Shown here in pieces: positions 1 to 64,000 of a stretch of 64,000 nt of DNA. The notes below the pieces were generated by a model. The model saw nothing but the letters and a program-made list of their open reading frames with translations. It had not been told where the DNA came from and ran no database searches. Within the stretch, counting starts at the first letter, position 1. Each line of letters begins with the position of its first letter. The position numbers were made by a program, and so were the translations under genes. The stretch spans positions 62,001-126,000 of the forward strand of contig JAADJD010000012.1 in the NCBI GenBank assembly GCA_013150955.1. Reading direction: 5' to 3'. The stretch is from Calditrichota bacterium. Its GTDB lineage: Bacteria > Calditrichota > Calditrichia > RBG-13-44-9 > J042.

Positions 1-321
1 ATAGAATAGTTTGATGATGACCCCTTCCAGGAAAGTACTCCAATTGTGGATCTGCAAAATTTGAATGCCATCGGACTTGATTTTTCGGGACAAATGCCAG
101 AGGGCTTTAAAGTCCCGTCCCGACTGGCGATTCAAGTGGAATATGGGCACGTCATCTCGAACACGGGCACAGAATTCGGGATCGCTGAAATGCAACACGT
201 ACAAAAAGGGCTCAAACCGGTCACGATCCAGGTGATTTAAAAGCGTCAGGACAAAATTTTCCAATCCCGCCGGGACAAAGTAATTAACCAGGTATCCAAC
301 GCGAATTTTTTCGGTTGCCAT
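1..321 (-). CDS. Glycosyltransferase family 4, N-terminal part (cut by window edge)
   Basis: The reading frame starts at an ATG at 321 and runs off the left edge after 107 codons. The N-terminus reads MATEKIRVGYLVNYF, followed by VPAGLENFVLTLLNHL. This is the usual start of a GT-B fold glycosyltransferase: a first beta strand, a glycine-containing loop and a helix that scans for a donor-processing partner. A later stretch ILQIHNWSTFLEGV fits the 'history of the first Rossmann domain' seen in GT4 enzymes of the EpsD/Stp class. It would add a sugar to a lipid-linked polysaccharide unit at the cytoplasmic face. It lies downstream of the epimerase gene on the same strand, with 173 bp between them. 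The donor-binding C-terminal half is outside the window, so the exact family is inferred. Confidence 0.75.
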   Translation of the reverse strand, partial: MATEKIRVGYLVNYFVPAGLENFVLTLLNHLDRDRFEPFLYVLHFSDPEFCARVRDDVPIFHLNRQSGRDFKALWHLSRKIKSDGIQILQIHNWSTFLEGVIIKLFY

Positions 322-494
322 AATCCCTCGTTTTGCTTCTCACACTTGAAATTTAGATCGGGTGCACCATGGTTCCATGGTGATCATCATGGCATTAACT
401 ACACTTCACCCGCCTCCATGCCCCCGGCAGGGGGGACACGAGTCGGGCGAAAGTGAACCATTCACCGGATGATTTCTTAGATCAGAGGATGGGC

Positions 495-1475
495 TCAGGA
501 TTCTGATTTTTCCGCTGCCAGCTTTGCAGCGTATTTTACCCCGGATGGGGAGTGCTTCAATATGTATTTGTAGACCTCTTTGAGGCCATAATCAAGGGGT
601 GTGTTCGGTTTAAATCCGGTAGTTTCGAACAGCTTCTGGGAGGAACCGAACCGCCGTTCGACTTCAAAATCATACCGATTCTTGGATGGGGTAATGTACA
701 CGATCTCCGAATCCGATCCGGTCAATTCTTTAATTTTAAATGCCAGCTCTTCGATAGTGATTTCATCCTCGTTAGAAATATTGAAAATTCCACAACCTGT
801 GGCCTTTTTCGTTAATTCCACCGTGGCGGTGATGACGTCACCAATCCAGGTGAAATCTCGCGTTTGCTTACCGGTACCGTAAATGGTGATCGGTTTCCCG
901 GTTAAGGCCTGCTCAAAAAATCGGGGGATGACCATGCGATTGTCCTGTTTGGGGCCATAAACGTTAAAGAACCGAAGCGATATGGATTGTAAATTCTTTT
1001 CTTCATACAGGGACGCCAGATAGATCTCATTGTATCGCTTGGCAATTGCGTAACTGGATTTGGGAGACACGTCGAAATCTTCCTTAACGGCCTGTTCAAT
1101 TGCTGACTTTCCGTACACCCCGCTGGTAGAGGCATAAATGATCTTTTCCACCCCATAGTACACCGCTGCTTTTGCCACGTTGGTCATACCAACCACTTCC
1201 GTCTCCATGGTTTCCACTGGGTTATCGGCCACAATATCTACCCCCAGCACAGCTGCAAAATGGTAAATATAATCGCAATCCCTGGCCGCTTCCATAACCG
1301 TGTGGTAGTCCCGCACATCCCCCTCAATCAGGGTAATTTTTTTGAGGGTTTCCTTGTCCAGTTTGTTACCCCTCCGGAAATTGTCCAGGACAACCACATC
1401 ATAGCCCATTTCGACCAGACGGTCGACGAGATGACTGCCAATAAACCCGGCTCCCCCGGTGACTAATGCCTTCAT
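495..1475 (-). CDS. NAD-dependent nucleotide-sugar epimerase/dehydratase (extended SDR)
   Basis: This 326-residue protein is an extended short-chain dehydrogenase acting on nucleotide sugars. The N-terminal dinucleotide-binding motif GGAGFIGSHL is at residues 7-16, and the catalytic Ser plus YxxxK pair appear around residues 117-147 (STSGVYG, then SSYAIAKRYNE). The substrate-side motif RFFNVYGPKQ follows near residue 170. Length and motifs match UDP-glucose 4-epimerase-like and UDP-glucuronate decarboxylase-like enzymes; sequence alone does not settle the substrate. It probably makes a sugar donor for the surrounding polysaccharide locus. The start is ATG at 1475, preceded by a GAGG-type ribosome-binding site. 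The next gene upstream, a deacetylase, ends 52 bp away on the same strand. Confidence 0.88.
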   Translation of the reverse strand: MKALVTGGAGFIGSHLVDRLVEMGYDVVVLDNFRRGNKLDKETLKKITLIEGDVRDYHTVMEAARDCDYIYHFAAVLGVDIVADNPVETMETEVVGMTNVAKAAVYYGVEKIIYASTSGVYGKSAIEQAVKEDFDVSPKSSYAIAKRYNEIYLASLYEEKNLQSISLRFFNVYGPKQDNRMVIPRFFEQALTGKPITIYGTGKQTRDFTWIGDVITATVELTKKATGCGIFNISNEDEITIEELAFKIKELTGSDSEIVYITPSKNRYDFEVERRFGSSQKLFETTGFKPNTPLDYGLKEVYKYILKHSPSGVKYAAKLAAEKSES

Positions 1476-1527
1476 AATTCCTCCATCGTGATGTTTTTAT
1501 TATTTATCGAACACATAATCGATTTTT

Positions 1528-2565
1528 TTAATGGATCCAGGTACCTGCAATAATGGCCTTAAAAATAGGCAGGCTCATGAAATAACTGATATTGATGCGA
1601 TACAACGCATAGCGACGCAACGGAATGAAGTCGGGTTCGTTAAATCCGGGAATTTGCGTAAACGCACATTTGTACCCCAGCTGCATCAGGATGCGGGTGT
1701 CCCTTTCCGAAAAATTCTCTTTCTCGCCGTTGGGATAGGAAAAATACTCGCAGGCCTCGTGGGTTTCCTGTTCGATGATCCGCTTGGACTCCGCCAGAGT
1801 CTCTTCCACCTCGCGGGCTGTCAGGTTGTTTAATAAAAAATGGTGCGTGGTATGTGATCCAAAAATCATTCCCGATTGACTCATCTCCCGGATTTGATCC
1901 CAGCTCATGAATCGATAACGGTCTGGCGCCAGTTCGTCCGTTGCCACATCATCCGTTTGCTGGCGAAGTTCCTCCAGTACCTCTTCAATCACCGAGCGCC
2001 GTTGCAATTTCAAAATCTTCCGCAAACGAATGGACGCATGCTCTTTCTCCGGAACCGTTCTCAACGTAAACTCATGCGCGTGACCATCAATAACCAGATG
2101 CAATTTCTTTCGGTGAGTGTGCATGATCCGATAATTGACCTCCTCCGTCCACAACATCTTCTGTGAACCCATAAAATCGGTCGTCAGAAAAAAATGCCCC
2201 ACCACTCCATATTTCTTCAGCACGGGAAAGGCATATTTGTAATTGTTTTCAAACCCATCGTCAAACGTAATCAATATGTAGGGACGGGAAACCCGCTTTC
2301 GTTTCGATCCAATGACCTCGAACAAATCCTTCACCGACAGGGGAATATACCGGGAGCGAACAAAACGAATCTGTTGCTCGAAATCTTCCTGCGTGACCAC
2401 ATTTCGGTATTCAAATAAATGTTCCCCGTTTTTAATCAACTCTCTTGGAATGACGCCATGATAGGTTAACACCACAACTGAATTTTGCCTCAACCACCGT
2501 TTGAAAGCATTTAATCCACTGTATTCTAATATATTGGCAAAGCTATTTTTTAGCCAGGCTTTCAT
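1528..2565 (-). CDS. Polysaccharide deacetylase family protein (NodB domain)
   Basis: A 345-residue carbohydrate esterase family 4 protein that would remove N- or O-acetyl groups from a polysaccharide. The first NodB motif ITFDDGFENNYKYAF gives the catalytic and metal-binding Asp pair. The metal-binding H-x3-H motif is in FGSHTTHHF, and the later FSYPNGEKE supplies the groove motif. An N-terminal VVVLTYHGVIP segment is typical of the family. There is no obvious signal peptide, although the N-terminus is mildly amphipathic. Its ATG overlaps the end of the flippase gene by 23 bp, and a GGGA ribosome-binding site lies inside that gene, so translation is probably coupled. It is one of two deacetylases in this locus; the other (18501-19358) belongs to a different subfamily. 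Confidence 0.88.
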   Translation of the reverse strand: MKAWLKNSFANILEYSGLNAFKRWLRQNSVVVLTYHGVIPRELIKNGEHLFEYRNVVTQEDFEQQIRFVRSRYIPLSVKDLFEVIGSKRKRVSRPYILITFDDGFENNYKYAFPVLKKYGVVGHFFLTTDFMGSQKMLWTEEVNYRIMHTHRKKLHLVIDGHAHEFTLRTVPEKEHASIRLRKILKLQRRSVIEEVLEELRQQTDDVATDELAPDRYRFMSWDQIREMSQSGMIFGSHTTHHFLLNNLTAREVEETLAESKRIIEQETHEACEYFSYPNGEKENFSERDTRILMQLGYKCAFTQIPGFNEPDFIPLRRYALYRINISYFMSLPIFKAIIAGTWIH

Positions 2566-4042
2566 TGGGCTTTCCCTGCATTTTCGCTAATCCCTTTTTG
2601 AAGAACTCTGCAATTTCGATAAAGAATTCCCCCACAAATGCTTTCCGCCATACAAGGTGAGAAATCACCAGCATGGATCCAAAAATGATGGTTAACATCA
2701 GGGCTTTTATGGGACTGTATTCATCAAAATACTGACCCAATAAATGATTGCTTAAAAACGTAACCCCGAACGTTGGAACAAAATATAACCACAAATCCCA
2801 TTGATTGTTCAAAAAATCCTTGAATCCAAATGGAATCACTCGTGAGATTAAAAAGACCATGGCCAGCAGATAAAAGGCACTGCTAAAGACCACGGCAATG
2901 GCCACCCCATTGATGCCATACGGCAAACTGAGGAAGATGCTGCTTGCCAGCAAAAACCAGTACATGGATTGCACCATTGTCCACCGAAATACCCGCTTTT
3001 TTGCCATGACCACCGGATTAAAAATCACCACCATGGAATTGATCAACCCGGAGGCGCACATGATTTGCAAAGGCTGAATGGTGGGAATCCACTTGGGGCC
3101 GTATAAATTGTAGATTAATGCGGGAGCCAGAAAGAACAACAGTCCATGAATGGGATAGGAAATGACTCCAACACTCTGCAATACTTTATGGACACCGGCA
3201 CGAATTTTTTCGTCCTGATCCTGGATTTTCGAGTAGGCCGCAAAAAGAACCGCATTCATGTTACGCGCCACCCGCCGACGGGTCATATTCATCAAATTAA
3301 ACGCCCGTTCATAATACCCCAGCTGATCGGTGCCCAAAAATTTTCCAATGATGAAGTAATCCGTATTTTTAATAAAATAATTCAGGTAATTGGCCAGGGT
3401 AACGCCCAATCCAAATTTGGCCAGATCTTTTAACTTGGCAATGCTGAAACGCAGCCCCGGCAACCAGCGGGCATAAGCAAACAGCAAAATCAACCGAATG
3501 GCGTTACCAATCAGCATCCCCCAGACCAGGCTCCACACGCCAAATCCCAGAATGGCAAAAATCACCGCAATGGTAATGTTGATGATATTGCGAAGCAGTC
3601 GGGAGAAAGCCAGCTGTTTAAACTGAAGCCGTTTTTTCAGCAGGGCATCCGGCACACCGGACATGGCTTCAATGAAAAATGCCAGGGCTACCACAGGTAA
3701 GATAGACTCCAGCATCGGGCTTTCGAAAAAGGCCTGAACGTAGGGTGCAGTGACCACCACCCCAATAGTGATGACGGAATAAATAGCGAAATTAAACCAG
3801 AACATGCTGTCCACATGTCCACGATCGATTTCTTTTTTCTGCACCAGGGAAGCGCTAAACCCAAAATTTGCCAGCCGCTTGGCAAAATTGATGAAAATGG
3901 CCGCAATGCCCATCAAACCAAAATCCTGAGGAAACAGGATGCGTGCCAGGATGATGCTTCCCCCAAAACGCAACACCTGAATCCCCACATCGGCAATCAC
4001 GTTCCAGGCAATGCCGGCTTTTGCTTTCTCTCGAACGCCCAA
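2543..4042 (-). CDS. Polysaccharide flippase, MOP superfamily (Wzx-like)
   Basis: A 499-residue integral membrane protein with about 12-14 hydrophobic segments. It resembles the oligosaccharide flippases of the MOP superfamily (Wzx/RfbX, WzxC type), which move undecaprenyl-linked repeat units across the inner membrane. The N-terminal stretch GIAWNVIADVGIQVLRFGG and the following FPQDFGLMGIAAIF closely follow the 'W..l......v..ilLaRlLsPedFGl' signature of the polysaccharide_synt family. The start is a TTG that follows the stop codon of the GT4 gene with no gap, so the two are probably translated together. Its end overlaps the deacetylase gene. The role is supported by both sequence and neighbours. 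Confidence 0.88.
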   Translation of the reverse strand: MGVREKAKAGIAWNVIADVGIQVLRFGGSIILARILFPQDFGLMGIAAIFINFAKRLANFGFSASLVQKKEIDRGHVDSMFWFNFAIYSVITIGVVVTAPYVQAFFESPMLESILPVVALAFFIEAMSGVPDALLKKRLQFKQLAFSRLLRNIINITIAVIFAILGFGVWSLVWGMLIGNAIRLILLFAYARWLPGLRFSIAKLKDLAKFGLGVTLANYLNYFIKNTDYFIIGKFLGTDQLGYYERAFNLMNMTRRRVARNMNAVLFAAYSKIQDQDEKIRAGVHKVLQSVGVISYPIHGLLFFLAPALIYNLYGPKWIPTIQPLQIMCASGLINSMVVIFNPVVMAKKRVFRWTMVQSMYWFLLASSIFLSLPYGINGVAIAVVFSSAFYLLAMVFLISRVIPFGFKDFLNNQWDLWLYFVPTFGVTFLSNHLLGQYFDEYSPIKALMLTIIFGSMLVISHLVWRKAFVGEFFIEIAEFFKKGLAKMQGKPNESLAKK

Positions 4043-5440
4043 TTAGTCACCCCGTTCTTCTACGGTACTTAAAATTTCTTCCAGACGCCGAACGATGTTG
4101 GGAACCATGAATTTTTGCATTTCGCTGGCATCCGGTTGAAATCGGGGTTGCGGTTCCCGGCCAATGAATTCAAAAAATTCTATCAAAGACTTCCGGGAAT
4201 CGTTATAGGAGACCACCCCAACCCCCAATTGGTGAATCAGCTTTTCGCTAATGCTATGGGGTTCTACCACGCCCCAGATCGGTCGGGGAATGGTCAGGTA
4301 ATCAAAGAACTTCGCGGGTACCTGAATGCGGGTAACCGGTTGTAAAATCAAAAGCCAGTCCGCATCCTTCATGGCTGCCAGCGCCACTTCGTAGGGTTGA
4401 CTGGGAAGAAACTCCACCTGACTGGATAATTGATTTTCCTGCACGTAAGCATGCAGGTACTGTAAATCCGGTGTGATGTGCCCCAGAAATTTAAACCGAA
4501 TCCGCCGCGCAACCTCCGGCTGTTGCTCGCGAAATTGAATGAACGCATCAAAAATCTTACGGGGATCCCGTTTTTTGTACAATGTGCCCGCGTGAATAAT
4601 AACAATTTCATCCAATCCGCGGGTGGCCTTTGGTGCCAGCACCTGTTTTAAATCGGTGAACTGGGGATCAAATCCGTTGGTCAAAACCGCGCTTTTTTCC
4701 CGTATACCCGAATTGGGATAGCAGGATAGATACTCCTGTAGCAACACATCGTTATTAAAAATCAACACATCGGCAATTTTTAACGTTTTTTCTTCATAAC
4801 GTAAATCCAGGTACCGGGCGGTTTTCTCGTACAAATTTCGCACCTCTTTCGACCACTGGCTGCGTGCCCAGGGATCCCGAAAATCGGTAACATATGTAAA
4901 CGAAATAAGCCGTCTTAAGGCATTCAATGCAATGTAGGGAGAATGAGGCGGCGAGCTGGAAAACACGTATGGGATTTTGTGTTTTCGGATCAACCGGAAC
5001 GCGTGAAAAAACACCGGGATAATCCATCCGTTCTCCCGATCGGGATACTGCATCATTCGGGTGACAAACTCTTTGATTTGAAAGAAGAGCGAACCCCGCT
5101 GTGATTTTTCCGGTTTTGCTTTTGGCTTAACGGTAGCGGTGGCTTTTTCCGGTTTTTCGGTGGGGGCTTTGCGCTTTTTTCGGAAGAATCGCTTCAATCG
5201 ATCCCACCACAGAAACGGATCGATTTTACCGGTACGGATCACCTGCACCTGAGAATCCAGCAAAACCCCATAATCCACAATTTGCTGGCCAGGGTAGTAT
5301 TTTTCCTTCAGCGTCAGTACAAAAACTTCCCAGCCGTCCTGTTTTAAATATTTCATGAATTTCACCATTCGCTGGGTACCCACGGAAGGGCTGGGAGGGA
5401 AATGGGGGGTCACAAACAGGATTTTCTTTTCCCGCCTCAT
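4043..5440 (-). CDS. Glycosyltransferase family 4
   Basis: A 465-residue GT-B glycosyltransferase. The N-terminus KKILFVTPHFPPSPSVGTQR is the standard acceptor-side start of GT4 enzymes, and the Rossmann-type donor half includes IVIIHAGTLYKKRDP (near residue 285) and FLPSQPYEVALAAMKDADW. A low-complexity Lys/Pro/Glu-rich insertion at roughly residues 90-118 separates two parts of the N-terminal domain and looks like a flexible linker. The gene overlaps the upstream O-ligase gene by the four bases ATGA and abuts the flippase gene downstream, so it is embedded in one translationally coupled block. The sugar it transfers cannot be read from sequence. Confidence 0.87.
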   Translation of the reverse strand: MRREKKILFVTPHFPPSPSVGTQRMVKFMKYLKQDGWEVFVLTLKEKYYPGQQIVDYGVLLDSQVQVIRTGKIDPFLWWDRLKRFFRKKRKAPTEKPEKATATVKPKAKPEKSQRGSLFFQIKEFVTRMMQYPDRENGWIIPVFFHAFRLIRKHKIPYVFSSSPPHSPYIALNALRRLISFTYVTDFRDPWARSQWSKEVRNLYEKTARYLDLRYEEKTLKIADVLIFNNDVLLQEYLSCYPNSGIREKSAVLTNGFDPQFTDLKQVLAPKATRGLDEIVIIHAGTLYKKRDPRKIFDAFIQFREQQPEVARRIRFKFLGHITPDLQYLHAYVQENQLSSQVEFLPSQPYEVALAAMKDADWLLILQPVTRIQVPAKFFDYLTIPRPIWGVVEPHSISEKLIHQLGVGVVSYNDSRKSLIEFFEFIGREPQPRFQPDASEMQKFMVPNIVRRLEEILSTVEERGD

Positions 5441-6711
5441 GCGGCCTGTTCCTCCATATCCCGATTGATGATATTGGCCAGCACCACCGCCAGAGCCGCA
5501 TACCAGTACAACACCTCGGCATACAGCCGGTTGGTAAAAAATCCCGCGGTGAGCAAACCAATGATGGCCAGCTGAAGAGAAATCAGGTCATAATAATATA
5601 TTTTCCTCAATGCGGGAAACCGCTTGAGACGCACCTTTAGCCGGTGAATGACCAGGAAGGTATGAATTAAAAATCCCATGAACATGATGAACCCTGGAAT
5701 GCCCCAATCGACCCCTGCCAGCAAGAAGGTATTGTGCACCGTTCGGGCACCCTTTTCCTGCATTTTGGGAACCAGTTCCGGTACATAATCGAACACCAGC
5801 AAAGAAAAGCCTTCGTCGCCCACACCCAGGGGATAATCTTTAATTACATTGATGGCACCCCGCCACAGGTAGAAGCGGCTGGCTGCAGAGCCCTCTTCCT
5901 TTGGCGTAAGGGTGGTTTTCTGGCGCTCCCAGAACTGTTCGTTGGCCAGCCACAAGACCATCACCCCCGCGGCCACCAGCGCCAGGACGATTTTTAATTT
6001 TTCCTTTGGAGGGAATAAGATAAATCCCACAGCACCAATCATCAGCAGAGCCACAAAGGCGCCACGACTGTTGGCCAGGATCATCAGGTTAATGAGGAAA
6101 GGAACGGACAGAATGATGAACATTTTTAACCAGCGGTTTCCTCTCAAAAAGCGGGTACCAAAATAGGGCATGGTGCTTACCACATGGGCAGAGATGGCGT
6201 TTTCTTCGGTGGCGTTCGGGGCAATCACACCCAGGTAGCGATTGCTTCCCCGTTCATAGGCAATGCGCCCAAAATTGGCCACGCCCAGCATAAGGGTCAG
6301 AATAAACCAATCGTAATGCTTGCGTTCCCGAAGGATCAGGATGATCATTAGGTAAAACATGACGAATTTGGTAAATTCCCAGGTCTGCCTGAAACTCTCA
6401 TCCGGTCGCAAGGCCCAGCCGAAGGAGACAATGTACATCCAGGCCAGGAGAATGGCCAGCCAGAAGAATGGCCCCAGATAGATGTGGGGCATCTGCCGCA
6501 GCTTGTGGCGATTCAGGAAAAAGCTAATCAGGGTTACTATGCCAATCAGAAAGGGATACCGCAAATTGGGCACCGAATCTCCCCACCACATATATGGGGG
6601 ATGATTATGCCATTCGAAGACGTACAGCAAAATGCCAAATACTGGATTAAATAACGTCGCCACCATGCCGACGGCGAACACAAGCATAAAGGCGATTGCA
6701 GTGAGTGGCAT
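5437..6711 (-). CDS. O-antigen ligase/polymerase-like membrane protein, exosortase A-associated type
   Basis: A 424-residue membrane protein with about ten hydrophobic helices and the large periplasmic loop typical of the Wzy_C (O-antigen ligase) family. The N-terminal GILLYVFEWHNHPPYMWWG closely resembles the 'exosortase A system-associated O-glycosylation ligase' subfamily. The loop motif ILANSRGAFVALL and the later VHNTFLLAGVDWGIPG carry the conserved Arg and His found in ligases. It would polymerise lipid-linked units or ligate the glycan to an acceptor outside the inner membrane. ATG at 6711 has a GAGGG ribosome-binding site. It is coupled to the downstream GT4 gene by an ATGA overlap. 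Ligase and polymerase roles cannot be separated here. Confidence 0.8.
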   Translation of the reverse strand: MPLTAIAFMLVFAVGMVATLFNPVFGILLYVFEWHNHPPYMWWGDSVPNLRYPFLIGIVTLISFFLNRHKLRQMPHIYLGPFFWLAILLAWMYIVSFGWALRPDESFRQTWEFTKFVMFYLMIILILRERKHYDWFILTLMLGVANFGRIAYERGSNRYLGVIAPNATEENAISAHVVSTMPYFGTRFLRGNRWLKMFIILSVPFLINLMILANSRGAFVALLMIGAVGFILFPPKEKLKIVLALVAAGVMVLWLANEQFWERQKTTLTPKEEGSAASRFYLWRGAINVIKDYPLGVGDEGFSLLVFDYVPELVPKMQEKGARTVHNTFLLAGVDWGIPGFIMFMGFLIHTFLVIHRLKVRLKRFPALRKIYYYDLISLQLAIIGLLTAGFFTNRLYAEVLYWYAALAVVLANIINRDMEEQAA

Positions 6712-6734
6712 ATCCCTCGTTTTGTTTTTTTCGT

Positions 6735-7955
6735 TTAACGAAACAACTTTCGGAAACGTTTAATCAACGCGTTCCACGCGCGTTTGCTCATTTTCCGCAA
6801 AAACTGAAAGAACGGTGCGGGATCGTCCCAGGAAAATTCCGCACAAACTTTCGGCCCACGGTAACTCCGAATCCACTGCCAGAAGGTTAAACTCCCCTCC
6901 CTGCGATACGCCAGAAAGGCACTCAAATCCCGTTCAATGGAAAACCATTTGACGCCGTCCGGGTAATCCGGTGGAATGTCGAAAGGTTCTCCAAGACTGT
7001 CCAGGTAATTAATAAAGGGATAGTTCACCCCACAGGATGGCTCCAGGTAATTCCACAGGCTGAAACGCGGATTCAGCTCGATGGCGAAATATTTTTCACG
7101 AACGGGATCCCATTTAAATTGAAAGCTGGACATACCACGATAGCCCAGATGGCGTAAAAATGCGTTGCCCATGCGGAAGATTTCCCCATCGTGAGCGGTT
7201 TCGATGAATGCTGCGGAACCGTGGTGAATGGGATCCAGGCGAATCTTATGCGCCAGAAAATTGATCATGGTCTGGCCATCGCGACTGGTGTAGGTGTGCA
7301 GCGAATATTCACAATCATCATCTCCCTGAATGAACTCCTGGATGACCATTCGGGAATCGTAGACAGCAAACTGCCGATAGGCATTCAGCAAGGCCTCGGG
7401 AGTATCCACCTTTACAATTTGAATGCGTCCAAAGCGCCGCCGGAATTCCGGTGAACGCCACACATGGGAATAATAGGGTTTGATGGCGCAGGGAAATTCC
7501 AGTTGATCGATTACCCGTTGAACATCTTCCACAGACTCCGCTGCAAAGGTACGCGGCACCGGCAACTGATATTGAAGTGCCAGTTCATAAAATCCTTCCT
7601 TGCTGGTCACTTTCTGGATCACCTCGTGGGGGGGAATGACAAACTTAAACCGCCTGGCCAACCGCTCCCGATGTTGGGAGATGACCATCACGGTCACATC
7701 CGTAGTGGGCAATAGAACCCCCGGTGTACCCAGCCCATCCTGAAGGGATTCCAGATACTGGAGATAGGCTTCCGTTTGCTCAATGGGATCCGGCGCCTGA
7801 AAAGCCGTGGCAAAACGCGATGCTCCGGATACGGGATCGGGCAGGGATTGAATCAAATAAGTGGGCACACCCTGTCGCCCCAGTGCCTTAACAACCCCCA
7901 GCGCATTAATGGATTCACCCAAAACAAATGCCGTTGCCGAATATGCGGTCTTCAT
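6735..7955 (-). CDS. ATP-grasp carboxylate-amine ligase-like protein (first of two)
   Basis: A 406-residue ATP-grasp protein. The N-terminal pre-ATP-grasp domain begins with AFVLGESINALGVVKALGRQ, and the grasp core includes FPCAIKPYYSHVW near residue 155 and the metal-binding IELNPRFSLWNY near residue 315. Such enzymes activate a carboxylate as an acyl phosphate and couple it to an amine or thiol. It is paralogous to the ATP-grasp protein at 11400-12590. Both have a G-V-N-x-P segment after the metal site and the same C-terminal tail pattern (FWQW, then YRG, then a basic amphipathic end). Sitting among glycan genes, it may attach an amino acid to a sugar carboxylate or make such a building block; that is inference. 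The ATG has a GGAG ribosome-binding site. Confidence 0.82.
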   Translation of the reverse strand: MKTAYSATAFVLGESINALGVVKALGRQGVPTYLIQSLPDPVSGASRFATAFQAPDPIEQTEAYLQYLESLQDGLGTPGVLLPTTDVTVMVISQHRERLARRFKFVIPPHEVIQKVTSKEGFYELALQYQLPVPRTFAAESVEDVQRVIDQLEFPCAIKPYYSHVWRSPEFRRRFGRIQIVKVDTPEALLNAYRQFAVYDSRMVIQEFIQGDDDCEYSLHTYTSRDGQTMINFLAHKIRLDPIHHGSAAFIETAHDGEIFRMGNAFLRHLGYRGMSSFQFKWDPVREKYFAIELNPRFSLWNYLEPSCGVNYPFINYLDSLGEPFDIPPDYPDGVKWFSIERDLSAFLAYRREGSLTFWQWIRSYRGPKVCAEFSWDDPAPFFQFLRKMSKRAWNALIKRFRKLFR

Positions 7956-7999
7956 TCGCTCCCTGCGTTTATTTGATCGATGGATGGTATCTTTACCGA

Positions 8000-9124
8000 T
8001 CAGGTTCTGGCCAAAATCTTCTTAATCACCGGAGCCATTCGCTTCCGGTATTTGTAGTAGGTCAGATAGGTCTGTCCTTTAAAGGAATTGGGAAGGGTAA
8101 TCAAATAAATGTATCGATCCACCGTTCCCCAGTCTTTTTTATATTGTTCGCCCCCGCGCATGAAATCGAAAATGGATTTGCCCTGCTGAATGGCATACTG
8201 GATGGCTTCGGCCAGTATGACGGTACCGGGACTGCGATTCGACCAGGCCGGATCAAAACCCGCCTGAAAATACGCCAATGATCCGTTGTAATCGAAGCAA
8301 TACAATCCCGCTATTTTTTTCCCGTCCGCGGCAATCAAATTAAAAATTTTAATGTACCCCCGGGGCGCCAGCCGTCGGGCCATCTTCTGGTGAAAATCCA
8401 GGCGCTGCTCCCGGACAAACTTTGTATTCAACCCTTTCTGTTGAGCCCGCAGGTAGTGCAAATCAAAAATATCTTTAATGGCCGTGTCCAGTTCTTCCTG
8501 GCGATCTAAAATTTCCAGCCGCGCCTGTTCTTTTTCCAGCAGCCGACGCACCCGCCGGCGCACATTGTAACGGAAATTTGAGCTCAACGTCTTTAAATAG
8601 GCATCAAAGGAATCCGGCAACTGCACATAAGGGCATACCCGATACGGTTCCACAAACGTGGTACCATTCCGGGGCGTGCCGAACAGCTGGAAAACCAGAC
8701 TTTCCGACAGACAGTTGTTGATCTCGATGACGTCCGCACCTTCAGCAAGCGCCCGAAGATCCGCATACAGATGTTGCCGAAAATAAGGATGGTAATCTTC
8801 CGGGGAAATGACATCCAGATAATCCGAGGATTCGATCTGGGTGCCCAGAAAAGCCATCTTCCGCAACGGAATGGGCCCTACATGGGACGTATAAAGGTAA
8901 TAGGGCAACACTGCGGCAAGCTTTCCCTGATCGTAATACGCCAGAATTCGAAGCTCTGCATTTTTCAAGCGAGCATGATACACTTCCCACCAGGTGTACA
9001 TCCATTCCCAGGTCATAAAAATGTTATGCTCGGGAATGCGGGTTAATAACTGATGCCAATCGGCTTTGAGTTCCCGGAATGCTTCGGTCGTTCGAATGAT
9101 TTGCTTGTTCAGTTGAACAGACAT
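8000..9124 (-). CDS. GNAT/FemAB-like acyltransferase (CelD/BcsL type)
   Basis: A 374-residue member of the double-GNAT family that includes CelD/BcsL-like and BioF2-like proteins. The N-terminal half carries HNIFMTWEWMYTWWEVY, and the C-terminal GNAT fold ends with SIFDFMRGGEQYKKDWG, the signature 'dF..G...yK..w' of the family. These enzymes transfer acyl or aminoacyl groups, often onto polysaccharides or lipid-linked sugars. It has no membrane segment, so it is probably cytoplasmic. A gap of 45 bp separates it from the downstream ATP-grasp gene, consistent with co-transcription. The 189 bp upstream, before the GT2 gene, show nothing recognisable. The exact acyl donor is unknown. Confidence 0.8.
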   Translation of the reverse strand: MSVQLNKQIIRTTEAFRELKADWHQLLTRIPEHNIFMTWEWMYTWWEVYHARLKNAELRILAYYDQGKLAAVLPYYLYTSHVGPIPLRKMAFLGTQIESSDYLDVISPEDYHPYFRQHLYADLRALAEGADVIEINNCLSESLVFQLFGTPRNGTTFVEPYRVCPYVQLPDSFDAYLKTLSSNFRYNVRRRVRRLLEKEQARLEILDRQEELDTAIKDIFDLHYLRAQQKGLNTKFVREQRLDFHQKMARRLAPRGYIKIFNLIAADGKKIAGLYCFDYNGSLAYFQAGFDPAWSNRSPGTVILAEAIQYAIQQGKSIFDFMRGGEQYKKDWGTVDRYIYLITLPNSFKGQTYLTYYKYRKRMAPVIKKILART

Positions 9125-9313
9125 CCTTTTCTTATCCCCCTTCCTTCATCCCTGAAACGAACCCGCTATCTAATTGCGAATTCGTTTCTATACTCGACCA
9201 AATTTTCAGATTTCTAATTCCCATCTCCATAATTTATTTAAAAATCACCCGCACGTCAAAGCACGATGCCGCACCCTGAATTCTCACAGAACCCGCCAGT
9301 AAACATCGGGGGA

Positions 9314-10495
9314 TTATCCCTGATTGACCCGGACATGATCCCATTTTACATACTTCTTCCCCCGGAAATCATCCACGATGCCCAGAAAGGCGGCCAGGTT
9401 GATCAGGTGGTAATAGTATGGTAAGTAAAAGAGAATGGGAATGGGTTTTCCTTTTCTGTCCAGGTAATATCCGATAAGCGAAAACAAAACAAACAGGATT
9501 TCCAGAATTAAAACCACCCGGAAAAAGAGGGAATCGCTGAGTAAATTGATGGCAATGGTGGTAACATAGATGGTCAGCAGGAACACCCAATTAAACCAGC
9601 GGATAACTTTGTGAGAAAACAGCAGGAACAGGAATTTCCATTGTTTGCGAACATCGAACAATTTCAGGTATTTTTTGAATGCCCGCCAGCTGCGGTTAAC
9701 AATCCGCCGTTTGCGCCAGTATTCTTTGAGAAAATCGCTGGCGGCATATTCGTAACAGACGGCATGCGGATTAAAGACCCCGCGATAGCCTTTTGCCACA
9801 ATCTGCAGGGGATTCACAAAGTCGTTGATATCGTCTGCATGCAGCCGATCAAACAGATGCCGGCGAATGGCGTAGATGGCCCCGTCTCCGCCGACCACGG
9901 AATGGAAATCGGATTCCAGCTTTTTTATCCACAATTCGTACTTCCAGTACACGTTCTCACTGAAACTGGCGGGTGAGGTATCTTCTTCCAGATAAACCGC
10001 TTTGCCAACCACATATCCCACCCGATCATCGGCAAAGAAGCGCACCAGCTCGTGGATCGCATTTTTTTCATACATCGCATTGGCATCGGAGAAGATGACG
10101 ATATCGCCACTGGCACGATCCACTGCCAGATTTAATCCCGCCGTCTTCCCTCGACGCTCCGGCATGCGCAGAAGCTGAATCCGCGGATCCCGTTCCATCC
10201 AGCGCTGCACAATCTTATCGGTACCATCTGTGGAAGCATCCGAAACCACCAGAATCTCCAGCTTCTCTGCCGGATAGTCCAGTTCCACCGCATTCTGCAA
10301 TTTTTTATCCATTACGGCGGCTTCATTGAAAGCGGAAATAATCAGCGTTACCGCCGGTAAATCTTCCTGAGCAGTGGGTTGAACCCGATTCCGCTTTAAT
10401 AGTTGATAAGCGTACAAAATCAACGGATACAGCACATAATTATAAACCAGCAGAAAAACCGACACCCAGAATAATCCATACAAAATGGCCATCAT
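9314..10495 (-). CDS. Membrane-anchored glycosyltransferase family 2
   Basis: A 393-residue processive-type GT2 enzyme. One N-terminal hydrophobic segment (about residues 3-25) is followed by the GT-A domain. It starts with VTLIISAFNEAAVM, has VVSDASTDGT near residue 84 and the metal-binding IVIFSDANAMYEK near residue 133, and ends with an RRRIVNRSWRA-like motif corresponding to the (Q/R)xxRW region. Three or four C-terminal membrane segments begin near residue 290. Such enzymes polymerise or transfer sugars at the inner face of the membrane. Tandem ATG codons follow a GAGG motif. It lies 122 bp downstream of the phosphoesterase gene in the same orientation. The donor sugar is not evident. 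Confidence 0.87.
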   Translation of the reverse strand: MMAILYGLFWVSVFLLVYNYVLYPLILYAYQLLKRNRVQPTAQEDLPAVTLIISAFNEAAVMDKKLQNAVELDYPAEKLEILVVSDASTDGTDKIVQRWMERDPRIQLLRMPERRGKTAGLNLAVDRASGDIVIFSDANAMYEKNAIHELVRFFADDRVGYVVGKAVYLEEDTSPASFSENVYWKYELWIKKLESDFHSVVGGDGAIYAIRRHLFDRLHADDINDFVNPLQIVAKGYRGVFNPHAVCYEYAASDFLKEYWRKRRIVNRSWRAFKKYLKLFDVRKQWKFLFLLFSHKVIRWFNWVFLLTIYVTTIAINLLSDSLFFRVVLILEILFVLFSLIGYYLDRKGKPIPILFYLPYYYHLINLAAFLGIVDDFRGKKYVKWDHVRVNQG

Positions 10496-10617
10496 ATCGC
10501 CTCAATCCCTTCGTCTGCATCTATTTTTGTGAATGCACGTCAGAAAGAAAACATTCCGCCACCTGACTGTCACATTCTGTAATTTTAGTCCCCCAATTCG
10601 AAATTCAATCCTTCCCC

Positions 10618-11403
10618 CTACTTCGAAAGGGTATAATAAAACTTGCGGATGCGTTCTCTCAATTGCGCCGGCAGTCGACGAATCGAAAATCCGCCAAATA
10701 CCTCACGGTTCCGACGGGCAAGCAGCTGTTCCTCTTCATCGGTCAATCGAAATGGGTGGTAGGTTACCTGCTGGTTAACGGTATCGTACACCACAAAACT
10801 GAATGGTAAACCGTGCCGGGGAACCCCCACCGTACCCGGATTAATCAGATAATACCGATCCGTTTCAATCGTAATGCGGGATACCTCCTGCAGCCGTTCG
10901 ATGGTCTGGCATTCGCGATCGGCAACGAAAGCTTCCGGACGATGGGTATGCCCAAAAAAGACAATCTGCAAGCGGCGCTCTCGCATACCTTCGAAATTTC
11001 TCCTCGCCTTCTCCACGGTATTCACCGTCTGCTTCACATCCCACAAATTGGCATGCACACATACTACCTGATCATCCAGCGAAAGGGAAAACGGTAAATT
11101 TTGTAAAAATGCTTTTTCTTCCGCTGACAACAAATTTCGGGTTACTCTCAATGAATGCTGGGCCCGTTCGGCTATCCGGGAAAAACCGGACAACTCCCCC
11201 AATAACAATCCTTCGTGATTTCCTTTAACACAGGGAATGGAATAACGGCGGATGCGCTCAATACACTCCCGTGGGAACCCATTGTATCCCACCAGATCCC
11301 CCAGGCAGTAGAGGCGATCGATGGCGTTCTGCCGGGCAAATTGCAATACCCGCTCTAACCCAAATAAATTGCCATGAACGTCAGAAAAAATGAGATATTT
11401 CAT
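10618..11403 (-). CDS. Calcineurin-like metallophosphoesterase (YfcE-type)
   Basis: A 261-residue metallophosphoesterase. The binuclear metal-site motifs appear in order: IFSDVHGN at residues 5-12, CLGDLVGYN near residue 35, VKGNHEG near 60, VCVHANLW near 115 and VFFGHTHRPEA near 148. This is the complete D-x-H / GD / GNHE / H / GHTH set, so the enzyme should be active on a phosphodiester or phosphomonoester. Its ATG overlaps the stop of the upstream ATP-grasp gene by ATGA, so the two are translationally coupled. That pairing suggests it acts on a product of the ATP-grasp enzyme or on a phosphorylated glycan precursor. The substrate cannot be assigned. Confidence 0.88.
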   Translation of the reverse strand: MKYLIFSDVHGNLFGLERVLQFARQNAIDRLYCLGDLVGYNGFPRECIERIRRYSIPCVKGNHEGLLLGELSGFSRIAERAQHSLRVTRNLLSAEEKAFLQNLPFSLSLDDQVVCVHANLWDVKQTVNTVEKARRNFEGMRERRLQIVFFGHTHRPEAFVADRECQTIERLQEVSRITIETDRYYLINPGTVGVPRHGLPFSFVVYDTVNQQVTYHPFRLTDEEEQLLARRNREVFGGFSIRRLPAQLRERIRKFYYTLSK

Positions 11404-12590
11404 CCCAGCATCCGGCGTATGCGTCGAAAAACCCCTTTGATGGTCATGCGAATGCCATAAAGCACCGGGGGAAGATCATCCAGTGCCAGCGTTTTATAAA
11501 TCCGTTTACCCCGGTAGGTTTGCAGCCACTGCCAGAAACTGATTTTCCCCTTCTGGCGCAATTCCCAGAAGGCCTGGACATCATTCACAAAATTAAACCA
11601 GACAATGTCCTTGCGCCAATTCGTTACCTGCCCGTTCATGGGCATTCCGATCAGGTACTGGTAGGCCAGGTAAGGAATGTTCACCCCACCCCGCGCCCCC
11701 AGATAATGCCACATATTGTACCGGGTGGGATTGAGTTCCAGTAAGTACAGTTTGCCCGTTCGTTCGTCCAGTTTGTAATCAATCTTAATCGGCCCTTTAA
11801 ATTGGATGCGTTCCAACAACTCCAGGCTCATTTCCACCACACCGGGATAATCGGTTAATCGCAACGCGCAGCTTTCGCCATAATCGCTGGGATATGTACG
11901 GATCTTCCGCCCCACAAAATATCCCAGCGGTTGGGACGTTTCGGTAAAAAAACTGTGGAAACTGATGATATTGGATTCCGGGCCAGGAATGTATTGTTGC
12001 ACCACATATTCAATATTTTCTTTTTCCACCAGCTCCCGTACTTCCTGGAACTGGTCGGCATTCTCGATGAGGATTCCCTTGTAATGCTTACCGCCATATC
12101 GCCTCACCGCTTCACTGTCGAACCAATTCAAACGAATGATGGGCTTGATCATCACCGGATACTCCAGCTGGCGCGCATCATCCAGCTCCTGCCGGGAATA
12201 AGTAGCCGGTATGGGAAATTTATTTTTACGCGCAAAATCAATAAATTTTTCTTTATTTAGAATCGTTTCCAGCACATCCTTATCAACGGAGACGAAGCGA
12301 AACATCCGGCGCATGTCCTCCCAGTACTTCAACATCATTTTCAGATGCCCATCATTACTACAATAAAATGGATGGCCTTCACCAATTTCTTCAACGATTT
12401 TCACCAGCGTCTGGAATGCCCCTTCCATATCCTTTTCGGGATTGGGCATCTGATACCCCCGGATGCATTTCCGGGAATAGGTAATGCGTAAATCGCCGCG
12501 GGAGGTAATCCCCACAAAGGGCACGCCGGCCAGGGTAAAGCACCGCCCTAACATTAAATTGCCAATAACCACAGGAACGTTTTTATCCAT
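11400..12590 (-). CDS. ATP-grasp carboxylate-amine ligase-like protein (second of two)
   Basis: A 396-residue ATP-grasp protein. A GTG lies directly before the ATG at 12590. I chose the ATG because an AGGTG motif lies just upstream. The pre-grasp domain starts VPVVIGNLMLGRCFTLAGVP. The grasp core has YPVMIKPIIRLNWFDSE near residue 145 and the metal/ATP motif LYLLELNPTRYNMWHYLG near residue 290. It is a diverged paralogue of the protein at 6735-7955, with the same GGVN-x-P motif and the FWQW / YRG C-terminal extension. It is coupled to a metallophosphoesterase by an ATGA overlap. Relatives include D-aspartate ligase-like and predicted carboxylate-amine ligases. A role in amino-acid decoration of the polysaccharide is inference from context. 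Confidence 0.82.
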   Translation of the reverse strand: MDKNVPVVIGNLMLGRCFTLAGVPFVGITSRGDLRITYSRKCIRGYQMPNPEKDMEGAFQTLVKIVEEIGEGHPFYCSNDGHLKMMLKYWEDMRRMFRFVSVDKDVLETILNKEKFIDFARKNKFPIPATYSRQELDDARQLEYPVMIKPIIRLNWFDSEAVRRYGGKHYKGILIENADQFQEVRELVEKENIEYVVQQYIPGPESNIISFHSFFTETSQPLGYFVGRKIRTYPSDYGESCALRLTDYPGVVEMSLELLERIQFKGPIKIDYKLDERTGKLYLLELNPTRYNMWHYLGARGGVNIPYLAYQYLIGMPMNGQVTNWRKDIVWFNFVNDVQAFWELRQKGKISFWQWLQTYRGKRIYKTLALDDLPPVLYGIRMTIKGVFRRIRRMLG

Positions 12591-12680
12591 CACACCTTTT
12601 CTCTATTTCTAACTTCCATGAATGGCCCGTTGATTTGGTGAGTCCTTTCAAGCGGGATAACCTTTCGAGCGGTTAACCAT

Positions 12681-13042
12681 AAACCCGGATTATGCATTTG
12701 CCTACGAATAACACGAATTAACACAAATAAAACCCAAATAACGAGTTAAACCACGAATCACGCGAATGAATTCGAATAAAATCAACAAAATAGCGAATAT
12801 ATCCAGGAAAACATTTTCATTCAGATAGAATCAAGACATTTTCATTCAGATAGAATCAAGTGCATTCTATTATTTTTATTGGTGTTAATTCGTGTAATTC
12901 GTGGTTTTAATGCATAATCTGGGTAAAAATAATCCATTGGATTATATCTGGATGAGAATGTGTTCCGGAGCTTATTCGCGACTTTGTGAACATTTTTTGA
13001 AAGAATTCACCAGATTCGCGGCTTCAAGCATCATCCGGGTTA
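12681..13042. repeat. Nested intergenic repeat, copy 1
   Basis: This fills most of the 531-bp gap between the second ATP-grasp gene and the FemAB-like gene; no gene is visible in it. An outer element (Y to X) begins at 12681 and is interrupted after 'aacacaaataaaa'. An inner element (X to Y, about 12731-12922) is inserted there, and the outer one resumes with 'aaaaataatccattgg' and ends near 13042. The inner copy carries a perfect tandem duplication of a 25-bp unit at 12811-12835 and 12836-12860. Confidence 0.85.
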
Positions 13043-13121
13043 AAGGATAGTCGTGAATTGGCGGTAAAAGTTACATTCAGATTCCATGAAGGTAGGCCAT
13101 TCCGGGTTAAGATTCAAAAGG

Positions 13122-14168
13122 CTATGCCGGAATATTGCGAATAATATAAGGCCCCACGGTATTGGTAAAAATTAACGGCATCTTCTGCCACACACGAACC
13201 ATCATCTCGTAGCGCGGATTTCGAGGACTGATCTCTGGCAGGGACTCTCCTTCCGGCAATGCGTAATACCAGTACAGTTGTTTCTCTTCCGCACCCCATT
13301 GTTTCTTAAATCGACAGGTGCCACTTCCGGGAGTACAGCGGCCAAAGTCAAACACCTTGCATCCTTTGTGAATCGCCAGCTTTAACGATTCCCAGTACAA
13401 CAACATGTTTGGACTGAAGCGGTTGTAGGCTTTCAACGACGATGCCCAGGGAATTTCCATTACCGATTTGTACTGAATGAGAAAGGATGCGGCTACGGGA
13501 ATGTCCTCATCGCTGTAAACCACCACGATGAAGGCATTCTCCGGAAAACGATTGAGAATGTTTTGAAAGAAGGATTTGCTGTATACTGGTGTACCCAGAT
13601 CTCTCATATTGTGTGAAAAAACATAATAAAAGTCGTCCACCAGATCCACCCCTCCAGAACGCACAAACATGTGCTCTTTTAAGGGACGGCGAATCTGGCT
13701 CCGCAGCTTGGATTTGAAAGACGTCCAGAGTGCCTCATCCTCAGCAGGGAGTGGTAACAAGTAGGTGACCTTGTGGGTTTTCACGGCCAGCGGTGTCTCA
13801 AACGGGCGATGCATCCGTAATTCCACATATTCAATGTCCAGCTGTTTTCTGAAATCTGCTAAAAACCGCGCTACGTCAGCCATTAAATCATCCTGCTGTA
13901 ACAGAGGCCCCCCGTAATTGACAAACGGGAGGGAAACCGCAAACTTCCCAAAAAACAGGGATTTAAAGTGGGTAATGGGCAATACCCCAACAATTTCCTG
14001 ATTCGGGTTGCGGAACACCACATAATAGGGATGGTGGCCAAACGTCTCCCAGATCATTTCGTTCCAGGAGCTGAGATGATACAGCCGACTGTCCGGATGT
14101 TGCTCCACAAATGCATCCCACCCGGAAGGCGGCTTATGACTGACTTCGATGGTAATCGGATTGCTCAT
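13122..14168 (-). CDS. FemAB-family protein, PEP-CTERM/exosortase-locus type
   Basis: A 348-residue FemAB/GNAT-fold protein. It has the N-terminal GWDAFVEQHPDSRLYHLSSW segment typical of the 'FemAB family PEP-CTERM system-associated protein' group. Further on are the LRSQIRRPLKEH basic stretch near residue 160 and the C-terminal KVFDFGRCTPGSGTCRFKKQ motif near 270-290. Family members are thought to transfer amino acids or acyl groups in exopolysaccharide or peptidoglycan assembly. The ATG starts one base after the stop of the BY-kinase gene, so the pair is translationally linked. It is distinct from the second GNAT-like protein at 8000-9124. The acceptor is unknown. Confidence 0.82.
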   Translation of the reverse strand: MSNPITIEVSHKPPSGWDAFVEQHPDSRLYHLSSWNEMIWETFGHHPYYVVFRNPNQEIVGVLPITHFKSLFFGKFAVSLPFVNYGGPLLQQDDLMADVARFLADFRKQLDIEYVELRMHRPFETPLAVKTHKVTYLLPLPAEDEALWTSFKSKLRSQIRRPLKEHMFVRSGGVDLVDDFYYVFSHNMRDLGTPVYSKSFFQNILNRFPENAFIVVVYSDEDIPVAASFLIQYKSVMEIPWASSLKAYNRFSPNMLLYWESLKLAIHKGCKVFDFGRCTPGSGTCRFKKQWGAEEKQLYWYYALPEGESLPEISPRNPRYEMMVRVWQKMPLIFTNTVGPYIIRNIPA

Positions 14169-14169
14169 C

Positions 14170-16524
14170 TTAGTAATTGTAATAGGAATACTGGTATTGA
14201 TTCTTTTTCAGATCGACTTTCACCGCATTGAGAATCAATCCCATAACTTTCCGTTGAAGATTGGGATACTCCTCGATTTTTTGCACCAGATGATCCACAT
14301 TGGTGGTACCGGCCCGGATCACAATCAGCACGGCATCCACATAATTGGACAGGATGGCACCATCGGAGCTGGCCTGAAACGGTGCCGTATCCAGAATAAT
14401 CATCCCGAATTTCTTCCGCAGCACGCTCAACAGCATGGCCATTCGCTCCGACCCCAGCATTTCCGTGGGATTGGGAATGGGTGAACCAGCAGTAATGAGA
14501 TACAAATTGGGGATAAACGTGTTTTGAATCAGCTTGCTCAAATTCTCGTAATCCACTGTGGCATTGGAAATCAGGAAATCGCTCAATCCCGGTTTCTTTT
14601 TATTCCCGAAGACATTGTGCAACACCCCGCGACGCAAATCCGCATCGATTAACAGGGTGGAGATTTTCTGCTGGGCGATGGTAATGGCCAGATTGGCAGC
14701 CGTCAGGGACTTGCCTTCGTTGGGACGCAGGCTGGTTACAATGAATGAGGAAAAATCCTGATTCTGATTCATGTACAGGATTTTCGTCCGAAGATCCCGA
14801 TACGACTCGGATTCCAGGGTGGGTGAGTAATCCAGGGTAATCAGCTTTGGATCGCGTTTGCCCTTAAGTTCCTCAAAATCATCCGGTAATTCCTTGTCAT
14901 CTTTAATAATGGGAATGCTTCCCAGCACGGGATATTTCACGCGGGTTTGCAATTCATCGGCGTTCTGCACGGTTTTATCGAAGAATTCGATGACCAGGGC
15001 CAGACCAAATCCCAGTCCCAGTGCAATGAAAATCCCCACCAGGCCTTTTTTAATGATCACCGCCAGCACTCCCTGAGGCGGTGGAGGCGTTCCGTAATCC
15101 ACGATGAATACGTCACTGACTTCCACCTCATTTTCGATTTTGGCGGCATTGTACCGCGCCAGAATGCGCCGATACAGATCGTTTTTCACTTCCTGATCCC
15201 GAAGCAGTTCGGCGAGTTCAAGTTCCTTGGCCGGCAATTTCCGGAGCTTTGCCCTCTCGGAAGCAATCTTGGATTGAATCTGTCGCTTGCGGGATTCCAG
15301 TTTGGAAATGTGATCTCGCGCAGCCGCCTCTATCTTCATGAACAAATTGTTGAATTGCTGTTCGTTTTCCTTCACAAAGGGATGCGACATGGCATACTGG
15401 CTCAACAGGTCGTTGCGTTTGGCTTGCAGCTCGGCAAATTCGCTGCGAAAGGCGGTGGCCGTGGGCACGCGTTCCGTTTCCAGGAAGGTCAACAATTCCC
15501 GGGCAGCAGAAATTTTTTCATCCATATCCGTAGCCTGCCGCATGCGGCGAATCAATCCCTGCAAATCCTCGATCTTCAAATCGATTGAATTGATGTTGTC
15601 TTCCAGCGAGGCTACCGAGCTAACCCGCATGCCAGCATCGGCGGTTAAAACCACCCAGGGATACCGTTCCCGAAAGCGTTTCAACCGATCATTTGCCGCA
15701 TCCAGATCTTTCTTGGCCAGTTGTAACTGATCTTCCAGGATGCGCAAAACCTCATCACTCTTATAACGTTTCATTTTAAGATTCAACTGGACGAATAGCT
15801 CCGCCAGGGTGTTCACGATCTTGGCGGCCATATTGGGATCTTTGTGACGGGCCGTGATGGTCAAAATGGTCTGATACCGATCCAGTTTATATTCGATCGT
15901 TCGACGGAGCCACTCGATGGCCAGTTTAAAATCGTTAATTTTAAACTCGACCTCCTTTAGCTTCTTGCGCTGAAAAATCTCTGGCCGGAGTACAAACCAG
16001 AAATTGTTCACCCGAACCGTATCGCCGGGACGAAAACGCGCAATCAAACTGTCCGAAATGTCCCGTTTCTTATCCGTATAAAGCAATTTAAATCCCCCAC
16101 CGTCTGGGACAATCTTGTACATTCCGGGAATTGAAGAGCGATTGACCATTACGGTATCAAACAAATCATGACGCCGGACGCCGTCGGTAACCATGGACAG
16201 GTTAAGCTGTAATTTTTCCACCACCTGTCCCAGTAAAAGATTCGTCTTAATTAAACTGGCCTTCCCCACGTTTATGGGGCGCCGTTCCACCACACCAACC
16301 GCACTCATGCTCCGTGGATCCTGAAACGTCAACAGAGCGGTGGAGGTGTAGGTGGGCTTCCCCTGAAAAACGATGACAAATGCCATCCAGAACAGGAAGA
16401 AAATGAAGGATGTAACAACGATGATCCACTTGCGCTTTTGTAAAATTCTTAAATACTTCTTAATTTCATTTTCGGTCTGTCCGGAAACCTGACCAAATCC
16501 ATTATTTTTGCTGTTTGAACTCAT
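14170..16524 (-). CDS. Polysaccharide co-polymerase fused to BY-kinase (Wzz/Wzc-type tyrosine autokinase)
   Basis: A 784-residue chain-length regulator with a cytoplasmic tyrosine kinase. A Wzz domain starts near residue 20, with membrane helices at about 33-54 and 485-515 and long coiled-coil-like stretches at about 250-290 and 360-450 in the periplasmic part. The kinase has Walker A PNEGKS at 601-606, Walker A' LLIDADLRR at 624-632 and Walker B MIILDTAP around 708-715. The last eight residues hold a tyrosine cluster (Y777, Y779, Y781, Y782, Y784), the usual autophosphorylation site. It works with the Wza-like protein encoded 20 bp upstream to set polymer length and export. All catalytic motifs look intact. 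Confidence 0.93.
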   Translation of the reverse strand: MSSNSKNNGFGQVSGQTENEIKKYLRILQKRKWIIVVTSFIFFLFWMAFVIVFQGKPTYTSTALLTFQDPRSMSAVGVVERRPINVGKASLIKTNLLLGQVVEKLQLNLSMVTDGVRRHDLFDTVMVNRSSIPGMYKIVPDGGGFKLLYTDKKRDISDSLIARFRPGDTVRVNNFWFVLRPEIFQRKKLKEVEFKINDFKLAIEWLRRTIEYKLDRYQTILTITARHKDPNMAAKIVNTLAELFVQLNLKMKRYKSDEVLRILEDQLQLAKKDLDAANDRLKRFRERYPWVVLTADAGMRVSSVASLEDNINSIDLKIEDLQGLIRRMRQATDMDEKISAARELLTFLETERVPTATAFRSEFAELQAKRNDLLSQYAMSHPFVKENEQQFNNLFMKIEAAARDHISKLESRKRQIQSKIASERAKLRKLPAKELELAELLRDQEVKNDLYRRILARYNAAKIENEVEVSDVFIVDYGTPPPPQGVLAVIIKKGLVGIFIALGLGFGLALVIEFFDKTVQNADELQTRVKYPVLGSIPIIKDDKELPDDFEELKGKRDPKLITLDYSPTLESESYRDLRTKILYMNQNQDFSSFIVTSLRPNEGKSLTAANLAITIAQQKISTLLIDADLRRGVLHNVFGNKKKPGLSDFLISNATVDYENLSKLIQNTFIPNLYLITAGSPIPNPTEMLGSERMAMLLSVLRKKFGMIILDTAPFQASSDGAILSNYVDAVLIVIRAGTTNVDHLVQKIEEYPNLQRKVMGLILNAVKVDLKKNQYQYSYYNY

Positions 16525-16544
16525 ATCTTATCCCCAAATCGTTT

Positions 16545-17282
16545 TTATCTCCTGATCAAAATTGTTCTTTGATAGGTGTAGTAAAGGGTGAACAATGTGG
16601 TAAACATGGTCACCACCGGCATGTAGCGGAGTATTTTATCCATCAAACCTGGCTTCCCTGGTGTTTTAACCCAGATTTGATCTCCTGATCGAAATCCCAT
16701 GGTGCGCAAGGAGGTTCCTTTTTGCAGGTACGGAATCAGGTCCTTCTGAATGATCTTGCGATCCCGTTCCCAGCGCATTTCTTTCAGTCCTTCCTCGTCC
16801 AGGGTTCCCCCCACGCGATGCATGACTTCCCACAAGGTCATATCCGGATCCACATAATAAAACCCCGGACGCGGCACGCCACCCAGAACACTGATCCGAA
16901 TCATCGGGCGTACCACGATGTACGGATACCGTAAATAGTCCTTAAAATTTTCCTGAATGAACTCGATGAATTCCTGTTTGGACATATCGGTGATTTTTAC
17001 CTTTCCAATAATGGGCAGATCGATGTACCCGCGATCATCGATCGGGAAGACCTGATTCAAAAACGAGGTGGTGTCTGGAAATACCGAGATTTCCACCGCA
17101 TCCCCGGGAACAAAAACGGATTTCTTTACCGTAAATGCCTGAGGTGCCTTCGGCGTGCTGGCCTCACTTCCGGTATTGAGCACGGGCATGGCCCACCCTA
17201 TTTGAGGGGTCATCAACAAAAGACCAATGAGGAGCACCACAACGGGCTTCAACCATCGGGTCTGTTTGACATGTCGAATCAC
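16545..17282 (-). CDS. Polysaccharide export protein (Wza-like, SLBB domain)
   Basis: A 245-residue export protein. I chose a GTG start at 17282 because TTGGAGG lies five bases upstream; an in-frame ATG at 17297 overlaps that site and has no ribosome-binding site. The N-terminus is a signal peptide or anchor (WLKPVVVLLIGLLLMTP). The Poly_export domain starts at about residue 40 (FVPGDAVEISVFPDTT) and has the DDRGYIDLPIIGKV motif, followed by an SLBB-like repeat (ISVLGGVPRPGFYYVDPDMT). A hydrophobic segment lies near the C-terminus (MPVVTMFTTLFTLYYTY). No lipobox is seen, unlike classic Wza. It lies between the STAS gene (24 bp away) and the BY-kinase gene and probably forms the outer part of the export channel. 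Confidence 0.88.
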   Translation of the reverse strand: MIRHVKQTRWLKPVVVLLIGLLLMTPQIGWAMPVLNTGSEASTPKAPQAFTVKKSVFVPGDAVEISVFPDTTSFLNQVFPIDDRGYIDLPIIGKVKITDMSKQEFIEFIQENFKDYLRYPYIVVRPMIRISVLGGVPRPGFYYVDPDMTLWEVMHRVGGTLDEEGLKEMRWERDRKIIQKDLIPYLQKGTSLRTMGFRSGDQIWVKTPGKPGLMDKILRYMPVVTMFTTLFTLYYTYQRTILIRR

Positions 17283-17306
17283 TCTAACCTCCAACATTTT
17301 TCCAAA

Positions 17307-18170
17307 TTAACAGGACCGGTAATAGCGATATCGCTTTTCTTTGGTATCCAGTTCCAGCTGTTTTAATAATCGGCGCAATTTGAAATAGCCAATTTTAACG
17401 TTTCCAAATTCCGGGTGACGCAACATTTTCCGGATTTTCCAGGGCCCGAAATGCGGAAACTGGGCAACAATCGCACGGACCTTTTCGGGCAGTGGCAGAA
17501 TTTTAAAATCCGGAGGTCGTTCCACGGTTACCGGATTGAATTCCACATGCACCTTGTCCCGGGTGTCGCCACCAATGTTGAGGTCCTTCTCCACCACATC
17601 TTCCAGTTCGATATCGATGTCTTCCTCGATAATCTCCGGTTCCTCGTGCTGGTTGTTATTATTGCTTCCACCAATCTGTTCCAGAATATCGTTGATTTCG
17701 GTGGTTGAAGTCTCCACTTCCTGCTGAGGTTCACTGGCCTCTTCCCGCGTTTGACGGGCCTCATCCACATGGGTTACCGACGGCTTGGCATTCGCAGGTT
17801 CCTGGCCATGGGTAAAGCTGGCCAGGGCTTCTTCCACGGAGGGGTACTCTGACAGAATGTGGTAAAATTCCAGCATCTGATAGACTTCGTAAATTTCCGG
17901 GCTCATGTTCACCAGTTTGATGTCGCCCCCATTCTCCCGGAATCGCTTAATTTCTCCGATCAACACGCCCCAGCCGGCACTACTCATATAAACCAGATCC
18001 TTCAAATCGAAAATCAGTTTATAAGTGCCGCTTTCCAGGCTGTTGTCTATGGTTTTCTGGAGCAAATGCACGTTGGCCTGGTCGACGTATCCACTTAACT
18101 CCACCAGGGCAATCTGGCCATCTTCATCCAGAAATTTGGTTTCGATTTTGATTCCTTCTTGATCGATCAT
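17307..18170 (-). CDS. STAS-domain protein with DNA-binding-like C-terminal tail
   Basis: A 287-residue protein in three parts. Residues 1-115 form a STAS domain of the anti-sigma-factor antagonist type, with the phosphorylatable-serine loop VYMSSAGWGVLIGE near residue 60. Residues about 120-205 are a very acidic, low-complexity linker. Residues about 215-287 are basic and helical. They include HFGPWKIRKMLRHPEFG and KLRRLLKQLELDTKEKRYRY, a pattern like the paired helices of winged-helix or homeodomain-like DNA-binding domains. A regulator that switches partners through STAS and binds nucleic acid through the tail would fit, but the tail assignment is by eye. It starts the Wza/BY-kinase block, with a 331-bp gap upstream. 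Confidence 0.75.
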   Translation of the reverse strand: MIDQEGIKIETKFLDEDGQIALVELSGYVDQANVHLLQKTIDNSLESGTYKLIFDLKDLVYMSSAGWGVLIGEIKRFRENGGDIKLVNMSPEIYEVYQMLEFYHILSEYPSVEEALASFTHGQEPANAKPSVTHVDEARQTREEASEPQQEVETSTTEINDILEQIGGSNNNNQHEEPEIIEEDIDIELEDVVEKDLNIGGDTRDKVHVEFNPVTVERPPDFKILPLPEKVRAIVAQFPHFGPWKIRKMLRHPEFGNVKIGYFKLRRLLKQLELDTKEKRYRYYRSC

Positions 18171-18500
18171 TGGTCTTTCTTCAGTTTTTATTCAATTCGA
18201 TTTTAGTTGGTTAAACCTGCACATAATTGGAAAAACGGACACGGCATTTTCACTCGGATTTGTTAGAACATTATATTTAACATTTACTGCCCACATTTCA
18301 AACCAAATTTTTTAAACCCTGCAATGGATGAAAACCCAACGTTCACTTATTCCGCCATTAACGGATTGGAAGAGTTGTTAACAAATCCGCGCAGCCAATC
18401 AAACAGGTTTGAAGCCCCCACATTTTGGTTTTGTTTTGAGGACACGCTTAATTTCCCACAAGTACAATCGGGTATTGTGACCCTTCGCAAAAAATGCCAT
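18171..18500. other. 330-bp gap without a recognisable gene
   Basis: AT-rich sequence between the DUF3473 deacetylase gene and the STAS gene. It presumably holds the promoter of the STAS/Wza/BY-kinase block, but I could not pick out convincing -35 and -10 boxes. The intergenic repeat family is absent here. A 61-codon frame on the plus strand (18324-18509) has no supporting features. Confidence 0.4.
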
Positions 18501-19358
18501 TTATTCTGATAAAGAAAACGCATCAAGCATTCCCGATTTTTCAAACGATGTAAATTCAAATGCATCCGTTAAACGATCCAACCGCTCCAAAAATTTTTTT
18601 ATCCCTGTATAGTGTCGGATTTTCCCCACAAAATTCAAGTTCACCCGCGGTAAATTTTTATCAAATTCCCAGGGATGGGCGTAAAAAATGATGGGAATAT
18701 CTTCCGCCTCGCATCGCTTCATCAGCAATCGGCTGAACCAGAACGGATAAATGCGAAAATATCCACCACCTCCCAGCGGGAAATTCAGGGTTAAAAATCG
18801 CACGGTGGTCATGGGAAATTCAATAATCCCACCTTTTCCCTGCTCGTCCCGATAAATCACATAGGGTTTCCGGGGCGAATCGGGAATTCCATACCGATCG
18901 TGTAAAATGGGAAACACGGAGGAATCGTAGCGAATGCCGGCCCGGTACATAATGGGAAGTGCCCACAAGGTTTTTTTTGTGATGGAAAACGTTGGAGCCC
19001 GAAAGCCAATTACCGGCCCTTCCGCCAGTTGATTCAGGACTTTCAGGGATCGTTCCAGCTCCTCTTTGAATTCCTCCGGCGTCATTTTGGTGATCATCTT
19101 GTGGCTAAATAGATGAGAACCGATTTCATGGCCCTCCCGGGCAATCCGCCGAACCAGTTCGGGATAGCGTTCGGCGACCCAGCCCAGAATAAAAAAGGTG
19201 GCCGTCATTTTCTTTCGCTGTAAAAATTCCAGAATAATATCGGTATTCCGCTCCACCCGACTCTCCAGCCGCTCCCAGGTCTCCATGGGAAAACGGCCAT
19301 CAAAAATCTCGGGATGGAACCAGTCCTCAATATCAAACGATAAAATATTTTTTGGCAT
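18501..19358 (-). CDS. Polysaccharide deacetylase, DUF3473 (PEP-CTERM locus) type
   Basis: A 285-residue NodB-type deacetylase of the subfamily with a C-terminal DUF3473 region, often found in exosortase/PEP-CTERM polysaccharide loci. It opens with ILSFDIEDWFHPEIF, where 'FDIEDWF' is the subfamily's version of the first catalytic motif. EIGSHLFSHKMITKM holds the H-x3-H metal ligands, and GFRAPTFSITK is the next groove motif. Near the end, IIFYAHPWEFD is the diagnostic HPWE-like element. It starts two bases after the stop of the sugar transferase gene, so the two are probably co-translated. The likely substrate is the lipid-linked or exported glycan of this locus. Confidence 0.9.
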   Translation of the reverse strand: MPKNILSFDIEDWFHPEIFDGRFPMETWERLESRVERNTDIILEFLQRKKMTATFFILGWVAERYPELVRRIAREGHEIGSHLFSHKMITKMTPEEFKEELERSLKVLNQLAEGPVIGFRAPTFSITKKTLWALPIMYRAGIRYDSSVFPILHDRYGIPDSPRKPYVIYRDEQGKGGIIEFPMTTVRFLTLNFPLGGGGYFRIYPFWFSRLLMKRCEAEDIPIIFYAHPWEFDKNLPRVNLNFVGKIRHYTGIKKFLERLDRLTDAFEFTSFEKSGMLDAFSLSE

Positions 19359-19360
19359 AT

Positions 19361-20395
19361 TTACTGTCCCTGGGCCGTCAGCACCACCCAGATGGTCTTC
19401 AGGATGATTTTTAAATTCAGGGTAATGGAGTTGTAATGTTCGATGTAATAAAGGTCGTACTTCAGTTTTTGCCGCACGTCGTCAATGGATTCGTCATATC
19501 CGGTTTCGACCTGGGCCAGACCGGTCAATCCGGGTTTTACCTTTAACCGATTGACGTAAAACGGAATTTCCCGACGGTACTTTTCCACGAAATACGGGCG
19601 TTCAGGCCGGGGGCCGATGAAGCTCATATCCCCCACAATCACGTTGATCAGCTGGGGCAACTCATCCAACCGGGTTTTGCGGAGGATGCGTCCCACCCGG
19701 GTAATGCGGGGATCATTCTGGGTGGCCAGCTGGGGCCCGGAGTATTTTTCGGCATCGGCCCGCATGCTGCGGAATTTAAATATCCGGAAAATCCGGCCGT
19801 TCTTCCCCACCCGTTCCTGTGAATACAGTACCGTTCCCGGGGAATCCAACTTGATGGCAATGGCGATGACAATCCAGGATGGCAGAAAAAGCAAGAACAG
19901 GAGAATAGAAAAAAACAGGTCCAGGAATCGCCGGACGGAAAATTCGAACGGCTGCGAGATATCTTTCAGGATTTCCTTGAAGGTGTTACCGTAAACGACA
20001 TCATACAGATCGGAGACCAGATCGTATTGCACGCCATGTTTCTGGCATGCCTGCAACACCTCGTGAATCTTCTGCACATCATGGGGATCCAGCGCAACGA
20101 TCACCCGGGAGATGTCGTGTTCCTGGATAATGCGCGGGAAATCCTGAAAGTCCCCCAATAAGTTCAGGGTAGCGGTCCACTGATGATCGGAATCTTCCAG
20201 AGGATAAACGTTGATAAAGCCCACAATTTGTTGATTGGGTCGGATAAACCGTCCGGGATTGCGATAAATATTGAGCCCAATTCGGTTTAACCCCACAATG
20301 GCAATATTGGAAAGGGGCTTGGCGGGAAGTCGCTGTTTATCGTGAATGGTGGTTTCTGTCTTCCCCAAAGATGTTCGAACCGTGTTGTTTTTCAT
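19361..20395 (-). CDS. Exopolysaccharide polyprenyl glycosylphosphotransferase (initiating sugar transferase)
   Basis: This enzyme transfers a sugar phosphate to undecaprenyl phosphate to start each repeat unit. I place the start at ATG 20395 (344 residues); the frame extends in phase to a GTG at 20464. A CoA-binding-like Rossmann segment (NIAIVGLNRIGLNIY, later RVIVALDPHDVQKI) precedes one strong membrane helix (FFSILLFLLFLPSWIVIAIA). After that comes the bacterial sugar transferase domain with SQERVGKNGRIFRIFKFRSM, TRLDELPQLINVIVGDMSFI, GPRPERP and KPGLTGLAQV. The four-helix N-terminal membrane bundle of typical family members is missing, so it is a short form. It is the first gene of the polysaccharide locus and diverges from pgsA. 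Confidence 0.9.
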   Translation of the reverse strand: MKNNTVRTSLGKTETTIHDKQRLPAKPLSNIAIVGLNRIGLNIYRNPGRFIRPNQQIVGFINVYPLEDSDHQWTATLNLLGDFQDFPRIIQEHDISRVIVALDPHDVQKIHEVLQACQKHGVQYDLVSDLYDVVYGNTFKEILKDISQPFEFSVRRFLDLFFSILLFLLFLPSWIVIAIAIKLDSPGTVLYSQERVGKNGRIFRIFKFRSMRADAEKYSGPQLATQNDPRITRVGRILRKTRLDELPQLINVIVGDMSFIGPRPERPYFVEKYRREIPFYVNRLKVKPGLTGLAQVETGYDESIDDVRQKLKYDLYYIEHYNSITLNLKIILKTIWVVLTAQGQ

Positions 20396-20681
20396 AAAAA
20401 TCGATTGCGTTGTGTATAGCTCCGCCACGTCAATTACAGTCGCCAAATATAGCAGGAGCCCCACCCGGTAAAATGATTCACCTCACAGAAAAAAATGGGT
20501 TAAATTTATCGTAAACAATATTTATCGCGCCCTAACGGAGCTCAATACTATTTTCGAAACCTGCCCTGGAATAATTAGGTCTTTTTTATTTCCCGGGGCC
20601 ATCGGGTGCCAGGACGTTTTAAAAATTCATTACGTTATACAGGGCCGCTTTATTAAATTAAACCAAAAATTGAAAACAGGA

Positions 20682-21302
20682 ATGCGATTCACAGTCCCCA
20701 ACCAGTTAACCCTGCTGCGCATGTTCCTGACCCCCTGTTTTCTGATTCTGTTCACCAAAAAAACTCCCAGTCACCAGCTGGCCGCATCGGTTGTTTTTTT
20801 GATTGCCTCCCTCACAGACTGGTATGACGGCTGGTATGCCCGCAAGTACCACGTAACCACCCGGTGGGGACAATTCATGGATCCACTGGCCGATAAGATA
20901 CTGGTCAGCTCGGCATTGATTGTTTTTGCCTTTCACGACATCATTCCAGACTGGATGGTCTGGACCTTTGTCATCCGCGATTTTCTGGTTACCACCATCC
21001 GCCTGTATGCCCTGTACATGGGTACCCCTATTGTGACGCATATTCTGGCCAAGTGGAAGACGGCCTTCCAGATGGCCACCATCTTCCTGATCCTGATTTT
21101 CATTAACGTGCGCAACTACTTAATACCCAATCCCAGCACCTATCTGACCGGCTTTGAAATGGTGATTGGGGTAGCCATGTGGACGGTAACGCTTTTGACG
21201 ATCAGTTCAGGACTGATTTATTTATATGAGAACCGGGAACTGGTGGGGAATTTACTCAGACAGCTGTCCCATCTTCTTTTATTCGATAAACGAAAATTAT
21301 AA
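20682..21302 (+). CDS. pgsA: CDP-diacylglycerol-glycerol-3-phosphate 3-phosphatidyltransferase
   Basis: A 206-residue CDP-alcohol phosphatidyltransferase that makes phosphatidylglycerol phosphate from CDP-diacylglycerol and glycerol 3-phosphate in the inner membrane. The full family signature D-x2-D-G-x2-A-R-x8-G-x3-D-x3-D is present as TDWYDGWYARK, then TRWGQFMDPLAD. The N-terminus VPNQLTLLRMFLTP matches PgsA, and about five hydrophobic helices follow. I chose the ATG at 20682. An in-frame TTG at 20670 would add four residues but has no ribosome-binding site. It stands alone on the plus strand, diverging from the sugar transferase gene. The 286-bp divergent space holds both promoters, which I could not resolve. 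Confidence 0.9.
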   Translation: MRFTVPNQLTLLRMFLTPCFLILFTKKTPSHQLAASVVFLIASLTDWYDGWYARKYHVTTRWGQFMDPLADKILVSSALIVFAFHDIIPDWMVWTFVIRDFLVTTIRLYALYMGTPIVTHILAKWKTAFQMATIFLILIFINVRNYLIPNPSTYLTGFEMVIGVAMWTVTLLTISSGLIYLYENRELVGNLLRQLSHLLLFDKRKL

Positions 21303-21414
21303 GCTGTTTTCCAAGCCCACCGCTAACCATCTCGCGATATTAATTCACCAACCCACAACTGAACGAACTAACTTACCGATAAACCCAACAAAATGCACTG
21401 GATTTTTTTCTTTT

Positions 21415-21850
21415 ATCCCAGATTATGCAATAGCCTACGAATGACACGAATTAAACCCAAATTATGCTTTAGACCACGAATTGCACGAATTAACACCAAT
21501 AAAAATAATTAAATACACTTGATTCTATCTGGATGAACATGTTTTCCTGGATATATTCGCTATTTTGTTGATTATTTTCGAATTCATTCGCGTGATTCGT
21601 GGTTCAACGCATTATTTGGGGTTATTGTTACTATAGGTGTTGTCCACCCAGATAAATCTGGGTGTTAATGAATAAGAATTTCTATTAACTCCTGGCTTCA
21701 GCCAGGAGAACGGATGACGTAACCGATTGATGATTAACCGTTTTAACGGTTTTTCTAATTACTTGCTTTATATTAAAATAGCACAACAAGTTTGTGGATA
21801 TTTTCTGAATTCATTCGCGTAATTCGTGGTTCCGTATTTCGTTTTGGACA
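21415..21850. repeat. Nested intergenic repeat, copy 2 (split)
   Basis: This covers most of the 629-bp gap after pgsA. A Y end at 21415-21453 is interrupted after 'gacacgaatta' by a second element (Y to X) running to about 21622. An X end with 'ttcattcgcgtaattcgtgg' reappears at about 21790-21850 and probably belongs to the outer copy. Between them is a separate cluster of short hairpins. No gene is visible in the gap. Confidence 0.7.
21645..21751. repeat. Cluster of three perfect short hairpins
   Basis: Three short palindromes follow one another: CACCCAGAT-aa-ATCTGGGTG (21645-21664), CTCCTGGC-ttca-GCCAGGAG (21689-21708) and AACCGTT-tt-AACGGTT (21736-21751). Such sets of G/C-rich hairpins resemble REP-like or IS200/IS605-related non-autonomous elements. 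No transposase is nearby, so the assignment is only by resemblance. Confidence 0.5.
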
Positions 21851-21931
21851 ACACAATCCATTAGACGAAATCATCCGGCACCAGGACGAATCTCCAATTT
21901 CGAAAGACGATAATAGACATTACCTTTTTTC

Positions 21932-22438
21932 TTATCCCTGCCGATCCAAACCGGAACGTCCGGCTGTCAGCCGCTTGATCAGGCGGACTTCTCGCCCGTC
22001 ACGGAAATAACGCACCTCATCCATCAAGTGACGGATGATGTGCAGTCCCCTGCCACGTTCTTTTAGTTTGCGATTCAACTGTTCCAGGCTTCGTTTTTCA
22101 GCAGGATCGAACCCTTCTCCCTGATCGCGAATGACAATTTGAATTGCACGACGATTGCACCGCACGCGTAAATAAACCACCTTCCGCGCCTGAAACCGGT
22201 TGCCATGTTCAATGGCGTTACTCAGGCATTCTACAACGGCCAATCGGATGGGCACATCCAGGCGATGATGAAAAACCACCTGATGCACCTGTCTCAGTAC
22301 CGCCACCGCGGCCCGATCGGCATAATGCAGATTGCTGGGAACGATCAACTCCCATTCCAGGGTTTTCGGCAACCGGAATCCGGAAATCTCCTCCACACGA
22401 TCGATTAACCGGGGACGCCCTACTTCATGGATGGCCAA
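21932..22438 (-). CDS. Anti-sigma-factor-type serine kinase (RsbW-like HATPase)
   Basis: A 168-residue GHKL ATPase of the RsbW/SpoIIAB class. The N box is RLAVVECLSNAIEHGN (about residues 64-79), the G1 box is IVIRDQGEGFDP, and the G2-like stretch is KERGRGLHIIRHLMDEV. About 35 extra residues precede the ATPase fold. Such proteins bind a sigma factor or another partner and phosphorylate a STAS antagonist. Two STAS proteins are encoded in this window (17307-18170 and 40364-40768), so a partner-switching module is plausible but not shown. It follows the tyrA-like gene by 11 bp, an unusual pairing for an anti-sigma protein. Confidence 0.83.
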   Translation of the reverse strand: MAIHEVGRPRLIDRVEEISGFRLPKTLEWELIVPSNLHYADRAAVAVLRQVHQVVFHHRLDVPIRLAVVECLSNAIEHGNRFQARKVVYLRVRCNRRAIQIVIRDQGEGFDPAEKRSLEQLNRKLKERGRGLHIIRHLMDEVRYFRDGREVRLIKRLTAGRSGLDRQG

Positions 22439-22449
22439 TGTTTCCCTCG

Positions 22450-23184
22450 CTAACTTAATTGATCCAGCGTTTTATCCAGTTCACGGAATTGTTTCAAAAC
22501 AGCCTTACGCATCTTTCGGGTATGGGGATTAAACCGATGCATATCCTGAAATAACTGAATAGTATCGCGATTTACCATCTCCACCAGATTTTTCAAAATT
22601 TTATAATCGCGTGTCACCACCCGGGTGGATGGCAATTCCAGTTCCCGCAGGCCGCGCCCCAGAAAATGCGTGAGCGCCAGCGTCCAGGCCATGATGCGAT
22701 CGTGCTCCAGGGCCTCCATTTCCACGGGACGGACACCCAGGTCTCGCCAGAACGCCTTCATCTGCTCGTACCGACCGGCCGAGATGCGTGCCGGTATGAG
22801 CACCACATAATGGCCTTTCAGACTTTTTCGAACAGACTCCGGGCCAAACAGTGGGTGGCTACCCAGAATCTCCACATCTTCCGGTAAAAAATTTAACAAC
22901 AGGTTTATGGGATAATTTTTTACGGAACACACATCCATTACAATGGTTTCGGGTTTTAACAAATTGGCGATGTTTCGAACCAGACCATCCAGCGCTGAAA
23001 TGGGCGTTGCGATAATCACCAGCGGATTGTAACACACCTCTTCCAGCGTGCTAAAAGGATAATTCTCAAATTCAGGCCGGTACTGCTGGTGAGGATCATA
23101 AATCGCCACATGATATTTCTGGTAGAGAAATTGATACAGCAGCTGTCCAAAACGCCCAAAACCAATGATGCCCAACGCTTCCAT
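22450..23184 (-). CDS. Prephenate/arogenate dehydrogenase-like protein (second copy, outside the aro operon)
   Basis: A 244-residue TyrA-type dehydrogenase. The start is ATG 23184, with GGAGGGG seven bases upstream; the in-frame extension to 23214 includes that site and is rejected. It has LGIIGFGRFGQLLY as the NAD(P) fingerprint at the N-terminus, VMDVCSVKNYPIN, the substrate-site motif GSHPLFGPES, and the helical domain MAWTLALTHFLGRGL. It closely parallels the operon copy at 25140-25883 in length and motifs, including a shared C-terminal helix pattern (FQDMHRFNPHTRKMR here, FQDMHRFNPYTKEMR there). It would convert prephenate or arogenate toward tyrosine. It is paired with an anti-sigma-type ATPase. 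The substrate difference between the two copies is unknown. Confidence 0.85.
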   Translation of the reverse strand: MEALGIIGFGRFGQLLYQFLYQKYHVAIYDPHQQYRPEFENYPFSTLEEVCYNPLVIIATPISALDGLVRNIANLLKPETIVMDVCSVKNYPINLLLNFLPEDVEILGSHPLFGPESVRKSLKGHYVVLIPARISAGRYEQMKAFWRDLGVRPVEMEALEHDRIMAWTLALTHFLGRGLRELELPSTRVVTRDYKILKNLVEMVNRDTIQLFQDMHRFNPHTRKMRKAVLKQFRELDKTLDQLS

Positions 23185-23448
23185 TTTACCCCTCCTCATT
23201 AAAATGTTGGTCAATCTTTACGGCTCATGCCAGGATATCAGAAATCCCCCATGAGAATATTAAAGAACCATCTTTCCCGTCTTCCAGGCCAATTACTCAG
23301 GCAATGGCAAATACTCCCCTGTACCTCTCCGGAAACTGCCGAGGCGTTTGTAACCTCCCAGATGATGGATTCGCCCCTCCCCGAAATGGCCTGTATTCAA
23401 ATGATTACTGGAATCCACTTCACGGCTTAATCAACCCGGCATCGGATT

Positions 23449-23680
23449 AAACTCAGATTATGCATTAGAACCACAAATGACACAAATTCATACCAACAAC
23501 AATAATAAACCCAGATTATACATTAGCCTACGAATGACACGAATTAAAACGAATAAAAATAATAAAATTCATTTGATGATATCTGGATGAAAATGTGTTC
23601 CAGGGTTTATTCGCGATTTTACAAATAAATATTTTCTGGCATCATTCGCGTGATTCGTGGTTTAACGCATTATTTGGGTT
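23449..23680 (-). repeat. Nested intergenic repeat, copy 3
   Basis: This lies in the 554-bp gap between the EamA gene and the second tyrA gene. A Y end (23449-23507) is broken off in its AT-rich spacer ('caacaacaataata'). A complete element (Y to X) follows and ends at 'gcattatttgggtt' near 23680; the rest of the outer copy is missing. The remaining part of the gap (23185-23448) shows no gene or clear leader structure. Confidence 0.8.
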
Positions 23681-23738
23681 AAAAGACAAAGACCGTACAA
23701 CACCGCCTCTCGAATTCGGCACCGGGCTTTTCTCGGGT

Positions 23739-24623
23739 TCACAGGAATAAAAAGGCAATTCCTATGACCGTTACCACCGCTCCCAGCACCGATCGCACTG
23801 TTGGCCGCTCTTTTTCGAAGCGAATGGAGATGGGGATCATGGTCACAGGCACAATGGACATGAGCGTGGCTGCAATGCCGGTGTGGGTAAACTTAACAGC
23901 CACCAGCGATAACCAGACACCGAGATAGGGCCCCATCGTAACACCCGAAAGCAGATACTTGACCGCAGTTAAATCGGCCTTTAACATTTTAATGGGATTT
24001 TTAATTTTTCGCAACAGGAAACTTGCCGGCCACAAAATCAGCGCTGCACTGACCATACGAATCAGGGTACCAAACAGCGCATCTACATCCATCACCAATC
24101 CCTTTTTAGCGAAAATAAGATTTAAAGACTGTGTAAATGCGGATAGAAATCCCAGCATCACGCCTTTTAAAAAATCCTGCCTCCGGGCATGAGGCGCATC
24201 ATTCTTTTCCAGCACCACCCAGGATACCCCAAAAATGGTCAGGCCAATCCCCAGAATTTCTTTGAGGGAAAGGGTTTCGCCAAGCATGAGGAAAGCCAGC
24301 AGCGCTGTGATGGGTGGCGAAAGCGAAAGCAACAACATGGCAATTCGGGAACCCACCAGCACCATGGAATAAAACAGGAAGGTATCCCCAATTGCCAGAC
24401 CCAGAACGCCACTCAATGCCAGGTACAGCAGGGCATCGGTCTGAATCTGAAAATTGCCCCCGGAAAGTAAATAGGTGGTTAACAGCAGGAAAATGGCCAG
24501 TGGCAGCCGGAAAAGATTAATCGTCAATGCCCCCACGCGCCGACTGGCAATGGTAAAAAATACGGCGGAGAAAGACCAGCAAATCGCCGTACCCAATGCC
24601 GCAATCTCACCCCAGTAATTCAC
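23739..24623 (-). CDS. EamA/DMT-family transporter
   Basis: A 294-residue membrane protein with ten predicted helices in two five-helix EamA repeats. The first starts at ALGTAICWSFSAVFFTIASR and the second near FLSAFTQSLNLIFAKKG. Conserved end-of-repeat pattern AFLMLGETLSLKEILGIGLT is the diagnostic 'll.gE.l...q..G..li' element. The start is a GTG with a weak AAGG upstream. Family members export amino acids, sugars or other metabolites across the inner membrane. It is flanked by repeats on both sides, so it is probably a single-gene transcript. Closeness to aromatic amino acid genes invites the idea of aromatic amino acid export, but nothing in the sequence shows that. Confidence 0.87.
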   Translation of the reverse strand: MNYWGEIAALGTAICWSFSAVFFTIASRRVGALTINLFRLPLAIFLLLTTYLLSGGNFQIQTDALLYLALSGVLGLAIGDTFLFYSMVLVGSRIAMLLLSLSPPITALLAFLMLGETLSLKEILGIGLTIFGVSWVVLEKNDAPHARRQDFLKGVMLGFLSAFTQSLNLIFAKKGLVMDVDALFGTLIRMVSAALILWPASFLLRKIKNPIKMLKADLTAVKYLLSGVTMGPYLGVWLSLVAVKFTHTGIAATLMSIVPVTMIPISIRFEKERPTVRSVLGAVVTVIGIAFLFL

Positions 24624-24708
24624 CAGACCTTACCCCATCCCATTCATCCACCACCGGGATCAATCATCCAGCAGAAGACGATTCGTTCAATGCGAATTCC
24701 GTTTTTTG

Positions 24709-25046
24709 ACCCAAATAATGCATTTAATCACGAATCACGCGAATAACCCAAAAAATATCAATAAAATCGCGAATAAATATCGAAACGAATTTTCTTCCAG
24801 ATCTAATCCAATGGATTTAACCCAGATTAAGCAATAGCCTACGAATGACACGAATGAACACAAATAAAACCAATAAAATACATTGGATTGTGTCTGGATG
24901 AAAATGTGTTCCCTGGTTCATTCGAGATTTTGTAGATATTTTTTAGTTTTATTCGTGTGATCCGTGGCTTGGTGCATAATTTGGGTTTAATTATTTTTAT
25001 TTGTCTTAATTCGTGCAATTCGTGGTTCAATGCATCATCCGGGATA
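24709..25046. repeat. Nested intergenic repeat, copy 4
   Basis: This holds most of the 516-bp gap between tyrA and the EamA gene. An outer element (X to Y) starts at 24709 and stops after 'ccaatggattt'. A complete inverted element (Y to X, about 24819-24990, bounded by 'aacccag' and 'tttgggttt') follows. The outer copy then resumes with 'aattatttttatttg' and ends near 25046. This is the clearest case of one copy inserted into another. Confidence 0.88.
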
Positions 25047-25139
25047 AACGCCAAAACAAATTTTTCATTCCGATTTAATTCAACGTGTTTTGCTAATCTC
25101 ATCTGGTTACGGGATATTTTCGGGGATTCCACGGTCATC

Positions 25140-25883
25140 TCATTCCATCTTCTGTATACCATCCAGCTCCGATTTTAAATCGGCAATGGATTTGTACAGT
25201 ACTTCCCGCATTTCTTTTGTATAGGGATTGAACCGATGCATATCCTGGAACAGCTCCACCGTATCGCGATTGATTTTTTCCACCAGCTTGAGAAGATTTT
25301 GATAATCCCGCGTGGACACCGAAGTTTCCGGAAGTGGGAGTCGAATGAGGGCGCGTCCCAGGAAATGGGTTAGGGCCAGACTCCAGGCCATTAAGCGATC
25401 CTGTTCCGCCGGGGTCATTTCCACAATTTGCACCCCAAAGCCTTCCCAGAATTCCCGAAGTTTGCGAAATCGTTCCTGCTTCACCCGCACGGGGGTCAGG
25501 ATGAGGATGTGGTTCTGAAACGAATCCGCGGCCGAATCCGGGCCAAACAGGGGATGGCTGCCCACGATCTCTACCGATTCCGGCAGTTCCTTTTCCAGAA
25601 CCTGCAACGGGTAGATTTTAACCGCGCAAACATCCATCACCAGGGCATCCGACCGAATGATCCCTTTCAATTTTCGGGCAACTTCGTCGATGGCGGCGAC
25701 AGGCACCGCCAGAATCAGGTGAGGCAGGCGGGCAATCTCGGGAAATTCGACAAAAGGTACGCGGGAAAACTTACGCTGATACCGTTTGTAGGGATCGTAC
25801 ACCACCACTTCAACCTGATCCTTCAGATGTTTGTACAGCAATTGCCCAAATCGGCCAAAGCCGATGATACCCAGCGGATTCAT
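25140..25883 (-). CDS. tyrA: Prephenate dehydrogenase, last gene of the aro operon
   Basis: A 247-residue TyrA protein converting prephenate to 4-hydroxyphenylpyruvate with NAD(P). The chosen start is ATG 25883, which overlaps the chorismate synthase stop as ATGA and begins MNPLGIIGFGRFGQLLY, the dinucleotide fingerprint. The longer frame to 25988 lies inside the upstream gene and is rejected. VMDVCAVKIYPLQ, the active-site motif GSHPLFGPDSAADS and the helical-domain element AWSLALTHFLGRALI follow. No ACT domain is present. Translational coupling to a chorismate synthase-chorismate mutase fusion places three consecutive pathway steps next to each other. A paralogue lies at 22450-23184. Confidence 0.9.
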   Translation of the reverse strand: MNPLGIIGFGRFGQLLYKHLKDQVEVVVYDPYKRYQRKFSRVPFVEFPEIARLPHLILAVPVAAIDEVARKLKGIIRSDALVMDVCAVKIYPLQVLEKELPESVEIVGSHPLFGPDSAADSFQNHILILTPVRVKQERFRKLREFWEGFGVQIVEMTPAEQDRLMAWSLALTHFLGRALIRLPLPETSVSTRDYQNLLKLVEKINRDTVELFQDMHRFNPYTKEMREVLYKSIADLKSELDGIQKME

Positions 25884-27223
25884 GACAGCACATCCTCCTG
25901 CACGTTTCGCGAAAAGCGCAACAGCACCTCGGCCAGTTCCTGAACGAAGCCCGCGGGCAGATCCAGCTGCTGACCAAAGGTTTTCCACTGCTGCAACAGT
26001 TCGGTTTCCCGGGTGGGATCCTGAATGGCCTGGCGATTTTTCTGTTTCACCCGGGCAATGCGTTCCACCAGCCGTTTGCGCTGGGCCAGCAGCAGCAACA
26101 GCTGAGTGTCGATGGTATCGATCTGATCGCGGAGCACCTGCAGTGCATCGCTGTGAATCAGCCGCTCCTGCATTAGCAAATGATCAATCAGCACCAGGGC
26201 GACCATGGCTTCGGCCACGGGCACCACCCGGGGACAAATGCAGGGGTCGTGGCGTCCCCCGATTTCAAATTCCACCGGATTGCCCTCATGATCCACCGTG
26301 TGCTGTTTTCTGGCAATGGAAGAGGGCGGTTTGACGGCAATATGCATGACCAGATCATCACCGGTGGAAATGCCCCCCAGCACCCCACCGGCGTGATTGG
26401 TGGCCAGATGAATCCTTCCGGTTGCCTCGTCGCGCACAAACGGATCGTTGTGTTCGCTGCCCTTCATGCGGGCGGCCGCAAAGCCACTGCCCATTCCAAA
26501 GGCTTTGACCGCCCCGATGGACATGAGCGCCCCGGCCAGATCGGCTTCCAGTTTGTGAAACACCGGTTCTCCCAGACCGGGGGGGCAATTTTTGACGACA
26601 ATTTCTACCACCCCTCCCAGAGAATCGCCGGCATTGCGGGCATCCATGATCGCCTGCATCATGCGTTCCGCGGCCTCGGGATCGGGAGCGCGCACAGGGT
26701 TCTTTTCAATTTCCTCCAGATCCACCCGGTTGATTTCAATTTCCCCAACCTGACGGGTGTAGGCAAAAATGCGAATCCCCCGGCGCTCCAGCATCTGTTT
26801 GGCAACCGCACCCGCCGCCACCCGCGCGGCCGTCTCCCGACCACTGGCCCGACCACCGCCGCGATAATCAAATATCCCGTACTTCTTTAAAAACGTAAAC
26901 CCGGCATGTCCCGGACGAAAAATCTTCTGGATGTGGGAATAGTCCTTCGAACGCTGATCCTGATTGGCAATTAATAGACAGATGGGTGTTCCGGTGGTCT
27001 TGCCTTCAAAAATGCCGCTAATCACCTGAACTCGATCTTTCTCCTGACGGGGAGTCACGATGGCGCTTTGTCCCGGTCGCCGTCGATCCAGCTCCCGCTG
27101 AATCCATTCCACATCAATCGGCACACCCGGCTGCACCCCATCGATGACCACACCGATATACGGGCCATGACTCTCCCCGAAAGTCATCACCCGAAAGGCC
27201 TGCCCAAACATATTACCACTCAT
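25880..27223 (-). CDS. aroC: Chorismate synthase fused to AroQ-type chorismate mutase
   Basis: A 447-residue bifunctional protein. Residues about 5-350 are a complete chorismate synthase: FGESHG at 15-20, RRRPGQS near 47, FRPGHAGFTF at 102-111, GGGRASGRETAARVAAGA at 122-139 and RHDPCICPRVVPVAEAM at 324-340. Residues about 358-447 are an AroQ chorismate mutase. Residues aligning with the E. coli active site are kept (R365, R382, K393, R405, E406 and probably Q442). The fusion would make chorismate from EPSP and turn it into prephenate. The start ATG at 27223 has GAGGGG upstream. The next gene, tyrA, overlaps its stop. AroQ is more often fused to DAHP synthase, TyrA or PheA, so this arrangement is unusual. 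Confidence 0.93.
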   Translation of the reverse strand: MSGNMFGQAFRVMTFGESHGPYIGVVIDGVQPGVPIDVEWIQRELDRRRPGQSAIVTPRQEKDRVQVISGIFEGKTTGTPICLLIANQDQRSKDYSHIQKIFRPGHAGFTFLKKYGIFDYRGGGRASGRETAARVAAGAVAKQMLERRGIRIFAYTRQVGEIEINRVDLEEIEKNPVRAPDPEAAERMMQAIMDARNAGDSLGGVVEIVVKNCPPGLGEPVFHKLEADLAGALMSIGAVKAFGMGSGFAAARMKGSEHNDPFVRDEATGRIHLATNHAGGVLGGISTGDDLVMHIAVKPPSSIARKQHTVDHEGNPVEFEIGGRHDPCICPRVVPVAEAMVALVLIDHLLMQERLIHSDALQVLRDQIDTIDTQLLLLLAQRKRLVERIARVKQKNRQAIQDPTRETELLQQWKTFGQQLDLPAGFVQELAEVLLRFSRNVQEDVLS

Positions 27224-27428
27224 GCATGCCCCTCAATGGCTTGATTTTCCGTTCTTTCTGGTAATGCCTGAAAAGGTTCCTTTCCTGTGATTGAACCAAT
27301 CTTCCTTACACATTGCTTTAAATTGCCCCGCGCTTCGCACCACCTGCTGACTGATTGGATAGTCCAATAACAAACCTGTCTGTCCTCTCAACGCACATCT
27401 TTTACTGAATGAGCAGCTCGTCCCGGGA
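27224..27428. other. Untranslated spacer inside the aro operon
   Basis: This 205-bp space between aroK and aroC is the only sizeable gap in the operon. It contains no clear gene, terminator or repeat. A short GGTTC/GAACC hairpin pattern occurs near 27279-27301. It may hold a secondary promoter or a decayed short frame; I could not decide. Confidence 0.35.
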
Positions 27429-28007
27429 TCACCGAAAATGGGATTTATCCGTCCCCTGAAGATGCGCCAGAATTTGCTCAACCGCCGTTTCCACGCTTTG
27501 CGCCGACGTGTCCACCCGCAAATGAGAATACCGTGCGTAAAGTGGACGACGCCGATGGTAATTGATCTGCACATCGCGGGAAAGATCCGGGTGCGTAAGC
27601 AAGGGGCGATCCCCACTGCTTTCCAGCCGCTGAATGATGTCCTCCAGTCGGGCATCCACCCAGACGATCAACGCATGTGGCAACAGGCGATTCATATTCC
27701 CCGGATCTTCCACCACTCCCCCGCCACAATCCAGCACCACCTGATTTTTGCCTGCCACTTCCTGCAGTACGTCCCGTTCCACCGCCCGGAAGGCTGGCCA
27801 CCCCTTCTCCTTTACGTACCGGGCAATGGGGCGATTTATGATTTCCTCAATCCGGGCATCGGTGGACACATACGTCCAGCGGAGCCGTTGGGCCAGGGCG
27901 CGCGCCACCGTGGTCTTCCCCGCACCCCGAAAACCAATCAGCACAACGCGATCGATTAAATGACGTTTCCGGGTATTGCCCGGCCTTTTTCCTTTGTTTG
28001 CAGACAC
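27429..28007 (-). CDS. aroK: Shikimate kinase
   Basis: A 192-residue kinase that phosphorylates shikimate at the 3-hydroxyl with ATP. The P-loop is LIGFRGAGKTTVARALA near residues 20-36, STDARIEEIINRPIARY holds the shikimate-binding Asp, and VLDCGGGVVEDPGN is the GGG motif. RPLLTHPD is the lid region, and the adenine-side arginine follows in YHRRRPLYARYS. I place the start at GTG 28007, two bases after the aroA stop and with AGGGG about eight bases upstream. The open frame continues to an ATG at 28112, but that part overlaps aroA by about 100 bp and has no kinase homology. About fifteen extra basic residues precede the P-loop domain. Confidence 0.9.
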   Translation of the reverse strand: MSANKGKRPGNTRKRHLIDRVVLIGFRGAGKTTVARALAQRLRWTYVSTDARIEEIINRPIARYVKEKGWPAFRAVERDVLQEVAGKNQVVLDCGGGVVEDPGNMNRLLPHALIVWVDARLEDIIQRLESSGDRPLLTHPDLSRDVQINYHRRRPLYARYSHLRVDTSAQSVETAVEQILAHLQGTDKSHFR

Positions 28008-28009
28008 GC

Positions 28010-29314
28010 TTAATCCCCTGATGACGGGTTCCCGGCAACAACATCTTCCGCTAATGGGTGATGCAAGCGGCTCAAATCCTCCCAGAATGTCGGATAGGAT
28101 TTTCCCACGCAATCTGGATCGTTAATGACTACTCCCGGAAGGCGCAAACCGGCAAGGGCAAAACTCATGGCAATGCGATGATCCTGGTGGGGATCCACCA
28201 CAGCCCCGTGCCGAACACCGGGTTGGACCACCAGATCGGCCCCGTCCATCTCTGCTTTTCCCCCCAGTCGCTGAATGTTTCCCCGAATGGCCGCAATCCG
28301 ATCCGATTCTTTAAATCGCAAATGCTGCACATTGCGAAACCGCGATTTACTGCTGGCAAACAAAGCCATAACGGCCATTCCGGGCACCAGGTCAGGACAG
28401 GCAGACATGTCCCAGTCCACCCCCTTTAAGCCATTCCCGGAAACGGTAATGCGATCTGGCGTTTCCACTACCCGCGCCCCGGCTGCAGCAAGGATTTTCC
28501 AGACTTCCCGATCCCCCTGGATGGAATGCGTTCCCACATTGGTTATCGTCACGCGTCCTCCCGTTATCGCCGCGCCGATTAAAAAGTAAGAGGCGCTGGA
28601 TACATCGCCCTCCACCGTAAAATCCGGCAGGCAAACTTGCTGTTCTCCTGCAACCCGAAAACCCCGTTCAGTGGTATCCACCCGTACACCGGCCTGCTGG
28701 AGCAACGATAGAGTTAACTGGACATAGGCCCGGGATACCAGCGGCGCCGTCAGTTGAATATGTATTCCCCCGGCAATGCGCGGGGCAATGAGCAGCAACG
28801 CGGAAACATACTGCGAGGATTCCGAGGCATCGATGTCGACCCGTCCCCCCTGCAAGTTGCCGCCGCGAATCCACAACGGCAACTTCCCGTCGGTCGCGTC
28901 GATTCTGGCTCCCAGGGTCCGCAAGGCCTCCAGCAGCGGCGCCATGGGCCGTTGCCGCATACGCGGCGAACCATCGATCCAGATTTCTCCCGGATGCAGA
29001 GCAGCGAATGCCGTCATCAGCCGCGCTGTGGTACCGGAATTCCCCACAAAAATGCGCACCGGACTCCGGGGTGGCACATACTGGCCGGTAAATTGCCAGG
29101 CATTCGGAGCCACCGCCACCTCATAACCCAGCGCCTGCAACGCCTGTAACGTGAATCGGGTATCCTCACTATCCAGTGGATGGGCGATCTTTACCGGTTT
29201 GCGGCTCAGGGCCGCCAGAATCAACGCGCGATGCGTAATGCTCTTCGAAGGCGGCACCCGCACCTCGCCCATCAGGCGTCCGGGAACGATTGCAATTTGA
29301 CCGTTGTGATCCAT
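28010..29314 (-). CDS. aroA: 3-phosphoshikimate 1-carboxyvinyltransferase (EPSP synthase)
   Basis: A 434-residue EPSP synthase joining phosphoenolpyruvate to shikimate 3-phosphate. VPPSKSITHRALILAALS near residues 21-38 is the Lys/Ser substrate site, and FVGNSGTTARLMTAFAA near residue 89 carries the LxNxGTxxR-like PEP-site motif. DASESSQYVSALLLIAP, EGDVSSASYFLIGAAIT, RFKESDRIAAI and DPHQDHRIAMSFALAGL follow in family order. The NSGTTAR form with Gly and Thr is close to the usual glyphosate-sensitive site. The gene is preceded by the aroDE gene after 259 bp and followed by aroK after two bases. No truncation is seen. Confidence 0.93.
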   Translation of the reverse strand: MDHNGQIAIVPGRLMGEVRVPPSKSITHRALILAALSRKPVKIAHPLDSEDTRFTLQALQALGYEVAVAPNAWQFTGQYVPPRSPVRIFVGNSGTTARLMTAFAALHPGEIWIDGSPRMRQRPMAPLLEALRTLGARIDATDGKLPLWIRGGNLQGGRVDIDASESSQYVSALLLIAPRIAGGIHIQLTAPLVSRAYVQLTLSLLQQAGVRVDTTERGFRVAGEQQVCLPDFTVEGDVSSASYFLIGAAITGGRVTITNVGTHSIQGDREVWKILAAAGARVVETPDRITVSGNGLKGVDWDMSACPDLVPGMAVMALFASSKSRFRNVQHLRFKESDRIAAIRGNIQRLGGKAEMDGADLVVQPGVRHGAVVDPHQDHRIAMSFALAGLRLPGVVINDPDCVGKSYPTFWEDLSRLHHPLAEDVVAGNPSSGD

Positions 29315-29517
29315 GCCCTGCCTTTCGTTTCAGCGCACCATTCGAGTAACACTAAAGTTTGCTTTTCCACTCCATTCACTTGCCCACCAACCATCAACCC
29401 ACATTGTGCATGAGCAACCGGTGCGTTCGGGATTTCATAGCCAAATCAACAGATTCCGGTAAAATAATTGGTTCCGACACCGTTCAGATTTACCTGCGAA
29501 AAGATCGTATTCTAATT

Positions 29518-29572
29518 ATTTGTTTTTATTTGGGTTCATCCGCAGCATTCGCGGCCTAACGCTTAATTTGGA
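29518..29572 (+). repeat. Degenerate end of the intergenic repeat
   Basis: A short stretch between aroA and aroDE resembles the Y end of the repeat family ('ttgtttttatttgggttc' through 'cgcttaatttgg'), with many mismatches. If real, it is an old remnant inside the operon. The rest of the 259-bp gap shows nothing. Confidence 0.45.
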
Positions 29573-29573
29573 A

Positions 29574-31067
29574 TCAATTAAAAAACGAAATTTTCTCCCA
29601 GGCCTCTCGCACTTCCTGCACCGAAACCGTCATCCCGGTAAACAACTTGAATTGCCGGGCGGCCTGCAGCAAGAACATGTCCACCCCGGACAGGATATGG
29701 CATCCCCGCTCTTCCGCAATTTGTAAGAATCGTGTTTTCCTGGGATTGTAAATGACATCCAGAACGATGCGATCTTTCTTCAGCAGTTCAATGCCCGGGG
29801 GAACCTGTTCCACATCGGGAAACATCCCCACCGGGGTGGTCTGAATGATCACCGAAGCGCTGGTTCCCTGCACTTCCGAAAAGGTCAGAAAATTGATTCC
29901 GAACAAGCGGGCCAGCCACTGGCCACGTTCGTGATTCCTTCCGGTGACCACAATGGGATACACTTCCAGCCGCTTCAGTGCCGCGATGGCACTCCTTGCG
30001 GTAGCCCCGGTACCAATAATAACCGCACCTTCTCGCAAAACAGACTTGTAAGGCTTTAGCAAATGCTCGATGGCAAACAGATCCGTGTTATGCCCCTTCC
30101 AGCCATTTCGGGTTCGGATCATGGTGTTGCACACCCCGGATATGCGAACGCAGGGGGACTTTTCTTTGAGGTACGCCACCACCGTCTCCTTATGCGGAAT
30201 GGTCACGCTAAGGCCGTACAGATGATCCTTCCAGGTCTGCCAGAATTGAGGGAAGTCCGCCGCGGGGAAATTCACATATACAAACTTTTTCCGTTGATCG
30301 GCACTCAGCTTCTGATGGAATAACAAATTATGAAGCCGATACCCCTTGCTCTGCTTGATGGGATCCCCAACCAGACCAATGATGCGGGCATCGGACGACT
30401 TTTCCGGCAGGAAATAGTGGTACCGGGCACTCTGCAACGTAAACTGCCCGCTGGCGGTCTCTTTGGCCGGACTGAAAGCCACATACGTCCAGGCATTGCC
30501 CCACAGCCCCCCCAGGATACGGGACAACTGTCCTTCTTCCCCCATGGCGTGGATGATGTAGCGGACGCCCTGTTCCCGTGCCACCTCAATCAATTTCCGG
30601 GTCAACAAATTGTCGTTTAAATGATGGGCGCGATAAATCAGCTTATACACGGCTGCCGGTAGAGTAAACATCTGGCGCAAACGGGCAATTAGCGTTTCCG
30701 GATCTGCGCAATCGGTATGATGGGACAGGATCAGCTGCGTTTCCTGTACCTGAAGGTGCGGCACAATTTTCTCCGCACTTTCAAACTCCACATCGATGTA
30801 GTCGAAGCCCGCTTCAATCGCGGATTGAAACAGGGGGATTCGCTTTTCGGGCGCGTCCTGCCAATGGCCACCCTCGCTGGCAAGGCGGCAGGTGTAAATC
30901 AGTGGTCGGGAAAACAATTGTCGCAATGCCGGGAAGTCAACCTGCTGGAATCGATCCAGGCGCAATTCCACCAGATCGGCTTCCTGGCTGTGGGGCGCCC
31001 ATGCTTTTAAGTCCTCCAGTTGCTCTGGCAGCAAGCTCAGGCACAAGGCATTACCCCTGGAGTGCAT
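29574..31067 (-). CDS. aroDE: Bifunctional 3-dehydroquinate dehydratase / shikimate dehydrogenase
   Basis: A 497-residue fusion. Residues 1-220 are a type I dehydroquinase: LVELRLDRF at 32-40, H117 in LILSHHTDC and the Schiff-base lysine candidate K142 in AAVYKLIYRAHH, then HAMGEEGQLSRILGG. Residues about 229-497 are shikimate dehydrogenase: GLVGDPIKQSKGYRLHN, catalytic K293 in LSVTIPHKE, D329 in GHNTDLFA, and the NADP site GTGATARSAIAALKR. The usual second serine of the substrate loop (S-x-S-P) is Gly242 here. Together the domains turn 3-dehydroquinate into shikimate. ATG 31067 follows GAGGAG and overlaps aroB by 17 bp. Fused type I DHQ-SDH enzymes are familiar from plants and some bacteria. 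Confidence 0.92.
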   Translation of the reverse strand: MHSRGNALCLSLLPEQLEDLKAWAPHSQEADLVELRLDRFQQVDFPALRQLFSRPLIYTCRLASEGGHWQDAPEKRIPLFQSAIEAGFDYIDVEFESAEKIVPHLQVQETQLILSHHTDCADPETLIARLRQMFTLPAAVYKLIYRAHHLNDNLLTRKLIEVAREQGVRYIIHAMGEEGQLSRILGGLWGNAWTYVAFSPAKETASGQFTLQSARYHYFLPEKSSDARIIGLVGDPIKQSKGYRLHNLLFHQKLSADQRKKFVYVNFPAADFPQFWQTWKDHLYGLSVTIPHKETVVAYLKEKSPCVRISGVCNTMIRTRNGWKGHNTDLFAIEHLLKPYKSVLREGAVIIGTGATARSAIAALKRLEVYPIVVTGRNHERGQWLARLFGINFLTFSEVQGTSASVIIQTTPVGMFPDVEQVPPGIELLKKDRIVLDVIYNPRKTRFLQIAEERGCHILSGVDMFLLQAARQFKLFTGMTVSVQEVREAWEKISFFN

Positions 31068-32136
31068 GCTTCAACTCCTCCTGTTTTACCGGGTAAAACA
31101 ATGCGGGCTCATCAACGGAACGCATCAGGGTAAAACGAGGCGCCTGTTGCCTGGCCTTTTTATCCGTTACAATGGTATTCCAGATGTCCTCAAAGGCAAA
31201 ACAATGCAACGACATTTCCCTGAGCTCAAACCGATCCAGCAAACGGCACAACCGTTCTACCTGATCCGCAGGATAGCCCAACAGGTCGCGGGAGAGCCGG
31301 AGGGCAATCCGCATTCCAGTAGCAATGGCCATTCCATGTTTTACCCGATACTGGGTGAGCTTTTCAATGGCATGTCCCACCGTATGACCAAAATTCAGGA
31401 TGCTGCGGTAGCCGGCCTCTTTTTCATCGGCCTCAACCACCTGAATTTTCAGGGTCACACAATCGTTTACGATTTGCAATAGCGCATCTTCCTCTCTGGC
31501 CAATATCCGCGAATGATGCTTCTCCAGAAAATCGATCAATTCTGTCTTTAGAATGATACCGTATTTGATCACCTCCGCCAGGCCATTAATGAACTCCTCC
31601 CGTGGAAGGGTGCGCAGGTATCGAATGTCGGTGAAGATCGCCACCGGCTGGTAAAACGCACCGATAAGGTTCTTTCCCTGCTGGTGATTAATGCCCACTT
31701 TTCCTCCGATTGAACTGTCCACCTGAGCCAGCAAGCTGGTGGGAATGTGGATTAAAGGAATGCCTCGATGCAGGGTTGCGGCGACAAAACCGGCCAGATC
31801 TCCCGTTACTCCCCCGCCAATGGCCAGAAGTACGGTATCGCGGCCGGCACGGGCAGATAATAACTGATCTTCCAGCAGCGACTTGGTGCGGCGACTCTTG
31901 CTGAATTCTCCCGCCGGGAATTTCAAAATTTTTTTGAAGCCCGCATGGGTTAACAAATGATCCCGAACCCGCTGGGCGTAAATGGAATAAACATGATCAT
32001 CCATGATCGCAAAAACGGCATGGGCTGGATAGACCTTCTTTAACCAGGTCACCAGCTGCTTTTCCAATCCCCTCCCGATGTAAACCGGAATTCGGGTTTC
32101 CTGCGATTTAATTCGTATATATAACGGATTCTTCAT
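31051..32136 (-). CDS. aroB: 3-dehydroquinate synthase
   Basis: A 361-residue NAD- and metal-dependent enzyme that cyclises DAHP to 3-dehydroquinate. [17 protein letters not shown] near residue 105 is the glycine-rich NAD site. [20 protein letters not shown] and [10 protein letters not shown] carry substrate-binding residues, and the metal ligands appear in [14 protein letters not shown] and in the [10 protein letters not shown] segment. Length matches the family. Its ATG lies 29 bp inside aroF and its end overlaps aroDE by 17 bp, so aroF-aroB-aroDE are translationally linked. No regulatory domain is present. Confidence 0.95.
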
Positions 32137-33139
32137 TTCTCAGCCATTTGACCAGACTGTCCAGTTTTCTCATCAGCAGCGCAAATTGATCCGGGGAAAG
32201 GGTTTGATCGGCATCCGACCAGGAACGCTCGGGCTGGGGATGCACTTCAATCAGTAACCCGTCTGCACCGGAAACAATGGCTGCCAGACTCAACGGAATC
32301 ACCAGCTCCCGACGTCCTGTTCCGTGACTGGGATCGACCAGAATGGGCAAATGCGATACCCGCTTAATCATGGGCACAATATTTAAATCCAGGGTGTTTC
32401 GGGAATATTCCACAAAGGTTCGAATCCCCCGTTCACACAGGATGACATTGGGGTTACCCTCAGACAGGATGTACTCCGCACTTAACAAAAACTCTGTTAA
32501 GGTTGCGGAAAGCCCTCTTTTCAGCAGGACGGGTTTGTCAATCTTGCCGACGGCTTTCAACAATTTGTAATTTTGCATGTTGCGGGCTCCAATCTGCAAA
32601 ATGTCGGCATATTCCGCTACCATGGGGACATCCATGGCATCCAACACCTCAGTAACAATATAGAGACCCGTTTCCTCCTTTGCTTTTTTCAGCAGCTTTA
32701 AGCCGTCTTCCCCCAATCCCTGGAAACTATACGGACTGGTACGCGGCTTAAACGCACCCCCCCGCAACAACTGCGCCCCATGGGCCTTGACCAATCGGGC
32801 GGTTTCGATAATCTGCTTCTCGCTTTCCACGGAGCAGGGACCTGCGATCACCACCGGCTGCTCTCCACCAATTTCCACGCCGTTTAACCGAACGATGGTA
32901 TCCTGTTCCTTAAATTCACGGCTCACCAGTTTATAGGGCTTCAAAATACTGACCACATCCTCCACCCCAGGCAGTACCTTGATCTGTTCCTTCTGGATAT
33001 TCCGCTTGTCCCCAATAACGCCAATGACGATCTTTTCCTGCCCCCGCGACAGATGAGTCCGTGCACCCAGCGCTTCAACAAACTCGATCACATTCATGAT
33101 CTCGTCTTCGGAAGCGTGTCGATTCATCACAATGACCAT
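32108..33139 (-). CDS. aroF: 3-deoxy-7-phosphoheptulonate synthase (DAHP synthase, type I-beta with regulatory domain)
   Basis: A 343-residue first enzyme of the shikimate pathway, condensing PEP and erythrose 4-phosphate. Start ATG 33139 has GGAGGAGA just upstream; the frame open to 33208 includes the attenuator terminator and is rejected. Residues 1-75 form the ferredoxin-like (ACT-like) domain seen in the Thermotoga enzyme, which binds Tyr or Phe there. The barrel follows with [54 protein letters not shown] and [11 protein letters not shown]. It should therefore be feedback-inhibited, in addition to transcription attenuation by the leader directly upstream. It is the first structural gene of the aro operon. 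Confidence 0.95.
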
Positions 33140-33168
33140 GGCTCTCCTCCAGAATTTATATATAAACG

Positions 33169-33199
33169 AAAAAGCCCCTCTCAGTAGATTGAGAGGGGC
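33169..33199 (-). terminator. Attenuator terminator (3:4 hairpin) before aroF
   Basis: On the minus strand GCCCCTCTCA (33199-33190) and TGAGAGGGGC (33183-33174) form a perfect 10-bp stem with an ATCTAC loop, followed by TTTTT. It lies 30 bp before the aroF start. Its 5' arm and loop are fully complementary to the upstream segment at 33236-33220, so the terminator and an antiterminator exclude each other. Confidence 0.93.
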
Positions 33200-33306
33200 C
33201 GGGAACATTGTGTTATGGACTCAATCTACTGAGAGGCGGGACCTACTGGGTCCAATAATAATACCCAAAATAAAAACCAAAAAAGTGGTTCAGCCTCTCA
33301 GTAGAT
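33174..33306 (-). promoter_or_regulatory. Aromatic amino acid transcription attenuator (competing RNA segments)
   Basis: Three overlapping pairings can be read directly. Segment 1, ATCTACTGAGAGGC (33306-33293, inside leader codons 2-7), is a perfect 14-bp complement of segment 2, GCCTCTCAGTAGAT (33237-33224). Segment 2 extended, CCTCTCAGTAGATTGAG (33236-33220), is a perfect 17-bp complement of CTCAATCTACTGAGAGG (33193-33177), which spans the 5' arm, loop and 3' arm of the terminator. The third choice is the terminator hairpin itself. Forming 2:3 destroys the terminator; forming 1:2 or covering segment 2 frees it. Segment 2 begins five bases after the leader stop codon, where a terminating ribosome would mask it. 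Confidence 0.9.
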
Positions 33307-33311
33307 GCCAT
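33243..33311 (-). CDS. aroL-leader: Leader peptide of the aro operon, rich in Phe, Tyr and Trp
   Basis: A 22-codon open frame from ATG 33311 to TAG 33243. It starts MASTERLNH, continues FFGFYFGYYYW at residues 10-20 and ends TQ. Eleven of the codons in positions 10-20 include four Phe, four Tyr and one Trp, the products of the pathway encoded downstream. This is the classic design of an amino-acid-sensing leader peptide: shortage of charged tRNA stalls the ribosome in this run. A purine-rich stretch (AGGG, then GAAGAAG) precedes the ATG and may be the ribosome-binding site. The symbol is descriptive only. It is far too short for automatic gene callers. Confidence 0.92.
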   Translation of the reverse strand: MASTERLNHFFGFYFGYYYWTQ

Positions 33312-33352
33312 CACGTCTTCTTCTACCCTTTTTTCTTCAAATTTGACCCATT

Positions 33353-33380
33353 AATATAATAATTTTGTGATGAATTTCAA
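33353..33380 (-). promoter_or_regulatory. Sigma-70-like promoter of the aro leader
   Basis: On the minus strand, TTGAAA (33380-33375) and TATATT (33358-33353) are separated by 16 bases. They would start transcription near 33346, about 35 bases before the leader ATG. This is the only good promoter match found ahead of the leader. Confidence 0.65.
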
Positions 33381-33474
33381 ATATTTTCCTGAAGAAAAAA
33401 ATGACCCTGTATTAGCCTGCGACAATATCCGATTAAAGGGCAAATCAAATCGGATCCTGGCAATCCGATTGATT

Positions 33475-33801
33475 AAACCCAAAAATTACATGTAACCGCG
33501 AGGCAGATGAATGAATCCAAAACATATCCATTAAATAATTCCCGAAACCCATTTTCATCCAGATTTCAGCCAATGGATTTTTTTATCCCAAATAATGCGT
33601 TAAACTACGAATCACACGAATGAATTCGAATAATATCAACAAAATAGCGAATATATCCGGGAAAACATTTTTCATCCAGATAAAATCAAGTGCATTTTAT
33701 TATTTTTATTGGTGTTAATTCGTGTAATTCGTAGGCTAATGCATAATCTGGGATTATTTGTGTGAATTCGTGGCATTCGTAGGCGAATGTAAAATCCGGA
33801 T
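33475..33801 (+). repeat. Nested intergenic repeat, copy 5
   Basis: This occupies about half of the gap between the aro leader promoter and the lipoprotein gene at 34057. A degenerate outer element (X to Y) from about 33475 breaks after 'ccaatggattttttta'. An inner element in the same orientation runs from 'tcccaaataatgcg' to 'gcataatctggga' (about 33586-33754). A decayed outer Y end finishes near 33801. The other parts of the gap hold nothing recognisable apart from the hairpin at 34025. Confidence 0.8.
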
Positions 33802-34024
33802 AAAATTTCCCATCCCTCCAATGACCGTTTGCGGGAAGCAACACTCCGAATCGCAAAAGTGTTTCTTCGACCCAACAGATTTACCCCTGACCATTCCGCA
33901 TGAACAGGATTCTGTAAATACCCGTTCACTCAAGGGATCGGTAACTACCTGAATTCCAGGATGTTAACACCTTAAACGTCCCCTAACGGATCACACTCTT
34001 CCTGGCTGGCACGGCTTTTGACAC

Positions 34025-34056
34025 TTTCCCTCCGAAAAAAGCGAAACGGAGGGAAA
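34025..34056 (+). promoter_or_regulatory. Ribosome-binding-site hairpin before the first propeller lipoprotein
   Basis: TTTCCCTCCG (34025-34034) and CGGAGGGAAA (34047-34056) form a perfect 10-bp stem around a 12-base A-rich loop. The 3' arm contains the whole GGAGGG ribosome-binding site and touches the ATG at 34057. In a long transcript this would hide the site and lower translation, as in RNA thermometers or protein-controlled leaders. A sigma-54-like -24 element (TGGCACGG, 34006-34013) lies just upstream but its -12 partner is poor. Confidence 0.65.
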
Positions 34057-35286
34057 ATGAGAAAGAACATGCAGTTCACAATTTTTATCCTCGCCCTGGC
34101 GTTGTTTCAATGGTGGTCGTGCAGCACCAATCCCACCCAATCTGAAGATAAATTCCCGTTTGAAGTCAAATGGAAAATTGAAAATACCCTCTCCAGCTTT
34201 TTCCCTCCTTCCATTGGACCGGATGGCACGCTCTACCTGGTATCTTACATACAGGAAGGTGACGGAGGAAAGACCACTTTGCTGGCCATATCCAAGGACG
34301 GGAAAATAAAATGGAAATATGACAAACGATCCGTTCTGGGTATCAACACCCCGGTGATTGGTTTGAATGGAGATATTTATTTCACCCGTCAGGGAGATTT
34401 GCTGGCCCTCAACTCCAGTAACGGTTCTCTCAAGTTTCGTTTCACCAATCCTCAGGGAAGTTATACGGCAACCTGGTTCCCGGCCATCGGTTCCGACGGA
34501 ACGATTTATTATGGCTCCGGCAAATACTTGTACGCACTAACGCCTGAAGGCAACATGAAATGGAAATTTAGTGCGCCAACCCGCTATTTTGCTGTTTATG
34601 GACCGGTGATTGATAATAGCGGAACCATCTATTTCGGCGCTTACGATTCATTGATGGCCTCCAGCGAAAGTTATCTTTACGCTCTGAATCCGGACGGCAG
34701 CCTGAAATGGCGCTATACCGCAGAAAGTCGATTTACCAGCCATCCCGCGCTCGACATAAATGCCAATCGCATTTACATTGGTACCATCGAAAATGGCTTA
34801 AATGCCATTGACCTGTCAACCGGCACGTTTCTCTGGGCAAATTCAACCATGTATCGGCTTCGTGATAAAGAAATAAATTTGTATGGAATTGCTCCCGTAG
34901 TGGGAAAAGATGGAACCATTTATGCTATCGATTATTTCTTAATTGCTTTTTCCCCCGAATCCGGAAAGCAAAAATGGAACAAAAGCCCAGTAAAGGGAAA
35001 CAGTCCGATCCTCACTGCCAGTGGGCATATCATTGTCAGTGGGGGAATCGACCTGGAGATTTACAATCCCCAGGGAGAATTGGTAGAAAAAATCACCTAT
35101 GATGGAGAGGGCGGATTCAATACTTTTTCCAATATCGCCCTGGGTCCGGATGGTACCCTGTATTGCATCATAGACAAAACGTTTTATGCATTTAAAACCA
35201 ATTATGGGGGACTGGCTAAAGTCCCCTGGCCCCAAATCGGGTTTAATCTTGCCCGGCAATCCAATGTGGGATTATCACTTCAGTGA
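34057..35286 (+). CDS. PQQ-like beta-propeller lipoprotein (first of two)
   Basis: A 409-residue predicted lipoprotein. The start is ATG 34057 (MRKNMQFTI) with GGAGGG immediately upstream; an in-frame earlier start at 34018 lies within the hairpin region. A signal peptide ends near SCSTN, where Cys is the probable lipidation site although the -3 residue is Trp. The rest consists of about eight propeller blades. Each has a motif such as GSDGTIYYGSGKYLYALTP, followed by a W-K-F/Y strand (NMKWKF, SLKWRY, KIKWKY), the pattern of PQQ-binding-like repeat proteins without the quinoprotein catalytic residues. It is probably surface or periplasmic and may bind ligand or protein. The second copy follows after 42 bp. 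Confidence 0.82.
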   Translation: MRKNMQFTIFILALALFQWWSCSTNPTQSEDKFPFEVKWKIENTLSSFFPPSIGPDGTLYLVSYIQEGDGGKTTLLAISKDGKIKWKYDKRSVLGINTPVIGLNGDIYFTRQGDLLALNSSNGSLKFRFTNPQGSYTATWFPAIGSDGTIYYGSGKYLYALTPEGNMKWKFSAPTRYFAVYGPVIDNSGTIYFGAYDSLMASSESYLYALNPDGSLKWRYTAESRFTSHPALDINANRIYIGTIENGLNAIDLSTGTFLWANSTMYRLRDKEINLYGIAPVVGKDGTIYAIDYFLIAFSPESGKQKWNKSPVKGNSPILTASGHIIVSGGIDLEIYNPQGELVEKITYDGEGGFNTFSNIALGPDGTLYCIIDKTFYAFKTNYGGLAKVPWPQIGFNLARQSNVGLSLQ

Positions 35287-35328
35287 GACAAACGTCATTA
35301 AATATAACTAAATTAGAAGGAGTCTCCC

Positions 35329-36561
35329 ATGTTCACTCACATCCCATCTTACCAGTCGTTCCGCCTGATCTTTCTGTTACTGGGATTTCTACTTGCCCTG
35401 GCAAACGTCCATTGCAGCAAAAAAGCACCTTCAGAACCGGAAGAAGAACCCAGCATTTTCAAGTGGACGTACAACGACGTACAGGCCTTGAACACCATGC
35501 CGGCCATCGGGAAGGATGGTAGTGTCTATTACAGTGGTAAAAATGCAAAAACGAATAAAGTCGCCCTTTTCGCCTTTACCGCGGACGGAAAATTAAAATG
35601 GAAATTTGAAAGGGATTCTGCCCTGCCAATGACATCTCCGGTTGTGGGTTCCGATGGAACGATTTATGTCGGCCACAGCAACAGCCTGTTTGCATTGAAC
35701 CCCACCAGTGGTGAAGTGATTTTTGAATACCAGGCGGCAAAGGAAATTTCCACCGCCTTCCTGGCACTGAGTATGAATAATGACATCTACTTTGGTGCGG
35801 GGGATGCCCTTTATGCTGTTTCTCCGTCAGGTGATTTAAAATGGCGATTTGTGAATCCAGACCTCCGATTTTTCAACCTCAGCCCCGTCGTCGGTTCGGA
35901 TGGAACCATTTTCGCGGGGGACATGGACAAACGGGCTTATACCAATGGGGGGATTATTTATGCGGTGACCCCGGATGGTCAATTAAAGTGGAAAAATAAT
36001 ATGCTGAATAAAATCTCCTCCCAATTAACCGTTGGGCCTGGCGATACACTGTTCGTTGGGATTTACGATAACGGACTATACGCGCTGGTGCCCACGAACG
36101 GAGGTATGTTTGAAATTGATGAATACATGTTTGCCGGTGGCGGCGATGAAGAAAGGCAAAGCCATTCACCGGTTATCGGAAATCAACGCTACGTACTCGG
36201 GTCCGGCCTTCGGGCGGTTTCTTTTCCCGGTGGAAAACTGCAATGGTCTCTCCCGATTCGTTATGTGAGAGATGTGCTTATAGGGGAAACAAATGCCTTT
36301 GTCTTAGGCACGGAAGAAGGAACCGTTCTGTTTGCCGAAAAAGGCGGTGTGTATGACGGCCTGTTTCGGGAAGAGGCCGACAACAAAGATTTTCAACCGT
36401 TATCGTTACTTAATTTAAGTGCCGATGGTACGCTGTATTTTTGCCGGGGCAACACGTTTTACGCTTATCCGGCCGATTTTTCGTTATTAAAAAACGCGGT
36501 GTGGCCCAAAATGTGCCACGATAGCCGCAACACCTCTAACATCAATACAGCGATTTATTAA
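35329..36561 (+). CDS. PQQ-like beta-propeller lipoprotein (second of two)
   Basis: A 410-residue paralogue of the preceding protein, probably in the same transcript. ATG 35329 follows AGAAGGAG. The signal peptide FLLLGFLLALANVHC ends at a likely lipidated Cys, followed by an acidic linker (SEPEEEPS). Propeller blades repeat as GSDGTIYVGHSNSLFALNP, GSDGTIFAGDMD and similar, each closed by a W-x-F/Y strand such as KLKWKFE and DLKWRF. The C-terminus SLLKNAVWPKMCHDSRNT mirrors the VPWPQIGFNLARQSN end of the first copy. The pair looks like a tandem duplication that has diverged. Function beyond a binding propeller is unknown. Confidence 0.82.
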   Translation: MFTHIPSYQSFRLIFLLLGFLLALANVHCSKKAPSEPEEEPSIFKWTYNDVQALNTMPAIGKDGSVYYSGKNAKTNKVALFAFTADGKLKWKFERDSALPMTSPVVGSDGTIYVGHSNSLFALNPTSGEVIFEYQAAKEISTAFLALSMNNDIYFGAGDALYAVSPSGDLKWRFVNPDLRFFNLSPVVGSDGTIFAGDMDKRAYTNGGIIYAVTPDGQLKWKNNMLNKISSQLTVGPGDTLFVGIYDNGLYALVPTNGGMFEIDEYMFAGGGDEERQSHSPVIGNQRYVLGSGLRAVSFPGGKLQWSLPIRYVRDVLIGETNAFVLGTEEGTVLFAEKGGVYDGLFREEADNKDFQPLSLLNLSADGTLYFCRGNTFYAYPADFSLLKNAVWPKMCHDSRNTSNINTAIY

Positions 36562-36594
36562 CCCGTGCCCAGGGAAACGGGGTCACGTAAAAAA

Positions 36595-36768
36595 TAAACT
36601 CAAACAATGTGTTAAACCAGGAATCACACGAATGAATTCGAATAATATCAACAAAATCGGGAATAAATCCCGGAACGCATTTTTCATCCGGATATAATCA
36701 AACGGATTTCATTATTTTGTTCGTGTCCATTCCTGGCATTCGTAGGCAAATGCATCATCTGGAATAAA
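36595..36768 (+). repeat. Intergenic repeat, copy 6 (single)
   Basis: A single element (X to Y), about 174 bp, from 'caaacaatgtgttaaacc' to 'gcatcatctggaat'. It fills about half of the 365-bp gap between the convergent lipoprotein and Hpt genes. A terminator hairpin follows it directly. Confidence 0.8.
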
Positions 36769-36797
36769 CAAGCGCCTGAATGTTTTTCGGGCGCTTG
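36764..36797 (-). terminator. Intrinsic terminator of the STAS/GH13/GGDEF/Hpt operon
   Basis: CAAGCGCC (36769-36776) and GGCGCTTG (36790-36797) form a perfect 8-bp stem. In the minus direction it is followed by TTTATT, fitting termination of the Hpt transcript. In the plus direction there is no T run. Confidence 0.65.
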
Positions 36798-36926
36798 TGA
36801 TCCCTGCCAAGTTATGGTTTCATTTTTAAGTGGCCGGATAATTAAAACTCCGTAACCGGGCTCCCGTCCACGTACGTTCCGTTTGTTATGGATGAATTGT
36901 TTGGACGCTTCAGAGGTCGGATACCC

Positions 36927-37283
36927 TTAAACGGTTTCCTGCTTCATGGCTGCCAGGGCCTGTTTAATTTCTTCGATGGCCGTTTTCAACTCTTCGAAGA
37001 CGCCCCGGGCTCCCTGAAACTGCCCCTCCTGTCCCATCATCTCCAGCTGAAATGCCAGATCGAACGCCTTTTTTGCCGCAAAGTTACCCACAGCCCCTTT
37101 TAAGGTATGCGCTGCCTGTTTCAACTTCTGTCCATCATGATTTTGAATGGCAGCTTCAATATCCCCCAGAAATTGCGGATAATCCTCCACAAACAGTTCA
37201 AACAATTCCTCCAGCAGTTCCATGTCGCCATCCAGACGACTCATTAATTCTTCCCGATCAATAATTTCTGGATTAATCAACAT
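36927..37283 (-). CDS. Histidine phosphotransfer (Hpt) domain protein
   Basis: A 118-residue single-domain Hpt protein. ATG 37283 has GGAGG four bases upstream; the open frame to 37454 enters the preceding intergenic DNA and is rejected. The phosphorylated histidine is H59 in KQAAHTLKGAVGNFAA, the canonical AHxLKGxxxxxG motif, and the rest is predicted to be a four-helix bundle. It should carry phosphoryl groups between a hybrid kinase and a response regulator. It is the last gene of a four-gene operon, 94 bp after the REC-GGDEF gene. The hybrid kinase at 59355-62267 is a possible partner, but that is only inference. Confidence 0.92.
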   Translation of the reverse strand: MLINPEIIDREELMSRLDGDMELLEELFELFVEDYPQFLGDIEAAIQNHDGQKLKQAAHTLKGAVGNFAAKKAFDLAFQLEMMGQEGQFQGARGVFEELKTAIEEIKQALAAMKQETV

Positions 37284-37377
37284 TACCTCCTCTAAAAATA
37301 TTATTTTTGCCCCACCATTATTTACATCTAATATCGGTGAAGCGCTTCCTTTCTTGAGCAGGAAATTCCCGGTGGGT

Positions 37378-38433
37378 TCAGGGGCAGGAGACGAACTGAA
37401 ATTGATTCCGACCATTGGCTTTTGCTTGATACAGGGCCCGATCGGCATATTCAATCAGCGTGGGCGGTTCTACCGGTTTCTGAAACGTACAGGTGGCAAT
37501 TCCCTGGCTAATGGTTACCACAGAAGCGATGGGAGATTTCTCGTGAGGAATGCCTTGATCTTCCACCCGCTCCTGAAACTTGCGCGCGATGATCATGGCT
37601 CCTTCCGCATCGGTTTCCGAAAGGATGGCCGCAAATTCCTCCCCACCATACCGCGCTACCAGGTCGCCGGGACGATGGACAACATCCGACAGTACCCGGG
37701 CAATGGCCTGCAGACACTCGTCGCCCTTCAAATGGCCATAAAAGTCATTATACAATTTAAAATGATCCACATCGATCAAGATCAACGACAGCGGCAGTTT
37801 GTTGCGACGGGCCCGCTTACATTCCAGCTCTAAAAATTCATCAAAACGCCGGCGATTGGGGATACCGGTCAATCCATCAATAATGGATAATCGCGCCAGT
37901 TCCAGATTGGCGGCTTCCAGCTCCGATTTTAATTTCAGCAATTCTGCCTCCCGGGCCTTGCGCATATCCATTTCGTACTTTAATCGAAGCGCTGCCCCAA
38001 CACGGGCCAACATTTCAATCCGGTTCACCGGTTTGGTGATGTAATCAATTGCCCCGGATTCAAAAGCAATGCTCAACCACATCACATCCGTCTGGGCCGA
38101 GACCATAACAATGGGAATATCCCGGGTGTGGGGAAAGGATTTAATTTTCCGGCAGGCATCGATGCCATTTTCCCCCGGCATCATGATGTCCAGCAAAATC
38201 AAATCAAACTCCTGCGCATGCTCTGCACCATCTTCCAGTCCCAATAACCGATAGGCTTCTGTTGCTGAACCGGCCACCGCAACGTGCTGATACCCCTCCT
38301 TACGCAAAATGGCCCGTAATAAAACCCGGTTATCCCGTGCATCATCGACAATCAAAATGCGCATCTGTTTAATGACATGGGGATCCGGAATGGTGGATGG
38401 AAGTGGTGCATTTTGCTCTACCGATGAGGTCAT
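37378..38433 (-). CDS. Response regulator diguanylate cyclase (REC-GGDEF)
   Basis: A 351-residue response regulator. The receiver domain (about residues 24-145) has the acidic pair DD30-31, phosphoacceptor D82 in LILLDIMMPG and K134 in YITKP. A coiled-coil linker (about 152-182) leads to a GGDEF domain (about 183-350). The active-site motif is GGEEF at 263-267, and an inhibitory I-site RPGD sits at 254-257 in the correct spacing. It should make c-di-GMP from two GTP when phosphorylated and be product-inhibited. The ATG overlaps the stop of the GH13 gene as ATGA, so a sugar phosphorylase and a cyclase are translated together. Confidence 0.94.
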   Translation of the reverse strand: MTSSVEQNAPLPSTIPDPHVIKQMRILIVDDARDNRVLLRAILRKEGYQHVAVAGSATEAYRLLGLEDGAEHAQEFDLILLDIMMPGENGIDACRKIKSFPHTRDIPIVMVSAQTDVMWLSIAFESGAIDYITKPVNRIEMLARVGAALRLKYEMDMRKAREAELLKLKSELEAANLELARLSIIDGLTGIPNRRRFDEFLELECKRARRNKLPLSLILIDVDHFKLYNDFYGHLKGDECLQAIARVLSDVVHRPGDLVARYGGEEFAAILSETDAEGAMIIARKFQERVEDQGIPHEKSPIASVVTISQGIATCTFQKPVEPPTLIEYADRALYQAKANGRNQFQFVSCP

Positions 38434-40310
38434 CCTTCAATGGTTCCTTTCAACCAGTATACCCCGTAGGGTTCAACTTCGAATTGTATCATTCCATCAT
38501 CGGCAGAAAATTTTTGCTGGTTTAGAATATTTGTCCATTCAGTAATGGGGAGTTCCAGCGCCCCAAGGGGCAAAGAAAAAGTTTGTTTTTGATGGGTTAC
38601 GTTCGTGATGGCCAGTATGTGCTCTTCACCATCCACAGAAGAACGCAGGATCGTGAAAAATGCCGGGGAAACATCCAGCACTTTCTGCGGCGCGTTGGGA
38701 TGGAATGCTTTTTCCCCGATTCGTTTGCGGATCATATCCACAAACCGATGGGTAACCTGATAAGTCGTTGTTGCGGGATTTTCCAGGGCCTCGTAAAGGC
38801 TATCTCGATCTATGGTTTTCCGATTGATGCTCCGGGTCTGCCGTTCGATGAGCACGGCTTCCGCGTCATTTTTCGAACCCAGCAAACCGTGAATATAAAC
38901 CCCCGGTACCCCCTGCAAAACCAGGGCAATCGACCGGGAAGCCAGGTAGCGCCGGATTTGCAATTCCATCGGTTCGTCCGCATCTTCCCGATTAATGGCG
39001 CTGTACCAGGTAATGTTCAACTCATAAGGACTGACCGTGCCGTCGCCATTGCTTTTGTAGGAAATAAAGCCTCCATGCTCCAGCACCCGCAACGCCATTA
39101 ATTCAATCTCTTCTGGACTGAGAATGTTGCGCACGGCCACCACACCAATGCCATCATGACTGTCCAGAAAATTCAGGAAGGTGGCGGTATCCGAATACTT
39201 GGGAAGACTGGCAGCCCATCGGGTTAAATGGGAAGAGTTTCCGGTCTGAAAAGTGTACAGCACCAGCGGTGGCAGGGCAAAATTGTAGACCATCTGGGCC
39301 TCGTCCTGCCCATTTCCAAAATACTGGATGTTTTCTTCATGCGGCACATTGGTCTCGGTAATCAGGGCCACGTGGGGGGCCACCGCATCCAGGATATCCC
39401 GAAACAACTTGATAATGGCATGGGTCTGCTGCAAATGCACGCATTCCGTCCCCAGCTCACTCCACAGGTAAGTCACTGCGTCCAGCCGAATAATATCCGC
39501 ACCCCGCCGGATGTAATACAGCAAAATCTCAATCATTTTCTGGAGTACCCGTGGATTTTTATAATTTAAATCCACCTGATCGGGACTGAAGGTGGTCCAC
39601 ACCCAGCGTTCGCCGTTCAGGGTCTTAAAGGGGGTTAATAAATCGGTGGTGCGGGGACGGACAATCAGCCGCAGGTGATCCTCGGAAATGGTGCTTTTGG
39701 TGGAAAAGACAATAAAGAAATCGTTGTACTCGGGATTTTGATTTAAAAATTCCTGAAACCAGCGACTCTTTGAAGAAACGTGATTGAATACCCCATCAAA
39801 CATCAATTTAAAATCGGTCTTCAATTGCAAAATGTCTTCCCAGGTTCCCAGATTGGGATTCACCTGCTCGAAATCCACCACTGCAAATCCGCGATCGGAA
39901 GAATAGGGGAAAAAGGGCAACAGGTGCAATGTGCTGATTACGCCGCGTAAATATTGCTTGCAAAATTCCGACAACGTTTCCAATGGTGGTTGATCGTGAT
40001 TTTGAATTAAATCCCCGTAAGTAATTAAAATCACGTCGCGTTCCGTGAACCGATCGGCAGGATTAAAGTCCTTTTCCCATTCCAGCATTTCGGGCGTTTT
40101 ATGAGCGTAATACACCTTCATCAGACGTTCGATTTCCAGATATGCCTGCCAGGCGTGATCCACCCCGTACAGAAAAATCAACTTATCCAGAATGCGTTCC
40201 TTGAAATACCAGGGCACTTCAAAAACAGGGCGCGAATAATCGGGTTCCGGGTAATGGAAACGGGTGCGATCTAAGGAAACGATCTGCGGCGTATTCCTGG
40301 TTGCCAGCAC
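38430..40310 (-). CDS. GH13 sugar phosphorylase (sucrose/glucosylglycerate phosphorylase type)
   Basis: A 626-residue alpha-amylase-family protein most like GH13 subfamily 18, which includes sucrose phosphorylase and glucosylglycerate or glucosylglycerol phosphorylases. Conserved regions are LMFDGVFNHVSS, nucleophile D277 in ADIIRLDAVTYLW, acid/base E319 in ALITETNVP and D386 in FLNFLDSHDGIG. The N-terminal region of about 90 residues (VPWYFKERILDKLIFLYG) is longer than in sucrose phosphorylase and typical of the glucosylglycerate group. It would split or form an alpha-glucoside with phosphate in the cytoplasm. It lies between a STAS gene (53 bp upstream) and a c-di-GMP cyclase (ATGA overlap). 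The actual substrate is uncertain. Confidence 0.85.
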   Translation of the reverse strand: MLATRNTPQIVSLDRTRFHYPEPDYSRPVFEVPWYFKERILDKLIFLYGVDHAWQAYLEIERLMKVYYAHKTPEMLEWEKDFNPADRFTERDVILITYGDLIQNHDQPPLETLSEFCKQYLRGVISTLHLLPFFPYSSDRGFAVVDFEQVNPNLGTWEDILQLKTDFKLMFDGVFNHVSSKSRWFQEFLNQNPEYNDFFIVFSTKSTISEDHLRLIVRPRTTDLLTPFKTLNGERWVWTTFSPDQVDLNYKNPRVLQKMIEILLYYIRRGADIIRLDAVTYLWSELGTECVHLQQTHAIIKLFRDILDAVAPHVALITETNVPHEENIQYFGNGQDEAQMVYNFALPPLVLYTFQTGNSSHLTRWAASLPKYSDTATFLNFLDSHDGIGVVAVRNILSPEEIELMALRVLEHGGFISYKSNGDGTVSPYELNITWYSAINREDADEPMELQIRRYLASRSIALVLQGVPGVYIHGLLGSKNDAEAVLIERQTRSINRKTIDRDSLYEALENPATTTYQVTHRFVDMIRKRIGEKAFHPNAPQKVLDVSPAFFTILRSSVDGEEHILAITNVTHQKQTFSLPLGALELPITEWTNILNQQKFSADDGMIQFEVEPYGVYWLKGTIEG

Positions 40311-40363
40311 AGCTCAACTTCCCTGTTTATTTATCTGTAGCACACACGTGGTTTTCATGACAA

Positions 40364-40768
40364 CTAAGGATGCGTCACAACGTTCGAAGAAACCGTGTTT
40401 TCTTCGGTCTGTTTTTTCCTGGCCTTATCGCCAAAACTGGCAATCGCCGCTTCGGTAGAATCAAAAATCTGGAAAACCCGATTCAAATTGGTGACCTGAA
40501 TGAGCTCCTGAATAAACGGGTTTAAATTGGCCAGCCGAATGTCTCCGCCATTGGATCGAGTGGTAGCAATTCGGGACACCATGGCTCCCAGTCCGCTGGA
40601 ATCCATATACACTGTGTCCTTCAAATCGATGACCAGGCAATAATGCCCTTCATCGACAATAGATTTAACTTTGGATCGGAAAGCGACAGCGGTTTCCCCC
40701 TCCAGCCGTTGCGGGGCTTCGATCACATAAACGCCACTCTCGCGGTCCTTCCAGGCATACACGTCCAT
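40364..40768 (-). CDS. STAS-domain anti-sigma factor antagonist
   Basis: A 134-residue single STAS domain. Strand-helix order and the loop LKDTVYMDSSGLGAMVSRIA match SpoIIAA/RsbV proteins. The serine in DSSGLG (near residue 58-59) is the probable phosphorylation site of an RsbW-type kinase. A charged tail of about 25 residues (KARKKQTEENTV) follows the fold. It is the first gene of the operon with GH13, REC-GGDEF and Hpt. The only RsbW-like kinase in the window is 18 kb away, so any pairing is inferred. The ATG at 40768 has no strong ribosome-binding site (AGGTG is near). Confidence 0.9.
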   Translation of the reverse strand: MDVYAWKDRESGVYVIEAPQRLEGETAVAFRSKVKSIVDEGHYCLVIDLKDTVYMDSSGLGAMVSRIATTRSNGGDIRLANLNPFIQELIQVTNLNRVFQIFDSTEAAIASFGDKARKKQTEENTVSSNVVTHP

Positions 40769-41161
40769 TTTAGAACACCTCTTGTTACATCCATTATCAT
40801 CGACGCAAGTGAGTTTAAGATTAAATTCTGTCCCTTAACTCCACGAAAAGAAAATACCTTGCAGCAATGCAAGGCTCAATTTCATAATGGTAGAATCCAC
40901 TCGCGTTTTTTGTGATTCAAATCCAAAATCCGTTTCCCGGTTTTATGATCCAGAAAAACAGGTCATTTCACACTCGTTTCCCACAGGACTTTGCAGACCC
41001 GTCCGCATCATCTGATAAGTTCAAAAATTACAAAACGAAATGATCCATTACCATTACAATTTTGACAAAAAGTAATATTTTTTCATCCGTGGCAGCGCAC
41101 GGTTTTTCTTCTCAAAGTGATTCATATCAAACGGCGGAATGCCCCGAAGGTAAGCCACTCT
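40769..41161. other. 393-bp upstream region of the STAS operon
   Basis: No gene seen. A 7-bp perfect hairpin CCTTGCA-gcaa-TGCAAGG lies at 40857-40874, about 90 bp before the STAS start, and could sit in the 5' leader. The rest is AT-rich and probably contains the operon promoter, which I could not define. Confidence 0.4.
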
Positions 41162-41346
41162 TAAACCCAGATAATGCATTAAACCGCGAATCACGCGAAT
41201 GAACACAAAAAATATCAATAAAATCATGAATAAACCTCGAAGCGAATTTTCATACAGATCAAATTCAATGGCAAATTCAATGGATTTTATTGTTTTTATT
41301 TGTGTTAATTCGTGCAATTCGTGGTTCTAAAACATAATTTGGGTTA
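41162..41346 (+). repeat. Intergenic repeat, copy 7 (single)
   Basis: A single element (X to Y) of about 185 bp, from 'taaacccagataatgcatt' to 'acataatttgggttaa'. It contains a small internal duplication of 'aaattcaatgg'. It lies in the 914-bp gap between the S9 peptidase and STAS genes. Apart from the hairpin at 41572 I see nothing else in 41347-41682. Confidence 0.82.
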
Positions 41347-41571
41347 AAAAGGAATATCCTGGCATTCAGGATGATATTGGTGGCAAATATTTGCCCACTT
41401 ACTCAACCTTTCCCAAAAGAATAAAAATAACCACTGATAATATAACTTTTAATCCACGATTGTGATTCGATTACGGAAATCCAATGAGATAGTCGGCTCA
41501 TCAATGAAGGGCTTTCAAGGTAAATAGTGCCTGTTCTGTGATTCGTCGAAAAAATAAAGTCAAACCGTGGG

Positions 41572-41611
41572 GGATTGCCGTGTCTGAGGAAACAAACTGA
41601 CACGACAATCC
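41572..41611 (-). other. Long hairpin downstream of the S9 peptidase gene
   Basis: GGATTGCCGTGTC (41572-41584) and GACACGACAATCC (41599-41611) form a 13-bp stem with a 14-base loop. One position is a G-U pair when read on the minus strand, but a C-A mismatch on the plus strand, so the minus strand is the likelier RNA. It lies 72 bp after the peptidase stop. A T-rich stretch comes only 15 bases later, so it may protect the 3' end rather than terminate. Confidence 0.5.
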
Positions 41612-41682
41612 TCCTTTATGCCTTCAAAAGGAAAGCTCCAATTTGTTCACACGGGATGCCAATTCGTTCCCGGAATTTCTTT

Positions 41683-43671
41683 TTAAGGCTGTTTTTTCAA
41701 AAATCGCTGATACCACTCCAGCGCCCGCCGACAAAAGTCCAGTTGATGGGCCCGTTCTCGTAACCCATGCGGTTCCCTGGGATAGACCACCAGTTCCGTC
41801 TCCACACCAAAATACTTTAATCCCCGGTACAGCTCATAGGCCTGGCCTACCGGCACGCGCAAATCCTTTTCCCCATGGGCAATTAACGTCGGGGTTTTGG
41901 CGTTAGCAATGTACTTCAACGGAGATCGATCCCATACAAAGTCCAGGTCTTCATAAAGCCAGCGGGTCCAGTGCACCAGCGCATTTTCCGCAGGGATGTC
42001 CGTGGTGCCCCCTTTGGAGATCTGATTGGAAATCCCCGCAAACACGATGGCCGCTTTAAATCGGTCGCTATATCGGGTAGCGGCCCAGGCCGATGTATAG
42101 CCTCCATAAGAACCGCCACCGATTCCCACGCGATCAGGGTCTACCATACCCCAGGCAACCAGACTATCGATTCCGGCCAGGATATCCTGAAATTCTTTAC
42201 CCATTAAGTCCAGTTGATCTCCCTTGGCAAAGGCAACCCCGCGACCAATGCTGCCGCGATAGTTGGGCATCAGCACCATGAATCCGCGCTGGGCCAACAA
42301 CTGAACCCAGCTGCTGTAAGAAGTATTCCAGCCATCCAGCTGGGCAGATTCCGGTCCGCCATGGACCTGCACCTGCAACGGATACCGCTGCCCTTTTTGA
42401 TATCCCACCGGTTTCACCAGAACACCGTAGATCGTTAAATCATCGGGACCCTTCCAGGAAATGGTTTGCTGCTCACCAAACGTCATGTTCTCCAGAAATG
42501 GATTCAGGTTGGACAGTCGCTCCAGTTTCTTCGATCCCAATTTGCCCAGGAACACTTCATTGGGATGCCGATATGTATTGCCTGCCAGGGCAAATCGCTT
42601 GCCATCCTTAGCCAATGACAGGGATCGAAATACCGGTCCTTCACCCCCCAATAAGTATTTCCTCTTCCCTGATGGCACGGCAATTCGGTAAAGATATGTG
42701 TGGGTTTTCTCAATGGTAATAACCAGCAGTGCCTGTTTATTCAGCCAGCGGAACCAGATGGCAGTACCTTCAAATCCCTCCAGCAGATTTTTAGGTTCAC
42801 CCCCGGTTAACGGTTTTACGAAAATGCTACCCGGATAAGGATCGCTGAGATCCACTGCACCCCTCCAGGCGACGTATTTGCCATCCGGGGAAACCCGGGC
42901 CAATTCCAGCTTGCCTTCCGTATCGTAAATCAACTGACCTTCTCCCCCATCCCGGGATACGAGGTAATTGTCGGTAAACATATAGCGATCATCGGTAAAT
43001 GGGCGTTCGCTGGCACGATAAATCAACTGTTGCCCATCCGGTGTCCAGTCAAAATCCCACACATTATGATCCGATTGCGTCACCACATGACTTTCTCCGG
43101 TTTCCAGATTCATCACGTGCAAACGGGTAATGACCTGCCAGGTATCTTCAACCTTCTGGTCAAACCCTTGCTTTCGCCGTTGTTTCACCTCCGCCGGCAG
43201 GGCATCTTTCATGGAATAGGCCAGCCACTTGCCGTCCGGAGAAAGCCGAAAATGCAGCACGTTTCGGGGAGCCCGGGTAATCTGACGGGGTTCACCGCCA
43301 TCCACGGGAATGGCATATACCTGACGGTTGCGCTCGATGGATTTTCGGCGGCTGAGAAAATAAATCTCTTTCCCATCGGGGGACCATTGAATAGCGCGCA
43401 CGGAGTTGGGTTTTCGGATATAAACACGGGGCTGTTTATCCCGAAGGGACACCACCCAGAGCTCATTATAAGCGCCACCCGGTTTCTCGGTAGAATCTCG
43501 CGGGGTGCGTACGGTAAAGGCCACAAAATTTCCCTGGGGCTGAATGGCCACCTGGGTTACCCAGCGTAAATCGACGACTTGCTGAGGCGTCAACACGCTG
43601 GCGTGGGAGTCCCCAAACCCAATAATCCCTATCCCAATCAGTAAAAGGAATATTCTTATCTTCATTGCCAC
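41683..43671 (-). CDS. Prolyl oligopeptidase family (S9) serine peptidase, probably secreted
   Basis: A 662-residue acylaminoacyl-peptidase/DPP-like protein. The first codon is GTG at 43671 with AGGAGG five bases upstream; an ATG two codons later is an alternative. A signal peptide (IRIFLLLIGIGIIGFGDSHA) implies export. Residues about 30-400 form a beta-propeller with WD40-like PD40 repeats (WSPDGKEIYFLS, LSPDGKWLAYS, WTPDGQQLIY, VSPDGKYVAW). The alpha/beta hydrolase domain carries nucleophile S521 in GGGSYGGYTSAW, D603 in GEKDLRVPVGQ and H635 in PREPHGL, so the triad is complete. It would cleave short peptides in the periplasm. It appears to be a single-gene unit flanked by repeats. Confidence 0.92.
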   Translation of the reverse strand: MAMKIRIFLLLIGIGIIGFGDSHASVLTPQQVVDLRWVTQVAIQPQGNFVAFTVRTPRDSTEKPGGAYNELWVVSLRDKQPRVYIRKPNSVRAIQWSPDGKEIYFLSRRKSIERNRQVYAIPVDGGEPRQITRAPRNVLHFRLSPDGKWLAYSMKDALPAEVKQRRKQGFDQKVEDTWQVITRLHVMNLETGESHVVTQSDHNVWDFDWTPDGQQLIYRASERPFTDDRYMFTDNYLVSRDGGEGQLIYDTEGKLELARVSPDGKYVAWRGAVDLSDPYPGSIFVKPLTGGEPKNLLEGFEGTAIWFRWLNKQALLVITIEKTHTYLYRIAVPSGKRKYLLGGEGPVFRSLSLAKDGKRFALAGNTYRHPNEVFLGKLGSKKLERLSNLNPFLENMTFGEQQTISWKGPDDLTIYGVLVKPVGYQKGQRYPLQVQVHGGPESAQLDGWNTSYSSWVQLLAQRGFMVLMPNYRGSIGRGVAFAKGDQLDLMGKEFQDILAGIDSLVAWGMVDPDRVGIGGGSYGGYTSAWAATRYSDRFKAAIVFAGISNQISKGGTTDIPAENALVHWTRWLYEDLDFVWDRSPLKYIANAKTPTLIAHGEKDLRVPVGQAYELYRGLKYFGVETELVVYPREPHGLRERAHQLDFCRRALEWYQRFLKKQP

Positions 43672-43827
43672 CAGAACCTCCTGTATTTTTCTGTCCCCAA
43701 TCCAATGGTTGCTTTGAAATTCCTAATCCGGCAGAAAAGATACAGAACTTTTCTCATTTATTGAAGATAGATTTTCAATTTTCAGCGGTGAATTCTGGCG
43801 ATGGGATTTGGGCAAGGATCATATGTT

Positions 43828-44070
43828 CCGGATTATGGATCAGACCACGAATGACACAATGAACACAAATAAAATACAATGGATTATGTGTGGATGAAAA
43901 TTTGTTTCGGGGATCATTCGCGATTTTGTAGATATTTAGTTTCGTTCGCGTGATTCGCCGTTGAATCATTTGATTCTAACTGGATGAAAAATGGGTTCCG
44001 GTGCCTTTGGGCTATTTTTTTGTTATGATTGGAAGAAGCCGCGTGATTCGTGGTTCAGTGCATAATTTGC
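43828..44070 (-). repeat. Intergenic repeat, copy 8
   Basis: An element (Y to X) of about 240 bp in the 401-bp gap between the GWxTD and S9 peptidase genes, ending three bases from the GWxTD stop codon. A second 'attcgcgtgattcg' X end at about 43916-43955 is followed by further element-like sequence to 44070, suggesting two fused partial copies. No gene is visible in the gap. Confidence 0.75.
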
Positions 44071-44072
44071 GC

Positions 44073-46064
44073 TTATTGAATTAAGAGGAATTGCAATTCT
44101 TTACCGGTGTGGGTCTCATTAACCAGGTCGGTCACTTTAACAGTGAGCAGATATTTTCCGTCTTTTAAATTGTCCACCGGTTTTTCCCAGGCCACATGGG
44201 CATTGGACTGAGATCGTATTTCATGGTGGGTTTCCGAAAGGACCAGGTCCGGCTTTTTTTCTTTGCTTCCCAGCCAGCCAAACAGCTTTTTGAAAATATT
44301 TTTCCCCTTACCCAATCGAAATAAGTTATACGAAACATCGAAGTGGGCTTTACCGTCCGCATCTCTTCCCAGATTGTAGACCTCAAAATAAATTTTTAAA
44401 GGCACCGTTTTGTCGTGCTCATTAATCGGCTGGGGGATGATCATCAATGTGTCTTTAACAAAGACATTTTCTTCCCGGGTCGGCAGAACATCACCCACCA
44501 GAAAGACTTCGGACATGGTGAGCATAGTATCCGGATACCAGGGTACCCGTAGCGGAACCCGCTGGACATGTAACCGTTCACCCAGTGGATTTTCCACTCG
44601 AAAAATCACCTGATAGGTTCCGGGATCCAGCAGAAAGGTAAATTTGCTGATAAACGTATCGCCCACTTTCTGATGAGAAATGGGAATGGTGGTGGAATCG
44701 GCCTCTACCAATCGGTAATCGGGATCAAATATACCGATCTGACTTTTAATTTCAGAATAAAACTCCGGTTCAAATACATATTGAATTTCATCGTTGGGCA
44801 CATAATAATTGAATTCCACCAGTGTCTTTCCGGATTCTCCCTTGAAATGCATCCAGTTATAAAAAACGGTTAAAGTGTCCATGCCAAAATCGGTACCCAG
44901 CACCAGCCGGCGGATATAATTCTTCATCCATCGGAAATGCATCTCATCCAGATCCTTAAAGTGAGTCCGGGCATACTCATTGGCTTCCAGCGGATCGATT
45001 TGCTCATCCATCAGCCGAATTCTTTCCCGAAATTCGCGGTGCAGGGGAGCCAGGGAGGTATAAAGATCGTACCGGAGCCACAGCGGAATTAGCACCGTGC
45101 GTCTTCCCCCGTAGAATGCCGTCCGTCCCCGATAAAATATACCCAGAACCTCTTCCGGACCACTTACCAGGCGGTAAAAATTCTTCCCGCCTCTTCCCAC
45201 AAACGTCCAATAAATATCCGGGTGAATATGTTTGTAAAACCACATTTCAAACGGGTACAGGGCATATCCACCGGTTCCCCGGGTACCGCTCCGGGAAATG
45301 TACATGCGGCTGGTTGGACCCAACAGAATGAAGATGTCTCCCCGGTCATCATAGCCTTTAGGTAATAGGGGATCACTAAATTTTTGACGTGCAATTGCGG
45401 CCCGTTTAAAGAATTGTAACACATATTCATTATCCAGGGTAGCGGGAGTGGGATCCTGTCGTCGGAAGGCTTTATAAAAAAGATTGCCAATTTCCGGTTG
45501 ACGGGGTGGTTTTTCTTTCAGGATGTTCTGGAGTTCATCCTCAAATAGGAGAATTTTTGCCTGATCAAAAAATTGCTCCCATAAATCGGGCTGGCGTTCA
45601 GGGGAAATGCTCTTTAACCAGTCATAAAAAATTTCTGTAATGTTTACCTGAGCCTGAGTGAAATTGTTTTCAGCAAACAACCGGACCAAGTGGTAATTCA
45701 GATAGGGATCATTTTTATCCTTATTTTTTAAGACAAAGTAGCCTTCGATCAGGATCTGGGCAGCGGTATCCGCCTTTTGCTCCTTTTCATAAACGGTCGC
45801 CAGCCAATCCCACAACGAACGGCCTGAGTCTTCCTGAAATGTCGAATCCTGCTGAATCAGTTCCGTTAAAAACTCTTTGGCCTGAGCATATTCTTTCTCT
45901 TTAACCGCCTCTTTTACACGGACCAGCTGGGTAGCAATGGAGCTTTCTGTACTACTGGCAACAGTCTGTTGAAAAGATAGACCCCCAAGAAGCAAAACGA
46001 AAAGGAACAAACGAAAAACAAGACAGGGCTTTTGAATAAAACCACTCATACTATAAAACATCAT
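44073..46064 (-). CDS. GWxTD-domain protein, probably secreted
   Basis: A 663-residue protein with an N-terminal signal peptide (LVFRLFLFVLLLGGLSFQ). Residues about 35-160 look helical and TPR-like (AVKEKEYAQAKEFLTELIQQ). The GWxTD domain lies near residues 195-300, with the diagnostic PLLPKGYDDRGDIFILLGP segment and downstream aromatic-rich ALYPFEMWFYKH. A beta-rich C-terminal half follows (DTFISKFTFLLDPGTYQVIF; TVPLKIYFEVYNLG). GWxTD proteins occur mainly in Acidobacteriota and FCB lineages and have no proven function. It follows the SusD gene on the same strand but is separated from it by a terminator. The start has two adjacent ATGs. Confidence 0.82.
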   Translation of the reverse strand: MMFYSMSGFIQKPCLVFRLFLFVLLLGGLSFQQTVASSTESSIATQLVRVKEAVKEKEYAQAKEFLTELIQQDSTFQEDSGRSLWDWLATVYEKEQKADTAAQILIEGYFVLKNKDKNDPYLNYHLVRLFAENNFTQAQVNITEIFYDWLKSISPERQPDLWEQFFDQAKILLFEDELQNILKEKPPRQPEIGNLFYKAFRRQDPTPATLDNEYVLQFFKRAAIARQKFSDPLLPKGYDDRGDIFILLGPTSRMYISRSGTRGTGGYALYPFEMWFYKHIHPDIYWTFVGRGGKNFYRLVSGPEEVLGIFYRGRTAFYGGRRTVLIPLWLRYDLYTSLAPLHREFRERIRLMDEQIDPLEANEYARTHFKDLDEMHFRWMKNYIRRLVLGTDFGMDTLTVFYNWMHFKGESGKTLVEFNYYVPNDEIQYVFEPEFYSEIKSQIGIFDPDYRLVEADSTTIPISHQKVGDTFISKFTFLLDPGTYQVIFRVENPLGERLHVQRVPLRVPWYPDTMLTMSEVFLVGDVLPTREENVFVKDTLMIIPQPINEHDKTVPLKIYFEVYNLGRDADGKAHFDVSYNLFRLGKGKNIFKKLFGWLGSKEKKPDLVLSETHHEIRSQSNAHVAWEKPVDNLKDGKYLLTVKVTDLVNETHTGKELQFLLIQ

Positions 46065-46110
46065 GCTTTTTTATTAGTTACAGTTATCATCGGAAATTTA
46101 GTTCCCAAAA

Positions 46111-46155
46111 TAATAAAAAAACAGCCCGGCCATCCAAAAGGATTGACCGGGCTGC
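46111..46155 (-). terminator. Intrinsic terminator after susD
   Basis: On the minus strand CAGCCCGG and CCGGGCTG pair, with an inner ATCC/GGAT stem around a TTTT loop, followed by TTTTTTTATT. It starts 24 bp after the SusD stop codon. It should end the SusC/SusD transcript. Confidence 0.9.
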
Positions 46156-46178
46156 GGAAATCGAATGATTAGACCCGA

Positions 46179-47693
46179 TTAGTATGGATTTCGGATCGGG
46201 TCATTTTGATTTCGACCATAATTGGGATCGTTGGGTTCCCAATAATAAGCCTGCTTATCGGGACCGGACAGCTGCTTCGTCGGATCATCCACGTTCGGAT
46301 TGGTTTGCCGTTCATCGTCACTGATCGGCAGCCGGTGAGGAATGATGTCTGGAGATTCGGTGTAGTCATTCGCACCAAAAGCCACTATTTTCGGGTAACC
46401 GGTTCGCTTCCAGTCATTGAAGACCTCGATGTTCAGGAACAGCGCAATATACTTTTCCATCATAATCGCTTCGAACAACGCATCGCCAGTCACCGTGTCG
46501 TCATAAACGCCCAGCGTGTCCGGCTTCAATCCCCATTTTGCCTCGATGACTCGCAGTGCCTGATTCAGCTTTTCCCGTGCGGTGGTTTCATCACCCAGCT
46601 TAAACGCCGCCTCGGCCTGGATGAACAGCGTTTCCTCGTAGGTCAGGATATCATAGGACTTCGACTTATCCAGGAAGATACTGCTCAATGTCGACGCTGA
46701 AATCCTACCTTCTCCTGGAGCAGATCCAACGTAAATTGGATTCCCTGAATCATCAAATCCTGCAGGCGCGAAATAGATAGGTAAACGCGGGTCTTTTCTT
46801 TCAATCAACAAATCTACTAAAAATTTCCCAGCACGGATATATGAATCGCGTTCACGATAAAATTGATACCAGGTGTTTGACTCGGATTCTATATCAGAAT
46901 GCTTCGTCTTAAAATCGCCATCGGTGGCATTTATTCCATTCGCGGCATGATTTAACGCTTGTTCATAAGGATTCGTATAACCTTCCGGAAGCTCTTCACC
47001 CGCTTCAAACGCTTCACCCCAATGTAAATAATAACGCGCTTTTAGAGAATGGGCAAAGCGAATCCATTTACCAAGATCACCACCATATACATGATCATTA
47101 GCGGGTAATGTAGCTGCAAAACCAGAAAGTGGAGTCTGTAAGTCTTTAATTGCGTCATCTAACAACTTTTGAATTGCCGCGTAAATCTCAGCTTGTGTAT
47201 CCAATTTTGGTGTAGGAATGTCCGGATTTGCCGCTTCAGAATATGGGATATTGCCCCAAATGCTGGCTGCAGTACCAATTACAAGTGCTTCCCAAACCTT
47301 GGCAATCCCTCTATAATTTATCCAACCATTAGCATTACATAGTTCAATAACCTTACGAATATCCACCAAACCACCGCCGGTATATACATCATTAAACTCA
47401 CCGTCGTGATCGGCCTCCACAATTGAGTATCGATCATAGGCAAGATATTGCCGATCCGTTCCAGACATCTGTTGCATCCACATGGAAAAGGTACGAGCAA
47501 GCGCACCTTCTTGCATAAAGAAATGAGATATTTGAATCGTATTCAACAATACATCAGGGCTGACATCTTTTGCCCGATTGGGATCAATTTGTAACTCAGG
47601 ATCGTCCAGAAAATCCGTACAGCCTACAAATAGCAAGCCAACGAATGCAATTAAAATTAAAAATGTCCAAGAAGCTTTTATTTCTTTCATCAT
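46179..47693 (-). CDS. SusD/RagB family nutrient-binding lipoprotein
   Basis: A 504-residue outer-membrane lipoprotein. The signal peptide ends at the lipobox LFVGC, with Cys near residue 25, followed by TDFLDDPELQIDPN, the typical SusD start. TPR-like helices and the C-terminal segment MMEKYIALFLNIEVFNDWKRTGYP are characteristic of the SusD_RagB-like 2 subfamily. ATG 47693 follows GGAGG. It lies 17 bp after the SusC gene and would form the lid over that transporter. No glycoside hydrolase, lyase or sulfatase is nearby, so the ligand may be a peptide or a glycan; sequence does not say. Confidence 0.93.
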   Translation of the reverse strand: MMKEIKASWTFLILIAFVGLLFVGCTDFLDDPELQIDPNRAKDVSPDVLLNTIQISHFFMQEGALARTFSMWMQQMSGTDRQYLAYDRYSIVEADHDGEFNDVYTGGGLVDIRKVIELCNANGWINYRGIAKVWEALVIGTAASIWGNIPYSEAANPDIPTPKLDTQAEIYAAIQKLLDDAIKDLQTPLSGFAATLPANDHVYGGDLGKWIRFAHSLKARYYLHWGEAFEAGEELPEGYTNPYEQALNHAANGINATDGDFKTKHSDIESESNTWYQFYRERDSYIRAGKFLVDLLIERKDPRLPIYFAPAGFDDSGNPIYVGSAPGEGRISASTLSSIFLDKSKSYDILTYEETLFIQAEAAFKLGDETTAREKLNQALRVIEAKWGLKPDTLGVYDDTVTGDALFEAIMMEKYIALFLNIEVFNDWKRTGYPKIVAFGANDYTESPDIIPHRLPISDDERQTNPNVDDPTKQLSGPDKQAYYWEPNDPNYGRNQNDPIRNPY

Positions 47694-47710
47694 TATTATC
47701 CCCTCCTTTA

Positions 47711-50700
47711 TTAATAATTAAACTGCAGAGATAAGATAAACGAACGAGTCTGAGGCATATTGAAATAATCCAACCCCTGCCAGTTGGTATTGCCAGCCAG
47801 GTTTGTTTCTGGATCAATACCTCTATAGTTTGTCCAAGTATACAAATTCCGCCCAGTGAATCGAATATTAATATCCTTAATCCCGATCCACTTGCTGATC
47901 AACTCATGACGGAATTTATAGGAGATGGAAATTTCCCGTAATTTCATGTAGCTGGCATCTTCCACGAACTGGGAAGCCGGTCCGGTAAAACCACTACCTT
48001 CGTTCAACAGATACCACCATATACCACCCGGTACTTCCTTACCAGCACCCGGACCAACACCTTTGAACACACCCGTACCTTCACGCTTGGAATCGTCCAT
48101 CTTCACGACCAGGTCTTCGGGGAAGGGCTTTTCGGTGTCTTTATGCGCACCAAAGAAATACAGCGCACCGCGGGTACCATTCCACATGTCACCACCCTGC
48201 TTGATGTCGAACAACACCGAAATGCGCAGATTATTGAACAGGGTGAAGGTGTTTCGAATGCTTCCCGTCCAATCGGGATTGGGATCCCCAATGACCCACA
48301 GCTTGCTGGAACGAACAGGATAGCCATCCTCAGCAATGTACAGATCACCTGGCTTCCAACCGGTATATTCTTTATCAATATTAACACCATTTACAACCTC
48401 ACCTCGACCAAACCGCACAAAATCTCGCCCTTGAATCACACCGTAAGGTTGTCCAACAACTGCATAAGCCGCAGCGCTAGTAAAACCACCTAATAAAACA
48501 TATTCAGCGCCCGCCAAGTCGGTAACTAAACTGTTGTTTTCTCCATAAAGCAAGCGTACATCCCATTTGAAATTTTTCAGCTTAATGGGCTGAGCATCTA
48601 AAGCGATTTCCCATCCTTTGTTTTCAATGACAGCAGCATTTTCCAAACGACTCATAAAACCCGTTGAGGGAGGAACAGGTAAGGCAAGAATAACATCCTC
48701 AGTACGACTTTCATATCGTGTTATTTCAAGCCCAATTCTATTGTTTAAAAACCCTAAATCAAGTCCGTATTCCCATTCTTTATTTCGTTCTGGTCGAATA
48801 GCATCATTACCCTTTGTGGCGGATAGGAAAAACCCACCAAAACCGAATGCTGTAGTGGAATGAGAAACGCCCCATCCCTGACCAAAACTTCCAGTACTAT
48901 ATAAAGTAATAGTTTGATAAGCACCTGGCTCACGTCCTGTTTCTCCATATGCAACTCGAACCTTACCATAACTTAAAACTTTCTTAACAGGCTTCAACAT
49001 TTCAAAAGAACTAAATTCCCAGGCACCACTGAATTTGGGGAACCAGTGACGTTTTTTCGCCCGACCAAAGGTCGAAGATCCATCATTTCTCAGAGAAGCT
49101 GATAAATATAATTGTTCCCATAAATCAAGCATGACTTGACCAAAAAACGATTCTTGTCTGATCTTATATTCATACTCATTGGGATCGTAAGATGCTGTAT
49201 TATCTAACTGATTAAACCCGTATACAAACATCTTATCCCCAATTGTCTGAAACGTATTAAACTCTCTTTGATTAATTTGATGTCCTAATAAAACATTCAC
49301 ATTCGCACTCGCTGGCTCAAAACGACGGGTTGCTGTAATAGCCAAATATCCATCGGTTTCCTTATAAGTAAATTTCTCCCTAATGACCCGACCTTCTGGA
49401 TATGAGGAGCTACTGGGCGGATACACTGTTCGTCTATCGTCAGTGGAATAATCCGTACCCAGTGTGTAGCTGATATTTAACCAATCCAGAGGATCATATT
49501 CCAATTTGATGTTTCCAAAAGCCCGTCCTACATCGCTCACATTGACATTTTCATATACGATAAAGAACGGATTATCGTATCCACGACTTCGATATAATTT
49601 CGTGGGTCTTTGGTAGCGATAAGAACGATGTAGACCTGTCTCGGGATCAATGTAAGGAAGATTGTTAAAATTGGGCGGCGTACGAAACGTTCCTAACAGT
49701 AATCCGCTGACGTTTGAACCCTTTTGAATTCGGTTCACGGTCACATCGGAATAATTAAAATTACCGGTAACACTCAGTTTTTCCGACAGTCGCTGAGTGG
49801 CCTTTAAATGAACGCTGTTGCGGAGATAATCGGAATTGCCTTTGATCGCACCATCGATGCTGGTCCGACCAATGGACAGATAATACGTCGTCCAGGCATT
49901 TCCACCGGACACGATAAATTGATTATCAAAATTGTGCCCAACTTCAAACATTTCCCATTCATGATCATAAACCTTGGTTCCGTAGGTCAAATTCCCTTTT
50001 TCATCCACAAAACCGGCATTTCGCAGATAATCAGTGGTCAAAGTGTCCAATCGGGGACCCCAGCTCAACGGCGAACGGGTACTGGGTCGACCGAACACAC
50101 CCTGACCATATTTTTTCTGCAGCGGAACGGTGTTGTAAACTTCATCCCAGGAATAGGAAACTTTGTAGGTGAATTTGGGCTTTCCGGGCTTACCACTCTT
50201 GGTCGTAATCAAAATCACACCCGAAGCAGCACGCGTACCGTAAATCGCCGAAGCCGCAGCACCTTTCAGAATTTCAATGGACTCAATATCATCCGGGTCA
50301 ATATCCGACGCACGGTTGGTCTGGGTCACACCACCATGACGACCCACCGCACCGGCGATACTCTGGTTGTTAATCGGGGTACCGTCCACCACGATCAAAG
50401 GTTGGTTGTTTCCCTGAATGGTGTTGGCACCACGAATCCGGATGTAGGCTTCGGCACCCGGCTCACCACTGGCCGCGATAATTTCCACGTTGGCCACCTT
50501 ACCATGCAGAGCAGCAACGATGTTTTGCTCACCACTTTCCACCACTTCACGCGGCTGCACCTTGGGAATCACCACACCCAGTTTTTCCTTGGGGATTCCC
50601 ACACCCATACCGGTCACCACGATTTCCTGAAGTTCCAGAACATCGGGCACCAGCTCGAAGTTGTAGGTAAATTCACCAGCGGTTAGCGTAATCTTTTGTT

Positions 50701-50980
50701 TGCTAATTTTGTACCCCAGAAAATTGGCAACCAGGGTCACTTCCTGCCCGTTGACCAATTCTGCCGGAATTTCGAACATGTAATACCCATCCACATCTGC
50801 GGAAGCACCCAATTGCAGTTCTTCAATGTAAATATTGGCTCCCGGCAGTGGGTTTCCGGCGTCGTCGGTGACCACGCCCTTTATGACGGCGCCTTCCTGG
50901 GCCAGAGCTGCACCAAAGCATAGCAAGCTTACCGCTATGCTCATCCATACAATTAAAAATGCTCGGCTAAAAGACCTCAT
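47711..50980 (-). CDS. SusC/RagA family TonB-dependent transporter
   Basis: A 1089-residue outer-membrane protein. A signal peptide (AFLIVWMSIAVSLLCFGAALA) precedes a carboxypeptidase-like beta-sandwich domain (about residues 30-110: VIKGVVTDDAGNPLPGANIY). The TonB plug follows, with ALHGKVANVEI, IRIRGANTIQGNNQPLIVVDGTPINN and IEILKGAAASAIYGTRAASGVILITTKSGK, the hallmark SusC signature. The remaining residues form the beta barrel, ending in FILSLQFNY with a C-terminal aromatic. It imports a substrate captured by the SusD partner. GGAGGAGG stands just before the ATG. No TonB, ExbB or ExbD is encoded here. Confidence 0.95.
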   Translation of the reverse strand: MRSFSRAFLIVWMSIAVSLLCFGAALAQEGAVIKGVVTDDAGNPLPGANIYIEELQLGASADVDGYYMFEIPAELVNGQEVTLVANFLGYKISKQKITLTAGEFTYNFELVPDVLELQEIVVTGMGVGIPKEKLGVVIPKVQPREVVESGEQNIVAALHGKVANVEIIAASGEPGAEAYIRIRGANTIQGNNQPLIVVDGTPINNQSIAGAVGRHGGVTQTNRASDIDPDDIESIEILKGAAASAIYGTRAASGVILITTKSGKPGKPKFTYKVSYSWDEVYNTVPLQKKYGQGVFGRPSTRSPLSWGPRLDTLTTDYLRNAGFVDEKGNLTYGTKVYDHEWEMFEVGHNFDNQFIVSGGNAWTTYYLSIGRTSIDGAIKGNSDYLRNSVHLKATQRLSEKLSVTGNFNYSDVTVNRIQKGSNVSGLLLGTFRTPPNFNNLPYIDPETGLHRSYRYQRPTKLYRSRGYDNPFFIVYENVNVSDVGRAFGNIKLEYDPLDWLNISYTLGTDYSTDDRRTVYPPSSSSYPEGRVIREKFTYKETDGYLAITATRRFEPASANVNVLLGHQINQREFNTFQTIGDKMFVYGFNQLDNTASYDPNEYEYKIRQESFFGQVMLDLWEQLYLSASLRNDGSSTFGRAKKRHWFPKFSGAWEFSSFEMLKPVKKVLSYGKVRVAYGETGREPGAYQTITLYSTGSFGQGWGVSHSTTAFGFGGFFLSATKGNDAIRPERNKEWEYGLDLGFLNNRIGLEITRYESRTEDVILALPVPPSTGFMSRLENAAVIENKGWEIALDAQPIKLKNFKWDVRLLYGENNSLVTDLAGAEYVLLGGFTSAAAYAVVGQPYGVIQGRDFVRFGRGEVVNGVNIDKEYTGWKPGDLYIAEDGYPVRSSKLWVIGDPNPDWTGSIRNTFTLFNNLRISVLFDIKQGGDMWNGTRGALYFFGAHKDTEKPFPEDLVVKMDDSKREGTGVFKGVGPGAGKEVPGGIWWYLLNEGSGFTGPASQFVEDASYMKLREISISYKFRHELISKWIGIKDINIRFTGRNLYTWTNYRGIDPETNLAGNTNWQGLDYFNMPQTRSFILSLQFNY

Positions 50981-51295
50981 TTGGACCTCCTCCTTAGATT
51001 AGTTAGAGTGCTTATTACAAATTCGGAATTTTGATGTTAGGGTGTGCTACACAGTACTAAAAAAATATAGGCCTCCTCCATTTTTACCATTCAAGATTGA
51101 TTTAATATACAACAATCATACCAAAACCACTTTCAATTAAATCCATCTCATTAATTAACAATAACATAGATTCACTTTCAGGGTTAAACTCAAATGTGAC
51201 TAAGGTCAACTTTTTCCTACTCAAAGGGGAAAAATTTTTCCCTATTTTTTGAACAAACAAAATGGAAAAAATACGGACAAATCGGCTGGAAAACT
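50981..51295. other. 315-bp susC upstream region
   Basis: No gene seen between the end of the MoxR gene and the susC start. The region is AT-rich, free of the repeat family and presumably carries the SusC/SusD promoter. A TGGTATGATTG extended -10-like sequence occurs on the minus strand near 51115-51125 without a matching -35 box. Confidence 0.4.
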
Positions 51296-52294
51296 TCAAG
51301 CCATTTCTTGTAACAATCGCTGAATGATATCTAAAACGGAAATCCCTTCGGCCTCGGCATTAAAATTGGGAATGATTCGATGTCGTAACACCGGGATGGC
51401 ACAGGCGCGGACATCTTCTTCCTGAGGAGTGAATCGACCATCGAGAGCCGCCCGGGTTTTGGCACCCAGGATTAGATATTGAGAAGCGCGGGGACCCGCC
51501 CCCCAATTCACCCACTCCTTAATAAATGGTGGGGCATCGGGATTGCCCGGTCGCGTCCGATTCACCAGGCGAACGGCATATTCCACCACATTATCCGCCA
51601 CGGGAATCTTCCGCAGTAGTTGCTGATAGTGCAAGATATCTTCTCGCGACAATACTTTTTGCAATTGGGGAACCGCATGACCGGTTGTGGCTTTTACAAT
51701 AGCCACCTCATCGGCGAACGAAGGATAATCGATCCACAGGTTAAACATGAATCGATCCAGCTGCGCCTCGGGTAGCGGATAGGTGCCTTCCTGTTCGATG
51801 GGATTCTGGGTGGCCAGAACAAAAAAGGGTTCTTCCAGCCGGAAGGTCTCGCCTGCTGCGGTCACTTTATATTCCTGCATGGCTTCCAGCAAAGCCGATT
51901 GCGTCTTTGGAGGTGTACGATTGATCTCATCAGCCAGAACAATATTGGCAAAAATGGGGCCTTTTATAAAACGAAACTGCTTTTTTCCGGTGGAAATATC
52001 TTCTTCGATGATTTCCGTTCCGGTAATATCCGACGGCATTAAGTCCGGGGTAAATTGAATCCGGCTAAATTTCAGATCCAGCACATCGGCTAAGGTATTG
52101 ATTAACAACGTCTTGGCCAGTCCAGGAACCCCGATGATGAGACAGTGTCCCTTTGAAAAAAGCGAGACCAGCAGCTGCTGAATGATTTCGTCCTGACCAA
52201 TAATCACCTTGTGAATTTCACTTAAAATCTTCTGGTAAACTTCGGCCAGCTGTTCCAGCCGTTCGACATCTTTTTGCATTGTTTGCTGCGACAT
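51296..52294 (-). CDS. MoxR-type AAA+ ATPase
   Basis: A 332-residue AAA_3 ATPase of the MoxR family. Walker A is GVPGLAKTLLINTLA (about residues 58-72), Walker B is IVLADEINRTPPKTQSALLEAMQE (about 114-137), sensor 1 lies in PFFVLATQNPIEQEGTYPLPEAQLDRF, and a C-terminal AAA lid follows. ATG 52294 has AGGAG nine bases upstream. These ATPases act as chaperones that insert cofactors or activate VWA-domain partners. The usual DUF58 and VWA genes are not next to it; instead it follows a YjiH-like membrane protein gene after 119 bp. The partner is therefore unknown. Confidence 0.93.
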   Translation of the reverse strand: MSQQTMQKDVERLEQLAEVYQKILSEIHKVIIGQDEIIQQLLVSLFSKGHCLIIGVPGLAKTLLINTLADVLDLKFSRIQFTPDLMPSDITGTEIIEEDISTGKKQFRFIKGPIFANIVLADEINRTPPKTQSALLEAMQEYKVTAAGETFRLEEPFFVLATQNPIEQEGTYPLPEAQLDRFMFNLWIDYPSFADEVAIVKATTGHAVPQLQKVLSREDILHYQQLLRKIPVADNVVEYAVRLVNRTRPGNPDAPPFIKEWVNWGAGPRASQYLILGAKTRAALDGRFTPQEEDVRACAIPVLRHRIIPNFNAEAEGISVLDIIQRLLQEMA

Positions 52295-52413
52295 GGTGGT
52301 GGCTCCTGTTTCTGAAAGCTTGAATTTTACAGAAAAGCCCCTGTGGAATCAAATACTAAATGAAAAGTCTCGAGAGTGGATCCCCTGAAATCGCTTTCCC
52401 TGGAAATTCGTGA

Positions 52414-53790
52414 TTAGTTGCTTAACCATCCCAAATAAACAAAAATCTCGACACTTCCCCATAGCAGCGGAATCAAAATGATCGTACGGAGAAAAAACAA
52501 AATAATCAAATCTCGAAACCGGATCGGAATATCTCTGAACATGTCCATAATCATGGGCCCCAGACTGGAGAAAAAGATAAGCTGCGAAACGGACAACACT
52601 GCAATAAAAAATCGAACGGCTTCACTGGATTCCACCACCAGCAAGGCCGGAATATACATTTCTGTAATTTCTATCAGTATGGCAGAAGCCACCCGTTCGG
52701 TTTCAGGCACCCCCAGAATGTTCAGGATGGGAATCAGCGGCCGGCCCAGATATTCGAATACAGGTGTAAACTTCGCAATCAACAGGGACAGCGTTCCCAC
52801 TGCCACAATGGTTCCCAGGATACTGGCCGCCAGAACAAGCCCATCCCCGAACGCCCGGGACATACTAACCGTCAGGGATGGGGCCTGTCTGGCTTTCTCC
52901 ACCGCTGCATGCATTGCCCGTCTCCAGATATTCTCCCCGGAAAACGTCTTTTCTTCCTGCTTCACATGGGCAGTGTCAACATAAATATTGGGGACATTTC
53001 GAATGGGTGGCATTCGCACCAGAATGATGGTTAATAAAACAATACAACAAAAATACATTCCAATGATCAGGGGGAACAGGTGTAGCAGATCCAGCGTCGC
53101 GGCAACGACCCCGACGAAGCCCATCGAAACGGTAGAAAAGCAGGTGGCAATGATGAACACGTGCTTTTTCGAATAGCCTCCCTGACGATAGACGGTTCGG
53201 GTAATGTACAACCCCACGGAATAGGATCCCACCCAGGAGGCCAGAGCATCCAGAGCCGCTCTTCCAGGCAATCGAAATAACGGTCGCATGAGCGGCTGTG
53301 CCAGCACGCCAATGAATTCGAGCCCCCCATAAACAACAAATAGCTGAACCACCAGGGCACCGATGGGAATGATTAACGCCACCGAGACGCTTAACGTATT
53401 CCAGATCAATCGATCCACTCCGGCTGCACGCCACGGCGAAGGCACCCAATCCAGAAAAAACATGGCGGTCAGCAACATTCCCAACAGCCGAAGTAACAAA
53501 ATTGGAGATGATGTTCGAAACTCCCGTAACCACATCCATCGGGTATTCGGGTTTTGCTTTCGGGCTGCCAACAGGGTAAATATGGCACCGGCAAGGATCA
53601 ATCCCATTGTGTACCATCGGGAAATTCCGGGAAAGTGTGTCCGCAAAAGGGAAATCAGGACATCAAACGGAACGGTATACTTGTCACCGAATGGAACAGG
53701 CAGTAAAAAGAAGGCCCAGCCGATTAAAAATGTGGTAACAAACATCCATCGGGCCCGATTTAAATCCCGTAATCCGCTCTCCATTTCCAT
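52414..53790 (-). CDS. YjiH-like nucleoside-recognition (Gate) domain membrane protein
   Basis: A 458-residue inner-membrane protein with about ten helices. I chose ATG 53790, ten bases after the DUF2461 stop; an in-frame TTG at 53811 would overlap that gene. The N-terminal GWAFFLLPVPFGDKYTVPFD and two Gate-like segments (GSYSVGLYITRTVYRQGGYSKK; ERVASAILIEITEMYIPALL) are the features of YjiH-family proteins. The family is related to spore maturation and nucleoside transporter gates, and its transported substrate is not known. A hydrophilic loop near residues 275-310 joins the two halves. It is probably co-transcribed with the DUF2461 gene. Confidence 0.75.
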   Translation of the reverse strand: MEMESGLRDLNRARWMFVTTFLIGWAFFLLPVPFGDKYTVPFDVLISLLRTHFPGISRWYTMGLILAGAIFTLLAARKQNPNTRWMWLREFRTSSPILLLRLLGMLLTAMFFLDWVPSPWRAAGVDRLIWNTLSVSVALIIPIGALVVQLFVVYGGLEFIGVLAQPLMRPLFRLPGRAALDALASWVGSYSVGLYITRTVYRQGGYSKKHVFIIATCFSTVSMGFVGVVAATLDLLHLFPLIIGMYFCCIVLLTIILVRMPPIRNVPNIYVDTAHVKQEEKTFSGENIWRRAMHAAVEKARQAPSLTVSMSRAFGDGLVLAASILGTIVAVGTLSLLIAKFTPVFEYLGRPLIPILNILGVPETERVASAILIEITEMYIPALLVVESSEAVRFFIAVLSVSQLIFFSSLGPMIMDMFRDIPIRFRDLIILFFLRTIILIPLLWGSVEIFVYLGWLSN

Positions 53791-53800
53791 CCGACCGGAA

Positions 53801-54610
53801 TTACTCCACAATCCGAAACATTTCTTTCTTTTCCCAATACTCCTGCAGCTCCGTTTCTACCTGTCCGCTCTCCTGAAAAATGTAAAACGGGTACAGATCC
53901 CAGAAATGATGCACAACCGCTTCCAGGAATTTCGATCCGTAGAGCAAATCGTCCTCCCGGGGATAAAATCGCCCAACACTGAATTCCGTTAGTTTTCGCC
54001 AGAAGTCGAGATCGGCGGTTAATAATTGCTCGGACTCCGGCCCTTCTTCATTTCCCAACAGCAAATAATAATGAGTGATAATTCGATTTCGCTCCAGATA
54101 ATCCTGAAACAAGTGCCCAAATTGCTGCAGGCGCGATTGCCAGTACTTTTGAAAAACACGGCGGGGATGGCTCCCCGACCAGAATCCCACCCAAACTCCC
54201 CGTCGCTCTATGGCCAGATACAATAATGGGCCATCTGCCCAGCGCCGTCCTTCCTTCGGGAACGTGATAAAAACGTAACGCTTAAACGGTGGGCGATCCT
54301 TCCGAAATCGCAAATCGTTATGAATGCGACTAATGGTTTTGTGAATCCGTGGTCTCACTTCCAGCTCTTCGTTCATCAATTTCACGAAGGGTGCCAGCGC
54401 CACAACCAGTGCCTTGGCGGTGGGTTTAACAAGGGTCTCGTAGGTTTGCTTATGAGATTCAAACCATTCCCGATCGTTATGCTCATATAATCCCTGCAAA
54501 AAATCAAAAATTTCTTTGTGGAATCCCCGAAACACCACGATGCATTCGCCATTTTGAGTTTTTTCAAATATTGGAAAAAAACCGGAATCTGTCAACCCCC
54601 GCTTAATCAT
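53801..54610 (-). CDS. DUF2461 family protein
   Basis: A 269-residue protein of the conserved DUF2461 (TIGR02453) family, which has no assigned function. Core motifs are IFDFLQGLYEHNDREWFESHK near the start, then RIHKTISRIHNDLRFRKDRPPFK, a charged signature around residue 100, and PLLYLAIERRGVWVGFWSG. The start is uncertain. ATG 54610 is the nearest ATG before the conserved region; earlier ATGs lie in the intergenic repeat. A GTG about 25 residues later (VVFRGFHKEIF) would give the usual family length. It is the first gene of a cluster with the YjiH-like gene. Confidence 0.78.
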   Translation of the reverse strand: MIKRGLTDSGFFPIFEKTQNGECIVVFRGFHKEIFDFLQGLYEHNDREWFESHKQTYETLVKPTAKALVVALAPFVKLMNEELEVRPRIHKTISRIHNDLRFRKDRPPFKRYVFITFPKEGRRWADGPLLYLAIERRGVWVGFWSGSHPRRVFQKYWQSRLQQFGHLFQDYLERNRIITHYYLLLGNEEGPESEQLLTADLDFWRKLTEFSVGRFYPREDDLLYGSKFLEAVVHHFWDLYPFYIFQESGQVETELQEYWEKKEMFRIVE

Positions 54611-54618
54611 CCCCAATT

Positions 54619-54930
54619 TTACCCGCATTATGCATGAAACCAAGAATCACGCGAATGAATCCTAAAAAATATTAACCCCAGATTAAGCGATAGCCTACGG
54701 AATTACACGAATTAACACAAATAAAACCAATAAAATCCATTGGATTGTGTCTGGATGAAAGTGTGTTCTATAGTTTATTCGCGATTTTGTCGACATTTTT
54801 TGGTTTCATTCGCGTGATTTGCGGTTTCATGCAAAATTTGGGTTAACAAAATAACAAATAAATCCCAGAACACAATTATTTCTGTTCGTGGTAATTCATG
54901 TAATTCATAGGTGAACACGTAATCCGGGTT
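54619..54930. repeat. Nested intergenic repeat, copy 9
   Basis: An outer element (X to Y) from 54619 is interrupted after 'cctaaaaaatatta' by an inverted inner element (Y to X, about 54671-54846). It resumes with 'caaaataacaaataaatccc' and ends near 54930. This insertion point differs from the AT-rich spacer used in other nested copies. It lies in the 525-bp gap ahead of the DUF2461 gene. Confidence 0.8.
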
Positions 54931-54940
54931 GAAATAAAAC

Positions 54941-55025
54941 AGGGGTGTTGCCATGCGAATCAATGAGGAGGCACTTCATCGGGAACCGGCTGTTCCCTTT
55001 GATCTCGCAGGCAACACCCCTTTTT
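54941..55025 (+). ncRNA. Candidate structured RNA with a three-way junction
   Basis: Nested pairings read directly from the sequence. P1 pairs AGGGGTGTTGCC, TGCGA and ATCAA (54941-54963) with TTGAT, TCGCA and GGCAACACCCCT (54999-55021): 22 bp with one bulged A (54953) and one bulged C (55004). P2 is TGAGG-aggca-CTTCA (54964-54978), and P3 is GGGAAC-cggct-GTTCCC (54981-54997). A run of T follows P1 on the plus strand (55021-55025). It could be a small RNA ending in its own terminator or an elaborate 3'-end structure of the gene at 55136. It matches no RNA family that I recognise. The strand is uncertain because the pairing also works on the minus strand. Confidence 0.55.
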
Positions 55026-55135
55026 CACCCCATATATACTTTTCAATGCAGGTTCAGTTCCCCAACCGTGTTGTGGAGTTTCCTTAATTCAAACGATGTG
55101 CCCAACAGGGGTGGGAATTGCAAAGAGTGGTTCGA

Positions 55136-55498
55136 TTAATCCAGATACAACTCATCTACTTCGAAACGTTCACAGCTATCACTGAGGCTGACGTGGATAT
55201 TACGCAGCCCACATTTGTAGTAAATATCTTCCACCTGATCTTCATTCTTATTGGAATAGATATATGCCAGCCGATGCTTACAGAATTGGCATATAGGTGG
55301 AATTTCTCTCCGGCGGGGCTCTTTTTTATCGGATTGCAGGGATTTTCGAAAAAGGCTGGATATGGTTTCCAGATTGCGTGCAATGACGCGTAATATCGCC
55401 CGGATGCGCATCAAAATGTAGATTTGCACTCCCAACAGCACCACCAGAATCCCAAAAAACACATCCGGCAACTTATCCAGACTGAAAAACTCCAACAT
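55136..55498 (-). CDS. Small membrane-anchored protein with a zinc-ribbon-like tail
   Basis: A 120-residue protein I do not recognise as a named family. Residues about 10-32 form one membrane helix (VFFGILVVLLGVQIYILMRI), followed by an amphipathic, probably coiled-coil stretch (IRAILRVIARNLETISSLFRK). The C-terminal half holds a possible metal site: CQFCKH near residue 70, a single Cys in YYKCGLRN and another in SDSCERF. Four cysteines and nearby histidines suggest a zinc ribbon. It stands alone on the minus strand, divergent from etfB. The ATG is preceded by GGAAGG. It is probably a cytoplasmic-facing membrane sensor or scaffold, which is inference. Confidence 0.65.
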   Translation of the reverse strand: MLEFFSLDKLPDVFFGILVVLLGVQIYILMRIRAILRVIARNLETISSLFRKSLQSDKKEPRRREIPPICQFCKHRLAYIYSNKNEDQVEDIYYKCGLRNIHVSLSDSCERFEVDELYLD

Positions 55499-55755
55499 CC
55501 CTTCCCTAACCTTTTTAATCTTTATACCATCCGTTCATTTCTATTGTTCTTGTCTATTAGCAATTTTCGGGTAAAGAAAAATCAAGTTTAACAGTTTGTC
55601 GGGAATTCTGGGAGGGCTGTTTTACTGAAGGTAAAATCTGGATTCTGCACCCCAGGAATTTTCAAAAATTATTGCAATTACAGGGATTATTTATATTTTT
55701 GAGATGTTGCGAATTTTTCTTGAATAAAATTCAATAGCAAAAAGGAGGATGAACG

Positions 55756-56505
55756 GTGAATGTTGCAGTGTGTATGAAACAAACTCCGGATACGGAGGCT
55801 CAAATCAAAATCAGTGACGATGGCACATCCATTGTTCAGGAAGGGATTAAGTGGATCATTAATCCTTACGATGAATTTGCGATTGAAGAGGGATTGCGCC
55901 TCACCGAGAAGCACGGTGGCGAAGTGACCCTGATTTCTCTGGGCCCGCCCAGCATCGAGAAAACCATCCGGGAAGGGCTGGCGATGGGCGCCCACAAAGC
56001 CATTCGTATTGATGCACCGGCTGTGCCCGACGATCCCATGGTGACCGCCAAGGCGCTTGCCGAAGTGCTGAAAGAGGAATCGTATGACGTTATCCTGTTT
56101 GGAAAACAGGCCATTGATGACGACCACACCCAGATGGCCTCCATCGTTGCCAGCATCCTCAACCTCCCTGCGGTGACCGTTGTGGTGGAATTGTCCATTG
56201 AAAATGGAAAGGGCACAGCGGTTCGAGAAATTGAAGGTGGCCACGAGAAGGTTTCCTTTAATTTGCCAGTCATCATCTCCGCACAACGGGGATTAAATGA
56301 GCCGCGCTATCGTTCCCTGAAAGGAATCATGGCCGCCAAAAAGAAGCCCATCGAGGTGAAATCCATTGCCCTGGATGAGGCACAACTGGTCATCGAAACG
56401 TTTTCCTATCCACCGCCTAAAAAACCGGGTCGCATTGTGGGAGAAGGCCCGGATGCGGTGCCGGAACTGGTCAAATTGCTGCGTGAAGAAGCCAAAGTGA
56501 TCTAA
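55756..56505 (+). CDS. etfB: Electron transfer flavoprotein, beta subunit
   Basis: A 249-residue ETF beta subunit. It starts at GTG 55756, eight bases after GGAGG, with NVAVCMKQTPDTEAQIKI, the conserved N-terminus. NPYDEFAIEEGLRL, GPPSIEKTIREGLAMGAHKA and ILFGKQAIDDDHTQMASIVA carry the AMP-binding region. The C-terminal recognition loop follows DLPAVTVV-like ILNLPAVTVVVELS and RYRSLKGIMAAKKKPIEVK. It forms a heterodimer with the alpha subunit encoded 34 bp downstream and passes electrons from acyl-CoA or related dehydrogenases to the membrane. No acyl-CoA dehydrogenase or ETF-quinone oxidoreductase is encoded in the window. Confidence 0.95.
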   Translation: MNVAVCMKQTPDTEAQIKISDDGTSIVQEGIKWIINPYDEFAIEEGLRLTEKHGGEVTLISLGPPSIEKTIREGLAMGAHKAIRIDAPAVPDDPMVTAKALAEVLKEESYDVILFGKQAIDDDHTQMASIVASILNLPAVTVVVELSIENGKGTAVREIEGGHEKVSFNLPVIISAQRGLNEPRYRSLKGIMAAKKKPIEVKSIALDEAQLVIETFSYPPPKKPGRIVGEGPDAVPELVKLLREEAKVI

Positions 56506-56539
56506 AAACCAAAATTGCAAGTGTCAGGAGGTATGAAAC

Positions 56540-57511
56540 ATGTCGATGGTACTGGTTGTATCGGAAATCCGCAATGGAGAGTTGAAGAAAATCAATCATG
56601 AAGTGTACACCGCGGCCCGACAGCTGGCCGATCAGTTGAACCTTTCCGTAGCCACGGTTTTGCTGGGGACGAATCTGGAATCCTTTACTGATGTGCCTTC
56701 CCGGTTTGGTGTGGAAACCCTCTACCTGGTTGAAGATCCCAAACTGGAAAAATACAGTCCCGACGCATACGCCGCCGGCATCGCAGAGGTGATTCAGCAG
56801 ACGTCACCGGCGGTTGTTCTCATGGGTGCATCGGCTACCGGGAAAGATTTGATGCCGCGGGTAGCGCAGAAAGTGGGAGCCACCCTGGCTCAGGATGTGA
56901 TCCAATTCCGCGTGGAAAACGGGGATGTCCTTTTCACCCGTCCCATGTTTGCGGGGAAGGTCTGGGCCGATGTGAAACTGACCTCCCGTCCTCAAATGGC
57001 CACCATTCGTCCCAAGGCCATTCGACCGGAAGAAAAACCGGTGGAGGCGAGTGTGGAAAAGCTCTCCGTTTCCATTCCAGATCCGCTGGCGGTGGTGGAA
57101 GAAATCAGCACCAGCGGTGGAGGCAAGCTGGATGTAACAGAGGCCGATATCATCGTTGCGGGAGGTCGAGGCATGAAAGGCCCGGAAAACTGGCACCTGA
57201 TTGAAGAACTGGCGGATGTTCTGGGAGCAGCAATTGGGGCTTCCCGCGCGGTGGTGGATGCGGGATGGCGACCACACGGCGAACAGGTGGGACAAACCGG
57301 AAAAACCGTTTCACCAACGCTATATATCGCCTGCGGCATTTCCGGGGCCATTCAGCATCTGGCCGGCATGCTGTCTTCGAAATACATTGTGGCCATTAAT
57401 AAGGATCCGGATGCTCCCATTTTTAAAGTGGCCGACTACGGTATCGTGGGTGATGTTTTTGAAGTGCTGCCCCGACTGACCGAAGAAATCAAAAAGTTAA
57501 AAAGCGAGTAG
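56540..57511 (+). CDS. etfA: Electron transfer flavoprotein, alpha subunit
   Basis: A 323-residue ETF alpha subunit that binds FAD. The C-terminal FAD domain is complete: IIVAGGRGMKGPENWHLIEELA near residue 212, GAAIGASRAVVDAGW, EQVGQTGKTVSPTLYIACGISGAIQH and the closing INKDPDAPIFKVADYGIVGD. The N-terminal domain (VLVVSEIRNGELKKINHE) matches the family. ATG 56540 follows CAGGAGG. It ends the etfBA operon, followed by a strong intrinsic terminator after seven bases. Confidence 0.95.
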   Translation: MSMVLVVSEIRNGELKKINHEVYTAARQLADQLNLSVATVLLGTNLESFTDVPSRFGVETLYLVEDPKLEKYSPDAYAAGIAEVIQQTSPAVVLMGASATGKDLMPRVAQKVGATLAQDVIQFRVENGDVLFTRPMFAGKVWADVKLTSRPQMATIRPKAIRPEEKPVEASVEKLSVSIPDPLAVVEEISTSGGGKLDVTEADIIVAGGRGMKGPENWHLIEELADVLGAAIGASRAVVDAGWRPHGEQVGQTGKTVSPTLYIACGISGAIQHLAGMLSSKYIVAINKDPDAPIFKVADYGIVGDVFEVLPRLTEEIKKLKSE

Positions 57512-57517
57512 CGCATA

Positions 57518-57553
57518 CGCCCCGGACGTGATCGTTCCGGGGCGCTTTTTTTT
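57518..57553 (+). terminator. Intrinsic terminator of the etfBA operon
   Basis: CGCCCCGGA (57518-57526) and TCCGGGGCG (57536-57544) form a perfect 9-bp G/C-rich stem around a nine-base loop, followed by a C and a run of eight T. It lies seven bases after the etfA stop codon. Confidence 0.95.
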
Positions 57554-57634
57554 CACTATACCATTCCCTTGAAGGAACACGGTCATTATCGATTACTGAC
57601 CGGTGATTGATTTGAAACACTGCAGCCTCGTATA

Positions 57635-57995
57635 ATTCCAGATTATGCTTTAGACCACAAATTACACGAATGAACACGAATAAAAACAATAAACCCAAAT
57701 AATGCGTTAAACCACGAATCACGCGAATGAATTCGAATAAAATCAACAAAATAGCGAATATATCCAGGAAAACATTTTCATTCAGATAGAATCAAGTCAT
57801 TCAGATAGAATCAAGTGCATTCTATTATTTTTATTGGTGTTAATTCGTGTAATTCGTGGTTTTAATGCATAATCTGGGATAAAATCTATTTGATTCTGTC
57901 TGAATGAAAATGTGTTCCCGAGTATATTCAACTATTTGTTGATATTTTTCGAATGAATTCGCGTGATTCGTGGTTCACTACATTATTTGGGATAA
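57635..57995. repeat. Nested intergenic repeat, copy 10
   Basis: An outer element (Y to X) starts near 57635 and is interrupted in its AT-rich spacer after 'cgaataaaaacaata'. An inverted inner element (X to Y, about 57692-57881) follows, and the outer one resumes with 'taaaatctatttgattctg' to about 57995. The inner copy is almost identical to that at 12731-12922 and has its own short tandem duplication of a 19-bp unit near 57779-57816. It lies in the 791-bp gap after etfA. Confidence 0.87.
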
Positions 57996-58095
57996 TCCGA
58001 AACGTCCGCCAGAAATCTTCTGCACCCCAATTCCACCCAACAACATGTGGAAAAGTACCGTTATAAAGAACCTTTCGGTAATTTGTACCATCTTT

Positions 58096-58266
58096 TATCC
58101 CAGATTATGCATTAGCCTACGAATTACACGAATTAAAACGAATAAGAATAATAAAATCCATTGGATGATATCTGGATGAAAATGTGTTTTGTGGTTTATT
58201 CTTGATTTTGTAGATATTTTTTGGTTGCATTCGCGTGATTCGCGGTTGAATGCATTATTTGGGTTT
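58096..58266 (-). repeat. Intergenic repeat, copy 11 (single, complete)
   Basis: A complete uninterrupted element (Y to X) of about 171 bp, from 'tcccagattatgcattag' to 'gcattatttgggttt'. It is a good reference for the family. It sits 37 bp from the RDD gene end. The stretch 57996-58095 shows nothing else. Confidence 0.88.
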
Positions 58267-58302
58267 ATTTGCCAGTACAACAACAACCGGAACGCCCCAC
58301 CA

Positions 58303-58899
58303 TCAATCGCTCTTCTCCACCGAAAGCGGATCGTAAGACAGCACGCGGGTTTTTGTCCAACGATCGTACCAGGTTCGCATTTCCTTCCTGTCCAGCCCAA
58401 TCCAGAATCCCAGTCCCAGCGGCAGGATGGAAATCACATATCCCAGCCAGCGCAACAGCGATTGCTCCCAGCCCGGCGGGCTCCCGTCTTCCGAAAGGAT
58501 CACCACTTTTTTGACGATTTTTCCGGGCGTTTGTCCCCACCTGTACCCGAAATAGGTGTAATACAACAGGTACAACAACCAGAACAGCGGCACCGGATAC
58601 TGAATGAAAATGACTTCTCCATAAGGCAAAGCCACAGTTACAAACGCCCCGCCCCACCAGAAATCGGCAGTTACCGAAAAATAATGCTCCGGCACCTGAA
58701 TCAAAAATTGCGGAATCATGGGGGAGATCCACAGAAAATACAGTTCTCCCCCACTCACCAGATATAACCAGAGGCTGCAGACAACCCCCAGCACGATCCC
58801 ATCCAGAAACTGTGCATAAATCCGATCATGAAGGGAGGCTGGATGCAAAAACTGCCTGGCTGAGGAAATTGACTGGTATCGCTGAAAAACGGGTTTCAT
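58303..58899 (-). CDS. RDD family membrane protein
   Basis: A 198-residue RDD-domain protein. I chose ATG 58899 (MKPVFQRYQ); a TTG frame start at 58926 is less likely. The RDD signature appears as LHDRIYAQFLDGIVLGVVCS near residue 24, with the Asp of the motif, and three or four membrane helices follow (LYLVSGGELYFLWI; FWLLYLLYYTYFGYRWGQTPGK). The central GYRWGQTPGKIVKKVVIL element is the family's second conserved region. RDD proteins are thought to take part in small-molecule or ion transport, without a settled role. It is isolated, diverging from the hybrid kinase gene. Confidence 0.88.
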   Translation of the reverse strand: MKPVFQRYQSISSARQFLHPASLHDRIYAQFLDGIVLGVVCSLWLYLVSGGELYFLWISPMIPQFLIQVPEHYFSVTADFWWGGAFVTVALPYGEVIFIQYPVPLFWLLYLLYYTYFGYRWGQTPGKIVKKVVILSEDGSPPGWEQSLLRWLGYVISILPLGLGFWIGLDRKEMRTWYDRWTKTRVLSYDPLSVEKSD

Positions 58900-59354
58900 G
58901 GTCTGCCCATGGTTACGATTATTCAATTTTTACAAAAAGCCATCACACTGTTTTCCCAATTTTAACCATTTTTTACCGATCCACAGCGCCATTTTCGCAA
59001 TTGCATTCCCCATCAAATTTAAATCGAGTTTTTCGTAAGATCACGAATTTCCCGACTGGTTCCCCAATTCTCACGATTGAAAACAAAATATCTCAATTTG
59101 TCACCAGTGGGATATTCCCTGCCGTAGACACAGGGCAAATGGCAAGTAAAATGAAAGTCCCTTAGAGACATTCTTTTAATCCCCGCCCGGTCGATTTTTA
59201 CTTCTAAAATACCATTACAATGGCCCATCGGCACATGAATGCTTGCCATTTGAGATCAAAGACATTATTTGAGTTTAACGCAAAAAAGAAAATAATTTAT
59301 CAAGGCGTTTGGGCCAATCGCCGATTATAAAAAACTAATAAAACGAAAGTAATC
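58900..59354. other. 455-bp divergent region between RDD and hybrid kinase genes
   Basis: The region presumably holds the promoters of both genes. A minus-strand frame of 76 codons (59019-59249) has no ribosome-binding site and no recognisable motif. A GGCG-n9-CGCC hairpin pattern lies about 50 bp before the kinase start. Only a trace of the repeat ('cattatttgagttta', near 59261-59275) is present. Confidence 0.4.
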
Positions 59355-62267
59355 ATGTTGACACAACTCTTACAGGCCTGGAATCGGTACCTGATTCAGC
59401 AGCCTTACTATCAGGATCACTTCATCGTTCAACGCCCGGAATTGGCCGAAAACCTGCTCATCGCTCTCAATAAAGATTGGTCAGAAACGATTACCATCGT
59501 CCCTTTTATTACGGAATTTGTTGAAAGCACCCGCCTGAGTTCCACGCACTTAATGGATTCGCTATTTGCCCTGTTACGCCTGGTCAACCAGAAAAAGATC
59601 CCTCTCTCCCGGCGCCAGGCCACGGAAATTGAACACAATTTGCAAAACCTGATCATTAAACTCAGTAGCTTTTTCACCTTCACTCGCATCGACATGAACC
59701 TGCCCACCCATCCGAAATCGTTCATCCGGATGGTGCAAAACTCCACCCCTCAATTCGAGCTCGACTCTCAGTTTCGCTTCCGCAAGGTCAACGAAGCACT
59801 GCTCCAGAAATTTGGTTATCACAAAAAGGAGTTGCTCCATCAGCATATCCGGCAGCTGTTTACCGAATCCAGCCAGACCCTGCTGCGCTATGCCCAGCGG
59901 CAGCTGCAGCGCGGCCATCGATACATGATTCGCCTGGAGGTGGAAGCCCGCAGCTCCAAACATCGGAAATTCCGGGCCATTGTGCAAATCATGCGGGCAG
60001 AGGCTGACGATCCAGACATTGCCTACACCGGGCTCATTCAGGATGTTAGCGAAAGCAAAGAAACCCGCGATCTGGTGTCCCTCCTTTCCCTGGCCCTGGA
60101 GAATGTGGGAGACGGCATTGTGGTCATCGAGCCCCACCTGGACGGAAAAATCCTGTACCTCAACTCCGCCATGGAAAAGCTCAGCGGCTACGAACGTTAC
60201 CAGCTATACGGCAAACCGTTCTCCACCCTACTCGGCAAACGGGTTCGGAAACGCATCCTTAAAGAAATTTTCGAGGAATCCCTGAAAATTGGCTGGAAGG
60301 GCGAACTGGTACAGCACCATCGGAATGGAGATAGCTACATCGTGGAGCTGCATACAAAACCGGTGAAGGATGAAAACGGAAACATAGTGGCGATTGTGGG
60401 CATTGAACGGGACATTACCGAATTTAAAGCCGCCCACCTGAAAATTCTGGATCTGGGACGATTCATTCAGCAAATCATCAACAATCTGCACCACCTGATC
60501 ATCGTGACCGACGAGCACTTTCGCATCAAATTCTGGAACGAATCGCTGGCCCGAAAGACGGGATTCCCTGAGGATGAAGTCATCGATCGGTCGCTTTCTG
60601 AGGTGCTTCCGCAACTGATCGACTCCATTCCCCGAGAAATTTTCCGAAAGTCGCGCAAGTCCGCCATGCTTTTCAACGAACGGCTGTCCCTCAATTTATT
60701 TTCCGAAGAAGAACGCCATTTTCAGGTGTCCATTTCCCATTTTGTGAGTGCCACCCGTGCGGAAAATCTCTACCTCTGGGTGCTGGAAGACATCACCGAG
60801 GCATTCAAGAAGGATCAGCACATTCGCTTTCTGTCCAAAATTCCCGAAAACAGCCCCATCCTGATTTTTTCGCTCAATTTGGAAGGCAAGGTCATTTACT
60901 CCAACCCCACGGTGACCAAAACCTGTCAGGAACTGGATAACGGGAAAACCTGTCCCCAGAAGCTGCTACCCAGCACCCTGATGTACGACATTGCCGTGGG
61001 CGATTTTACCGCTGGTGACAGTCGCGAATATTTGCATCGCATTGGGGAGCGGGTGTTTCAGTACATCGCCTTCCGTCCGGAGGATCTGGATTTCATTTTC
61101 CTGTATGGCATTGACATTACCGATCGGCTGGAACTGCAAAATCGGCTGATTCAGACCGAACGCATTCGGGCCATGGGGGAAATGGCCGCGGGTGTGGCGC
61201 ACGATTTTAACAATCTGCTGGCGATCATTCTGGGACGAGTGCAACTGCTCAAGCTGAAAACGGAAAATCAGGAGTGGGCCCAGGAACTGGAAGTGATTGA
61301 AAAAGCGGCCCAGCAGGGTAGCGAGATCGTTCAGAAGTTGCACGAAACCACTCGCCAGAAACGCGAACGGCATTTCCAGCCGGTTTCTTTAAGCGAGGTG
61401 ATTCGCGAAAGCCTGATGTTTTCCATCCAGAAGGTCAAACCCGCGGCCCAGCTCCAGGGCAAGGATGTGCACATTCACACGCAACTGGACGATCAGCTGG
61501 TGGTGTTTGGCAATCCCATCGAATTAAAAGAACTTTTTACCAATTTGATTTTTAATGCCTTCGATGCCATGCCTGGCGGTGGCGACCTTTACATCCAGTC
61601 CCGCAGAAAAGATGACGATACGGTTGAAATTCGGGTGCGCGATACCGGCATGGGCATTCCCGAAGAAATCATCCACCGCATTTTTGATCCCTTCTTTACC
61701 ACCAAGGGGGAAAAGGGTACCGGATTGGGCCTGAGCCTGGTGTACAACATCGTGACTGCCCATCATGGAAAAATTAATGTGAACAGCGAGATTCAGAAGG
61801 GAACCGAATTTCAGATTGAACTGCCTCTGTCTAAAGAAGCGCTGGAACATAAACCTCAACCCACTGATTGCCAGTGCGATGAGAACGGCGAGCTCCGCAT
61901 CCTGGTGGTCGATGATGAACTGGAACTGCTGGAAACAACGGTTGAAATTTTACGCCTGCAATTCAAAGAAGTGGACATGGCCCGCAACGGCGAAGAAGCC
62001 ATCGAGAAGTTTAAAAAGAAAGCCTACGATGTGGTGATTACCGATCTGGGCATGCCGCGCATTTCGGGGTGGGAGGTTGCCCGCGAGGTTAAGAAATACA
62101 ATCCCACCGTGCGAACCATTTTAATCACCGGCTGGGGTCAGCAGGCGGAAGCGGAATTAAAGCACCATCAGTACGTGGATCTGGTACTGTCCAAACCGTA
62201 CGACATTCAGAAATTGATGGAAAAGATTCAGAAACTGTCCCATCAGGATCACGCGCTGTCCGAGTAA
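59355..62267 (+). CDS. Soluble PAS-rich hybrid histidine kinase with receiver domain
   Basis: A 970-residue kinase with no membrane segment, so it senses a cytoplasmic signal. After an N-terminal helical region (1-125) come about four PAS domains (about 131-235, 245-356, 370-485 and 495-592). The HisKA-like domain has H616 in EMAAGVAHDFNNLLAIIL, the 'HDFNN' H box common in NtrB-related kinases. The ATPase has the N box LIFNAFDAM (about 731-739), G1 DTGMGIPEE, F DPFFTTKGEKGTGLGLSL, and a receiver domain at about 848-965 with acidic pair DD854-855, D897 in VVITDLGMPR and K946 in LSKPYD. All catalytic residues are present. No cognate regulator is adjacent; the Hpt and REC-GGDEF proteins at 36927-38433 are candidates. 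Confidence 0.93.
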   Translation: MLTQLLQAWNRYLIQQPYYQDHFIVQRPELAENLLIALNKDWSETITIVPFITEFVESTRLSSTHLMDSLFALLRLVNQKKIPLSRRQATEIEHNLQNLIIKLSSFFTFTRIDMNLPTHPKSFIRMVQNSTPQFELDSQFRFRKVNEALLQKFGYHKKELLHQHIRQLFTESSQTLLRYAQRQLQRGHRYMIRLEVEARSSKHRKFRAIVQIMRAEADDPDIAYTGLIQDVSESKETRDLVSLLSLALENVGDGIVVIEPHLDGKILYLNSAMEKLSGYERYQLYGKPFSTLLGKRVRKRILKEIFEESLKIGWKGELVQHHRNGDSYIVELHTKPVKDENGNIVAIVGIERDITEFKAAHLKILDLGRFIQQIINNLHHLIIVTDEHFRIKFWNESLARKTGFPEDEVIDRSLSEVLPQLIDSIPREIFRKSRKSAMLFNERLSLNLFSEEERHFQVSISHFVSATRAENLYLWVLEDITEAFKKDQHIRFLSKIPENSPILIFSLNLEGKVIYSNPTVTKTCQELDNGKTCPQKLLPSTLMYDIAVGDFTAGDSREYLHRIGERVFQYIAFRPEDLDFIFLYGIDITDRLELQNRLIQTERIRAMGEMAAGVAHDFNNLLAIILGRVQLLKLKTENQEWAQELEVIEKAAQQGSEIVQKLHETTRQKRERHFQPVSLSEVIRESLMFSIQKVKPAAQLQGKDVHIHTQLDDQLVVFGNPIELKELFTNLIFNAFDAMPGGGDLYIQSRRKDDDTVEIRVRDTGMGIPEEIIHRIFDPFFTTKGEKGTGLGLSLVYNIVTAHHGKINVNSEIQKGTEFQIELPLSKEALEHKPQPTDCQCDENGELRILVVDDELELLETTVEILRLQFKEVDMARNGEEAIEKFKKKAYDVVITDLGMPRISGWEVAREVKKYNPTVRTILITGWGQQAEAELKHHQYVDLVLSKPYDIQKLMEKIQKLSHQDHALSE

Positions 62268-62315
62268 CCCTGCTCCCACCGCCGGGTGGATCCACCACCT
62301 TCCTTACCGGGAACG

Positions 62316-62501
62316 TTATTCTTCCAGGGGCTGCGCCTCTTCAATAATCATATTGGGGATGTCGTCTTCCACAAGATAAACCAGCTTACACTGCTGGCAA
62401 ATCAATTTGCCGCGGGTGTCATCCTGGGGATCGGGCTGGTATTCCAGCTCCCCTTTGCATTTGGGGCAAACCAGAATTTCCAGCAGTCGGGAATCCAGCA
62501 T
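62316..62501 (-). CDS. Trm112-like small zinc-binding protein
   Basis: A 61-residue Trm112/YcaR family protein. The zinc site is formed by CPKC at residues 12-15 and CQQC near residues 35-38, and the C-terminus [16 protein letters not shown] is the family's typical 'YPI.dGIPvmL'-like end. ATG 62501 follows GAGGA. Family members in other organisms activate methyltransferases, but the partner in bacteria is often unknown. It is convergent with the hybrid kinase gene, 48 bp from its end. Confidence 0.88.
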
Positions 62502-62549
62502 GTGTCGTCTTCCTCCCTAATTAAATTCAAGTGGGCTGTTTTTCTTTTT

Positions 62550-62721
62550 TAACCCAGATTATGTTTTAGCCTACGAATGACACGAATGAACACCAATAAA
62601 ACCAATAAAATCCATCGGATTGTGTCTGGATGAAAAGGTGTTCCAGGGTTTATTCGCGATTTTGTCGATATTTTTTGGTTTCATTCGCATGATTCGCGGC
62701 TTCATGCATTATTAGGGTTTA
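62550..62721 (-). repeat. Intergenic repeat, copy 12 (single, complete)
   Basis: A complete element (Y to X) of about 172 bp, from 'aacccagattatgttttagc' to 'gcattattagggttt'. It fills most of the 281-bp gap between accA and the Trm112-like gene. Confidence 0.88.
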
Positions 62722-62782
62722 ATCGACAAAACCGGCGCCATTCACGTGCACCAGTAGCCAGCCGAAAATCCCGAATGGAGCG

Positions 62783-63751
62783 TCATTCTTTCCAGAATCC
62801 CATGCGGGCAAATTTCTCCACCCGTTTTTCGATTAACTCCTCGGGTGGAATCTTTACCAGTCGACGCAGTTCTTCCAGAATGAATTTTTTCAGGGTAGCG
62901 GCTGCCTGATCATAATCCCAGTGGGCACCTCCCGGCGGTTCGGGAACAATGCGATCGATCACCCCCAGTTCCAGCAGATCGGGGGCGGTTAACTTCATGG
63001 CCTCGGCAGCCTGAGGCGCCTTGGCATTGTCCCGCCACAAAATGGCCGCACATCCTTCGGGAGAAATCACCGAATACCAGCAGTTTTCCATCATTAAAAT
63101 CACGTCGCCAACACCAATCCCCAGCGCGCCACCGGAGGCGCCTTCTCCGATGATGGCAATGACGATGGGCACCGGCAGGTGGGACATCTCCAGCAAGTTC
63201 CGGGCAATGGCCTCGGCCTGTCCCCGCTCCTCGGCGCCAATACCCGGATAAGCCCCCGGCGTATCGATCAACGAAATGACCGGCATGTTAAACTTGGCCC
63301 CCATCTTCATCACCCGAAGCGCCTTGCGGTAGCCCTCCGGATTGGACATCCCGAAGTTGCGGTACAGGTTCTCCTTTACATCCCGTCCCTTTTGCTGGCC
63401 GATTATGACCACCCGAAACTCTTCCACCTGGGCAATGCCTGCAACCAGTGCGGGATCGTCCGCAAAATGCCGATCGCCATGTAATTCAATAAAATCGCTG
63501 GCCATGCGCTGAATATAATCCAGCGTGTACGGCCGATCCGGATGTCGGGCCAGCTGCACCCGCTGCCAGGGCGTTAATTTGGAATAAACATCCTTGCGTA
63601 AGGCTTCAACCTTTTTTGTCAGGCGGGCAATGTCTTCGGTTAAATCCACTCCGGTCTCACGGGCATATTCTTCCATTTCGGCAATCTTTTTCTCCAGCTC
63701 CACAATCGGCTTCTCGAAATCGAGAATCATGCGAAAATTTTTCTTCAGCAT
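62783..63751 (-). CDS. accA: Acetyl-CoA carboxylase carboxyltransferase, alpha subunit
   Basis: A 322-residue carboxyltransferase alpha subunit, which with AccD moves the carboxyl group from biotin to acetyl-CoA, the first step of fatty-acid synthesis. The N-terminal helical region ([20 protein letters not shown]) matches the family, followed by [23 protein letters not shown] and [18 protein letters not shown]. The CoA/oxyanion segments [22 protein letters not shown] and [20 protein letters not shown] and the [15 protein letters not shown] motif follow. accD is not in the window, as is common when accA lies elsewhere. It is probably co-transcribed with the upstream glycosyltransferase gene, 65 bp away. 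Confidence 0.95.
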
Positions 63752-63816
63752 CCAACCCTCTGTATTTTATCCCCCACAAATTTAAACGCTAAAACTAAGG
63801 CGTTAAATGGGTATTG

Positions 63817-64000
63817 TCAATACTTACCAAAAAGACTCAGGATTTTCAACTTCCACACCATAAATGCCGCTTCGAACATGATTTTTTTGGACATTTTGGA
63901 CTTCCCCACGGTGCGGTCGTAAAAAATGATCTGGATTTCCTTAATCCGGAATCCGCGCTTCCAGGCCTTAAAATTCATCTCAATCTGAAAAGAATACCCA
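63817..64000 (-). CDS. C-terminal end of a DPM1-type glycosyltransferase (cut by window edge)
   Basis: The last 60 codons of a minus-strand gene that runs past the right edge and stops with TGA at 63819-63817. The translated piece begins GYSFQIEMNFKAWKRGFRI, continues KEIQIIFYDRTVGKSKMSKK and ends with a helical basic tail. The 'GYsFqiEm..rA...Gf.i.EvpI.F.dR..G.SKms' pattern is the end of polyprenol (dolichol) phosphate mannosyltransferase-like GT2 enzymes. The catalytic domain is outside the window. It would make a polyprenyl-phosphate-linked sugar. Confidence 0.85.
   Translation of the reverse strand, partial: GYSFQIEMNFKAWKRGFRIKEIQIIFYDRTVGKSKMSKKIMFEAAFMVWKLKILSLFGKY

Follow-up and report, generated by a model that had tools for sequence, protein, structure and literature searches.

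Described ligase-based decoration systems

Decoration of surface glycans through ATP-grasp ligases has been described in Campylobacter jejuni and Clostridioides difficile. In the HS:2 capsule of C. jejuni, Cj1438C amidates glucuronic acid (GlcA) with serinol phosphate or ethanolamine phosphate, and Cj1435, an HAD phosphatase according to the title of a reference, removes the phosphate, which is required before further chain extension (PMC11800379, PMC13276843). In the available parts of these papers, Cj1438C is called TupA-like and forms a fusion with a glycosyltransferase, and no FemAB is mentioned for the system. The C. difficile locus for the type B flagellin glycan includes CDR20291_0244 (FemAB-like), CDR20291_0245 (ATP-grasp, CPSase-like), and CDR20291_0246, and the peptidylamido cap is missing in the ATP-grasp mutant (PMC5207246). 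This amino-acid-type cap consists of taurine, alanine, and glycine on an amino-sugar glycan with Fuc3N (PMC5207245). FemAB and deacetylase genes also belong to the exopolysaccharide (EPS) loci of XrtA/PEP-CTERM systems (TIGR03019, TIGR03006, TIGR03098).

Gene content of the locus

We analysed 64,000 nucleotides (the window) from a Calditrichota bacterium (GCA_013150955.1, contig JAADJD010000012.1, positions 62,001 to 126,000 of the forward strand). The window carries a Wzx/Wzy EPS locus of a type conserved in Calditrichota, and the six genes singled out in the first-pass annotation (ATP-grasps A and B, two transferases, a glycosyltransferase, and a phosphoesterase) are all open on the minus strand:

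1528..2565, minus strand: second polysaccharide deacetylase (PF01522)
2543..6711, minus strand: Wzx-like flippase (labelled by eye, with no family match behind the label), GT4, and Wzy_C polymerase/ligase
6735..7955, minus strand: ATP-grasp A, CPSase-like, a distant paralogue of B without an MPE partner (PF02786, 29.6 bits; cut-off, 19.8)
8000..9124, minus strand: GNAT/FemAB-like transferase adjoining ATP-grasp A (PF13480, 111.9 bits)
9314..10495, minus strand: GT2 glycosyltransferase (Pfam/NCBIfam match)
10618..11403, minus strand: calcineurin-like metallophosphoesterase (MPE), in ATGA overlap with B (PF12850, 71.4 bits)
11400..12593, minus strand: ATP-grasp B, of an MPE-partnered clade (by predicted fold; PF15632, 24.5 bits, under the cut-off of 29.1)
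12594..13121, no strand: intergenic stretch with a dispersed repeat, a local insertion (genome matches of the repeat)
13122..14168, minus strand: FemAB-type transferase, XrtA/PEP-CTERM-associated equivalog (TIGR03019, 355.4 bits; cut-off, 260.35; PF02388)
14170..20464, minus strand: locus core with Wzc-type kinase, Wza-like export protein, STAS protein (labelled by eye), deacetylase, and polyprenyl sugar-phosphate transferase
18501..19358, minus strand: polysaccharide deacetylase of the XrtA system (TIGR03006, over the equivalog cut-off)

The locus combines an ATP-grasp ligase and a phosphatase in a surface-polymer locus, as in C. jejuni, with FemAB-like and CPSase-like ATP-grasp genes in a glycan locus, as in C. 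difficile. Given these precedents, as far as the available parts of their descriptions go (PMC5207246; PMC11800379, PMC13276843), together with the XrtA-type FemAB and deacetylase equivalogs at the locus, the earlier claim that no such set is known is not supported. The kind of system is known from the Campylobacter ligase-phosphatase and Clostridioides FemAB/ATP-grasp examples, whereas the enzyme pair B+MPE appears to be undescribed in the open-licence papers searched, where reports on ATP-grasps with FemAB, exopolysaccharide, or metallophosphoesterases held no description of it.

The FemAB and one deacetylase score over the curated cut-offs of XrtA/PEP-CTERM EPS loci, but the Wzc and Wza proteins fall under the XrtA-specific cut-offs. 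A TIGR03098-like ligase of the f5 relatives reaches 390.7 bits against a cut-off of 592. Exosortase (PF09721) had no match in the window's own genome and was over cut-off in 0 of 40 Calditrichota genomes, and on this ground a function in XrtA/PEP-CTERM protein sorting was discarded. None of the XrtA-system models matched the ATP-grasps or the MPE in an NCBIfam search of the window, and a PHROGs search returned nothing for the ligases or transferases.

ATP-grasp ligases

The predicted model of B (pLDDT 85.6) has an ATP-grasp fold and aligns with 2pn1 over 288 residues (Z 23.8, rmsd 3.2); it also resembles the L-amino acid ligase 3vot (Z 21.5), PurK, and PylC. The model of A (pLDDT 90.1) matches 2pn1 with a Z of 27.2, so that both proteins resemble CPSase-like and amino-acid-ligase structures. 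By predicted fold, A and B are members of the ATP-grasp carboxylate-amine ligase superfamily, and amide formation is the predicted reaction. Residues K114, K150, D272, E286, and N288 of B and K119, K159, E293, and N295 of A are kept in 12 of 12 alignment rows, and we take these lysines and acidic/Asn positions to be the ATP and metal site, which would then be intact in both ligases. Position 279 of A is Q, where most other rows have E.

A and B align over 395 residues at 25% identity (E = 9e-48), and the FWQW..YRG stretch falls within the alignment. Their description as paralogues with a common C-terminal extension is borne out, but FWQW is not private to the two: a C-terminal W/G/D(D)P pattern is common to the whole ATP-grasp group around them. 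The ATG at 12590 is more likely to be the start of B than the GTG at 12593, judged by the orthologue L033. Relatives L058 (35.3 bits) and L097 (32.5 bits) pass the PF15632 (ATPgrasp_Ter) cut-off that B misses, and no match to the TupA ATP-grasp family was listed for A or B in a Pfam search at E ≤ 0.1.

Metallophosphoesterase and its junction with B

The MPE is classed as a calcineurin-like metallophosphoesterase on the basis of both its Pfam match and its metal-ligand motif. Residues D8, H10, D36, N62, H63, H117, H152, and H154 are invariant in 11 of 11 rows, in the D-H / D / N-H / H / H-H arrangement that we take to be the metal ligands of this family, and the family profile matches PDB 3rqz (E = 2e-32). 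The ATGA coupling to B noted earlier is present as a 4-base overlap; among the 10 Calditrichota B/MPE junctions, the overlap is 4 bases in six and 1 base in four (in G027, the ATGA was read by eye, the computed value of -70 stemming from an upstream MPE start chosen by script).

A Wzc-type kinase nearby raises the alternative that the MPE is a protein phosphatase for this tyrosine kinase, with chemistry unrelated to B. Distant matches link the MPE to serine/threonine phosphatases, none of the three LMW-PTP genes in the genome is on the contig of the window, and an ATP-grasp is fused to an LMW-PTP in the EPS locus of G031. We nevertheless regard this role as highly improbable: the MPE overlaps B and stays with it in Azospirillum loci that have no Wzc match, the loci of G001, G006, G009, and G010 have Wzc and no labelled MPE, and the LMW-PTPs elsewhere in the genome could serve Wzc.

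Conservation of the pair

Of 40 Calditrichota genomes searched, 10 have a B orthologue (43 to 81% identity), and the MPE adjoins it in all 10, counting G018, where the locus is split across two contigs. All 10 Azospirillum plasmid records have their B and MPE matches at adjacent coordinates; in six Azospirillum loci from five records examined gene by gene, an MPE is adjacent in all six and a GNAT in five. In G348, from another phylum, the order is reversed (MPE then B), within an EPS locus with a GNAT nearby. The pair therefore co-occurs across three phyla, far beyond its own genome.

A search of 385 genomes, with large phyla thinly sampled, matched 13 genomes outside Calditrichota (E ≤ 1e-25), with an MPE beside the match in one; searches within the phyla of G348 and G175 covered three and four genomes. 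Scanning contigs with two strict peptide patterns from B yielded nine loci, titled Calditrichota or "bacterium," and plasmid relatives in Deinococcus, Cytobacillus, Priestia, and Halobaculum had no MPE beside the ATP-grasp. In a tree of 46 ATP-grasps (rows scoring >35 bits; L110_4653_-, one of the 47 neighbourhood rows, left out), the 17 MPE-partnered rows lie on one side (support 97/99), and partnering takes one change compared with a mean of 14.0 in shuffles. An MPE lies beside 0 of the remaining 29 relatives, with neighbours labelled by HMMs built from these same loci over stretches of ≤25 kb and with contigs ending near the locus in L104, L108, L111, and L112. The MPEs of 15 B-type pairs also group together (90/88) versus nine other MPEs, which come from eight hand-picked plasmid loci out of 115 records.

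One type of Azospirillum copy (L058, L059, and L116) lies outside any glycosyltransferase locus, beside a 5'-nucleotidase-like gene and a sensor (histidine) kinase gene, so the target of the pair need not be a polysaccharide. Conceivably, the product is a soluble small molecule or a modified protein and the position of the pair in EPS loci is historical, as this GNAT-ATPgrasp-MPE cassette might suggest. The best Pfam match of B, PF15632, takes its name from the ATP-grasps of Ter operons, which are tied to a nucleoside-like metabolite. We consider such a product unlikely, given that polysaccharide genes surround the pair in all 10 Calditrichota genomes that have it, as well as in G348 and the Azospirillum copy L064.

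FemAB and the variable slot

The FemAB protein (13122-14168) contains two PF02388 stretches and, through a FemX match (E = 3.7e-8), resembles the FemABX aminoacyl transferases in sequence. The earlier label of "double-GNAT" is supported for this protein only; in the protein at 8000-9124, the GNAT model matches just the C-terminal half, and the profile of the latter protein found no relevant solved structure, its two matches at E of ~0.006 being RNA-binding proteins. The gene order FemAB-B-MPE, with FemAB directly upstream, is kept in all 10 Calditrichota loci with B, and a GT2 of the 9314-10495 type comes after the MPE in nine. The gap between B and FemAB is 528 bases in the window, compared with about 11 to 180 in relatives. 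Because this spacer is largely a dispersed repeat (region 12640-13000 has 144 matches in the genome), the wide gap is taken to be a local insertion. TIGR03019 is over cut-off in 25 of 40 Calditrichota genomes and B occurs in 10; most genomes have FemAB but not the B-MPE pair. Elsewhere, the slot after FemAB holds a GNAT and a DegT-type aminotransferase (G001, G003, and the second locus of G028) or a GNAT (G034), or a GT2 follows directly (G006, G009, and G010).

The constant place of FemAB would fit a C. difficile-like mechanism in which a deacetylase of the locus frees an amine, B ligates an amino acid directly to it, FemAB adds a further residue, and the MPE only clears phosphate from a sugar precursor or by-product. 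The loss of the cap in the C. difficile ATP-grasp mutant, in a locus that also has a FemAB, is consistent with this mechanism, as are the two deacetylases in the window locus and the deacetylase or PIG-L genes ≤1.5 kb from 8 of 47 listed ATP-grasp relatives. We find it rather doubtful, however, in that it leaves unexplained why it is the MPE, rather than FemAB, that always accompanies B; in the Azospirillum loci and in G348, the neighbour of B is a PF13480 GNAT or no GNAT at all, and no TIGR03019-like FemAB is seen there. The C. difficile locus also differs in serving a flagellin glycan and in having an ornithine cyclodeaminase-like partner, with no phosphatase in the available part of its description.

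Proposed function of B and the MPE

Our preferred explanation, in which we place about even confidence, is that B and the MPE form an obligate two-enzyme, amide-forming decoration cassette in the variable slot after the XrtA-type FemAB of the Calditrichota EPS locus. The pair probably links a small group to a sugar as an amide, as other bacteria are known to do with different enzymes. B would convert a carboxylate into an acyl phosphate at the expense of ATP and then form the amide, with one ligation partner being phosphorylated, such as an amino-alcohol phosphate or a phospho-amino acid. The MPE would take the phosphate off afterwards, permitting chain extension or making the group a substrate for FemAB or a GNAT. 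The acceptor would be a repeat-unit sugar, through a uronic acid carboxylate or an amine freed by the locus deacetylases, that at 18501-19358 being a possible source of free amines. In favour of the carboxylate, the gene run of B+MPE includes a UDP-glucose dehydrogenase homologue in the window's own genome and in G026; none was found in the f5 locus stretches examined. No cassette-specific gene for making a phosphorylated amine was seen at B+MPE loci. At present, the gene pair is well supported and its chemistry is what we infer.

The C. jejuni system likewise forms a sugar amide and removes phosphate before extension. Since its phosphatase is of the HAD type and its ligase TupA-like, as far as its available description goes, we treat the likeness as one of logic and make no claim of descent. 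More tentatively, B+MPE may be an undescribed movable cassette, independent of Cj1438C/Cj1435, whose ligation of a phosphorylated block to a glycan is followed by unmasking of that block, with FemAB or PF13480 partners interchangeable, acceptors differing (glycan in Calditrichota, perhaps non-glycan in Azospirillum), and phosphate on or off gating polymer extension. If so, the amidation of surface glycans by a ligase followed by a phosphatase has evolved repeatedly, the phosphatases being unrelated, and a B-clade ATP-grasp beside an MPE could serve as a simple genomic marker for decorations where the glycan structure is unknown. A role would then also emerge for the variable slot after the XrtA-type FemAB, as well as for the EPS of Calditrichota, most of which are uncultured.

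ATP-grasp A and its adjacent GNAT

The first-pass annotation had proposed a pathway that activates an amino acid or acyl group and attaches it to the glycan. Neither of its two grounds for refutation applies: the ATP-grasp/phosphoesterase pair is not confined to this genome, and the putative ATP and metal residues of the ligases are in place. A single module of all six genes is rejected, since the only genomes in which close orthologues of A and the GNAT are neighbours belong to the window's family (3 of 40 in the phylum) and since B+MPE can be found where A is absent. B+MPE(+FemAB) and A+GNAT instead behave as two separate units, and a second amide decoration of the same EPS may be the work of A and the GNAT at 8000-9124, independently of B+MPE. 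Amidoligase/ATP-grasp neighbourhoods, in which linked ATP-grasp and GNAT ligases are said to make peptide decorations of surface polymers, were reportedly described by Iyer et al. in 2009, and the general ATP-grasp/GNAT decoration idea is similar.

An APH-type kinase gene and a heparinase gene lie to the left of the window. Both were set aside as partners of B+MPE since they also occur in G001 and G009, whose loci are without the pair; the APH-type kinase is thus a core gene of the locus.

Organization of the locus

The genes that the first-pass annotation had proposed as a possible undescribed polysaccharide decoration module are real and all lie on one strand. They are flanked on both sides by further gene blocks:

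495-6711: Wzy, GT4, Wzx-like, deacetylase, epimerase block
6735-7955: ATP-grasp A
8000-9124: GNAT (PF13480)
9314-10495: GT2
10618-11403: metallophosphoesterase (MPE)
11400-12593: ATP-grasp B
13122-14168: FemAB transferase (TIGR03019)
14170-20464: Wzc/Wza/sugar-phosphate-transferase block

The window covers 62001-126000 of contig C23 in a 4.07-Mb genome, and the gene run extends to its left with GT4s, an APH-type phosphotransferase, and, in a locus read at C23 43000-62900, a heparinase II/III-like protein, two sulfotransferases, and a UDP-glucose dehydrogenase homologue. The named genes therefore sit midway in a long exopolysaccharide (EPS) locus, whose polymer is plausibly sulfated and uronic-acid-containing. 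UDP-glucose dehydrogenase was found in the run for this genome and for G026, another of those compared; none was found in the stretches read from the f5 group of Calditrichota relatives. Other Calditrichota EPS loci also carry the APH kinase, heparinase, GT4, and a 328-amino-acid protein without a Pfam match; the APH-type kinase belongs to the locus core and is not tied to B and MPE. A further conserved EPS-core protein of ~350 amino acids (U355; L128:13558-14622 and relatives) mostly lacks a Pfam match, and one member (L130:11918-12982) has a sub-threshold GNAT match.

Conservation of the B-MPE pair

Orthologues of B (43 to 81% identity) were recovered from 10 of 40 genomes of the phylum. MPE adjoined B in all 10, with overlaps of 1 or 4 bases; the TIGR03019 FemAB lay directly upstream of B in all 10 (across two contig ends in G018), and GT2 was next in order in nine. 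Searches of 72,556 plasmids by tblastn matched B in 43 records and MPE in 115, with both present and adjacent by coordinates in 10 Azospirillum records. Each of the six Azospirillum loci that were read had MPE adjoining B, and five had an adjoining GNAT (PF13480 in L058). Two of these loci, L115 and L117, keep these three genes at 55 to 70% to L058 while their flanks differ, so the unit consists of those three genes. An EPS locus in a genome from another phylum (G348) holds a deacetylase, B, MPE, and GNAT, with the order of B and MPE reversed. The ATP-grasp/MPE neighborhood, which the first-pass annotation had singled out for comparison, thus recurs in all three settings.

Phylogenetic analysis of 46 ATP-grasps placed the 17 with an MPE within 300 bases on one side of a branch with 97/99 support, in a tree that has long branches and whose rows come from searches with A and B as queries. 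No MPE was found beside the other 29, which include A and 12 of 13 out-of-phylum genome matches. The 15 partner MPEs examined clustered apart from nine non-partners (support 90/88), and five of the eight non-partner loci lay in arsenic-resistance gene clusters. Judged from these sequence comparisons, the association of B with MPE is not due to chance. What is new is a B-clade ATP-grasp that has a calcineurin-like phosphatase as its obligate partner and occurs in three phyla; no description of this pair was found in the literature searched.

MPE relatives at five plasmid loci (L121, L123, L124, L125, and L126) lie in arsenic-resistance clusters with arsB/ACR3, arsC, arsM, and arsH; that in L125 also has a GNAT alongside. 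In G031, a single fusion protein in an EPS locus combines an ATP-grasp with a low-molecular-weight protein phosphatase domain (L045:13675-15426; PF01451, Wzb-like), another ATP-grasp/phosphatase link, with a phosphatase unrelated to MPE.

The two ATP-grasp ligases

A and B share 25% identity, and the best Pfam match of B scores under the cut-off. The AlphaFold model of B (pLDDT 85.6) matched 2pn1 (Z 23.8, rmsd 3.2 over 288 aligned positions), 3vot, an L-amino acid ligase (Z 21.5, rmsd 4.1 over 313), PurK (Z 21.4), and PylC (Z 20.8), and that of A (pLDDT 90.1) matched 2pn1 (Z 27.2), PurK (Z 25.8), PylC (Z 24.1), and 3vot (Z 24.0); matches whose Z values differ by no more than 1 count as ties, and the common fold says nothing on substrate. 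In alignments, the expected ATP and metal residues are intact in both proteins, at positions that we take to be those of the ATP-grasp superfamily. Residues S211, H213, K230, R232, T233, Y234, P235, and N293-x-W295-H296 are invariant in B and its relatives, with H213, K230, and R232, candidate residues for a putative phosphate pocket, unchanged in all 12 alignment rows. The three B proteins from the f1 group of relatives carry a metal motif one residue longer (ELNPTRYN versus ELNPRYN elsewhere; residues 286 to 293 of B).

A-like ATP-grasps also occur on plasmids of Cytobacillus (L061:9896-11071) and Priestia (L062:9941-11116), in a run of PIG-L deacetylase, GT4, A-like ATP-grasp, and phosphotransferase-type kinase that resembles bacillithiol/mycothiol synthesis in its logic.

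A variable slot behind FemAB

The Calditrichota locus is syntenic around FemAB, but the gene or genes right after it differ. This slot holds B-MPE in 10 genomes; a GNAT with a DegT/DnrJ/EryC1-type aminotransferase in G001, G003, and the second locus of G028; a GNAT in G034; and other arrangements in G025, G024, G030, and G038. It is empty, with GT2 next, in G006, G009, and G010 (the contig of G032 is too short to show its slot). Since an aminotransferase and an N-acyltransferase are the expected set for the synthesis and acylation of amino sugars in nucleotide-sugar pathways, the slot contents suggest that different genomes place different amide or N-acyl decorations there. FemAB occurs in more genomes than B (25 versus 10 of 40). 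The f5 genomes also encode an AMP-forming ligase similar to TIGR03098 (390.7 bits against a cut-off of 592). Another of their genes is for a LarA-like racemase, which is seen without B-MPE too. The idea of a decoration module is sensible, but its parts are of known kinds and form two units rather than one.

Most probable chemistry

Known systems parallel each half of the arrangement. In Campylobacter jejuni capsule synthesis, an ATP-grasp domain is reported to join serinol-P or ethanolamine-P to glucuronate as an amide; a phosphatase then takes the phosphate off, as required before extension (PMC11800379, PMC13276843). In Clostridioides difficile, the flagellin glycan is reported to depend for its terminal peptidylamido sugar on an ATP-grasp gene that adjoins a FemAB gene (PMC5207246), and its cap contains taurine, alanine, and glycine (PMC5207245). 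A coupled ligase and phosphatase beside FemAB in an EPS locus fits a combination of the two logics. B would form an amide with a phosphorylated partner, the amide product would be dephosphorylated, and further acylation might follow. Either a uronic acid, in line with the UDP-glucose dehydrogenase found in the run here and in G026, or an amine from the two deacetylases could serve as acceptor. An alternative is a target other than a glycan: one Azospirillum copy type of the pair sits outside a glycan locus, which counts against glycan decoration, and a second copy in the L058 record (L064), with an ATGA overlap, lies in a glycosyltransferase locus. Also counting against the proposed chemistry are the core placement of the APH-type kinase and the wider occurrence of FemAB than of B.

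Other features of the window

A dispersed repeat with inverted-repeat arms occupies 12640-13000; this 361-base stretch has 144 matches across the genome, and its core, GTTAATTCGTG, has seven copies in the window versus 0.01 expected. Two paralogous genes at 22450-23214 and 25140-25988, prephenate dehydrogenase-like by eye, lie near an aromatic amino acid biosynthesis cluster.

Follow-up and report, generated by a model that had tools for sequence, protein, structure and literature searches.

A predicted ribosome-mediated attenuator with a Phe/Tyr-rich leader peptide upstream of the aro operon in a Calditrichota bacterium

We conclude with high confidence that the leader of the aro operon, in the 64,000-nucleotide stretch of Calditrichota DNA analysed here (the window), works as a transcription attenuator governed by the translating ribosome, like trpL and pheL. 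The switch very probably turns the whole aromatic pathway on when Phe/Tyr are scarce. The in silico results comprise the elements themselves, their persistence in relatives, a few compensatory changes and an energetic switch.

Leader elements and the aro operon

A sequence check placed all elements of the aro leader on the minus strand, as follows.

33353..33380, minus strand: sigma-70-like promoter TTGAAA-16-TATATT, 10/12 matches, predicted only
33243..33311, minus strand: leader peptide ORF MASTERLNHFFGFYFGYYYWTQ, 22 codons, ATG at 33311, TAG stop at 33245-33243
33252..33284, minus strand: control codons 10-20, FFGFYFGYYYW, with 4 Phe, 4 Tyr and 1 Trp
33293..33306, minus strand: segment 1, ATCTACTGAGAGGC, which pairs with segment 2; within codons 2-7, ahead of the control codons
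33220..33237, minus strand: segment 2, common to the 1:2 and 2:3 helices; begins 5 nt past the leader stop
33177..33193, minus strand: segment 3, which pairs over 17 bp with segment 2 as the antiterminator
33169..33199, minus strand: intrinsic terminator, 10-bp stem (33199-33190 with 33183-33174), loop of 6 nt, T5

The 1:2 helix is a perfect pairing of 14 bp (33306-33293 with 33237-33224), and the 2:3 helix a perfect pairing of 17 bp (33236-33220 with 33193-33177) that overlaps the terminator. An earlier note on this DNA had described the promoter pair, the 22-codon frame, both pairings and the terminator, and by coordinates each was exact. The TTTTT of the terminator runs to 33169, and the aroF ATG lies at 33139. 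Folding of the 182-nt leader gave z = -4.5, a stability equalled in 0 of 200 shuffles. The terminator was the strongest terminator-like site on the minus strand in 8.8 kb; within the same strand and distance, no similar terminator was found inside the aro operon.

The genes behind the leader were assigned with Pfam.

32108..33139, minus strand: aroF, DAHP synthase with a ferredoxin-like regulatory domain (PF00793 + PF18152)
31051..32136, minus strand: aroB, 3-dehydroquinate synthase
29574..31067, minus strand: aroD-aroE fusion, type I dehydroquinase and shikimate dehydrogenase
28010..29314, minus strand: aroA, EPSP synthase
27429..28112, minus strand: aroK, shikimate kinase, true start probably within the frame
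25880..27223, minus strand: aroC-chorismate mutase fusion (PF01264 + PF01817)
25140..25988, minus strand: tyrA, prephenate dehydrogenase (PF02153)

By these assignments, the order aroF-aroB-aroDE-aroA-aroK-aroC:CM-tyrA encodes all seven steps of the common pathway and the first two steps towards Tyr. The leader had been said to precede every shikimate step plus chorismate mutase and prephenate dehydrogenase, and both the Pfam domains and the conservation of the operon agree. The order comprises sixteen genomes, the window genome being G000. The aro gene order was kept in G001 and G003, and in G002 up to the contig end. A shorter operon, aroF-aroA-aroC:CM-tyrA, was seen in G009 and G005. In the window, 259 nt (29315-29573) separate aroDE from aroA, a gap that is far smaller in G001 and G003.

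Just behind the aro operon, a second TyrA-like paralogue (22450-23214) and tyrA (25140-25988) flank an EamA transporter; the same arrangement, with two prephenate dehydrogenases, was also present in G001 and G003. Elsewhere in the window genome, prephenate dehydratase and a second DAHP synthase adjoin each other, and trpE lies at another place. No convincing leader was found upstream of the second DAHP synthase genes of the order.

Conservation and pairing within the order

Seven genomes, spanning two families, had a complete region upstream of an orthologous aroF (66-95% identity) and formed the informative set: G000, G001, G003, G005, G007, G009 and G011. An aromatic-rich leader ORF and a terminator stood before aroF in all seven. 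The leader peptides (MASTERLNHFFGFYFGYYYWTQ, MASTERLVRLFNFYFGYYWTW, MVQSIEKQWSLTNVFYFYYYWGFYVSASQ, MVCKMVYFEFQLYYFYYFP, MKSLKNTFYYYGYYYYFGGWCSDSQ, MKSFESREYYQTFDYYGFYFYGGSNSRLSID and MKTNVNKIYYFSYYFYQRGYSINLP) vary in exact sequence: F and Y interchange freely, and the aromatic residues differ in order, length and position, while aromatic content and number are kept. TnaC, a tryptophan-dependent arrest peptide, offers a precedent for a leader at which a free aromatic metabolite and the nascent chain together stall the ribosome. Divergent sequences with a constant number of aromatic residues fit sensing of charged tRNA rather than a specific nascent chain, and we regard an arrest peptide as very unlikely here.

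The terminator core occurred as one copy per genome, before aroF, in G000-G003, G009, G011 and G012. G005 carried a single copy with one mismatch, at another place, and the G002 contig stops inside an identical terminator. The promoter hexamers were identical in G001 and took the form TTGNNN-17-TATNTT in four more relatives; no promoter pair was found in G003 by the rule used for the others. With promoter-like matches at background frequency, the leader promoter is only a prediction, which matching hexamers in five of the six relatives examined support. The leader Shine-Dalgarno sequence, as read, is weak in most relatives. Upstream of the DAHP synthase of G012 (L112/L157), the same terminator and an antiterminator-like sequence were present with no readable aromatic ORF; this leader may have decayed, contain a sequence error or rely on another sensor.

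The position of the leader stop relative to segment 2 was examined in the relatives. Segment 2 contains the stop codon in G003 and G009 and runs into the last part of the leader frame in G011, so that a terminating ribosome would cover segment 2. In G007 the sequences of segments 2 and 3 are entirely different, with the same alternative-helix logic.

Pairing was counted across the five leaders that could be aligned. In the 1:2 helix 90% of cells were paired, with three doubly changed pairs, and the covariation score was reached by 1 of 500 shuffles. The terminator had 98% paired cells and two doubly changed pairs. For the 2:3 helix (94% paired, one doubly changed pair) shuffles often did as well, giving no distinction. 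With five sequences these counts are supportive, short of conclusive. The comparison with relatives that the earlier note proposed thus yielded the aromatic codon run in 7/7 genomes and pairings with some compensatory changes.

The 1:2 helix was strong in G000, G001, G003 and G011 (-18 to -31 kcal/mol), was lost in G009, and was not seen on inspection of G007 and G005. Since it is kept in only 4/7 genomes, it appears to be an optional layer on a core of control codons, segment 2, antiterminator and terminator found in all seven.

Could the hairpin be a mere terminator or insulator of upstream transcription, with the frame a chance ORF? AT-rich DNA gives F/Y-rich frames more readily, and promoter-like matches near the leader were no commoner than in shuffles. 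However, 3 of 2120 shuffled upstream regions gave a frame with 7 or more F/Y/W in 10 residues (8 or more, 2 of 2120), against 7/7 informative genomes. The mutually exclusive helices carry compensatory changes, and the energetic switch described below was absent in shuffles. We consider this explanation highly improbable.

Ribosome position and the proposed switch

For transcription start, termination, ribosome stalling and regulation in the cell, we infer the following course. Transcription would start about 35 nt before the 22-codon leader frame. Under a shortage of charged Phe- or Tyr-tRNA, the ribosome would wait in FFGFYFGYYYW, between segments 1 and 2, leaving segment 2 free to pair with segment 3; the 2:3 helix would block the terminator and RNA polymerase would enter the aro operon. 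With an ample aromatic pool, the ribosome would reach the stop, where its footprint would extend into segment 2 and weaken the 2:3 helix. The 3:4 terminator would then form and transcription would end near 33169. On an untranslated leader, or after the ribosome has departed, the 14-bp 1:2 helix would capture segment 2, making termination the default. This helix may double as a pause hairpin for RNA polymerase. Because segment 1 lies upstream of the control codons, something would have to hold this helix open during a stall, either the ribosome's own bulk or a second ribosome at the start codon.

The predicted switch was modelled by placing a ribosome at each codon and barring upstream sequence from pairing across it (the barrier model), with G(terminator)-G(no terminator) in kcal/mol as the score. 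The window leader scored +4 to +9 at every aromatic codon, where antitermination is favoured, then -2.2 once the stop occupies the A site, -7.7 past the stop and -11.6 without a ribosome. A terminating ribosome, as the note had supposed, would therefore favour the terminator in this model. In the same scan, with letters verified, E. coli pheL gave the same energy profile as the window leader and trpL a weaker one.

In the barrier model each advance of the ribosome takes away upstream sequence, which by itself shifts the balance towards termination; a shuffle control was added for that reason. The energy difference between aromatic codons and stop exceeded that in 60/60 shuffles of the intervening region in all seven genomes. 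In G009, G007 and G005 the energy at the aromatic codons was near zero or mildly pro-terminator, a tilt much smaller than the one at the stop; the flip in G005 comes within the aromatic run. The trpE leader of G003 responded little in the same scan, its terminator being only slightly weakened at the Trp codons; the scan thus does not resolve every plausible attenuator.

The outcome depended on how the ribosome was represented. With a mask-only ribosome, the 1:2 helix closed around the ribosome and the switch failed for stalls after about codon 11, including those at Tyr codons; adding a second ribosome at the start restored it. The note had rightly placed segment 1 at codons 2-7, upstream of the sensing codons, and it is this geometry on which mask-only folding fails. 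A ribosome stalled between the segments, which the note proposed could block 1:2, gave a working switch when treated as a barrier and failed to for most codons when treated as a mask. In the 4/7 genomes with a 1:2 helix, segment 1 is upstream of the control codons, and keeping the helix apart during a stall would take steric exclusion or a queued ribosome behind the first. The geometry poses a testable question: can a ribosome in a hairpin loop hold that hairpin open?

Related leaders and the signals sensed

The closest models are E. coli pheL-pheA and trpL-trpE, which share with the window a leader with control codons, 1:2, 2:3 and 3:4 helices and a terminator before the first gene. Each responds mainly to a single amino acid and governs a terminal branch, whereas the window leader carries Phe and Tyr codons before the common pathway. 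In E. coli pheL and trpL segment 1 overlaps the control codons, unlike the window, where it lies upstream of them. The E. coli ilvGMEDA and thrABC leaders, with codons for several related end products, resemble the window leader in reading more than one amino acid; their specificity is for branched-chain amino acids or Thr/Ile, in other operons.

T-boxes control aro and trp genes in Firmicutes, a precedent for a terminator governed by a T-box or by some other leader that senses a ligand or a protein. Against this, Rfam gave no match to the window at gathering score for any family, T-boxes included, a permissive threshold returned only matches far below gathering, and such a leader would leave the conserved aromatic ORF unexplained. 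We find this reading barely credible. Among the Rfam models for leaders of the attenuator type (Trp_leader, Phe leader and others), the window leader fell below every gathering score.

The earlier note knew of no described leader with such a combination, which understates the precedents: this type of switch, and leaders for several amino acids such as ilvGMEDA and thr, are textbook material, and two parallels before a DAHP synthase gene are described. The first is the aroR-aroF attenuator of Corynebacterium glutamicum, reportedly described by Neshat et al. in 2014 (cited in PMC11802643). There, a Phe-Tyr-Phe leader stands before a DAHP synthase gene (PMC11802643, PMC4046766) and responds to Phe limitation, not Tyr (PMC11802643). 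Likened by description, aroR shares with the window its Phe/Tyr codons before a DAHP synthase gene, but has only Phe-Tyr-Phe and belongs to Actinobacteria. The second is the uORFC-13-1 motif before aroF, which combines a short ORF containing Phe codon(s) with a terminator and occurs only in Acholeplasma and in unknown environmental organisms (PMC8632094). One or more Phe codons stand in its U run, and its structure is described differently from that of the window. A hypothesised attenuator at E. coli aroF is also mentioned there (PMC8632094). In 2010, leader-peptide systems were stated to be known until then only in Proteobacteria and Actinobacteria, with Firmicutes added in that work (PMC2965389). 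In the open-access literature we found no description of such a leader, or of shikimate-pathway regulation, for the present bacterial group. Priority for mixed aromatic leaders is uncertain. Within known ribosome-mediated attenuation, the window leader is marked by its pooled aromatic specificity and the unusual placement of segment 1.

Outside the order but within its class, 20 further upstream regions yielded no leader with at least 5 F/Y/W in 10 residues. Scanning the sequence ahead of aroF across many phyla turned up other mixed-aromatic leaders. By the same rule they were present in 23/30 regions of an Acidobacteriota order (L167-L200; shuffles 10/600; terminator in 20/23) and in 18/27 of a Planctomycetota order (L201-L230; shuffles 3/540; terminator in 14/18), samples centred on leader-bearing genomes and close aroF homologues, so that the fractions are not phylum-wide. 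The leader ORFs in both phyla lie about 80-250 nt upstream of aroF. A folding scan, run without a shuffle control, went in the same direction in 18/19 testable Acidobacteriota and 7/7 testable Planctomycetota cases. At ten loci from the present order, Acidobacteriota, Planctomycetota and G070, Rfam gave no match above gathering score.

Towards the C terminus the Planctomycetota peptides have an SPPGRGAGGG-like stretch in common, which may reflect pairing of the corresponding RNA within the antiterminator. Outside these two phyla, candidate leaders of the aromatic kind preceded aroF at L014 (G070) and L082 (Brachyspira).

We advance only tentatively, at a little under an even chance, the view that in several non-proteobacterial phyla control of the first shikimate enzyme, AroF with its ferredoxin-like domain, by pan-aromatic leaders either goes back to an ancestor or arose more than once. 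The window version would then be one with its control codons in the 1:2 loop, opened by steric exclusion or a queued second ribosome.

Which amino acids are sensed was considered from codon content. The numbers of Phe, Tyr and Trp codons (F/Y/W) in the seven leaders of the order were 4/4/1, 3/3/2, 3/5/2, 4/5/0, 2/7/1, 4/6/0 and 2/6/0; Trp codons (1, 2, 2, 0, 1, 0 and 0) were absent in 3/7. The window genome also has a trpE leader, MNGFLFKYTPKKSWWWWTLTRSGWRW (G000:C49, L119/L160), with WWWW and its own terminator, which suggests that attenuation is used elsewhere in the organism too. Relatives likewise have a trpE leader with a terminator (L161, L162, L163, L165), conserved in G001 and G003 (WWWW) and Trp-rich in G004 and G010 (WWW). 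Because three of the seven aroF leaders lack Trp and a separate WWWW leader precedes trpE, the conserved signals of the aroF leader in this clade appear to be Phe and Tyr, with Trp sensing weak. The earlier claim that the leader senses all three end products thus stands for Phe and Tyr and is overstated for Trp, which has one codon here.

A stricter form of the proposal, in which the same attenuator has a stall signal that is effectively Phe/Tyr only, with Trp read through the trpE leader and the single Trp codon incidental, seems to us reasonably probable. The variable Trp codons and the WWWW or WWW trpE leaders in five genomes favour it, as does C. glutamicum AroR, on which only Phe limitation had an effect (PMC11802643). 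On the other side, a stall at Trp codon 20 still antiterminated strongly in the folding scan (+9.4), and all three aromatic residues occur in 22/23 Acidobacteriota and 16/18 Planctomycetota peptides.

The best reading of the attenuator is a division of labour in which Phe/Tyr, with some Trp, would govern the common pathway and the Tyr branch, and Trp the trp branch. The order would thus have a conserved, testable circuit, with the aromatics pooled by one leader at the common pathway and the trp branch served by another that is rich in Trp. The recurrence of such leaders in Acidobacteriota and Planctomycetota, with no Rfam match, suggests a widespread regulatory class.
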